Virus record (IMG/VR): IMGVR_UViG_3300013112_000174
Coordinates: 1 to 35,476 of that record
Source: a virus
DNA: 35,476 bases
Reading direction: 5' to 3' (one strand)
The notes under the pieces were generated by a model. The model made no database searches and had not been told where the DNA came from. It saw only the letters and a program-made list of their open reading frames with translations. Positions 1 through 35,476 of the stretch are shown here, one piece after another (positions within the stretch are counted from its first letter, which is position 1; every line of letters starts with the position of its first letter). Position numbers and translations under genes: made by a program.

Positions 1-470
1 ATGTCATCTTCTGACATCTTACCAAAAATGTACCATCCAATGTAGAATACTGTAATACCTAGTAGTCCTGCAGTATATGATAACATTTCCATATAAGATA
101 AACCAAGAGCAGCCATTGGTACAATCATTGTTTTCTCTAACGGACTCCACAAATAGTAGTGGTGTGTTGCTAGATAATCAATAATACCAAACTTCGATCT
201 TGACTTCCTATGTTCATGAGTATCATCGTCTGGGGCTAGCGTACTAAGTACACCCGCAGACACTGTTACTCTCCCTGGGATTGGTAAGACTCCTGTTACA
301 AGAGATGTTAGTGTTACTATTAATCTCTTACTCTTGATCTTATCCACGATGATATTGAACAAGTCATTAAAGTATTGTCTCTCTTTAATAATACCTGCCG
401 ATATCATAACCCCAATTAGGTATAACAAGTATACCTGTTTCTTTAGCACGAATGCCATTAATATTTCCAT
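1..470 (-). CDS. Partial membrane protein resembling DUF401 transporter family
   Basis: The reading frame is open to the left edge, so only about 156 N-terminal residues are visible and the C-terminus is missing. There are hydrophobic segments near residues 5-25, 50-70 and 115-150. A loop reading LPIPGRVTVSAG is followed about 30 residues later by a YLATHHYYLWSPLE segment. These resemble, from memory, the LPMPGG...SAP and NYWFRH.WEY.WPL blocks of DUF401 (CitM/GntP-like) integral membrane permeases; no search was run. I chose ATG at 470 because GGAG lies 6 nt upstream (477-480). An in-frame ATG at 482 would add four residues (MENN) but has a weaker ribosome site. It follows the methyltransferase gene after a 133-nt gap in which I see no clear promoter or terminator. 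Role in the phage is unknown: solute transport and envelope modification are both possible. Confidence 0.6.
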   Translation of the reverse strand, partial: MEILMAFVLKKQVYLLYLIGVMISAGIIKERQYFNDLFNIIVDKIKSKRLIVTLTSLVTGVLPIPGRVTVSAGVLSTLAPDDDTHEHRKSRSKFGIIDYLATHHYYLWSPLEKTMIVPMAALGLSYMEMLSYTAGLLGITVFYIGWYIFGKMSEDD

Positions 471-603
471 ATTATTCTCCATAAGTTAATTTCTTCTATA
501 TTAATCGGTGTATGATAGGTCAGGTGTATTATTTTCCTTGAAGACTCTAGCAATGTTGATTAATTATAGATGAGGTACCTATTACCTTCTTATAGCTACT
601 TAA

Positions 604-1173
604 CTATAAAGCGACAATATATAACCCGTTCCACATTTCACTTTCACTTTCAATTTCATCTGTTATGATGATCTTTTTAAATTTTATTTTAAGGTTAGAT
701 TTATATAACCCATCATTTGCACCGTGTACTACCCCATCGAAGTTTGCATCATCGAATATTAGGATAGCATCTTTAGCAAATGTCTTTGCATAATACTGTA
801 CGGCTTTAGAAGTAGTTTCATAATCGTGTGGCCCATCATAAAAGAATACTTCTATATCTTTCAACTCAGATCTATCTACGCTGAATAAGTCTGAATCAAA
901 TATATTTATAGTGTTATTACCTTTATACTTTTTAACATTATCAATAAAGGTTTCTTTAGAGTTCTCAGGTAGTTCACCTAAATCATCTCTAGCAGTTTGT
1001 ATTGGTTCATTCCATTTATCTACGAAGAATGCGTGAAGGTTATTACCATCTAACGCAGCAACTGATGTAGCTCCTAAATACGATCCAACCTCAAGGTATG
1101 AGTTTGCATGCTTACATATACTATTAAGAAACTTCTGTACTTTAGGTGATGTTAATCCTGGTATGTTGTACAT
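604..1173 (-). CDS. Class I SAM-dependent methyltransferase (Methyltransf_24-like)
   Basis: A 189-residue protein with a Rossmann methyltransferase pattern. SAM-binding motif I is YLEVGSYLGATS at about residues 27-38, and an acidic residue ends the next strand (FFVDKW). FFYDGPHDYETT near residue 110 and ILIFDDANFDG near residue 136 match the layout of Methyltransf_24 enzymes, which often methylate sugars or small molecules. No DNA-recognition domain is visible, so DNA methylation is unlikely. Its start overlaps the end of the upstream U32-like gene by 22 nt, suggesting translational coupling and a shared pathway. The substrate cannot be read from the sequence; a fibre-attached sugar is one guess from the neighbouring fibre genes. 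Confidence 0.75.
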   Translation of the reverse strand: MYNIPGLTSPKVQKFLNSICKHANSYLEVGSYLGATSVAALDGNNLHAFFVDKWNEPIQTARDDLGELPENSKETFIDNVKKYKGNNTINIFDSDLFSVDRSELKDIEVFFYDGPHDYETTSKAVQYYAKTFAKDAILIFDDANFDGVVHGANDGLYKSNLKIKFKKIIITDEIESESEMWNGLYIVAL

Positions 1174-2213
1174 AATGTCTCTATAATAATATCACGCTTA
1201 TCTGGGGTTCTCTTACCATTCTTTGATTCATAAAGCTTATCACATTTATCACAATCCCAACAATCAAACTTACAATTCTTAATGAATTTTCTCCAAGCAT
1301 TAATCGGGGAACCTGACATATTAACTTCATCTATATATTGTTCAAAGTTGCCATATAAAATCTTTTCATTATTTACATAGTTTGTAATTATATGCATAGA
1401 ATTATATAGAACATCTACTGCCTCTCGGCCGTGCATTTTAAATACATCTACGTGTTGTTTTATATAGTCCCAGTCTTCTTTCCATGGTGGTAGATTAGCA
1501 GTTTTAAATGGAGTTGATGGATCAAATACGTCCCACGAAGAGCATGATATTCTAGATATAACATCATTGAAGTATTGAGGCTTTCTACCTTCCCTTGTGC
1601 TATTAAAGTGATAATGTTCTTCCATTATAGGACAACCACCCAAACAAGATTCATTTGTTAATAATGCTATTTTAATTCCATATTTATCTGCGGCCTTTCT
1701 TATTTTCTTAAGTTCATCAGTATTTCTCATCAAGTCCCGATCAATATTAATATATTGGAAACCAGACTCGGCTTGTCTAGCAACATCAGATGCAGTATTA
1801 ACTGATCTTAAAATAGTATTCTTAATATATAATTTTGGGAAGGCCTTTTGTATTTGGCCAGTTCTTATCCATGATGTATGTGGTATTGTTGCACTTCTAA
1901 CCCCCTGTTCATATAAGGGTTTAAAGTTTTCAATGAATAAGTCTAGGTTATGCTGATCCGGTCTAACGTGTATATTATTAAATGTTGCTGATACTGTTAT
2001 ACCAAGTTTATCTTGAATTTGTAAAGCATTGAACACAAGATCATAGGGGTCATTAATAAATACATCACCCATTGCATCTTGGGTAAACGGCTCTATTCTA
2101 CACGTAAAGTAAATATCATATATCCAATCTTTATATTCTTCTAAGAAGGATATGTATTGATTAAATTGCTTCTGATCTAGTTTCGGGTTGAGTGGTATGC
2201 TGAAGATCTTCAT
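1152..2213 (-). CDS. U32-family-like Fe-S TIM-barrel protein
   Basis: This 353-residue protein has features of the U32 'peptidase' family, whose characterised members (UbiU/UbiV, TrhP, RlhA) are mostly [4Fe-4S] proteins of oxygen-independent hydroxylation rather than proteases. Visible features are an alpha/beta repeat typical of a TIM barrel, NESCLGGCP with Cys190 and Cys194, a further Cys224, the VFKMHGRE segment near residue 257 matching the family's KIEGR motif, and a C-terminal cluster Cys314, Cys318, Cys321, Cys324. The cysteines could bind one or two clusters. It overlaps the upstream coiled-coil gene by 53 nt and the downstream methyltransferase by 22 nt. There is no radical SAM CxxxCxxC. 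Family assignment is fairly good; substrate is unknown. Confidence 0.65.
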   Translation of the reverse strand: MKIFSIPLNPKLDQKQFNQYISFLEEYKDWIYDIYFTCRIEPFTQDAMGDVFINDPYDLVFNALQIQDKLGITVSATFNNIHVRPDQHNLDLFIENFKPLYEQGVRSATIPHTSWIRTGQIQKAFPKLYIKNTILRSVNTASDVARQAESGFQYINIDRDLMRNTDELKKIRKAADKYGIKIALLTNESCLGGCPIMEEHYHFNSTREGRKPQYFNDVISRISCSSWDVFDPSTPFKTANLPPWKEDWDYIKQHVDVFKMHGREAVDVLYNSMHIITNYVNNEKILYGNFEQYIDEVNMSGSPINAWRKFIKNCKFDCWDCDKCDKLYESKNGKRTPDKRDIIIETLCTTYQD

Positions 2214-2895
2214 CTTTAATTAATAATTTATCACCAATAGTCGGCACATCAAACTTAGGTAGACTATCTGAATTTTCTAATAAACCTTGGTTAACTGCTT
2301 CTGATATTTCATTCATTGCAAGGCCAAGTCTTTCTGTATATTGTAATGTTGTAGCTAATGTTTTAACCTGATCTTCTTCTGGCATCATAGCTATAGAATC
2401 CATATTACCAACACCAATTCTACCATTTGCTGCTATATCCATTGCAGCCTGTTTGGCCATTCTAGTTACCCAATATTCTTTTTCGAGTTCTTCATTATTT
2501 TCTAATGATTTTAGGGTATCAATATTTAAATCTGGTACTAAATCTCTTAGAACATTCATATATGTTTCTAATTCAGCTTGGGCTTGTTTATAGTTTCTAG
2601 TATTATACCTATTATCAATTTTCAATCTTTCAATATCCAATTCATATAAAGCTATTTGGGCAGGAGAAGATTCATTATCAATCTTTTCTTGGATAAGTGC
2701 TATATTAGCTAAATCTTTACGGGTTTCTATTTCTAGGGTTTTGATTGTATGCCCTCTAGAATCTATTTCAAGTAATAACTGTTTAACACGTTTATAATCA
2801 GTTATTTGTGAATCAATTACAAAGTGTTCTGCTTGATATCTTGAATATTCTAAAGTTCTATCTGTTGCATAATCTAAAATTTCATCATTTGTCAT
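2161..2895 (-). CDS. Coiled-coil protein of the fibre cluster, unknown function
   Basis: I do not recognise a named family. The 244-residue protein is charged and mostly helical. Residues about 30-125 are rich in Leu, Ile, Glu and Lys with a pattern that suggests coiled coil (for example LETYMNVLRDLV). A gentler Ala/Gly/Met stretch (MDIAANGRIGVGNMDSIAMM) follows at about 150-170. There is no signal peptide or membrane segment. It sits directly downstream of the probable fibre-assembly gene, with a 3-nt gap, and has almost the same length. Its last 17 codons lie over the start of the U32-like gene. A structural or fibre-chaperone role is inferred only from position and helical character. Confidence 0.6.
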   Translation of the reverse strand: MTNDEILDYATDRTLEYSRYQAEHFVIDSQITDYKRVKQLLLEIDSRGHTIKTLEIETRKDLANIALIQEKIDNESSPAQIALYELDIERLKIDNRYNTRNYKQAQAELETYMNVLRDLVPDLNIDTLKSLENNEELEKEYWVTRMAKQAAMDIAANGRIGVGNMDSIAMMPEEDQVKTLATTLQYTERLGLAMNEISEAVNQGLLENSDSLPKFDVPTIGDKLLIKDEDLQHTTQPETRSEAI

Positions 2896-2898
2896 TAT

Positions 2899-3633
2899 TT
2901 AAATTTGTATACCAACCGGTATTTCACGATCTTCTATACCTTCCTCTATTGCTTGTTTACTAGGCATTTGGATGCCAAACAATTGTTCATTAATTCTATT
3001 CATATCAAGAATAGTTTCACCAGATTCAATAAGTTTAATATTAACCTGTTGTTGTGCTAAAAGATTAGCAAGTTCAGTATTATATATATCAACTTTTTCT
3101 TTAACTTTATTGGCAAGGTATTCTACTGTAACATCTCTCTGTTCTGCTAAAATAGATAGGACAGGTGTTGATGAGGTATTATCATCTAAATATTTCCTTG
3201 ATTCTCTTCTTTGTGCAGCCCATGTTGAAGCTTCTAAGTTACTAGTTCTTTTGTTCAAGGCTTGGAAATGAGTATCAAATCTATCATTAACTTGCTGTAC
3301 CATAATCATTTGCATAAGCTCAGTTGTAGCACTAATATCATCATCATTAAATGTATAGGCTTCCTTACCTTTAGGACTAGATGAATTAGCCATAACACTA
3401 AATTCTAAATCTGTACCAGCTGCAATTTTAACATAACCATTTGATTCAGCAACAAATAACCCAGCTCGCCATTGACGTTCTGTTAACATAATAGTATTAT
3501 GTTTAGTATAATCAAATAGAGAATCTCCCTCATCTCCAATTGAACCAATCAAGTAACCATTGAATGATCCTTGATAAGTAAAATCAAATGTATTATATGC
3601 ATTATCAAATTCTTTAAAAGCAATGTATTTCAT
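2899..3633 (-). CDS. Probable tail-fibre assembly/chaperone-like protein
   Basis: A 244-residue protein starting MKYIAFKEFDNAY. The open frame continues upstream, but the start at 3633 is preferred because GAGG lies 5 nt before it and the preceding collagen-fibre gene stops at 3635. The N-terminal half is beta-rich (FDFTYQGSFNGYLIGSIGD). Residues about 175-200 read TPVLSILAEQRDVTVEYLA followed by a helix ending LLAQQQ. This resembles the 'TPxLDxLAxxRGxTxEELAxKV' tail of small phage proteins encoded just after fibre genes (DUF4376-type). With its position right after a fibre gene, that supports an assembly role, but the likeness is from memory and unverified. Confidence 0.6.
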   Translation of the reverse strand: MKYIAFKEFDNAYNTFDFTYQGSFNGYLIGSIGDEGDSLFDYTKHNTIMLTERQWRAGLFVAESNGYVKIAAGTDLEFSVMANSSSPKGKEAYTFNDDDISATTELMQMIMVQQVNDRFDTHFQALNKRTSNLEASTWAAQRRESRKYLDDNTSSTPVLSILAEQRDVTVEYLANKVKEKVDIYNTELANLLAQQQVNIKLIESGETILDMNRINEQLFGIQMPSKQAIEEGIEDREIPVGIQI

Positions 3634-3634
3634 A

Positions 3635-5056
3635 TTATCCTCGAGCCGTACACGTTCCAGATGAACCACCTGGAACACCTTTCCTAGCACCTGTTGTACC
3701 TAATGTTGCTGATGTATTATTTGTATAGTGAATCCAACCTGAATTGTTATTTTGTGATCCGTTATATTGGCCCATCAAATATCCTTTTTCCTGACCTATC
3801 ATCCAATTTTCCTCACCCATTGAGCCGTGGGGTTTGCCCGGGGCATTATGGGCTAGGTGTGATCCATTAGTATCATTATATTTGTCAAGACCTGAGTCTG
3901 ATCCACACCCACCATCTCTACCAATATAACCATGGCCTTTCTTAGAGCTTAATCCCTTTTGGCATTGGTTAATACCTGATGGTGTTGACCATCCTCCCCA
4001 TGTTTCATTAACCATATTAAATGATTTTTTAGTACCACCTAAGGTCCAATATCCACTATGTTCACCCCAAAATGCGCCAGAATGTGATCCGACTGTGCCA
4101 GGGGCAGTACCGTGGGATAACATAGTATTAGAAGCAAAATCTAATCTTTCAAGGGAATCTGAACCACCACCCGCGGTATAAGACTTACTCGTTGAATCAT
4201 GTCGGATAGATGCAGATGAATCACGAGAAGCTTTCATATTAATAGCAGCCGAGGTCCATCCAGTTTCAGTCCAATTATTCATGGCTGACACTTGAGTGGA
4301 GTTACCTGAATAACTATCTGCCGTACCAAATACAAATGAATCAATATCCGAGAATGTACCGGATACATATGAACCAGCATGGCTTAATTTATCACCTAAA
4401 TCAATTGTAGTATCAGTTGCAAATACTGTTCGATTAACATTTTTCCAAGGGGAAGATGATTTATATCCACCTAAGGTATAACCTTGAACATAGGTAACTC
4501 TATATTCATATGATCCAGCAGGAACAGTTACCGGGCCACCACCACCTGACATTGGCCTCCATCTAGAATTAGATGTTGGTTCACCTGGTCTATGACCGAT
4601 CCATTTATATAATTTCCCATTATCTGAGTCCCACCATTCAGATCCCTCATCGTATGTACCACCAGGTTCATTACTATTTACTATAAATGTACCATTACCT
4701 TGAGGACCTTGAGGACCTTGGGGACCAGTAGGTCCAGCTGGACCCGTAGCACCCTGAGGGCCAGTGTTACCAGTGTTACCCTTTGTACCAGTAGGACCTT
4801 GGGGACCAGTAGGACCTTGCGGACCAGTGTTACCTTGTGGACCAGTGTTACCAGTATTACCTTTAGGGCCTTGAGGACCAGTATTACCCTGGTCACCTTT
4901 ATTACCTTTAGATCCTTTGTATTTGGTATCTTGAGCATCTACCTCAAGTTTAATTTTCCAAACACCTTTATTAGCATTCCATTTCCAACGTCTACCATCA
5001 GCATGTGATCTTGTCTTTCCATCAAATAAATTTGTTAAATGTGATAACCAACCCAT
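3635..5056 (-). CDS. Collagen-like tail fibre with Gly-rich C-terminal receptor-binding-type domain
   Basis: This 473-residue protein has three parts. Residues 1-46 are a short Trp/Lys-rich head ([19 protein letters not shown]), a likely docking segment. Residues 48-119 are 24 uninterrupted G-X-Y collagen triplets, which would form a trimeric triple helix. Residues 130-473 are a Gly/Ser/Asn/Trp-rich beta domain with loosely repeating 45-55-residue units ([42 protein letters not shown]). This looks like a beta-propeller or repeat tip and would be the part touching the host surface. The start has AGGAG 7 nt upstream. It lies 13 nt after the 1170-aa fibre and just before the chaperone-like gene, an order typical of a distal fibre and its helper. 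Confidence 0.8.
3639..3642 (-). promoter_or_regulatory. Ribosome binding site fixing the start at 3633
   Basis: The minus strand reads GAGG-ATAAT-ATG, a good Shine-Dalgarno match with 5-nt spacing. It decides against the longer frame beginning at 3690, which would overlap the collagen-fibre gene by 56 nt. Confidence 0.7.
4700..4915 (-). repeat. Collagen-like G-X-Y repeat, 24 triplets
   Basis: Codes for residues 48-119 of the fibre. The Y position holds Thr (10), Gln (9), Lys (4: residues 50, 53, 65, 92) and Ala (1); it never holds Pro. Prolines occur only at X. The DNA is correspondingly repetitive, which creates false open frames on both strands. Confidence 0.9.
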
Positions 5057-5069
5057 TAGTTAGCTCCTA

Positions 5070-8000
5070 TTAATTTACTAAAGTTCCATTTACATCATAT
5101 ACCAGAACAGCAGGAGCAGAAGCAGTTGAAACCTGAACCCAAGCACCATCTTGTCTTTGGTATAGTACATCTTCATCATTATCATACCACATAGTACCAG
5201 CAGTAGTTACTGAAGGAGCAGTTGCTTGTTCAAAGTATCTAACAAAGCCAGTTGAATCAATACCATCTAAAGTACCAGCATTAACACCTGTTGTATTAAT
5301 AGTAACATTACCTAAGTTAGTCATTGTACCAGAACCAGTAACATCACCTGTTAAAGTAATAACTGGATCCTTAGTAAGTACTAAATCGATAGTACCATCA
5401 CCATCTTGATATGTTGCTGATAAACCAGTTTCTGTATTACCAGAGAACATAGCTCCAACAATGTCTTGTACGTTTTCAGTAGTTGGTGTAAATGTAGATG
5501 GCTTACTAGTAATATTACCCCATGAATGAGAGTGTGAATCATTACCAACAGCAGTTGATATTGATACATTACCCAAGTTAGTCATTGTAGCTGAACCAGT
5601 AACATCACCGGTTAAAGTAATTGTAGGATCATTAACATTAAAATCAAGGGTACCATCAGCATCTTGGTATGTAACTGTAATACCTGATTCAGTATTACCG
5701 GTTACCATACCACCAACAATGTCTTGGACTGTTTCATCATTCATTGTGAATGAAATAACACCAGTTGATGAATTATAGCTTAATGAACCTGTTGCTGAAA
5801 TAGCAGCTCTAGCTCTAGCATCTGTATAGTATAAGTTAGAACCTTCAGATACATTGCCTGTATCTTTGGTAGCTAATCTTGTATCAAACATTGAATTACC
5901 ACGAGCAGTTGTCCAATATAAGTTTGAACCTTCGGTTAAATCTCCTGTATCAAATGGATCAAGAGTAACAGTTGTTGCATAGTTACCACCATCGGCCGTA
6001 TCAATATCAAGGGCACCAGTTGTAGTGTTATAATCAAAATCAGTTACACCCGCTACATTAGTAACAGAAGCACCAGTAATTTGACCTTGAGCATTTACTG
6101 TTAATACAGGAACCTCTGAAGCAGAACCATAAGATCCAGCAGTAACACCTGTTGCAGAAATATTAATTGTTCTATTTGAAGCAAGTGTACCACCACCATT
6201 TAAACCAGTACCTGCAATAACTTGTGTAGTCTTATTAGCTTTAGTGGCTAAGTCACTTGTTAATGTTGTAGCATAATTTGCATCATCTGCAATAGCAGCA
6301 GCAATTTCGTTTAGGGTATCTAGTGTACCAGGGGCACCATCAATAACACCATCAATTGCAGTTGAAATAGCAGTATTTCTATCCGATACTTCAGTTGAAA
6401 TGGCACTTGATAATTCACTTCGAATTGCTGCTCGGTCTGCCGTAGCAGCTGAATGTGCAGCATCCGAGTCAGCTTCATTCTGATCAACATCAGCTTGGAT
6501 TGTAGCTCTAGCAGCAGCAGCTAATACTTCTTGAGCAGCAATAGCATCAGCAACTTGCGTATCTCTTGCTGTTTCATTAGAGGCCATTTCTGATCTAATA
6601 GCAGCTCTATCAGTAGTTGCAGCCGCGTGTGCAGCATCCGAGTCTGATTCATTCTGATCTACATCTGCTTGGATTGTAGCTCTTGCAGCAGCAGCTAATA
6701 CTTCTTGAGCAGCAATAGCATTAGCAACTTGAGTATCTCTTGCAGTCTCGTTAGAGGCCATTTCTGTTCTAATTAAAGCACGATCTGTTGTAGCATCAGC
6801 GTGTGAAGTATCTGAAGCTAATTCATTAGCATCTACATCTGCCTGTAAAGCAGTAACCTGTGTATCTCTGTTGGTCTCATTAGTAGCCATTTCTGTTCTA
6901 ATAAGAGCACGGTCAGTAGTTGCATTACCTAAAGCCGTTGTCATTGTACCAGCAAAATCAGCATCATCATTTAATGAAGCGGCTAATTCATTAAGAGTAT
7001 CAAGGGCAGCAGGGGCAGTATCAACTAAATCAGATACTGCAGTTGCTATCGCTGCAGCCTCTGAAGCATCTCTTGCTGTTTCATTAGCAGCCATTTCTGA
7101 TCTAATAGCAGCACGATCTGTAGTTGCTGCGGCATGTGCAGCATCAGAATCAGATTCATTAGCATCTACATCACTTTGTAATGTGGCAATTTGAGTATCA
7201 CGATTTGTTTCATTCGTGGCCATCTCGGTTCTAATTAAAGCTCTATCCGTAGTTGCTGCAGTATTAATAAGGGCTTGAGCTGCTTCATTAGCATCTACAT
7301 CTGCTTGGATTGTAGCTCTAGCAGTAGCCGCCAATACTTCTTGAGCAGCAATAGCATCAGCAACTTGGGTATCTCTGTTGGTCTCGTTAGTAGCCATTTC
7401 TGATCTAATAGCAGCTCGGTCTGTCGTAGCAGCTGAATGCGCACTATCCGAGTCTGATTCGTTTTGATCAACATCAGCTTGGATTGTAGCTCTAGCAGCA
7501 GCAGCTAATACTTCTTGTGCCGCGATAGCAGCATCAACAGAAGCATCTCTTGCTGTTTCATTGGCAGCCATTTCACTTCGTATTGCTGCTCTATCCGTAG
7601 TAGCAGCACCTAATGAAGTAGTTACTGTACCAGCAAAGTTATTATCATCATTGATTGCCGCAGCCAATTCATTTAATGTATCAAGGTTAGAAGGAGCACC
7701 ATCTAATACTGTGTTAATAGCAACAACCGCATTGGCAGAAGCTTGAACAGCACTTGCAGCTGCTGCGGTAGCAGAGTTAGCCGAATCCGTTGCTGAATTA
7801 GCAGCATCAGTAGCACTTGAAGCCGAGTTGGTTGCAATTGTTTGTGCATCACTCTTGGCTGTTTCAGCCGCAGCCTGTGCAGTTTCTGCAGCAGTTTGAG
7901 CAGTTACTGATTGATTTTTAGCAACAACAGAAGCATCTCTTGCTGTTTCACTTGCCGCTTGGGCAGTTTCAGCATTTGTTTCAGCAGTTTCTGCGGCAGT

Positions 8001-8582
8001 TTGAGCAGCTTCAGAGGCAGTTTGTGCTGTTTCACTAGCTGTTTGAGCAACAACAGAAGCATTCTTTGCTACAACCGATGCATCTCTTGCATCCTCTGAT
8101 AATCCTTGGGCAACAACAGAAGCAGCTCTTGCAGTATCAGAAGCTGTTGCAGAGTTACTTGACGCAGTAGCCTGAGTAGTTGCAGTGGCAGCAGCAGTGT
8201 TTGCTGTATCCCTTGCTGATTCAGCTAATGATTGGGCAGTTTGTGATAATACCTTCGCGGCCTCTGAAGCAGCTTGTGCAGCTTGAGATAAATCCTTAGC
8301 AGCAACTGATTCATTCTTGGCTGTTACTGATTGATCTTTGGCAGTAACCGAGTCATTCTTGGCTACAACTGAAGCATCTCTTGCAGCTTCAGAAAGTGCT
8401 TGGGCAGCTTCGGATAATGATTGAGCAGTTTCTGCACTGGTCTTAGCAGTACCTGCATCATTCATATGTGAAAGGGCAGTAGCAATTTGACTATCCATAG
8501 TAGTAATTCTACCTGCAACGGTTGAGGATAGCGTGGTTGTATTTGCTACTAAAGTATCTAGTGATTCTTGGATAGTTGGCAT
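5070..8582 (-). CDS. Long tail fibre, Ala-rich coiled coil plus repeat modules (1170 aa)
   Basis: A fibrous virion protein of 1170 residues. Residues about 45-285 are an Ala/Ser/Thr/Glu-rich low-complexity helical shaft (SETAQ, ASVVAKN, SVTAKD motifs). Residues 330-724 contain eight copies of a DRAxIRxEMAxNETxRD unit spaced 43, 58 or 68 residues apart. Three copies of an APxxLDTLNELAAxIxDD module begin near 294, 521 and 748. The C-terminal third is beta-rich with SEGSNLYYTDARARAAIS and QDIVGxMxxGNTExG modules also found in the 1230-aa fibre. The protein ends in a GTMWYDNDEDVLYQRQDGAWV segment and the tail VYDVNGTLVN. AGGA lies 11 nt before ATG, and two late-promoter boxes lie just upstream. 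Which fibre or spike it forms on the virion is unknown. Confidence 0.85.
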   Translation of the reverse strand: MPTIQESLDTLVANTTTLSSTVAGRITTMDSQIATALSHMNDAGTAKTSAETAQSLSEAAQALSEAARDASVVAKNDSVTAKDQSVTAKNESVAAKDLSQAAQAASEAAKVLSQTAQSLAESARDTANTAAATATTQATASSNSATASDTARAASVVAQGLSEDARDASVVAKNASVVAQTASETAQTASEAAQTAAETAETNAETAQAASETARDASVVAKNQSVTAQTAAETAQAAAETAKSDAQTIATNSASSATDAANSATDSANSATAAAASAVQASANAVVAINTVLDGAPSNLDTLNELAAAINDDNNFAGTVTTSLGAATTDRAAIRSEMAANETARDASVDAAIAAQEVLAAAARATIQADVDQNESDSDSAHSAATTDRAAIRSEMATNETNRDTQVADAIAAQEVLAATARATIQADVDANEAAQALINTAATTDRALIRTEMATNETNRDTQIATLQSDVDANESDSDAAHAAATTDRAAIRSEMAANETARDASEAAAIATAVSDLVDTAPAALDTLNELAASLNDDADFAGTMTTALGNATTDRALIRTEMATNETNRDTQVTALQADVDANELASDTSHADATTDRALIRTEMASNETARDTQVANAIAAQEVLAAAARATIQADVDQNESDSDAAHAAATTDRAAIRSEMASNETARDTQVADAIAAQEVLAAAARATIQADVDQNEADSDAAHSAATADRAAIRSELSSAISTEVSDRNTAISTAIDGVIDGAPGTLDTLNEIAAAIADDANYATTLTSDLATKANKTTQVIAGTGLNGGGTLASNRTINISATGVTAGSYGSASEVPVLTVNAQGQITGASVTNVAGVTDFDYNTTTGALDIDTADGGNYATTVTLDPFDTGDLTEGSNLYWTTARGNSMFDTRLATKDTGNVSEGSNLYYTDARARAAISATGSLSYNSSTGVISFTMNDETVQDIVGGMVTGNTESGITVTYQDADGTLDFNVNDPTITLTGDVTGSATMTNLGNVSISTAVGNDSHSHSWGNITSKPSTFTPTTENVQDIVGAMFSGNTETGLSATYQDGDGTIDLVLTKDPVITLTGDVTGSGTMTNLGNVTINTTGVNAGTLDGIDSTGFVRYFEQATAPSVTTAGTMWYDNDEDVLYQRQDGAWVQVSTASAPAVLVYDVNGTLVN
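6411..7595 (-). repeat. Eight-copy DRAxIRxEM helical repeat in the 1170-aa fibre
   Basis: Units begin at residues 330, 388, 446, 489, 557, 600, 658 and 716. The full unit is 58 residues and a short form of 43 lacks the DAIAAQEVLAA part. One 68-residue interval carries an inserted APxxLDTLNE module. Copies are nearly identical in protein and close in DNA. Confidence 0.85.
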
Positions 8583-8610
8583 AATGTTATGTTCCTGTTG
8601 TTATTGGTTA

Positions 8611-8629
8611 TATTTATAACCTATTTATA
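8611..8629 (-). promoter_or_regulatory. Tandem T4-type late promoter boxes
   Basis: The minus strand has two exact TATAAATA octamers, at 8618-8611 and 8629-8622, upstream of the 1170-aa fibre (ATG at 8582). With a start about 5 nt past each box, leaders of about 23 and 34 nt are expected. The farther box overlaps the stop of the preceding fibre gene. The nearer box is inside a 16-nt inverted repeat (8606-8621, GGTTATA-TT-TATAACC). Confidence 0.75.
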
Positions 8630-11600
8630 AATTATTTACAATGTAATTATTCTGAAGCATGATAATAGCTGCAGTTTGATCAATGTCCGTTTGATCTACA
8701 TGAGTAGCATAATCCGGATCATTATTTAATGAAGCTGCAATTTCTTGTAGCGTATTCATATCACCTGGTGCTGTACCAATAAGATCGGATATCAATCCAT
8801 CAACATATTGTTTTGTCACCGCGTGTAAGTCAGCTGTAGGATTTCCAGCAAGTGTTAGTGTATTACCAATAGTAATATCAGACTCAAGCTTAGAAGATGT
8901 AACGGCTAAGTTCTTAATGTCACTTGATTCAATTGAATCGGCAGGTAGCATTACTGCCCCTGTTACTTCAAGGTTATTTAATGCCACACCAGTTTTACCT
9001 GCCGTACCATGTTTAGTTTCAGTATATAATCTTGAAGAAGTATTTGTTTTTGATACTGTTTGACCACCGAGGTTAATAGTTGTACCTGATAGATATAGGT
9101 CTTTCCAACGCATTGTAGAAGAACCTAAGTCATATTGTTCATTAAGACTTGGTATTAAATCAGAAGCAACTGAACCTACATTTAGTGAATTAAATGTACC
9201 GGTATCTGATGTACCAACCTCTAAGTTAACTGTATGATTTGTACCATCGGAAGTGGCAATAGTTAATTCAGATGTACCTGTATCATAACTTACATTTGAT
9301 ACTGAAGCAACATCTACTTCACCCGCTGTAGTTAATCTACCTTGGTTATCAACTGTGAATGTAGGAACCTGAGTAGCAGATCCATATGAACCTGAAGTAA
9401 CTGTTGTATTGGCAAGGTTAATAGTCTTATTAGAAGATAAATCACCACCACCAGTTAACCCTGTACCAGCTGAAATTGTAGTAGTCTTATCTGCTTTACC
9501 TGCAAGGTTTGTAGTTACACTCGAAGCGAATGAAGCATCATCATTAATAGCCTCTGCTAATTCATTAAGGGTATCAAGGGCAGCAGGTGCACCATCTAAT
9601 AAATTAGTTACTTGAGAATCAACATAAGCTACAGTTGAAATAACACTTGTATCAACAGCAAAATTAGTTACATTATTTGCATCATCGTATGTTACACTGA
9701 TACCTGATTCTGTGTTACCAGAAACCATATCACCAACAACATCCTGAATTTCTTCAGTTGTAACACCTTGGTATGTAATATTACCACCAGTCTTACTTAA
9801 TGAACCAAACCCACCATTGTCAGTAACAGAAATTAAACCTTGAACTTCTGAATCAGTTCTTTCTGTAAATGAAATTACACCTGTTGTACTATTATATGAT
9901 AAATCAGAATCAACACTAATAGCATTTCTTGCTCTAGCATCAGTGTAATATAAGTTTGAACCTTCAGTTAAATCACCAGTATCTTTACTGGCAAGGTCTG
10001 TATCGAAGTCAGATGATTTATATGTTACAACAGATATAGTACCAGTACTAGCATCATATGCAATATCACCACCAGCAACTAATGCACCTCTTGTTCTTGC
10101 TTCTGTCCAGTATAAATTAGTACCTTCGGCTAAATTATTAGTTGTTTTAGTAGCAAAGTTTGCATCAACTCTGGCTTCAGTATAGTACTTATTAGTACCT
10201 TCAACCAAGTTAGTAGTACTAAATGGATCAAGGGTTACCGTAGTAGCAAAGTTGTTGCCATCTGCAGTGTCAATATCGAGTACACCGGTTGATGTATTAT
10301 AATCGAAGTCTGTAACACCCGCAACTGATACTTCCGAAGCAGAAGTAATTCTACCTTGGTCATCAACTGTTATAACTGGTACTTGAGATGCTGAACCATA
10401 AGAACCTGAATTAACAGCAGTATTAGCCAAGTTAATAGTAAGGGCACCTGATGTACCACCACCGGTTAATCCTGTGCCTGCAGTTACCGAAGTAATATCG
10501 GCAGGGTTACCAATTGTAATTGTATTTGTTGTAGTATCATAATCAACTGATATGTTACCATCACCATTAAATGTAATAGTATCATTCTCTCCAACTAATT
10601 CTGTGTTGGTTCCATCTGATACATTCCATCCATCGTATGGATTAACTGTTCCTGAACCGATTGCAGTAATATGACCTTGAGCATCAAGGGTAATATCTTG
10701 AATAAATGTATTACCTGAATTATCAACTGAAGCTTGACTTGATGTATCGGCATGTTCAATTGTAATAGTATTATTTGAAGTAGCATTAGCAGTGAATGTA
10801 CCAGATCCAATTAATCCATTTGTACCTTCTACTGTTAATGTAGCATCACCAACTGTAATACCTACTTCTGATGCAGCTGTTAATTGACCTTGATCATTAA
10901 CAGTAAATACTGGAATAGCAGTTGTTGAACCATAAGTTCCTGCTGTAACAGTAGTATCAGATAATGTAATTGTTCTATTAGCTGATAAATCACCACCACC
11001 TTCTAAACCAGTGCCAGGATTAATAGTAATTGCCTTATCTGCTTTAGTAGCTTGAGTAGTAAGAATAGTTGCAATATCAGCATCATTATCTGTGATTGCT
11101 GTTGCAATTTCATTTAAGGTATCTAATGCGGCTGGAGCAGAATCAACTAAATTATTAATAGCAGTTGATACATCAGCAGTAGTAGCAATAGCAACACCAC
11201 TTAATGTACCTGATACAAATTCAGGTGAATCTAAAGAACCAATGCCAAGATCAACAGTATGTGTTGAACCATCACTTGTTGCAATCTCTAGCTCACCAGA
11301 AGTTGATGTGTATGTAACACCTGATACACCAGCCACCGCAGTAGTAGTTGCACCTGTAATTCTACCTTTACCATCAACAGTAATAACCGGTACTTCAGAA
11401 GCAGAGCCGTATGAAGCCGCAGTAACTCCAGTATTAGGTAATGATATATTACCTGCAGAATATGTTACATCAGCAGGAGTAGATGTAATAGCAGCTTTTG
11501 CCCTTGCATCTGTATAGTATAAATTAGAACCTTCTGCTAAATCATCAGTATCTTTTGTTGATAAATCATTATCAAAATCTGCACTCTTATATGTAACAAC

Positions 11601-12317
11601 AGATATTACACCAGTTGTAGAGTTATATGATACATCATCAACACCAGTTAATGATGCTCTAGCTCTGGCATTAGTATAGTATAAGTTACTACCTTCTGAT
11701 AATTGACCAGTGTTATATGGATCAAGAGTAATATTTGTAGCAAAGTTAGCACCATCAGCTGTGTCAATATCAATTGCACCTGTTGATGTATTAAAATCAA
11801 AATCAGTTACACCCGCTACATTTACTGTACTTGCCGAAGTAATTCTACCTTTAGCATCTACGGCTAATACAGGAACCTCTGAAGCAGAACCATAATTACC
11901 TGAAGTAACCCCAGAAGCAGCAAGGGAAACATTTAATGTAGTGTTACCTAAATCATTAATTGTAGCATTACCAAGAACATCACCAGTAATAGCAATATTT
12001 GGATCATCAACATTAAAGTTTAATTTTCGTGTGCCGGTGTCAAATGTAACTGTAATACCATCTTCGGTATTACCAGCAATCATTGCTCCAACAATATTTT
12101 CAACTACATTTACAGTAGGATTAAAATCTGAAGGCTTATTAACAATATGATCCCAATCACCTAATATATAAGTTAGATTAGACCAAGTAGATGTACCATC
12201 ACCAATTTTAAATTTATTGGTGTCAAGGTTAATACCTATTTCACCTTGAGATAGGACTGGATCACTGTTATTCCAGTTGGCCGTTACATCTCTTCTAAAT
12301 TGAATTTTACTTGCCAT
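8625..12317 (-). CDS. Long tail fibre with repeated beta modules (1230 aa)
   Basis: A 1230-residue fibre. Residues 1-50 (KIQFRRDVTANW ... LSQGEIGINLDT ... FKIGDGTSTWSNL) match the short N-terminal 'LxQGExxxN...kxkiGdG' domain common at the start of phage fibre proteins, which likely docks the fibre. The rest is a mosaic of modules: NIVGAMIAGNTEDGITV, YGSASEVPVxxVDxxGRITxA (many copies), SEGSNLYYTxARA, APAALDTLNE (three copies, the last near the C-terminus) and KxITINPGTGLxGGGDLSxNRTI. The C-terminus has a TADLHAVTKQYVDGL segment of the kind that ends many fibre shafts. GGAGGAG lies 7 nt before the ATG. The stop of the small upstream gene overlaps this start by one base (TAATG), so the two are coupled. 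Confidence 0.85.
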   Translation of the reverse strand: MASKIQFRRDVTANWNNSDPVLSQGEIGINLDTNKFKIGDGTSTWSNLTYILGDWDHIVNKPSDFNPTVNVVENIVGAMIAGNTEDGITVTFDTGTRKLNFNVDDPNIAITGDVLGNATINDLGNTTLNVSLAASGVTSGNYGSASEVPVLAVDAKGRITSASTVNVAGVTDFDFNTSTGAIDIDTADGANFATNITLDPYNTGQLSEGSNLYYTNARARASLTGVDDVSYNSTTGVISVVTYKSADFDNDLSTKDTDDLAEGSNLYYTDARAKAAITSTPADVTYSAGNISLPNTGVTAASYGSASEVPVITVDGKGRITGATTTAVAGVSGVTYTSTSGELEIATSDGSTHTVDLGIGSLDSPEFVSGTLSGVAIATTADVSTAINNLVDSAPAALDTLNEIATAITDNDADIATILTTQATKADKAITINPGTGLEGGGDLSANRTITLSDTTVTAGTYGSTTAIPVFTVNDQGQLTAASEVGITVGDATLTVEGTNGLIGSGTFTANATSNNTITIEHADTSSQASVDNSGNTFIQDITLDAQGHITAIGSGTVNPYDGWNVSDGTNTELVGENDTITFNGDGNISVDYDTTTNTITIGNPADITSVTAGTGLTGGGTSGALTINLANTAVNSGSYGSASQVPVITVDDQGRITSASEVSVAGVTDFDYNTSTGVLDIDTADGNNFATTVTLDPFSTTNLVEGTNKYYTEARVDANFATKTTNNLAEGTNLYWTEARTRGALVAGGDIAYDASTGTISVVTYKSSDFDTDLASKDTGDLTEGSNLYYTDARARNAISVDSDLSYNSTTGVISFTERTDSEVQGLISVTDNGGFGSLSKTGGNITYQGVTTEEIQDVVGDMVSGNTESGISVTYDDANNVTNFAVDTSVISTVAYVDSQVTNLLDGAPAALDTLNELAEAINDDASFASSVTTNLAGKADKTTTISAGTGLTGGGDLSSNKTINLANTTVTSGSYGSATQVPTFTVDNQGRLTTAGEVDVASVSNVSYDTGTSELTIATSDGTNHTVNLEVGTSDTGTFNSLNVGSVASDLIPSLNEQYDLGSSTMRWKDLYLSGTTINLGGQTVSKTNTSSRLYTETKHGTAGKTGVALNNLEVTGAVMLPADSIESSDIKNLAVTSSKLESDITIGNTLTLAGNPTADLHAVTKQYVDGLISDLIGTAPGDMNTLQEIAASLNNDPDYATHVDQTDIDQTAAIIMLQNNYIVNNL

Positions 12318-12640
12318 TAAGCAACTCCTCCATCGAATATATTATCACCACCACCAAATACTGAAGCGGCCATACCACCATCTAGATTTGAAAATGTGTC
12401 TATCTCTTGCCAAATAGCAGCAGTACCATTTGTCATTAAAAATTTATTATCGTTATTTGCCATAGGTGGTAATACCGAGGCAGCTGATGCTGTTACTTCA
12501 AATACTGTTCCTGAGGAATTCTTTGAGTATAATTTTTGGTCGGCTGTATTTAAGGCTAGCTCACCTTGTTGTAATTGTGATGCGTCAGGAACCTTATTCG
12601 GTTGAGCACTCTGCTTAATTTTAAATACTGTATTAGCCAT
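12317..12640 (-). CDS. Small fibre-type protein with shared N-terminal domain
   Basis: A 107-residue protein whose first 50 residues (VFKIKQSAQPNKVP ... LQQGELALNTADQKLYSKNSSG) are a version of the N-terminal domain of the neighbouring 1230-aa fibre and the 760-aa protein. The C-terminal half is short and ends NIFDGGVA, close to the DGGTF and IGGSF ends of two other structural genes here. It lacks any shaft, so it may be a collar, connector or cap using the same docking site. A late-promoter box lies 44 nt upstream of the ATG, and the gene is coupled by TAATG to the fibre. The exact role is not known. Confidence 0.7.
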   Translation of the reverse strand: MANTVFKIKQSAQPNKVPDASQLQQGELALNTADQKLYSKNSSGTVFEVTASAASVLPPMANNDNKFLMTNGTAAIWQEIDTFSNLDGGMAASVFGGGDNIFDGGVA

Positions 12641-12682
12641 ATCTATGTCTTAGTTGTTGAAAGTATATACTTCCATATAAGT

Positions 12683-13291
12683 TTATTTATATAATTCTCC
12701 ATTTAACATTTGGATAATTGCATCTTCTTTATACCAATTGGTTCCTGGATTGTACCATGAATTAGCATCAATACCAAATCCTTTAGAATATATTAATCCT
12801 ACAGGCCAATATTGAGAAGTGAACCCCTCATGCCAAATGAAATGATCTATTCCGGGATACTTTAACATATAGTACTCTGGGTCCTCCATGAACTTATCCC
12901 AAATCGCGATATTTTCTAGGCCATTCCATACCATTACAGACGAATTAATATTATGATCTTTATTATCGAGAAAACCATCAAATAATTCACGTAGTGGTTT
13001 CCAATAACATTTAACCATAGTAAAAGAATCTCTGTCATACAACGGTGTTAAGTCTTTTTGAATGATAACATCAAGGTCAAGATACAATAGTTTACCTAAG
13101 TTAAGTTTAAATAGAGATAGCTTATTCCATACTCCATCTAATCCTGGGTCAGGTTCTATTATTTTAATATTAGAGTTAAGACCAATTGGATCATCAGTTA
13201 AACAATAGAAGTTGTTATATATACTACTATATAATTTATTAACATCTTTAGAATTATATTTGGTACCTATTTTTACTGTTATAACATTCAT
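12683..13291 (-). CDS. DxD glycosyltransferase-like protein
   Basis: A 202-residue protein with the layout of GT-A nucleotide-sugar transferases. The N-terminal part (VITVKIGTKYNSKDVNKLYSSI ... FYCLTDDP) is followed by KLLYLDLDVII, whose D72-x-D74 would bind the metal and sugar nucleotide. Later come NSSVMVWNG near residue 116 and WPVGLIYSKGFG near the C-terminus. It is clearly related to the divergent plus-strand gene at 13372, which has the same blocks in order. It has no membrane segment. A sigma70-type promoter lies upstream at 13336-13364, giving a leader of roughly 38 nt. Donor and acceptor are unknown; the fibre genes directly downstream make virion proteins plausible acceptors. Confidence 0.75.
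   Translation of the reverse strand: MNVITVKIGTKYNSKDVNKLYSSIYNNFYCLTDDPIGLNSNIKIIEPDPGLDGVWNKLSLFKLNLGKLLYLDLDVIIQKDLTPLYDRDSFTMVKCYWKPLRELFDGFLDNKDHNINSSVMVWNGLENIAIWDKFMEDPEYYMLKYPGIDHFIWHEGFTSQYWPVGLIYSKGFGIDANSWYNPGTNWYKEDAIIQMLNGELYK
12684..12691 (-). promoter_or_regulatory. T4-type late promoter box
   Basis: Exact TATAAATA on the minus strand, overlapping the stop codon of the glycosyltransferase gene. It would give a leader of about 38 nt for the gene starting at 12640 and then the 1230-aa fibre. A 12-bp perfect palindrome, AAGTATATACTT (12661-12672), falls in that leader. Confidence 0.7.
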
Positions 13292-13335
13292 ATTAAACTA
13301 TTTATGTATACCCATAACCTTTAGTCACATAGTAT

Positions 13336-13364
13336 ATTATATCACATTTTGACAGTCTTGTAAA
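13336..13364 (-). promoter_or_regulatory. Sigma70-type promoter with extended -10
   Basis: The minus strand reads TTTACA, a 17-nt spacer, then TATAAT preceded by TGA (extended -10, TGnTATAAT). Boxes are 13364-13359 and 13341-13336. It points at the glycosyltransferase gene starting at 13291. This is close to the host housekeeping consensus and unlike the TATAAATA boxes elsewhere, so it could act early in infection. Confidence 0.65.
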
Positions 13365-13371
13365 CCCTTAT

Positions 13372-14121
13372 ATGAAAATAAAAATTGAAGCAATGTGTTT
13401 CCTTTGGGGAACCAAATATCCTAAACATTATGTTAATAGACTTAAAAACTCTCTTAAGATTCACCTACCTGAGATAAATGGTTTTCATTGTTTTACAGAT
13501 ATGCCTGATGATCCTGACTTTGATGATGATATTATTACACATAACTTGGCTGATTTTCCTAAGTTAGATGGTATTGATGATACATGGCCTTTATTTACTA
13601 AAGAGAAATTCCTGCCTATGGATAAAGATTTTCTACCAGGCACACGGAAGATCATATTTGACATTGACGCATTGATACATGGTTCTTTATCTGATTATGT
13701 ATGTAACAATGATTTTCCTAAGGTAACGTTAATTAAAAATTCTTGGGTTAATAGAGAAGAAATGAAAGCTCATTATTCTAATATAACAACTCCTTATAAT
13801 TCATCTTTTGTTATATGGGATGATGACGCAGGAAATTGGTTATTAGAAAACACTATTAAAGAATGGGATAAATTATCATTTAGTTATAAGTCATTTGATA
13901 AGTGTTTATATAATCATTACCCATCTAATAAGTTCAACTTTCACCCTAAAGGTATTGTATATACATATAACTTTGGTGCAGATTTTCCCAATGATATGGA
14001 ACACTTTAAATACCGAGAAGATTATAAAATATGTTTATTTAATACAAGCCATGGATATGGTAAAGAGTTAGATGAGGCTGATGGATGGCCAAAAGAATTA
14101 TGGGAGAGTTACAATGATTGA
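13372..14121 (+). CDS. DxD glycosyltransferase-like protein, paralogue of 12683-13291
   Basis: This 249-residue protein is one of only two genes on the plus strand. It has FLWGTKYPKHYVNRLKNSL, then FHCFTDMPDDP, IIFDIDALIHG (D97-x-D99), NSSFVIWD and GIVYTYNFG, the same ordered blocks as the divergent gene on the other side of the promoter gap. A nucleotide-sugar transferase role is inferred from that pattern. Relatives often begin near 'MxxxWGxKYP', so the second ATG at 13393 could be the true start; neither ATG has a good Shine-Dalgarno. TTGACA at 13349-13354 is present, but its -10 position would overlap the first ATG. The stop overlaps the next gene's start by 8 nt. Confidence 0.7.
   Translation: MKIKIEAMCFLWGTKYPKHYVNRLKNSLKIHLPEINGFHCFTDMPDDPDFDDDIITHNLADFPKLDGIDDTWPLFTKEKFLPMDKDFLPGTRKIIFDIDALIHGSLSDYVCNNDFPKVTLIKNSWVNREEMKAHYSNITTPYNSSFVIWDDDAGNWLLENTIKEWDKLSFSYKSFDKCLYNHYPSNKFNFHPKGIVYTYNFGADFPNDMEHFKYREDYKICLFNTSHGYGKELDEADGWPKELWESYND
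14102..14106 (+). promoter_or_regulatory. Ribosome binding site fixing the start at 14114
   Basis: GGGAG lies 7 nt before ATG at 14114, inside the end of the preceding gene. This favours 14114 over the upstream in-frame ATG at 14072. Confidence 0.7.
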
Positions 14122-14791
14122 GTGGGATAATAATGCTAGAAGGTTGACCGAATATGCTTTAAAATTAAAAGAAGATATGCCTTGGTTATATGAATCTTTC
14201 TTTTATCAATTTGATCCATATCATACTGAATTGATTAAGCAAATATATTATTATACAGTTGATTATATTGCAGAAGAAAAATACCAATCAAAACGTCACA
14301 CATTTAAAAATATATATGTAATTGGCTCTTGGTTTGGTCTACAAATATATGATATGTTTAATGATATGCGTAAAGATCAATTTAATGAGGATACTAAAGT
14401 TAACTTTACTTTTATTGATCGCAACAGGGATTATATTCAATCCATAGATATTATGAAAGAAATATGGGATGATAAAAATATATCAAGCATTAAAGCTGAT
14501 GTTGTATTTGAAGATATAGATTTTTCTGAAGCAGATTTAGTTATTATGCCTTATGCTGAAGAGATTATGCCTATTCAACATCTTAATTTAAATATTAAGT
14601 GTCCTATTGTTGCTGCATTTACCCATCATAGATATCAAAGAGCTAGAAATAGAAATTTTGCAGAACCTATTGAATCTATTACTGATATTCATATGCAAGA
14701 TCTTCAAAGAAGATACCTTAAGAAGATTGGTAATAATGATGATGATTGGGTTTATACTGATATTGTTACAATGGACTTAACTCTGGACTAA
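14114..14791 (+). CDS. Rossmann-type, possible SAM methyltransferase-like protein
   Basis: A 225-residue protein (start MIEWDNNARRLTEYAL). After a helical N-terminal 70 residues comes KNIYVIGSWFGLQIYDMF, a glycine-containing strand-loop-helix, then VNFTFIDRNRDYIQ, with an acidic residue after the second strand. This is the pattern of a SAM-binding fold. Then come VFEDIDFSEADLVIMPYAEEIM and CPIVAAFTHHRYQRARNRNF. The usual GxGxG is replaced by GSWFG, so catalytic activity is uncertain. It is coupled to the glycosyltransferase-like gene by an 8-nt overlap. Its 3' end overlaps the convergent radical SAM gene by 26 nt, leaving no room for a terminator. Confidence 0.55.
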   Translation: MIEWDNNARRLTEYALKLKEDMPWLYESFFYQFDPYHTELIKQIYYYTVDYIAEEKYQSKRHTFKNIYVIGSWFGLQIYDMFNDMRKDQFNEDTKVNFTFIDRNRDYIQSIDIMKEIWDDKNISSIKADVVFEDIDFSEADLVIMPYAEEIMPIQHLNLNIKCPIVAAFTHHRYQRARNRNFAEPIESITDIHMQDLQRRYLKKIGNNDDDWVYTDIVTMDLTLD

Positions 14792-15920
14792 TATACTTAT
14801 TCCATAAGGCCAAAGCATCATCATCGTTTTTAGCTTTAGGTGCACAAATGCCACATCCACAATGGGGGTTAGGGCAATTGATATAAGGTAACACACCTTT
14901 ATTCATATATGACTTTAATTGATCTAAAATCTTATGCTTTTCTGATAGTGTACCAATAGGACCCGTCTCTGAATCTAAATTTGTTCTACATGTTTGGTGA
15001 TGATACACTATATCGTTTTCTTGTTCGATATGTAAAAAATACCAATTGACTAAACATTTCCACCCCTTGAATTGTGTATTAGGTAAAAATCTAGTTTTAT
15101 CCCAAGTACCATTAGTTTTAGTATTAAGGTCTATATTACCACAACAACCTCTACCCATTTTTCTAAGTACAGTTTTCTTATTAGGTATATTTTCCAAAGC
15201 AATTGTATTTTTAGTTTTAGATACTAATGCATTAGTATTATTCCAAAATGATTGCATATAATCTCTTTGATCATTAGTATATTCATGCACTTTTCTTCGT
15301 TCAGGGTTTGCTTTATCCACAAATTTCTTATCGTCTAATCTTTCGCCAATAATGCGTGGAACAAATTTTATGTCATTAGGTTCTAATACATCTTTAATTA
15401 AATCCTGGCATTCTTTAAAATTATCATCACCTGAATGCATCATAACATTAACTCTCATAGCATCTGATTTTATTTCGTTTAATGCTAATATATTTTCAAT
15501 GACCTTTTTCTTTAATGATGGTTTACCTTCTGTGTGATATGAAATAGTAACAAAATTACATGTTTCATTTATTAGATTTAATTTTCTTTTATCCCATGTA
15601 CCATTTGTTGTTAATGATATTTTATATTTGGGATAATCAGATTTAATCCATGTTATTAAATTATAAAATGCTGGATTAACAGTTGGCTCACCTCCAGTGA
15701 AAGTGATACTTCCTACCCTAGGTGTTTTATGCCATTGGGAATATAGAGTATAATATTCATCAATAAAAACCATTGTTTCTTTAAGTTCTTCTAAAGATGA
15801 ATGAGGGCTAAAGTTATTATGCATACCTGAATGGCAATATGTACAATCAAAGTTACATCTTTTACCTAGGTCCCATACTAAAACTTGTTTATTTTGTCCT
15901 GAATCAATTGTATCGTACAT
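14766..15920 (-). CDS. Radical SAM enzyme with C-terminal cysteine-rich region
   Basis: This 384-residue protein carries the radical SAM signature Cys22-x3-Cys26-x2-Cys29 (CNFDCTYC), then TFTGGEPT at 73-80 for SAM binding and SLTTNGTWD near 102. The C-terminal third has further cysteines (259, 260, 289, 311, 349, 354, 356, 359; for example NPHCGCGICAP), suggesting one or two auxiliary Fe-S clusters, as in SPASM/Twitch enzymes that modify peptides, proteins or sugars. It would use 5'-deoxyadenosyl radical chemistry in the cytoplasm. It is the last gene of the run transcribed from 20803, and its start overlaps the unknown upstream gene by 17 nt. The substrate is unknown. Confidence 0.85.
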   Translation of the reverse strand: MYDTIDSGQNKQVLVWDLGKRCNFDCTYCHSGMHNNFSPHSSLEELKETMVFIDEYYTLYSQWHKTPRVGSITFTGGEPTVNPAFYNLITWIKSDYPKYKISLTTNGTWDKRKLNLINETCNFVTISYHTEGKPSLKKKVIENILALNEIKSDAMRVNVMMHSGDDNFKECQDLIKDVLEPNDIKFVPRIIGERLDDKKFVDKANPERRKVHEYTNDQRDYMQSFWNNTNALVSKTKNTIALENIPNKKTVLRKMGRGCCGNIDLNTKTNGTWDKTRFLPNTQFKGWKCLVNWYFLHIEQENDIVYHHQTCRTNLDSETGPIGTLSEKHKILDQLKSYMNKGVLPYINCPNPHCGCGICAPKAKNDDDALALWNKYISPELSPL

Positions 15921-16746
15921 TATATATTTCTTTTATTCCATAAATTTCTTTTTCTATTATATCTATATCACCTATTATCTTTCCAACTTTACCAAAACCT
16001 ATAGTATTCATAGGATCACTAAAATCTATTCCAATATTATTAAAGAATTTTATGTTAGTTTTTAACCATTTATTAAATCTTAAGTCAAAATCATATTTGA
16101 ATGGATTATCAAAGTATATTTTAAAATCGGCGCTAATATCTTTTTGAGGTATTATATTCTTATTACCTACGTGTTTATTATTTAATTCATTATCTATAAA
16201 TATGTCTATAATTTTTTTACCCTTATGACAATATTTTAATACTACATCACCAGGTTCTATTTTAGTATTAAATAAAGATGCTTCCTCTACTGTCATAGTT
16301 CTACTGGGTCTATTATCTAATGATACTACAATTTTACCACCTTTATTTCTTTCCATATGCTCATATCTATGGATAAGAATGTTAAATTCTCTAATTGCTA
16401 ATTTTACTAATTCTGGTGCATCCTGATAAAATTTATATTGGCTTTTATCTGGACGCATAAAATCTTCAAAGTATTTATGTAGATAATTTAGATTATCTTT
16501 ATATATTATAGTATTATGTTTATAATCATTTACAACATCAATACAGTTTAATAATTGTTCTTTAATTAAACTTAAATTCCATTTATTATTTAATGAATAT
16601 ATTCTTTCAGGCTCAGATACTGATACACCAGAATCTATTATATCTTTTAACATTTTAGACCAAGATTTTCCTAATATAGTATCATCTGATTCTATTGCTA
16701 ATGTATATATCATATCATCTTTAATAAGATCTAAATAGAATATCAT
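15904..16746 (-). CDS. Unknown protein, translationally coupled to the radical SAM gene
   Basis: I recognise no family in these 280 residues. It begins MIFYLDLIKDDMIYTLAIESDD. The first half is helical (VNDYKHNTIIYKDNLNYLHKYF, LAIREFNILIHRYEHME) and the second half mixed alpha/beta (GKIVVSLDNRPSRTMTVEEA, PGDVVLKYCHKGKKIIDIFI, NPFKYDFDLRFNKWL). No signal peptide, membrane segment or cysteine cluster is seen. It starts 1 nt after the methyltransferase stop and ends inside the start of the radical SAM gene. This suggests it is a partner, substrate carrier or recognition subunit for that enzyme, an inference from position only. Confidence 0.65.
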   Translation of the reverse strand: MIFYLDLIKDDMIYTLAIESDDTILGKSWSKMLKDIIDSGVSVSEPERIYSLNNKWNLSLIKEQLLNCIDVVNDYKHNTIIYKDNLNYLHKYFEDFMRPDKSQYKFYQDAPELVKLAIREFNILIHRYEHMERNKGGKIVVSLDNRPSRTMTVEEASLFNTKIEPGDVVLKYCHKGKKIIDIFIDNELNNKHVGNKNIIPQKDISADFKIYFDNPFKYDFDLRFNKWLKTNIKFFNNIGIDFSDPMNTIGFGKVGKIIGDIDIIEKEIYGIKEIYNVRYN

Positions 16747-16747
16747 A

Positions 16748-17275
16748 TTACATTTTAACTAAATGTGCATAGTATCTTAATGCTCCATGCATATTAGGAT
16801 CTTCCTCCCAAGCAACTATAGAATAACCATAAGCTAAAGCAAAATTACTAATTTTTTCTTTAGACCATGGATAGAAATTTATTTCAGATGATTTACCTTC
16901 AGCCCAATGATGATCCAGTCCAGGATTAAGTCTCATAAACAATTGGCCGTCTGTATCTAATAGCTTATCAATACATCTCATCTGGTGTTCAATTATTTTA
17001 TCATCACCAAAGTTAATAGATCCTAAGGCCATAATAACATCATATTTTATATTATTACCAAACTCCTCAATTGATACTTTCATATCAGCTTTATCATTAT
17101 ATGGGTCAATACCAATTAAGTTATTAATTTTGCCTTTATAATAATTAAAACCACAACCAACGTCGAGAACCCTATTAGGTTTTAAACTATTGATCTCATC
17201 AATTAGATAATTCCCAGTCCACTTATATTCAGTGTCGTGAGTCCATACTTTACCAAAGTATTCGCTTATATCCAT
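16748..17275 (-). CDS. Class I SAM-dependent methyltransferase
   Basis: A 175-residue compact methyltransferase. Motif I is NRVLDVGCGFNYYKG at about residues 34-48, the acidic post-strand residue is in NLIGIDPYND, and YDVIMALGSINFGDD corresponds to motif IV. LFMRLNPGLDHHW and AYGYSIVAWEED follow in the usual order, and the region after residue 115 is a short cap. It lacks a target-recognition domain. It starts 1 nt after the sulfotransferase stop, with GAGG inside the upstream gene's end, and is followed 1 nt later by the unknown gene. Sugar, lipid or peptide methylation are all possible; a fibre-decoration pathway is inferred from its neighbours. Confidence 0.75.
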   Translation of the reverse strand: MDISEYFGKVWTHDTEYKWTGNYLIDEINSLKPNRVLDVGCGFNYYKGKINNLIGIDPYNDKADMKVSIEEFGNNIKYDVIMALGSINFGDDKIIEHQMRCIDKLLDTDGQLFMRLNPGLDHHWAEGKSSEINFYPWSKEKISNFALAYGYSIVAWEEDPNMHGALRYYAHLVKM

Positions 17276-17276
17276 A

Positions 17277-18002
17277 CTACCATTCCTCTAAATGTGGATA
17301 AAATGCAACTGATGTATCATATACCGGAACCCCTTTGGTTATATCTGGTGGCATATGATTGATTGCTCTATAATGTTTTTCGATTCGTGTGTCAATATCA
17401 AATGGAATAGCCAATTCATTCTTTAAGAAACCTGATGTCATGTTATATAGGGTTAGCTCTTCCCTATCAACAAATTGCCTGATATTCCAATCTTGCAATT
17501 TAGCCTTATGTCTCATACCCTCTTCATCTTTGTACCATTGATAATTAGGGTAGGTAATATCAAAGCCCCCTCCATTAAACCACCATTTCATTGAGGCTTC
17601 ATATTCTCTTACAACAAATATAAATTTAGAATCTGGGAAATTTTCAATCCACCAATCAAGTGATAAAGCAATAGAATGCGATTTAACTAAGTAATTAGTA
17701 TCATCATGACTTCTAAATGCTGATTCAATATCATGTAATACTGCTTCTTTGGTAAGAGGTATTTCTCTTTCCGCTGGGTATTCCCATTTCATACCAAATT
17801 CCATACCTGACCCAAAGAATGCCCCTTGATGATTAATTAAACCTGGCCATGAGGTTCCCTGTTTAATATAGTATTCCCTATCTTTATTTCTATCAGATAC
17901 GTTAGCATTTAAAATAGGGCTAAATTGTAATAGGGTTGCCACTCTGGACCATGATGATCCTGGTATACCTACAAAAAATATAATTTTATCTTCTTCAATC
18001 AT
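17277..18002 (-). CDS. PAPS-dependent sulfotransferase-like protein
   Basis: This 241-residue protein has the ordered marks of the sulfotransferase fold. IIFFVGIPGSSWSRVATLL at residues 7-25 is the 5'-phosphosulfate loop. YLVKSHS near 104-110 carries the likely catalytic His109. KFIFVVREYEASMKWW at 126-141 is the 3'-phosphate-binding strand with Arg132 and Ser137. It would transfer sulfate from PAPS to a hydroxyl or amine. The loop reads GIPGSSW rather than the commoner PRSGTTW. The gene overlaps the upstream 2OG oxygenase by 8 nt. No PAPS-making genes are in the window, so host PAPS is presumed. The acceptor (sugar, Tyr or other) is unknown. Confidence 0.7.
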   Translation of the reverse strand: MIEEDKIIFFVGIPGSSWSRVATLLQFSPILNANVSDRNKDREYYIKQGTSWPGLINHQGAFFGSGMEFGMKWEYPAEREIPLTKEAVLHDIESAFRSHDDTNYLVKSHSIALSLDWWIENFPDSKFIFVVREYEASMKWWFNGGGFDITYPNYQWYKDEEGMRHKAKLQDWNIRQFVDREELTLYNMTSGFLKNELAIPFDIDTRIEKHYRAINHMPPDITKGVPVYDTSVAFYPHLEEW

Positions 18003-18618
18003 TTTCTATGCTATCAATAATAATATCTTTCATGTTTTCATCTTGAATATAAAAGGCAATAGACCATCTTGGTTCGTTAGTCTTTGCACAATGAAATGTA
18101 GAACCCTCGCCTTTACCATACCAGCCAGTCTTACAGCTCCACCCAGGTCTATCGTTAATGGTTACTATTTCGTGTGTTTCTGGATCTCTAAAACGATAGA
18201 ATGAATCACCAGTTTTACTCCAATTAAATAATAGTGTATACCCAGGGGCATCATGATTATCATGCCACCCAATATATCCATCTTCAGGATAGTAAGCACA
18301 CAAGGCGTTTTGTTGCACTCCTAATTCCCTAGAGAAGTTAAAGGCTACATCATCAGCAAAGGCTTTCCAGTGGGGCGGTATTTTTGATGAAGGCAATACT
18401 GAGATATCAACTGCTTTAATAGCCTCCGGAGGGCCTTCGTGCCTTCTACCTTTATCTAAGATAACTTGAAGATATTCATCAGATACACCATACTCAGCTG
18501 ATATATCTGGATCTCTATCAGCTATTTTTAGTTCATCAATATCCATTGATTGTATGGTATCAATGAAACCATTTAATCTATCTAAAACTTCTTGGTTCTT
18601 AATTAATATTTCTTTCAT
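17995..18618 (-). CDS. 2-oxoglutarate/Fe(II) oxygenase (hydroxylase-like)
   Basis: A 207-residue double-stranded beta-helix oxygenase. YYPEDGYIGWHDNHDAPGYT (109-128) carries the first iron ligand, probably His119. TFHCAKTNEPRWSIAFYI (174-191) carries the distal His176 and the RxS pair Arg184/Ser186 that bind 2-oxoglutarate. The middle part (SFYRFRDPETHEIVTINDRPGW) matches hydroxylases found in marine phages. The canonical HxD is not obvious: H119-x-N121 is read, with Asp at 120 and 123. Overlaps of 20 nt with the upstream GT-like gene and 8 nt with the sulfotransferase suggest coupled expression. Protein or sugar hydroxylation is inferred. Confidence 0.75.
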   Translation of the reverse strand: MKEILIKNQEVLDRLNGFIDTIQSMDIDELKIADRDPDISAEYGVSDEYLQVILDKGRRHEGPPEAIKAVDISVLPSSKIPPHWKAFADDVAFNFSRELGVQQNALCAYYPEDGYIGWHDNHDAPGYTLLFNWSKTGDSFYRFRDPETHEIVTINDRPGWSCKTGWYGKGEGSTFHCAKTNEPRWSIAFYIQDENMKDIIIDSIEND

Positions 18619-19330
18619 GGTTTAATTCCACCTCGGGTATTGTATAATGCCATATTACAACATCATCTTTTATTTCGTTGTCATTATATATATAAACGAA
18701 ATTAAACCGAGCATCGTCAGGGTATATTTCAAATGAGATATCTCTATTATTTGTTAACCACCATAAGGTGAATTGATCCCAAGGAGATAATCTTTCCTTT
18801 GGTGATACCCCTTCAGGCCACCACTTATTTGTTATTTGCTCATGGTATTTTGTATACCATTCAGTCATAAAATTAAGAGTTCTTTCATTTGATTGGTAAC
18901 CAAATACCCCGCCGTGTAATACCATTTCACCCCCAACAAACTTAGCTATTTTACCAGCGTATGATCTAATATTTGTAAAGGCTAAATCAGATTCGAAGTT
19001 AAACATTTTACTTACATCTTCATGGCATACTGTTGTATCACAATCAAGATAAACTGTTTTATCAAATGGAGTTTTATCTAAGGCCCATAGCTTAGCTCGA
19101 TGATGCTTTGGTACATCATGTACTAAGTATAGATCTTTACAACGATCATCATCCTTTGTCCACTCATCATGAGCGAATAAGGCTATGTTTGCTTCTGGAT
19201 AGTAGTCTAATAAAGAATCTATTAAACGATGTGCTGCTTCATAGTAACAATACTTTAATGAAGCAACAATTATGAAACCATTACTTTTTCTTTTTAGTTG
19301 CTTTTGCTTTCTTTTTAGGGGTAGGTTCAC
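18599..19330 (-). CDS. Glycosyltransferase-like protein (DxD, GT8-type layout)
   Basis: A 243-residue protein. GFIIVASLKYCYYEAAHRLI begins the nucleotide-binding fold, and KTVYLDCDTTV gives D96-x-D98 for metal and sugar-nucleotide binding. GGEMVLHGGVFGYQSN near 133 and SPWDQFTLWWLT near 180 match the acceptor-side pattern of GT8-like enzymes. The start is awkward. The only standard codon upstream of the conserved core is GTG at 19330, giving a Lys-rich leader (KRKQKQLKRK) read through the 3' end of the upstream gene in the +1 frame. Relatives would be expected to start close to NGFIIVAS, so a non-standard start or a frameshift fusion should be considered. The function call is good; the N-terminus is uncertain. 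Confidence 0.7.
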   Translation of the reverse strand: MNLPLKRKQKQLKRKSNGFIIVASLKYCYYEAAHRLIDSLLDYYPEANIALFAHDEWTKDDDRCKDLYLVHDVPKHHRAKLWALDKTPFDKTVYLDCDTTVCHEDVSKMFNFESDLAFTNIRSYAGKIAKFVGGEMVLHGGVFGYQSNERTLNFMTEWYTKYHEQITNKWWPEGVSPKERLSPWDQFTLWWLTNNRDISFEIYPDDARFNFVYIYNDNEIKDDVVIWHYTIPEVELNHERNIN

Positions 19331-19745
19331 TGGCTTTCATAATTAATAATGTAGAATAAGCAATAACTTCAGTTAAGGTTTTTGCCTTACGGATCTTAGC
19401 TTTAGTCGCTCGATCTTTAGATTCTTTTACTTCTTCAATTTGGAATGCATCAATCTTAGCTTGAAAGATATCTTCATTCTTTTTCTTTTCTCTTTCTGCT
19501 TTAGTTTGGATAATAATATCCTCTTCTTTAGAATCTCTTTCTTCTAATCTTTTTTCAGTTGCTGCATCAATATCTTTTTTAGAATGTTCTTTAAAGATTT
19601 GATCCCAATCAGGGTTATTATCTTCACCCTTATCAGTATTCATAACACTTGCAGTTAAAGATGAACCATCTTCATATTCAAATGTACAAACAACTTGTGA
19701 TTTACCTTCATCACCCCAATATGGGTCTACTATTTTCTTATCCAT
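19281..19745 (-). CDS. Lys/Glu-rich helical protein, unknown function
   Basis: This 154-residue protein is not recognised. Residues 1-40 (VDPYWGDEGKSQVVCTFEYEDGSS) look like a small beta domain. Residues 60-120 are highly charged helix (EKRLEERDSKEEDIIIQTKAEREKKKN), likely coiled coil. A short hydrophobic patch (EVIAYSTLLIM) precedes the C-terminal tail PKKKAKATKKKK. AAGGA lies 7 nt before the ATG, 18 nt after the Tyr-rich repeat gene. The basic tail is coded by an A-rich run that overlaps the beginning of the next frame. It may be a structural or adaptor protein, but nothing in the sequence fixes that. Confidence 0.6.
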   Translation of the reverse strand: MDKKIVDPYWGDEGKSQVVCTFEYEDGSSLTASVMNTDKGEDNNPDWDQIFKEHSKKDIDAATEKRLEERDSKEEDIIIQTKAEREKKKNEDIFQAKIDAFQIEEVKESKDRATKAKIRKAKTLTEVIAYSTLLIMKASEPTPKKKAKATKKKK

Positions 19746-19763
19746 AATATTTCCTTTATATAA

Positions 19764-20762
19764 TTAAGCTATTCTCAACCAAAGTTTTAAAGTAGCAATT
19801 GTTTCCTTTGATGCCATGATAGTAGCACCTGTGTATGTTCCTGTGTATGTTCCTGCATAAGTACCAGAGTAATAACCAGTATAAGTACCAGAGTAATAAC
19901 CAGTATAGGTACCGGCATTTCTACCTGAGTAGTATCTTATATAGTTACCGGTGTATGCTCCGGTATAGTTACCGGTGTATGCTCCGGTATAGTTACCAGT
20001 ATAGTTACCAGAGTAATTCTGATTAGCCCTTTGATGTCTATCATCAGTAAAACCAGAGCCAGCTTGAATCCAAGTGCCGCCAGCGGGGGCAGACGTTGCT
20101 AGCTGATATTTGCCAATACCTGAAGAAATAATTTCTGATCTAAAGTAGTCAGTCAAATCATTAATTTCTGTATTAGTCAATTCCTTTAGAGAAGATGAAT
20201 CCCATTTCATAGGACGAGTACCAGGGGTTGTAATACCATCTGTTCTTCTCCATAGAGTAGAAGTATTATTACCTGATACTGTTTTATTAGTAATAGTACC
20301 TACGCTTGTCCAAGTACCACCACTAGGGGCAGATGGTTGTAGTTTATATGTACCTGGACCGAATGAACCAATCTTAGATTTTACTCTATTAATAATATTT
20401 GATACAATATCAGAGTCTGACATCTCCTGTAAACCTTCAAATGAACCTGATCCTTTAATCTCCATAGGTCTAGCACTTGTTGAAGGGGATACTGCACTTA
20501 AGTTTTGTCTAAAGACATAATTTTCAGTATGAATGGTAGTGTTAGCAGGATGAGTACCTACATTTTGGTCTCTTCGAGTATCAGAAAATGTACCAATGTT
20601 TGTCCAACTAGATTGTGAATTAATAGCTAAGTGGCCAGTACCAACATTATCAGTAAATGAATCTAGTAATAAGTCAGCAAATGAGTCAATTTCAGAGTCT
20701 GACATTTCCTGTAAACCAGCAAATGTGCTTCCATCATATTTAATTTTTAGTGGTCTAGCCAT
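19764..20762 (-). CDS. Virion-type protein with three 90-residue repeats and a Tyr-rich tetrapeptide tract
   Basis: A 332-residue protein built from three related units starting ARPLKIKYDGSTFAGLQEMS (2), ARPMEIKGSGSFEGLQEMS (97) and TRPMKWDSSSLKELTN (182). Each is followed by a helix and a TWTxxGTxxDxR-type strand. Residues 249-312 are sixteen tetrapeptides, mostly xYTG or xYSG. The last 20 residues (ATIMASKETIATLKLWLRIA) form a helix. There is no signal peptide. A late promoter lies 33 nt upstream, and this is the first gene of the run containing the sulfotransferase, oxygenase and glycosyltransferase-like genes. It is probably a fibre or baseplate decoration; I know no named family. Confidence 0.75.
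   Translation of the reverse strand: MARPLKIKYDGSTFAGLQEMSDSEIDSFADLLLDSFTDNVGTGHLAINSQSSWTNIGTFSDTRRDQNVGTHPANTTIHTENYVFRQNLSAVSPSTSARPMEIKGSGSFEGLQEMSDSDIVSNIINRVKSKIGSFGPGTYKLQPSAPSGGTWTSVGTITNKTVSGNNTSTLWRRTDGITTPGTRPMKWDSSSLKELTNTEINDLTDYFRSEIISSGIGKYQLATSAPAGGTWIQAGSGFTDDRHQRANQNYSGNYTGNYTGAYTGNYTGAYTGNYIRYYSGRNAGTYTGYYSGTYTGYYSGTYAGTYTGTYTGATIMASKETIATLKLWLRIA
19827..20018 (-). repeat. Tyr-rich tetrapeptide repeat, 16 units of xY(T/S)G
   Basis: Codes for residues 249-312. Units run NYSG, NYTG, NYTG, AYTG, NYTG, AYTG, NYIR, YYSG, RNAG, TYTG, YYSG, TYTG, YYSG, TYAG, TYTG, TYTG. The DNA is a 12-base direct repeat with drift, including two near-identical 24-base copies around 19945-19995. 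Confidence 0.9.
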
Positions 20763-20795
20763 AATTTCTTCTTTATAATATGTTATATTTAAGTA

Positions 20796-20803
20796 TATTT
20801 ATA
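20796..20803 (-). promoter_or_regulatory. T4-type late promoter box inside an inverted repeat
   Basis: Exact TATAAATA on the minus strand, giving a leader of about 28 nt for the gene starting at 20762. It is embedded in a 16-nt inverted repeat, AAGTATA-TT-TATACTT (20791-20806). It lies just past the terminator of the previous transcription unit, so it should start the run down to 14766. Confidence 0.75.
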
Positions 20804-20846
20804 CTTACTTTTCATTAAATGTTATAGTTATATATAACGCTTAAGG

Positions 20847-20874
20847 AAAAGCCCTCCTGGAGGAGGACCTTTTT
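20847..20874 (-). terminator. Rho-independent terminator, probably bidirectional
   Basis: The hairpin has a CCTCC/GGAGG stem with a 4-nt loop, extended beyond a small internal loop by AAAAG/CTTTT. Both strands therefore carry a U-run after the GC stem. It follows the stop of the 760-aa gene by 9 nt and separates it from the next late promoter. Confidence 0.75.
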
Positions 20875-20882
20875 AGTACTAT

Positions 20883-23165
20883 TTAGAAAGTACCACCATC
20901 AATAACATTTGATGCAACTGGAACACCAGCTGAATTAAACTTGATAATGTAATCTTCTGGGTTAGTAGCCGGAGGTGTAATGAAACTAATCGCATCACCT
21001 GCAGCATTAGTAATCATAATTGAATCACCTGAGAATGAACTCATTCCAGTACCACCAGATGTTACAGGAACATCATTATCAAATGTTACATCACCATTAA
21101 CAACTAAGTCAGTAGTTACCTGAGCATTACCAGTAATGATTGTATCACCACCAGCAGGAGTTAATGTTAAGTCACCAGTTGTTGTTGAGATTAAGTTATC
21201 TGTAACAACTAGGTTACCATTAGCACCAGCTTCAAGTGTACCTCTTAGGTATAGGTTAGAGAATTGTGCATCACCCCAAGGAGCTACATAATTTTCATCC
21301 GTTGTGTCAACTTCAGGTTTGAATGTGAAACGTTTTGTTTCCATATCCATACCAAAGAAGCCTGTTTGAACAGCAACTCCATCACCATAGTCTAAAGAAA
21401 TACCACGATCATTAGCATCACCACCAGCAACTGAACCATCACCTACTTTAACAACAGGATCATTTAATGTAATAACAGTTGATTCAACCGTAGTAGTTGT
21501 ACCATTAACTGTTAAGTTACCACCAATGATTGTATTACCATCAACATTTAAGTTATCAGTAATATCTACATTACCACTCGTAACATCAATACCTTGTGTA
21601 AAGTTAGCATCAGCATCTACTTGTAATTGAGTAGTAACATTTGCTGTACCAATATTAGCCGTTGTAGTATTGGCTGTAGTAGTATTAGCAATCGGAGTAG
21701 TAATCTGAGCAGTTACATATAAACCATTATCATTAATGTATAGTTCTTCATTACCCGCTGTGTAGAATCTTAATGTATCATCATTAGGACTTTCTTCAGC
21801 AGTAATATATGTATCTTGGTTGATATCAACTACACCACCGAGGCCAGTCCAATTACCTGATACAGAACCTTCAAATCTATTATCTGAAGTATTGTATCGA
21901 ATAGCACCATCACCAACTGTAATCGCTGAAGGTCTTGAAGCTTCAGAACCAGATGCAACAACAAATGCTGTATTAGTATCAATTGTTACTAAGCCATCTC
22001 CATTTGGTGTTAGTGTTAAACCACCGTCAGAGTTGATAGCAGAAATAGTATTGCCATCATGACGCATATTATCAACATCTAATGTACCAGTTACTTGTAA
22101 TGTTGTACCATTGAATGTTAAATTAGCAGAGTCTTCAATCTCTCCACCAGGGCCAGCAATAAGAACTCTATTATCTGTTAAGTCTACAACTTTTAATGTA
22201 GCAATAGTTGCAGAAGTATTTACATCTAAAGAACCCGTAATATGTTGATCACCATTTAAATATAGCGTTGAACCATCATAAGTTAAATCAGCTGAATCTT
22301 CTAATTCACCACCAGCACCAACAAATACCATTCTATCATTTGTTAAGTCCTGAACATTTAATGAATCAACAGTTAGTTGAGCATCAATGTTTGTAGCACC
22401 ACCAATTTGTACTGTACCAGAAGTAGTAGTATTACCAGTTACTGTTAGTAGAGTACCGTCGAATGTAAAGTTACCTGAGTCTTCAATCTCTCCACCAGCA
22501 CCAACAATAACAACACGGTTATTAGTTAGGTCTTCAACGTTAAGTGAAGCTAAAGTAGATTGGCCATCAACGTGTAATGTACCATTAACTAAAGCATTAC
22601 CAGTAGTTGTTTGGTTACCATTAAGTGTTAATAGTGTACCATCGAATGTTAAATCAGCACTATCTTCTACTTCACCTGAAACACCAGCTAATAAAACTCT
22701 GTTGTTTGTAAGATCCGTTACATTTAATGAAGCTAATGTAGTTTGTCCAGTAAATGCTGATGTACCTGATACTGTAAAGTTACCAACAATATTAGTTGTA
22801 GCTTGTACGTTAAATTCACCAGTACCGTTAGGGTTAACTGTTAAGTCACCATTGGTATTAGTTGTTGTAATATCATTACCGTCAATAGTAATGTTATCAA
22901 TATTGATTAAATCAATTTTATTATCAGAACCTGTAATGATTGCATGATTTGCAATTGTCTTACCAAAGTCTACTGATGAAGCTTTTAATTGATCTGTATA
23001 AAATTTACCACCGATTGCAATTGGATCAATAACACCACCGTTATCCCAACCAATCCATAGTTTGTCGCTTATATAAGAATAAGCCTGTTCGCCTTGAGCT
23101 AATGCATTACTTGCAGGTTGTGCATTGGCCAGGGAGAACTTAGTTACAATTACTGTACCTGACAT
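20883..23165 (-). CDS. Fibre or virion decoration protein with tandem beta modules (760 aa)
   Basis: The N-terminus (VTKFSLANAQPASNALAQGEQ ... DKLWIGWDNG) is the docking-type domain shared with the 107-aa and 1230-aa genes. Residues 144-365 hold four copies of a SLNVxDLTNNRVxxxGxxGExEDSADLTFDGTLL module. Later come ATVGDGAIRYNTSDNRFEG-like and NLTVNGTTTTVESTVITLNDPVV segments, typical of phage fibre shafts. The C-terminal SGGTGMSSFSGDSIMITNAAG precedes the end VIDGGTF. AAGGAGAG is 7-8 nt upstream of the ATG, a very strong site. No late box lies directly upstream, so it is probably read through from 23785. A terminator follows. Its position on the virion is unknown. Confidence 0.8.
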   Translation of the reverse strand: MSGTVIVTKFSLANAQPASNALAQGEQAYSYISDKLWIGWDNGGVIDPIAIGGKFYTDQLKASSVDFGKTIANHAIITGSDNKIDLINIDNITIDGNDITTTNTNGDLTVNPNGTGEFNVQATTNIVGNFTVSGTSAFTGQTTLASLNVTDLTNNRVLLAGVSGEVEDSADLTFDGTLLTLNGNQTTTGNALVNGTLHVDGQSTLASLNVEDLTNNRVVIVGAGGEIEDSGNFTFDGTLLTVTGNTTTSGTVQIGGATNIDAQLTVDSLNVQDLTNDRMVFVGAGGELEDSADLTYDGSTLYLNGDQHITGSLDVNTSATIATLKVVDLTDNRVLIAGPGGEIEDSANLTFNGTTLQVTGTLDVDNMRHDGNTISAINSDGGLTLTPNGDGLVTIDTNTAFVVASGSEASRPSAITVGDGAIRYNTSDNRFEGSVSGNWTGLGGVVDINQDTYITAEESPNDDTLRFYTAGNEELYINDNGLYVTAQITTPIANTTTANTTTANIGTANVTTQLQVDADANFTQGIDVTSGNVDITDNLNVDGNTIIGGNLTVNGTTTTVESTVITLNDPVVKVGDGSVAGGDANDRGISLDYGDGVAVQTGFFGMDMETKRFTFKPEVDTTDENYVAPWGDAQFSNLYLRGTLEAGANGNLVVTDNLISTTTGDLTLTPAGGDTIITGNAQVTTDLVVNGDVTFDNDVPVTSGGTGMSSFSGDSIMITNAAGDAISFITPPATNPEDYIIKFNSAGVPVASNVIDGGTF
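22071..22736 (-). repeat. Four tandem 55-61-residue beta modules in the 760-aa protein
   Basis: The conserved core xxSLNVxDLTNNRV...GEIEDSADLTFDG recurs with its central Asp at residues 151, 212, 273 and 328. The first three spacings are even, and the last unit is shorter. Confidence 0.85.
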
Positions 23166-23221
23166 ATTTGTCTCTCCTTAAATTAAATTAAATTTACCAA
23201 GCGTGTTGCAATGCATGTGCA

Positions 23222-23434
23222 TTAAAAACTACCGCCAATTACCAAAACATTAGGATTCTCAACTCTGCCTTGTACTTTAAAGGTTTGAGTTACATCATCC
23301 CAAATAATCACCGAACCATCTGCCCTGTTAGTTGTATCTACATCTACCAGTTCACTCAATTTTTGTGTGGGTGTATAGGCCATTTGTTTAGCCTGGATAG
23401 ATCTTTGTGGACCTATTTTTCCTTTTAGCGCCAT
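23222..23434 (-). CDS. Small structural-type protein (70 aa) ending IGGSF
   Basis: The 70-residue protein begins MALKGKIGPQRSIQAKQM and continues LSELVDVDTTNRADGSVIIWDDVTQTFKVQG. The latter segment is the 'LxDxxDVD...DGxxLxWDxxxxxW' motif seen in phage fibre proteins. The tail VLVIGGSF resembles the C-terminal ends of the 760-aa and 107-aa proteins. GGAG is 7 nt before the ATG, and the stop of the preceding gene overlaps the start (TAATG), so the two are coupled. Likely a small virion or fibre-connector protein; the precise role is unknown. Confidence 0.65.
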   Translation of the reverse strand: MALKGKIGPQRSIQAKQMAYTPTQKLSELVDVDTTNRADGSVIIWDDVTQTFKVQGRVENPNVLVIGGSF

Positions 23435-23772
23435 TATAAGCTCCTAGTTACACCCGGTAATACTTCTACTTGTCCTTCTACTATACGAGTAATTTCCATA
23501 GTAGGACTTCTTACTTCAATATCATACACATATCTTCCTGGCTTCATTACATTTGTTACTGCGTTTGGTATAGTAATATTAACTACACCTGAAGCAGCAT
23601 TAGTAATCACCACAACAAAATCGTAATGTGCACTGGAAGTATATGTTTTTCTAATCTCACCAGCACCAATATAGCCGGTTAGATCTGCTGGGTTGCCAGT
23701 AGAATCTTCTACAGTTATTTGTGTAGAGAAGTCTGAACCTTGGTCAACCGTTAAATTTGAATATATTGCCAT
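23434..23772 (-). CDS. Small Ig-like or BppU-N-like structural protein (112 aa)
   Basis: An all-beta 112-residue protein: LTVDQGSDFSTQITVEDSTGNPADLTGYIGAGEIRK, then VVVITNAASGVVNITIPN and KPGRYVYDIEV...VEGQVEVLPGVT. The order 'polarisation of a variable to a unit strain, then rendered interval' matches the N-terminal domain of phage baseplate BppU-type proteins (QGD...LTG..v.....G.Y.Y.iev.....I..G...v.pgVT). This suggests an adaptor linking fibres to the baseplate. A TATAAATA box lies exactly 5 nt before its ATG with no Shine-Dalgarno, so a leaderless message is predicted. Confidence 0.65.
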   Translation of the reverse strand: MAIYSNLTVDQGSDFSTQITVEDSTGNPADLTGYIGAGEIRKTYTSSAHYDFVVVITNAASGVVNITIPNAVTNVMKPGRYVYDIEVRSPTMEITRIVEGQVEVLPGVTRSL

Positions 23773-23777
23773 ATAGT

Positions 23778-23785
23778 TATTTATA
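23778..23785 (-). promoter_or_regulatory. T4-type late promoter box abutting a start codon
   Basis: The minus strand reads TATAAATA-ACTAT-ATG. With the usual start about 5 nt past the box, transcription would begin at the A of the ATG at 23772. Confidence 0.65.
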
Positions 23786-23787
23786 TA

Positions 23788-25224
23788 TTAGAACACTTGT
23801 GTTCCATTTACATCATAAACTGCTAAACTATTTGTGAAGTTTAGCTTACCTGACGTATCATTATAATTAACATCCATACCTGATTCAGTATTACCCGTCA
23901 CCATAGAACCAACAGTATCTTGAATATATTCTAATAAGTCAGTAATAGCCGAAGTAGGAATTGAATTAGATCCTGAAGCAGTATTAATGGTAATTGAACC
24001 TAGGTTAGTCATTGTTGCTGAACCTGTTACCGCACCTGTAATAGATATAGTAGGATCGGAAACGTTAAAGTTCATCTTACCTGCAGTATCATCATATGTT
24101 ACATTAATACCTGATTCAGAATTAGGATTTGATACCATTGTACCAACAATATCTTGAACCTCTTCGGTGAAGTTATCAATATTACTTGTTGTATGGTTAT
24201 GACCATCATCAGCAATTGCTAAAGTAATTTTATTAGTACTATCATTATAAACAGCAGTAATACCACCAGACTCGGAATTGTTAGTAAATGATGAACCAAT
24301 TTGATCAGAAAGATATTCAGTAAATGTAAAGCCAGAAGCATCATATATAGTTTCTGAACCAATAATAATATCATCAGAAAATGTAGTTGTACCTGTATGT
24401 TCAATGTTAGCCGAAATTTCAGCAGTACCACCTGTGGATGAATTAAGAATATATCTATCATCTGTATCTTGCCCATCAATTCTTAATGTATCAACATTAA
24501 TAGTACCATTTACATCTATCTTATATGAAGCATGTGATGCTTTACCAACACCTATTCTCTGTTGATTATCAACTGTAATTGCTGTACCCGCGCCAACACC
24601 TAAGTTTAAAGTTGTTGTTGCCCCAATACCACCATCAGCAACTAATGAACCTGTCATTGTATCGCCAGTGGCATTTACAAAGTCAGTACCTAAGTTATCT
24701 TGAACACCTTTAATTGAATTTAAAGCAGCTACAATTGTAGCATCAGAACCATTGTAAGAATCCCAATCACCAATATCAGTATCAATAGCAGCTATATCAA
24801 TATCATTATTAGTAATATTAGTTTGAATAGCAGCAATGTCAATATCATTAGTTTCTAATCTAGCAAAGTGGGCATTGAAAATATCAACCGCGGCTGTTTC
24901 TGTACCATCATAACCAGTTAATGAACTTGTCAATAGATCAATACCAGCCGTAGTAGCAATGGTATCGATATCTGATTTGGCATCATTAACTGCAGTAGTT
25001 AAATTATTATTACCACCATATAAAGTAGATGTATCACCAATCCAAGCAGCCTGATTAGTTGTATCAATTCTTAATTCATTTAATGATGATATAATACTTT
25101 CATCACCAGCAACACCGGCAAGATTTAATGCATCAATATCACCAATCGCAGCACCAATCTCATTATCTTTTACTCTCCATTGTTCGAAAGTATCTGTTAG
25201 TGCAATATTAACTATATTTGGCAT
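23788..25224 (-). CDS. Tail fibre-type protein (478 aa)
   Basis: Residues 1-160 are helical and Asp/Ile-rich with short internal repeats (NDIDIAAIQTNITNNDIDIAAIDTDIGDW), probably a trimeric coiled coil. Residues 185-290 are beta-rich (ATGDTMTGSLVADGGIG, IDVNGTINVDTLRIDGQ), typical of phage fibre shafts. The rest contains three NSESGxxxxYxD modules, two of them EVQDIVGTMVS and YIQDTVGSMVTGNTESG, the same module as in both long fibres. The end is AVYDVNGTQVF, nearly the same as the end of the 1170-aa fibre. It starts 1 nt after the 64-aa gene with GAGA as a weak ribosome site. It is part of the baseplate-fibre block, but its partner is not known. Confidence 0.8.
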   Translation of the reverse strand: MPNIVNIALTDTFEQWRVKDNEIGAAIGDIDALNLAGVAGDESIISSLNELRIDTTNQAAWIGDTSTLYGGNNNLTTAVNDAKSDIDTIATTAGIDLLTSSLTGYDGTETAAVDIFNAHFARLETNDIDIAAIQTNITNNDIDIAAIDTDIGDWDSYNGSDATIVAALNSIKGVQDNLGTDFVNATGDTMTGSLVADGGIGATTTLNLGVGAGTAITVDNQQRIGVGKASHASYKIDVNGTINVDTLRIDGQDTDDRYILNSSTGGTAEISANIEHTGTTTFSDDIIIGSETIYDASGFTFTEYLSDQIGSSFTNNSESGGITAVYNDSTNKITLAIADDGHNHTTSNIDNFTEEVQDIVGTMVSNPNSESGINVTYDDTAGKMNFNVSDPTISITGAVTGSATMTNLGSITINTASGSNSIPTSAITDLLEYIQDTVGSMVTGNTESGMDVNYNDTSGKLNFTNSLAVYDVNGTQVF

Positions 25225-25225
25225 A

Positions 25226-25420
25226 TTATTTCTCTAATAATTGTTTTAATAAATCTTTAATCTCTGAAACATCATTTTCCAATTGATTAATACGATTCTG
25301 ATCTTTTTCAAATTTCTTTTTTGCTTCCTTTGCAATACCTGCATTAGTCCTATTCTTATTTATAATAGCACCCGAAGATGGATCCCTATATAAATCAGCA
25401 TGTCCCTTTACTGGTATCAT
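25226..25420 (-). CDS. Small coiled-coil virion protein (64 aa)
   Basis: The N-terminal VKGHADLYRDPSSGAIINKNR is a conserved short motif of small proteins next to T4-like baseplate genes (recognised from memory). Residues 30-64 (AKKKFEKDQNRINQLENDVSEIKDLLKQLLEK) form a clear heptad coiled coil. The start overlaps the stop of the DUF4815-type gene by 4 nt (ATGA), so translation is coupled. Probably a small baseplate or fibre linker. Confidence 0.7.
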   Translation of the reverse strand: MIPVKGHADLYRDPSSGAIINKNRTNAGIAKEAKKKFEKDQNRINQLENDVSEIKDLLKQLLEK

Positions 25421-28400
25421 GCTTGTAAAGCAATAGCCCTTAAGCTTTGTACTGATGGAACCTTTGATGTTGTTTGTGATGTAAATACAATCTTAATAGC
25501 AAACAAAGTAAATTCATTAACATCAATAGTATATTCCATTTCAGTATAATCACCAGCATCAGAATATGGTATTGTTAATGGGGCTTCAACCCAATTTAAA
25601 GTATCAAAGGTACTTGATTCAGAACCAGTCTTATGATATACTTGTACATTAGTAAATGATGGTCTATTAACATCTAAATAAAGTTTAAGTTGATCTGATG
25701 AATCATCCAATTGAACTGTTTTAGTTAAATATTTAGAAAGAACAGAACCTTTAGTTGGGTCAGTTTCGTCAAAGTAATTAGCAACAACATTATGTCCAGC
25801 CGTGGTAGTAGCAGCAGGGTTATCAATTCTATTTGAAATAGTAATAACAGAACATCTATCCATATCTACAACCGGAGACAAATTATCTTTAGTTGAAGTG
25901 AATATACCATTAAGCTCCAACGAAGGAGTTGAACCTTGTTTAATAATCTTAGGTGCTTGTGGAGTATAGTTCTCATTAATGATAATAGGTAAATATGTAG
26001 AACCAAGTAGACCTGTATCTTCCATTGAATCTTTAATACCCCAAACCATACCAGTATTAGGTAATGTAACTTCCTGTACTAATGGATACACTGTATTAAA
26101 TGCCAGGTTTTGTGTGGCTGTGACTGTATTATTACCATCAATACCAGTACCAGAAGCATTACTTGAACATGTAATAGTATATCTATCACGTTCAACAGCT
26201 GAAATAGTATGAGTATCAGTAACTTCTGAAGTTGGAATACCATTAATAGAAGCAATATTTTCATCAACATCGATTGTTACTGAATCACCATCAGACATAC
26301 CATGGTTTCTATGAGACACAATAATTTCAGACGAACCATTAGTTGTTTGGAATGGATCATTTTCTAATGCTCTAGTAGGTAACTCTTTATTCTTAAGAAC
26401 AAGAGAAGCTTCAGCCGAAGTATCAAATACTGCACGATTCAACACGAATGTTAAGTCTTTATTTTGATCCGGAGTCCATGTTGAAGCATTCTGTGATTTA
26501 AACATAACACCATTATATGGTTGTTTAGAGATTCTATTACCTTCTTCATCTTCTTCACCAATCTCTGCATATTGAACCATGTACTCATTTGAATTAGCCA
26601 TAACAACAAAACAATATTCAATATTATCTTGTAAATAAACAGGTGAGTCAAATGTAAATGTAGTAGAGGTTCCATCAACATTTACATCAGAAGCATTAAC
26701 TGTTGTGTCTGAGAAAGGAATAACTTCCTGGGTAGGAATACCTTGGTCCATTTTTCTAAATTGAATTTGAACTGGAATGTTTTCATCTTTAGTAGTAAAG
26801 AATATTTCAAGAGATGTAACAAATACACCACCATCATTATCCAATAGAATAGATTGTGCAAGAGGATCACCCCAATTCATTGTCCATTCTCTTCTTCGAG
26901 AAGTTGAAGTAGAAGTAATTACCCTTGAATCAGATACATTTGTTCTTTGAATTGAAGGTACACGAGTAGAGATAACTACATTTTCTTTAGTCTCAATAAG
27001 ACCTTTTGCAGAATATGTAGTTGCCGCGGATGTACCAGTTTCTTCTTCATTATTAGTAGATGAATCAGTCAATAAGAATGTTTTATCACCAGTCTTAAAG
27101 TTTAATGATGGGTTATTAGGTACAAAGAATGAACCAGATAAATTACCATTAGCATCTGTAATTAATGTAGTAGAACCACCCGGAAAACTTGTATTATTAT
27201 TAACACCAACCGAAGGTGTTACACTCGATGGTTGTGTTGATACATAATCAGCCACAGATATATCATCAAAGAATGCAAACACTTCAGTATTAGGTCTTAA
27301 TCTTGTTGCATTAAATGTAACAATACGTGATCTCATAAATGGTGCGAAGTTAACTTCAACAACCCTATCACCAATATTTGTATTTACTGTTTCAGTACCA
27401 ATAGATGTTCTAACACCTGATCTACCTTGGTTTCTTGTAGTAGTGGTAGTAGTAATTCTATCACGTCTCCACCATCTAGAATCTGTTCTTGATGTAGTTG
27501 ATCTACCAGTCCAATTAGTTCGCCAAGAGTTCCATACAGTACCTGTTGCAACTGACTGATCAGCAATATCTCTCATTGCATCAAATATACCATCTTGGTT
27601 AACAACAACCTGTGGTCTTTGGTCAGTATCTTTCCACTCATCAGAGCTTGGTGATAATGCAACAGAACCTGTCCAGTTAAATACATCAAATGGATTAACA
27701 TTAATTGTACCAGAGGATTGCGTTTGTGATATAACTGCCTTTGTTGTATATGGAAGGGTTACTAAGTCACCAGTCTTTTGAGTGGTGGATGAAGCATCAT
27801 AATCCATACCAATATTACCTTCAGAGAATAAAGGTCTTAATGCACCAGAATCTCTATCAATACCTGCTTTAAATTCAGTTGAAGATGCTCTTGCAATGTT
27901 AGTAGAAGTAAATGAATCAACAAGGAAGCCTGACTTCCATCTGTCCATACCATTAGAGCCAAGAATTTGTTTATTCTCTGCTTCTTTCTCTAATAGGTTA
28001 AGAGTAGTATAATACTCAAGGTTACCAATACGACGATCAAGCTTACCAATGTCACGCATTGTGTATCTTCTATTGTCAATATATTTAATAGTAACTTCTT
28101 CCGGATTTAATGTATAGGCCGGAACAAATAAGTGATATAATACCATTGCATCTTTAGGTGTGCCTGGGTCTTTAGGATCAAGATCCGATACACCTTCAAG
28201 TACACCAAAGTCACCATCTTTATCTAAATAAACTTTATCAATTCTATTTAAGTAGTATTGGATGTCTGTTTCAAATTGTGTATCTGGTCTAGGAGTGTTA
28301 GACACTGAAGCACCATTACCCGTAAAGTTACCACCACCATTGTTCATACGAGGTCTAAAGTCTACGGCTGATCTTAATTCGATACCGCCATGACTTGGAA

Positions 28401-30384
28401 TATCTTCATAGTTAGCTTGACCAGTATATGAATCAATTGTAAAGAAGTCGCCGGTACCATGATCGAAGTAATCATACACAACATCTAAGTCATCATTAAT
28501 TACATAGTTAGTTGTTACTTTAAGTGTTATAGTACCTACACCATAATGTGTATCAGTTTGGCCATTATTAAAGTCAAAGTGATCAGTCACATCCTGGCCT
28601 GAAGTAGCTTCCTGAATAGACACAATACGTAATACATCACAATGGTCTAAATTAACCGGTGATGTAAAGTCACCAGATTGTGGTAGTTGAACTCCTTGGT
28701 TAGACACAAGTGTTTTTGTCTTATGTTCTAATGTTCTGTTTGTTGGAGCAATAAGAGTTAAGTAATCTTGATCAATAGTTTGGTCAATCCCTGTAATAGT
28801 TACTTGAGGAGGGGTATTAGCATTATCAATTGTAATATCACCCGATGTAAATGGTACAATAAAACCAGTATCATTATTAGATAATATCCAGTTCGATGTG
28901 TCATATCCACCAAATGTTTCATTAGCTAATGAAGCAAGGAAAGATACTTGATTTGAAGCAACTTGTGATGTACCAATAACTCTATTTGTTTCAAAACGAT
29001 AGTTAAAATCTGCCGGATTGTTTTCATCAAGTTCGGCTGAACATGTTTTAATTCTTGTATATGGTAATGCATATACTAATGTATCAGAAGCCAAGTTATA
29101 ACCTTCAATAGCTGAAGCATTAAATGAGCTCGAAGGTGAATCAATTGACACAGCACCAGTAATAGTACCTGTTAAATCAAATACATGTAATCTATAATGA
29201 CCAGATGTAGGTAATGCTTGCATTGATCTAATTCTAGCTGTACCTGTTTGAGTACCACCAACATCTAATAGTTGTACTGTATTATAATTATCAATTTCAG
29301 GTAACGATGTAATACCAGACACATCAATATAGTTATTATGTGTTACCTCAACAACTTTATCTGTGGCTAAGTCTACTTCTCTTGCTTTATTAACATCAAC
29401 ATTTGTAGTGTTTAATGTTTGAATTTCATAGCCTCTTACATAAGCCTTCGAGGGTTCAATACCAATACTTAATTTAGTACTATCACCATCAACATTGTCT
29501 TTCATTTGTGCAGGGAATGGGTTAACTGTATAGTTACCACTCTCATCAAATGTTCTTCTTGCCATTGTATCTTCAATTATGGCATAATCTGTTGTTCTTG
29601 CATGCTTAGCAATAGAACCATTTTCAAGTCTTGCAAGTAATACAAAGTTACCTGTATTAGCATTGTTTGCTTGTTTAGTTAATGTTGTAGTAATTGAATA
29701 TCTGTGGGCACCAGGTGCAGATTCATTAGGGGTACCTTGGGCATTATCATTTAATGATGCATCATCACCTGCTCCTACAATTGATTCAGTAACTTTTAAA
29801 CCAACATCATACGATACCGTAGTACTATATTTAGAAAGTACAATTGTAGCCTTCTTAACAATAACAAAATGTTTCTTAATGTAATATATACCATCATCAA
29901 CAGATACTAGGGAACCAAAGCCACTTGAAGCTACTGTTGCTGTTAAGCTTGATGGGCCAGTTAAAGAAGTACCATCAACAAACTTATCAGAACCTGAAAC
30001 ATAATTAACAAATAATGTTACTGGGTCTGTATCAGTTGCTGCTTCGGCGTGCACAACCTTTACTGTTGAAGTTCCATTAGTAAATTCTGATCCAATTAGA
30101 TCTGACATATTAGTTGTATTAACCGCGGATAATTTTAAGTAATCAATCTTATTATATACTGAAACTCCACCTGGAATTACAATTGAACCTTCTTTAAACA
30201 TATGATCACCAACAGATGATACTTGGTTTTGAAGCATTGATTGTAATTGAGTTAACTCTCTTGCTTGAACAGCATGCTCAGGTCTAAAAAGAATTTTATT
30301 ATATTTTTCTTTTGGAGTTAATCCATCCGCAGTGGGTGTATTATAATCATCCCAATATGGTTCAATGTTAAACTTAATTGCCAT
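25417..30384 (-). CDS. Giant baseplate-associated structural protein, DUF4815-type (1655 aa)
   Basis: The start FNIEPYWDDYN followed by KYNKILFRPEHAVQARELTQLQSML and GDHMFKEGSIVIPGGV is the DUF4815-type opening found in large structural proteins after gp8 in marine T4-like phages (some labelled VrlC-like). The middle holds ordered beta domains. Near residues 950-1010 there is an Arg/Thr-rich segment (WWRRDRITTTTTTRNQGR) and then APFMRSRIVTFNATRLRPNTEVFAFFDD, a conserved block. A YLQDNIEYCFVVMANSNEYMV block follows near residue 1250. AGGA lies 7 nt before the ATG, 14 nt after gp8. By place and size it probably forms the outer baseplate or fibre mount, replacing several T4 proteins (gp9-gp10 region); this role is inferred. 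Confidence 0.75.
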   Translation of the reverse strand: MAIKFNIEPYWDDYNTPTADGLTPKEKYNKILFRPEHAVQARELTQLQSMLQNQVSSVGDHMFKEGSIVIPGGVSVYNKIDYLKLSAVNTTNMSDLIGSEFTNGTSTVKVVHAEAATDTDPVTLFVNYVSGSDKFVDGTSLTGPSSLTATVASSGFGSLVSVDDGIYYIKKHFVIVKKATIVLSKYSTTVSYDVGLKVTESIVGAGDDASLNDNAQGTPNESAPGAHRYSITTTLTKQANNANTGNFVLLARLENGSIAKHARTTDYAIIEDTMARRTFDESGNYTVNPFPAQMKDNVDGDSTKLSIGIEPSKAYVRGYEIQTLNTTNVDVNKAREVDLATDKVVEVTHNNYIDVSGITSLPEIDNYNTVQLLDVGGTQTGTARIRSMQALPTSGHYRLHVFDLTGTITGAVSIDSPSSSFNASAIEGYNLASDTLVYALPYTRIKTCSAELDENNPADFNYRFETNRVIGTSQVASNQVSFLASLANETFGGYDTSNWILSNNDTGFIVPFTSGDITIDNANTPPQVTITGIDQTIDQDYLTLIAPTNRTLEHKTKTLVSNQGVQLPQSGDFTSPVNLDHCDVLRIVSIQEATSGQDVTDHFDFNNGQTDTHYGVGTITLKVTTNYVINDDLDVVYDYFDHGTGDFFTIDSYTGQANYEDIPSHGGIELRSAVDFRPRMNNGGGNFTGNGASVSNTPRPDTQFETDIQYYLNRIDKVYLDKDGDFGVLEGVSDLDPKDPGTPKDAMVLYHLFVPAYTLNPEEVTIKYIDNRRYTMRDIGKLDRRIGNLEYYTTLNLLEKEAENKQILGSNGMDRWKSGFLVDSFTSTNIARASSTEFKAGIDRDSGALRPLFSEGNIGMDYDASSTTQKTGDLVTLPYTTKAVISQTQSSGTINVNPFDVFNWTGSVALSPSSDEWKDTDQRPQVVVNQDGIFDAMRDIADQSVATGTVWNSWRTNWTGRSTTSRTDSRWWRRDRITTTTTTRNQGRSGVRTSIGTETVNTNIGDRVVEVNFAPFMRSRIVTFNATRLRPNTEVFAFFDDISVADYVSTQPSSVTPSVGVNNNTSFPGGSTTLITDANGNLSGSFFVPNNPSLNFKTGDKTFLLTDSSTNNEEETGTSAATTYSAKGLIETKENVVISTRVPSIQRTNVSDSRVITSTSTSRRREWTMNWGDPLAQSILLDNDGGVFVTSLEIFFTTKDENIPVQIQFRKMDQGIPTQEVIPFSDTTVNASDVNVDGTSTTFTFDSPVYLQDNIEYCFVVMANSNEYMVQYAEIGEEDEEGNRISKQPYNGVMFKSQNASTWTPDQNKDLTFVLNRAVFDTSAEASLVLKNKELPTRALENDPFQTTNGSSEIIVSHRNHGMSDGDSVTIDVDENIASINGIPTSEVTDTHTISAVERDRYTITCSSNASGTGIDGNNTVTATQNLAFNTVYPLVQEVTLPNTGMVWGIKDSMEDTGLLGSTYLPIIINENYTPQAPKIIKQGSTPSLELNGIFTSTKDNLSPVVDMDRCSVITISNRIDNPAATTTAGHNVVANYFDETDPTKGSVLSKYLTKTVQLDDSSDQLKLYLDVNRPSFTNVQVYHKTGSESSTFDTLNWVEAPLTIPYSDAGDYTEMEYTIDVNEFTLFAIKIVFTSQTTSKVPSVQSLRAIALQA

Positions 30385-30398
30385 TTGTTATTCCTAAT

Positions 30399-31724
30399 TT
30401 AAAATGCTATTACTAATCTGATAGTTTCAATTTGGTCAGCACCACGTGATACTGAAGTTCTATTTTCCATAAACATTACATCACCAGAGTATTGTACAAT
30501 ACCAGCGTCATTAACCGAAGTACAATCTTGGCCGGATCCTGTATCACCTACAACTCTAATGTTATCATCATCAGTGAAATTAACAAATCCAGTATCTTCA
30601 TTTTGTACAAAGTAAATGATACCATTCACTGAATCATATTCAATAACCATTGCTGATGCGCCAGTATCAGTACCTTCAATCATTGAATCAGTACCAAATG
30701 AGCCACCAGTAGCTACTGATAATGACTTAGTTGTTGTGTATGCATTCTGAGAAGCCACAGCTGATGTGCTTGAATCAATAGGATCTCTAATAAGCGCAAT
30801 TTGTCTAAAGTCATTAGATGCAGGAATATCACCTGACTCATCACCATTAAATACTTTATTAATAGTAACATAATGTGATCTTAAATCATTTCGTGGATCA
30901 GCGCCAAAGCCACCAGCAGGACTAATTACCGGTCTTAATGAAGCACCAGAGCCTGACCCACCTGATACAGTGATAACTGCTTTAGTATAGCCTGTTCCTG
31001 CATTTGTAACTATAATATCTGTAACAACACCACCAGACACTGTTGCTGTTGCTGTACAACCTGTACCATCACCACTTACTGTAACAGTTGGAGCACTTGT
31101 ATAACCTGTACCACCACTTGTAATTTTGATATTATATATTGCACCAACAATAGCATTATCTTGTACTGACCATTGATTTAATAGGGCAGTATCTGACCCT
31201 GGAGCTGGTTGGCTTGTTAAATGGGTTACTGGAATAAATGATGCCGTAAGGAATTTAGAACCTATATCAACTGGAATAGTAAACATATATTTCCAAATAT
31301 AACCATCAGTTGATGAATGATCAATCACACCCGCAGTAGTCACACCAGCAATATCAGGGTTAGTAGTAGATACGCCACCTGACTTAAGACACATATAAAC
31401 ATTATTATTATCTGATACAACAAAATAGTTTTTACCTTCGATGTTAGTATCTCTATCATCATAATCAGAATATGTTACACCCGAGGTCCATAGAGTTCTT
31501 GGGCTTGAATAAATAATATCTGATGAGTCAATTTTCTTTATGGCAAACATATTTTCCCATAAAGTATTTACTGTGTAGTCATTTTCATATGGATTATCTG
31601 GTGTCGTATCATCTGCCCATGCATTTGATCTACCCAAGCCCATATAGAATTGATTTGATGTAAGACTGTCAACAAATTTTTCAGTTGTATCTAATCTAAA
31701 TTTACTTGTTATAATTGCTGACAT
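30399..31724 (-). CDS. 8: Baseplate wedge protein gp8
   Basis: A 441-residue homologue of T4 gp8 (334 aa). The start IITSKFRLDTTEKFVDSL, FYMGLGRSNAW near 27-36, LWENMFAIKKI near 55, YMCLKSGG at 110, DGYIWKYMFTIP at 140-151 and the end SGDVMFMENRTSVSRGADQIETIRLVIAF line up with T4 IVTSKFR, FGRSEPW, MWTHMM, YRCL, DGYVWEYLFEIP and SGEMIYMENRPPI...QTEEINILFTF. The extra length is mostly a beta insertion at about 198-270 (TSGGTGYTSAPTVTVSG repeated). In T4, gp8 forms a dimer in each baseplate wedge. GGAG lies upstream, and the start is 14 nt past the preceding stop. Confidence 0.9.
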   Translation of the reverse strand: MSAIITSKFRLDTTEKFVDSLTSNQFYMGLGRSNAWADDTTPDNPYENDYTVNTLWENMFAIKKIDSSDIIYSSPRTLWTSGVTYSDYDDRDTNIEGKNYFVVSDNNNVYMCLKSGGVSTTNPDIAGVTTAGVIDHSSTDGYIWKYMFTIPVDIGSKFLTASFIPVTHLTSQPAPGSDTALLNQWSVQDNAIVGAIYNIKITSGGTGYTSAPTVTVSGDGTGCTATATVSGGVVTDIIVTNAGTGYTKAVITVSGGSGSGASLRPVISPAGGFGADPRNDLRSHYVTINKVFNGDESGDIPASNDFRQIALIRDPIDSSTSAVASQNAYTTTKSLSVATGGSFGTDSMIEGTDTGASAMVIEYDSVNGIIYFVQNEDTGFVNFTDDDNIRVVGDTGSGQDCTSVNDAGIVQYSGDVMFMENRTSVSRGADQIETIRLVIAF

Positions 31725-31738
31725 TTAGTGTCTCTCCG

Positions 31739-32947
31739 TTATGTTTGTATTGTACAATCATTTGAATCGTACGATGTATCTGTTGCTGGATCATCAGGGG
31801 TGCAAGACCAAATTCTTGCTCCTAATTGTAATCCGATATTGTTATTTATAACATCCTGCAATGTATATTCACCATATTCTCGCATTGGTCTCCAATTCCA
31901 GAACTTGGTATTTTCCAAATGGTTCCACATACCAATTCTTGCAGGTGAATATGCATATTCAAATTCCTTCTCTACATAAGTCCCAGCTTCATTTACAGTT
32001 GGTTGTATATGTATTGCAGGTATATTAATATTTATAGGTAATCCAGAACCTTGATAACCAGGTTGTACTTCATTGTTGACTGATTCTAACATCTCAATAA
32101 GAATAAGAATCTCACCAAAGAATATAAATCCGGCCGGGTGAATTAGCCTTGTAAATGCATTTTTCCAATCATCAATATTTTTACCTGTTTTAAGTAAATA
32201 AGAAAATTTTTGATATTTGTATGAATCTTGAATTTTAATTCTTTCTTCCGAAAGGAATCCATCACTCTTAGTGAATAGACCTTTAGGGTATGCTTTAACT
32301 ACATCACCTATTACTAATTCATTAGGAAATATTAATGAGTATTTTATTTCATTATCTGACTCATCATAATAAACCGTTTCTTTATAGTCACCATTCGAAA
32401 TATATACATCATTTACAAATATAACATCATCATCAAACTTAGGTGCAAAACCTCTATCCGAATTAAAGTTAATGATTGAAGTATTAGTGCTTATTGTCCA
32501 AATATATGTTGGTGTATAATCACTTTGATTAGCAATGATGTCTTCTTTTTGATCATGCCACTTACCATCAGATGGTATCAACATATCTTCTCTAGGGAAG
32601 TATATTTCTACCTCATCATCATAAATTAATTTAAAGAAGGCCTTAATTGATTCTGGCGTACCACGTGATCTATAAAATTCAACTAGATGTTTATAAAATA
32701 GTCTTGGATCAGCCGCAAAGTCTCTAGGAATTGGAGCTCCAATTTCATTTTGTAACTCTGTTAATAGATGCTCTTCAATTAAATCAATGTCACGCTGATG
32801 ATCAATTTGATTTAAGTAAAATGCAGATTTATTTTCTCTCTCTAGATATAAAGCATATACTTTTATGAACTCAATAAGCTCAGGGTAGTCCTGATTAATA
32901 TGCTCAGGGACCAAATCATCTATATAAGAGGATACATTAAAAGCCAT
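31739..32947 (-). CDS. Baseplate wedge protein, P2 gpI-like (gp7 counterpart)
   Basis: A 402-residue protein starting SSYIDDLVPEHINQDYPELIEFIKVYALYLE. LFYKHLVEFYRSRGTPESIKAFFKLIYDDEVEIYFP at about residues 86-121 is the tail-protein-I pattern (a short helix domain with 'RGTxxxI'), the P2 gpI family that corresponds in core-wedge position to T4 gp7. The middle is beta-rich and the C-terminus (WNHLENTKFWNWRPMREYGEYTLQDV) is conserved-looking. It sits between gp6 and gp8, exactly where gp7 lies in T4-like wedges, but is far shorter than T4 gp7 (about 1030 aa), so it may be only its core. Start and stop overlap by one base with gp6. Confidence 0.75.
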   Translation of the reverse strand: MAFNVSSYIDDLVPEHINQDYPELIEFIKVYALYLERENKSAFYLNQIDHQRDIDLIEEHLLTELQNEIGAPIPRDFAADPRLFYKHLVEFYRSRGTPESIKAFFKLIYDDEVEIYFPREDMLIPSDGKWHDQKEDIIANQSDYTPTYIWTISTNTSIINFNSDRGFAPKFDDDVIFVNDVYISNGDYKETVYYDESDNEIKYSLIFPNELVIGDVVKAYPKGLFTKSDGFLSEERIKIQDSYKYQKFSYLLKTGKNIDDWKNAFTRLIHPAGFIFFGEILILIEMLESVNNEVQPGYQGSGLPININIPAIHIQPTVNEAGTYVEKEFEYAYSPARIGMWNHLENTKFWNWRPMREYGEYTLQDVINNNIGLQLGARIWSCTPDDPATDTSYDSNDCTIQT

Positions 32948-34806
32948 TAGTTACTCGTTGTAGTGTAGTCAATACCGGCAGTAGTACCACCAGTAACCAT
33001 TGTGTCAATTTCACCAACAATAATTGCTGAAGAAGAATTAATTGTTAATAGTTCATTTCGTGTTGGTGCTATATCAGACGATGCCGGTTTAGTAATAATT
33101 TTAATATAATCATATGGGCCTACAATTGAATCAGGTGCAAAACCTTCAAGTGTTACATTACCTGTATTATAGTTTACATGACCAATATTTGGATTCAAAG
33201 TTGTGCCTGACCCAGAAACAATTTGTATAATATTCTTATTTTCTTCCGTATCTAAATAGTCTTTAAGTCTACACGACTCACCTCTATATGTAAATTCTGT
33301 CGAAGTAATGTATTGAGTCTTACCTGATAAATAAGTGATTGGTTGGTTAAAATCAAATGTATATAATTTTTCATTGCCTAATTCAGGTACAAATTTCTTA
33401 CTCATTTCAATTCTCATAATGGTTGAAATAACAGCAACACTTGAACTATCAATATCACGTAATAGGTTTGAGTTTCTAAACACACCACCAAATGATTTTA
33501 GGTTAGTGTCATTATATGCTTCAATAGTTATTCTAATGTTCTCGGATAGTGTAGCTTTATCTGATGATGCTACATTAGGGTTAAACTTAAAATAAACTTC
33601 TAAGTCAATGTATGTGTAATCAGGGTCAACAAGAATAGGTGTAATTGATACTACGTTCTTTGGCTTAAGAATATTACCAATAATAATTTCTTTTTCGGTA
33701 TCTGTTAATACTTCTCTTGCTTTAGGTTTAATCGATACATATACTTTACCATAGTCTGGTGGAATATTATCTTCACCACCCCATACAGTAAGTGTATCAA
33801 TATCTCCCCAAGAGTTTTGAATAATACCTTTATAATCATCTGGTGTTACGGCTCTATTTTGAGCAGTAAAAGCAAGTGGTGCAGAGAATCTAATTGATTC
33901 AGTCGATTCAGCACTAGCACCACCAGATGCATTTTGTATTGTTGTTATGGATACATTAGTGTTACCTTCAATAGTATCATTTAACGAGAAGATTGAAGCG
34001 CCATTAATATCACCTGGGCCAACAACTAAATAATTAATTTTAATAATATTACCTGCATCTAATTGAGTACCAATAATACCATCACCAAATTTAATTTCAT
34101 AAAACCCATCTCTTGATTCTTCCAAGAAATATACATTTGATTCAGCAGTAATATTTGTAATATTATTAGACTTAGTAAATGTAGTGGACTCAGTAGACGT
34201 AGATGATTCATAAATATCTACAATTAACGAATCTGTGTTTACATTATCACTTGTAATTGTATATGAATCAAAGTTTGATGGATCATATAGATATGATCTA
34301 TTGGCGAGAACACCTTGCTCTAATTTAACATTTTTAAATATGTATTTACCTGAATCATGTTCACCATACGCCGTTGTCATTGTCTCTGAAACAATTAAAT
34401 TATATGATATAGAATTAATAATCGTTGTGAATACTGTACCACGATTTATAGTCGCGGGAAGATTATTACCATCAATATATAGACCGGTTGGTGAAACTAA
34501 TTCAACATCAATATATGCTACAGCAGGTGATGTTGATCTTGGTGTATAACCAAGTAACTTAGCATGTGACACAACAGATTGTCTAAGTTGTGCTGTATCT
34601 AAAAATGTTTCATTAAGAGCAAAGTTAGCATTAACTGAGTTAATATGCGTGATGTATGATAACACATCAATCACTGTATTCATTGCAGAGCCTTCAAAAT
34701 TATAATCTGCAAATGCACCAGGCTGGTCCTGCATATATGTAATTAAGTTACTCTTTAATGTATTAAAATCTAATTCTGATGCATTAATTCTTCTGTCTTG
34801 TGCCAT
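32947..34806 (-). CDS. 6: Baseplate wedge protein gp6
   Basis: 619 residues against about 660 in T4. The N-terminal ELDFNTLKSNLITYMQDQPGAFADYNFEGSAMNTVIDVLSY and ALNETFLDTAQLRQSVVSHAKLLGYTPRS are the hallmark gp6/P2 gpJ opening. Mid-region RFSAPLAFTAQNRAVTPDDYKGIIQ and VYVSIKPKA match the Baseplate_J core. VEVYFKFNP and the FNQPITYLSGKTQYI region follow. In T4, gp6 dimers form the ring that holds the wedges around the hub. It is coupled to gp25 by a one-base TAATG overlap, and the next gene overlaps it the same way. Confidence 0.9.
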   Translation of the reverse strand: MAQDRRINASELDFNTLKSNLITYMQDQPGAFADYNFEGSAMNTVIDVLSYITHINSVNANFALNETFLDTAQLRQSVVSHAKLLGYTPRSTSPAVAYIDVELVSPTGLYIDGNNLPATINRGTVFTTIINSISYNLIVSETMTTAYGEHDSGKYIFKNVKLEQGVLANRSYLYDPSNFDSYTITSDNVNTDSLIVDIYESSTSTESTTFTKSNNITNITAESNVYFLEESRDGFYEIKFGDGIIGTQLDAGNIIKINYLVVGPGDINGASIFSLNDTIEGNTNVSITTIQNASGGASAESTESIRFSAPLAFTAQNRAVTPDDYKGIIQNSWGDIDTLTVWGGEDNIPPDYGKVYVSIKPKAREVLTDTEKEIIIGNILKPKNVVSITPILVDPDYTYIDLEVYFKFNPNVASSDKATLSENIRITIEAYNDTNLKSFGGVFRNSNLLRDIDSSSVAVISTIMRIEMSKKFVPELGNEKLYTFDFNQPITYLSGKTQYITSTEFTYRGESCRLKDYLDTEENKNIIQIVSGSGTTLNPNIGHVNYNTGNVTLEGFAPDSIVGPYDYIKIITKPASSDIAPTRNELLTINSSSAIIVGEIDTMVTGGTTAGIDYTTTSN

Positions 34807-35207
34807 TATCTTAGTCTCTCTAATGATGTTGCGATATTAGTAATCTGGTTTGTCGATATAATTTTAACAACAACTGTTATTGCTATTTTATTTAGGTCTG
34901 GTTTATTATTAACCTTAACATTTAATACTTCCACCCTAGGTTCAAAGTTAGTAATTGCCTCTTTAATACTATCAGTAATAGCAATTGATGTTATTAAACC
35001 ATTATTTTCAAATAAGTATTGTCTTAGGTTAGCCCCAAACAAAGGTTGGAATACTTTCTCACCATGATTGGTATTTAGAATATGTAGCACACTTTGCTTA
35101 ACAGAATTAATCTGCTTCTTTATTCCTATGTCACCCGTGTTGGGGTTTGATTTAAACACAAAGTCTAAATCAACATATTCTGTTTTGTTTGAGGTTGTAA
35201 TGGCCAT
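34806..35207 (-). CDS. 25: Baseplate wedge protein gp25
   Basis: 133 residues, against 132 in T4. IGIKKQINSVKQSVLHILNTNHGEKVFQPLFGANLRQYLFEN and ITDSIKEAITNFEPRVEVLNVKV are the GPW_gp25 domain. The protein links sheath and wedge in contractile tails and starts sheath polymerisation in T4. It begins exactly 5 nt downstream of a TATAAATA box with no Shine-Dalgarno, so a leaderless late message is expected. The gene order PAAR-25-6-(7-like)-8 supports the call. Confidence 0.95.
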   Translation of the reverse strand: MAITTSNKTEYVDLDFVFKSNPNTGDIGIKKQINSVKQSVLHILNTNHGEKVFQPLFGANLRQYLFENNGLITSIAITDSIKEAITNFEPRVEVLNVKVNNKPDLNKIAITVVVKIISTNQITNIATSLERLR

Positions 35208-35212
35208 AATGT

Positions 35213-35220
35213 TATTTATA
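35213..35220 (-). promoter_or_regulatory. T4-type late promoter box abutting gp25
   Basis: The minus strand reads TATAAATA-ACATT-ATG. The predicted start of transcription falls at or within a base or two of the ATG at 35207. The box follows the PAAR stop by 4 nt. Confidence 0.65.
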
Positions 35221-35224
35221 CCTA

Positions 35225-35476
35225 TTATCCACCAATAAATACATTACTAGATCCTGAAGTCATAGCTCCTGCATCAGCTGAATCACCTACTCTCGCTGCT
35301 GCACTTCCGCATATAAACACATTACCAGAACCCACATTAACATTAGCTACATGAGCAGGACATAATGGTGGTGATGTAGTATGACTTACTGTTGGGTCGC
35401 CTTGCCTTGCTGCTAATATCCCATTAATAAAAACAGTTCCTTGACCAGGAGTATCTAACGTAGTAGTACTCGTGCA
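35225..35476 (-). CDS. PAAR-repeat tail spike tip protein (5' end cut off)
   Basis: Only the last 83 residues are in the window; the frame runs off the right edge. TVFINGILAARQGDPTVSHTT is followed about 30 residues later by NVFICGSAAARVGDSADAGA and NVFIGG, the repeating 'xVFIxGxxAARxGD' pattern of PAAR proteins. Two His residues (in VSHTT and CPAHVANV) and two Cys (in PPLCPAH and FICG) are candidate zinc ligands; PAAR proteins usually bind Zn at the needle tip. PAAR caps the gp5 spike in T4-like phages (T4 gp5.4) and sharpens membrane piercing. It lies just before gp25, as expected. Confidence 0.85.
   Translation of the reverse strand, partial: CTSTTTLDTPGQGTVFINGILAARQGDPTVSHTTSPPLCPAHVANVNVGSGNVFICGSAAARVGDSADAGAMTSGSSNVFIGG

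Follow-up and report, generated by a model that had tools for sequence, protein, structure and literature searches.

Conserved linkage of a tyrosine-repeat tail-region protein to a glycosyltransferase and an oxygenase suggests virion decoration in T4-like phages

Why would a T4-like phage carry eight enzyme-type genes and two unknowns as a coupled late-type operon between its tail-fibre genes? This question is raised by positions 12683–20762 of a viral DNA stretch of 35,476 nt, here called the window. The layout given in the original prediction proved sound, with every ORF present at its coordinates and the minus-strand chain from 20762 to 14766 coupled through gaps of +18, +1, and +1 nt and overlaps of 50, 20, 8, and 17 nt (Table 1). 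The late promoter said to start the chain was found as a T4-late-type TATAAATA on the minus strand ahead of the Y start codon, and the terminator said to precede it as a hairpin with a T-run past the upstream fibre gene. Neither signal exceeded chance in shuffled sequence (TATAAATA across the whole window: 11 seen and 9.06 expected; terminator-like sites in the region: 3 seen and 3.8 expected), so both are read from their position only. No neck gene was identified in 1–35476, the window ending before any gp14, and no close DNA relative of the window occurs among 50,697 phage records. A PDB sequence search with 1152–2213 returned no credible match.

Table 1. Features of the modification cassette and its surroundings, in window coordinates
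Feature	Position	Strand	Evidence or remark
Downstream fibre block, 107-aa and 1230-aa proteins (context)	8625–12640	-	phrog_1197 tail protein; syntenic in L003
GT_A, GT8-like glycosyltransferase	12683–13291	-	PF01501 9.6e-5 (sub-threshold GT8); phrog_1962 glycosyltransferase 1.8e-13
GT_B, GT8-like glycosyltransferase	13372–14121	+	Profile weakly matches GT8/LgtC
X, Rossmann-type, class I methyltransferase-like	14114–14791	+	ORF listed from 14072
Radical SAM enzyme, Cys-rich C-terminus, rare cargo	14766–15920	-	PF04055 3.7e-12, firm; CxxxCxxC 'CNFDCTYC'
U280, rare cargo, travels with radical SAM gene	15904–16746	-	Paired with radical SAM gene in L003 and L012
MT175, class I SAM methyltransferase, rare cargo	16748–17275	-	Pfam Methyltransf_23 E 0.0034–0.004, weak
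Sulfotransferase (PAPS type), rare cargo	17277–18002	-	Pfam Sulfotransfer_3 E 0.014, below cut-off
2OG, 2-oxoglutarate/Fe(II) oxygenase fold, core	17995–18618	-	AlphaFold2 pLDDT 92.4; HMM match weak, 0.066
GT_C, GT8-type (GT-A fold) glycosyltransferase, core	18599–19330	-	AlphaFold2 pLDDT 91.2
U (U154), small conserved partner	19281–19745	-	50-nt overlap with GT_C; in 60/61 GT_C loci
Y, 332-aa virion-type protein, proposed substrate	19764–20762	-	Family recovered by YTG pattern scan
T4-late-type promoter motif TATAAATA	20796–20803	-	34 nt upstream of Y; window count not above chance
Terminator-like hairpin	about 20852–20866	-	Between fibre 20883–23165 and Y
Upstream fibre-type protein (context)	20883–23165	-	PHROG virion structural matches
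VrlC-like large protein, upstream border of island (context)	25417–30384	-	phrog_358 E 0; homologous to Mosig 'VrlC'

Comparison with relatives divides the cassette into a fixed core and rare cargo. The core consists of Y (a tyrosine-tetrapeptide-repeat protein), U (154 aa), GT_C (a GT8-type glycosyltransferase), and 2OG (a 2OG-Fe(II) oxygenase). A DNA-pattern scan for YTG repeats, with no enzyme in the query and counting loci with at least 2.5 kb downstream, found U, GT_C, and 2OG downstream of all 68 genuine Y genes; two apparent Y genes lacking the core (L058 and L059) were rejected as a Thr/Pro-rich repeat read in antisense frames. Conversely, when loci were collected by GT_C, whose sequences form 14 clusters at 60% identity, Y was upstream in 61/61, and U and 2OG were each present in 60/61. 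The core genes are also tightly packed, the reading frames of U and GT_C overlapping in 120 of 125 cases and those of GT_C and 2OG in 91 of 119. Core order stays while the remainder of the island turns over, and among the GT_C loci surveyed no neighbours other than VrlC (a VrlC-like gene lies upstream in 58/61) and GT8 genes come near the constancy of the core. Scattering of the genes in relatives, independent of fibre genes, had been named in advance as the result that would speak against the original prediction; for the core, such scattering was looked for and not found (68/68 and 61/61). This linkage shows a functional association, and it does not itself identify the substrate molecule.

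The treatment of all eight enzymes as one set held in part. GT_C, 2OG, X, and GT8 genes recur widely, whereas the sulfotransferase, MT175, U280, and the radical SAM gene are rare, lineage-specific cargo. X and extra GT8 genes usually lie downstream of the core, and because GT8-type genes occur in 42/42 and X in 36/42 of the GT_C loci with enough sequence, both can be said to travel with it. Taken alone, neither GT_B nor X matches a family; GT_B joins a family of 278 ORFs in 104 loci, and the X family, with weak PDB matches to methyltransferase and spermidine synthase, is present in 95 of 125 surveyed loci. The likely start of X is 14114, based on homology to L003.

At least 485 relatives of GT_C occur in uncultivated T4-like viral contigs, linkage having been checked in the smaller locus sets above. 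The module is thus carried by numerous T4-like phages that are uncultured and, for the most part, probably aquatic. The only named phage record with GT_C is C48C1, which carries the core and is missing the downstream genes after 2OG. PHROGs holds no credible family for the Y-U-GT_C-2OG module. A cellular origin was considered and rejected, as the single match among GTDB contigs was to a 6.5-kb contig in a Bifidobacterium MAG that is probably misbinned and bears the whole phage module.

High-confidence structural models confirmed the identity of both core enzymes. The GT_C model best matches glycogenin (Foldseek 3.7e-9; VIA Z 17.1), identity to it and other GT8 enzymes being 14–18%, and the ranking is almost tied between glycogenin, Skp1 galactosyltransferase (6mw5), LgtC, and LARGE1. 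Several of these tied GT8-like matches act on glycans. Glycogenin is a protein-tyrosine glucosyltransferase; GT_C shares with it and other GT8 enzymes the fold, the DxD motif (D96xD98 in 86/86 sequences), and the C-terminal metal-binding His (H228 in 82/86), but differs from glycogenin in that it is encoded apart from, and next to, the protein proposed as its substrate. GT_C has no Pfam match, the Glyco_transf_8 cut-off thus not being reached, and for this reason it is termed GT8-like and not filed as a GT8 member. The 2OG model has the double-stranded beta-helix fold with the distal His and the 2OG-binding Arg, and is closest to peptidyl hydroxylases of the PHD2 and bacterial P4H type, with a Dictyostelium prolyl hydroxylase (6t8m) among the matches. 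Its residues H119-x-N121, H176, and R184 are invariant, and the canonical HxD/E metal motif is absent from the family, being replaced by HxN in 83/83 distinct sequences (assigned by motif spacing, not by coordinates). The enzyme therefore shares the fold without being filed as a canonical member, and its hydroxylase activity is uncertain because the invariant Asn stands where a metal-binding Asp or Glu is expected.

From its location and repeat architecture, we infer that Y is part of the virion. Three N-terminal repeats of an 'RPLKI..GLQEMSDSEI' domain are followed by ~16 tyrosine tetrapeptides (coding DNA ~19827–20018). The repeats hold no Lys (0%), no Cys, and 0.75% Pro, so that acceptors within them would be Tyr, Thr/Ser, or Asn, and collagen-like hydroxylation of Pro or Lys is disfavoured. 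The tyrosine hydroxyl is not required everywhere, given that Phe occupies repeat position 1 in 21% of tetrads. U is likely a fibre chaperone or adaptor, and a distant homologue lies beside fibre genes in Mosig, where GT_C and 2OG are missing. A second apparent tyrosine-repeat association, in AG-345-D19 (L006), was discarded; the repeats of the 1615-aa fibre there are of the GDVTG type instead of YTG, and the BLAST hit lay in low-complexity sequence.

Because Y is followed almost without exception by one helper gene, one sugar-adding enzyme, and one oxygenase, these observations suggest that such phages chemically decorate their virions by an as yet undescribed route. Decoration of the virion is the better-supported reading of the cassette, as a glycosyltransferase/oxygenase pair is locked to a tyrosine-repeat virion-type protein (68 and 61 loci) in the late tail region. 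Sited in the host-recognition (tail-fibre) island of a T4-like phage that is probably aquatic, the locus probably, though by no means certainly, serves to modify the virion. Late in infection, Y would be made together with U, which is probably its chaperone or adaptor. 2OG would oxidise side chains of Y, most simply by hydroxylation, and GT_C would draw on a nucleotide sugar to attach the first sugar to the repeat region; X and the extra GT8 enzymes would then extend or cap the glycan, and strain-specific cargo (here the sulfotransferase, the methyltransferase, and the radical SAM enzyme with U280) would diversify it. A surface decorated in this way might change how receptors are bound, or it might protect the fibre. 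The almost unvarying association with a single virion-type protein favours a phage protein as the target, and we infer both the substrate and the chemistry of the module. More tentatively, Y may represent an undescribed, widespread class of virion glycoprotein, a Tyr-tetrapeptide tail-region protein. An atypical HxN 2OG oxygenase would oxidise it, a glycogenin-like transferase would glycosylate it, and in this lineage it would also be sulfated and methylated, so that the tip in contact with the host would bear a coat of sugars that diversifies genetically.

The foremost alternative, which we consider unlikely, is that late in infection the enzymes act on the host surface, modifying its lipopolysaccharide or a different glycan, as a block to superinfection or an aid to release, and that they sit among fibre genes because the island collects host-recognition functions. 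LgtC and other LPS glycosyltransferases have the same fold as GT_C, some cargo, such as a cytidylyltransferase, suits sugar-precursor synthesis, and in published work (PMC7029224) the GT8 genes of the pelagimyophage host recognition cluster are read in this way. Host-glycan modification would not, however, need a lock to one fibre gene, yet GT_C is always found with Y (61/61) and Y with GT_C (68/68); it also leaves a peptidyl-hydroxylase-like 2OG in the fixed pair unexplained, and a role in virion assembly agrees better with the late-type promoter and the position. Less probable still is a division of labour, with Y as the target of GT_C and 2OG, and with the GT8, X, sulfotransferase, methyltransferase, and radical SAM genes downstream making up a pathway of their own for a host glycan or a small molecule. 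Such a split would fit the frequent location of the downstream genes on the other strand, their strong variation, and their absence beyond 2OG in C48C1, but the presence of GT8-type genes and X at nearly all GT_C loci with enough sequence (42/42 and 36/42) speaks against it. It is very improbable that GT_C and 2OG have lost catalysis, or that they moonlight in assembling the repeat fibre, as the invariant HxN of 2OG (83/83) might hint, since the strict conservation of the active sites, in GT_C (DxD 86/86, His 82/86) and in 2OG (both His and Arg 83/83), argues for catalysis.

The novelty claimed for the set had to be narrowed, as this kind of island has already been published under the name 'host recognition cluster' for pelagimyophages and cyanomyophages; GT8 and radical SAM genes are among its contents, and the glycosyltransferases are read there as acting on host LPS (PMC7029224). 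The present locus shares its T4-like genome site after a VrlC-like gene in the tail-fibre region, its tail fibres, GT8, and radical SAM genes, and the variable glycosyltransferase content of a hypervariable island of T4-like marine phages. A term search of that paper found neither a tyrosine-repeat protein nor the fixed Y-U-GT_C-2OG order (PMC7029224). The islands of 2OG oxygenase and radical SAM genes in HTVC008M and Mosig likewise have modification enzymes at a homologous site, flanked by fibre genes and by neck genes, but no homologue of GT_C or of the core-type 2OG was found there. In the Dictyostelium Skp1 pathway, a prolyl-hydroxylase (a 2OG oxygenase) and then GT8-like enzymes act on one protein. 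The likeness to the module is one of concept, as Pro makes up only 0.75% of the Y repeats and 2OG here has HxN. Mycobacteriophages offer a precedent for phage-encoded glycosyltransferases that decorate their own structural proteins; that system belongs to other phages with Mycobacterium hosts, and its known sites are the C-termini of capsid and tail-tube proteins (Freeman et al. 2023, cited in PMC12619734).

Should the enzymes act on Y, glycosyltransferases of T4-like host-recognition islands that are currently taken to alter host LPS would be decorating the phage instead, which would change the interpretation of host range, phage–phage competition, and 'auxiliary metabolic genes' in these islands. 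The module would then also offer a compact system of two enzymes and one substrate, directly testable in E. coli.

The rare cargo is less readily assigned. The radical SAM gene falls far under all NCBIfam equivalog cut-offs, and its reading as a phage viperin (pVip) was rejected (45 bits against an NCBIfam cut-off of 180; the PADLOC match covers only residues 13–130). U280 has no Pfam, PHROG, or credible PDB match. The best matches of the sulfotransferase to PDB profiles, to TPST1, are not significant (E 0.28–0.38); in alignment it carries the 5'-PSB P-loop and 3'-PB motifs (GIPGSSWS and FVVREYEAS). Its homologues in AG-345-D19 adjoin fibre genes, and MT175 adjoins the sulfotransferase in L029 as well.

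The cassette among the fibre genes is real, and it is both larger and smaller than the original prediction had it: the tyrosine-repeat gene Y and its neighbours U, GT_C and 2OG form a conserved module in many contigs, whereas the sulfotransferase, radical SAM and MT175 genes are occasional extras. All ten named genes were found in the window, and the coupled run from Y to the radical SAM gene was borne out, with overlaps of 50, 20, 8 and 17 nt and gaps of 1–18 nt. The proposed terminator and late promoter before Y were matched by a hairpin and, 34 nt ahead of Y, by a TATAAATA motif, though neither is commoner than in shuffled sequence.

Coordinates of the cassette genes and of related features in the window and in other records
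Feature	Record	Position	Strand
GT_A, GT8-like	window	12683–13291	-
GT_B, GT8-like	window	13372–14121	+
X, methyltransferase-like	window	14114–14791	+
Radical SAM	window	14766–15920	-
U280	window	15904–16746	-
MT175, methyltransferase	window	16748–17275	-
Sulfotransferase	window	17277–18002	-
2OG, oxygenase	window	17995–18618	-
GT_C, GT8-type	window	18599–19330	-
U	window	19281–19745	-
Y	window	19764–20762	-
VrlC-like protein	window	25417–30384	-
Methyltransf_24 pair	window	604–2213	-
Y homologue	C48C1 (L027)	18512–28555	
Second 2OG homologue	C48C1 (L005, OQ984149.1)	15001–15675	
Radical SAM/SPASM tandem	L087	9680–14339	
Fibre and sulfotransferases	AG-345-D19 (L006, MH319725.1)	3352–10654	

Linkage within the module was observed from both directions, in sets that share some contigs. 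Scanning the viral collection for DNA that fits Y[TS]GxY[TS]GxY[TS]G, with no enzyme in the query, gave at least 120 stretches; among the matches listed, U, GT_C and 2OG occur in 68 of the 70 repeat-ORF loci that extend 2.5 kb or more downstream. Both exceptions were rejected, being antisense readings of a Thr/Pro repeat that belongs to an unrelated phage, so all 68 genuine Y loci listed contain the three genes. Conversely, in a GT_C profile search (best 80 of at least 485 relatives kept), loci with 3 kb or more of upstream sequence contained Y (61/61), U (60/61) and 2OG (60/61). The 155 GT_C sequences among the matches listed form 79, 51 and 14 clusters at 95%, 80% and 60% identity, thus the linkage does not stem from one clone. 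Reading frames overlap in 120 of 125 U–GT_C and 91 of 119 GT_C–2OG pairs listed.

Gene content around the module varies. A close relative (L003, 60–85% identity) retains all cassette genes in order, and the more distant L012, L013, L015 and L016 keep Y-U-GT_C-2OG, some with GT_A, the middle genes being lost or replaced where sequence is available. Among listed GT_C loci with enough sequence, VrlC lies upstream in 58/61, GT8-type genes like GT_A/GT_B downstream in 42/42 (mean 2.9 each), X in 36/42, the sulfotransferase in 2/42 and radical SAM in 3/42. Further island cargo includes FkbM and Methyltransf_24 methyltransferases, radical SAM/SPASM proteins (three related genes in tandem in L087), a cytidylyltransferase and additional 2OG enzymes. 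The sulfotransferase adjoins MT175 also in locus L029, and U280 is paired with radical SAM in L003 and L012. Marine single-cell virus AG-345-D19 is an independent case of fibre–sulfotransferase adjacency: after its VTG-repeat fibre come two sulfotransferase homologues and then a similar-looking third ORF. The entire phage module Y-U-GT_C-2OG-X-3xGT8 also occurs on a 6.5-kb contig (L229, CALPIE020000128.1) assigned to a Bifidobacterium breve MAG, probably through misbinning.

It seems rather likely that the cassette modifies the phage's own tyrosine-repeat protein, with the chemistry at every step being what we infer. Across 3,796 tetrads the repeat consensus is [Y79/F21]-[T41,S23,A14]-[G94]-[N21,T20,S16], where the search pattern allowed only Y/F at position 1 and G/R at position 3; Lys and Cys are at 0% and Pro at 0.75%. 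If the repeats are the substrate, this composition would point to Tyr, Thr/Ser or Asn as acceptors, not Pro or Lys. Phage C48C1 encodes a 3347-aa Y homologue (~319 Tyr/Phe tetrapeptides with small unrelated domains in between), then U, GT_C and 2OG. Judged by gene neighbourhood, U is probably a partner of the fibre and not of the enzymes, since a Mosig homologue adjoins fibre genes where neither GT_C nor a core-type 2OG was found.

The main rival, that the enzymes modify host LPS, appears unlikely, though it is the reading given, against coinfection, in PMC7029224, which describes the same island type with GT8 and radical SAM genes as the host recognition cluster of pelagimyophages. The cassette's position is occupied by 2OG genes in HTVC008M and by a long series of enzyme genes in Mosig. 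Mycobacteriophages are known to have glycosylated virions (work cited in PMC12619734). The Y-U-GT_C-2OG module was not found in the literature searched, mostly open-access journal papers, and Y, U, GT_C, 2OG and X sequences from relatives matched no credible PHROG family.

Taken singly, the radical SAM and GT_A sequences gave firm family evidence and those of the remaining enzymes weak evidence; relatives and structure models settle the predicted identities of GT_C and 2OG. The GT_C AlphaFold2 model (pLDDT 91.2) best matches glycogenin in the PDB (Foldseek E 3.7e-9; VIA Z 17.1, 185 residues, rmsd 3.0), other GT8/GT6 enzymes lying within ~2 Z; all 86 sequences have D96xD98, and 82 have H228. 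The 2OG model (pLDDT 92.4) best matches PHD2 and further peptidyl hydroxylases (Z 9.5–11.6), with non-peptide enzymes also among the matches. Its His and Arg are retained, and HxN invariantly replaces HxD/E (83/83, window and relatives); motif spacing would put the Asn in the metal-carboxylate place, which may mean either that the metal site lacks its usual carboxylate or that the chemistry differs. The replication region of C48C1 carries a second core-2OG homologue, beside DnaB-like helicase and NifU-like genes, so the role of this family may not be a single one. For the sulfotransferase profile, the nearest PDB match, TPST1, was not significant (E 0.28).

From matches at identical coordinates, the window is judged to equal bases 1–35,476 of IMG/VR contig IMGVR_UViG_3300009008_000058 (50,460 b). 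The window holds part of a T4-like myovirus tail module, running from gp25, gp6 and gp8-type genes through the 1655-aa VrlC-like protein to fibre-type genes; its gp6-like protein is nearest those of Melnitz, HTVC008M and Mosig (35–38% identity). Downstream of a collagen-like fibre lies a second modification-type pair, a 353-aa unknown overlapping a Methyltransf_24 gene, which match the N-terminal (3e-123) and C-terminal parts of phrog_1458, respectively, and are the two-gene counterpart of that fused phage protein.
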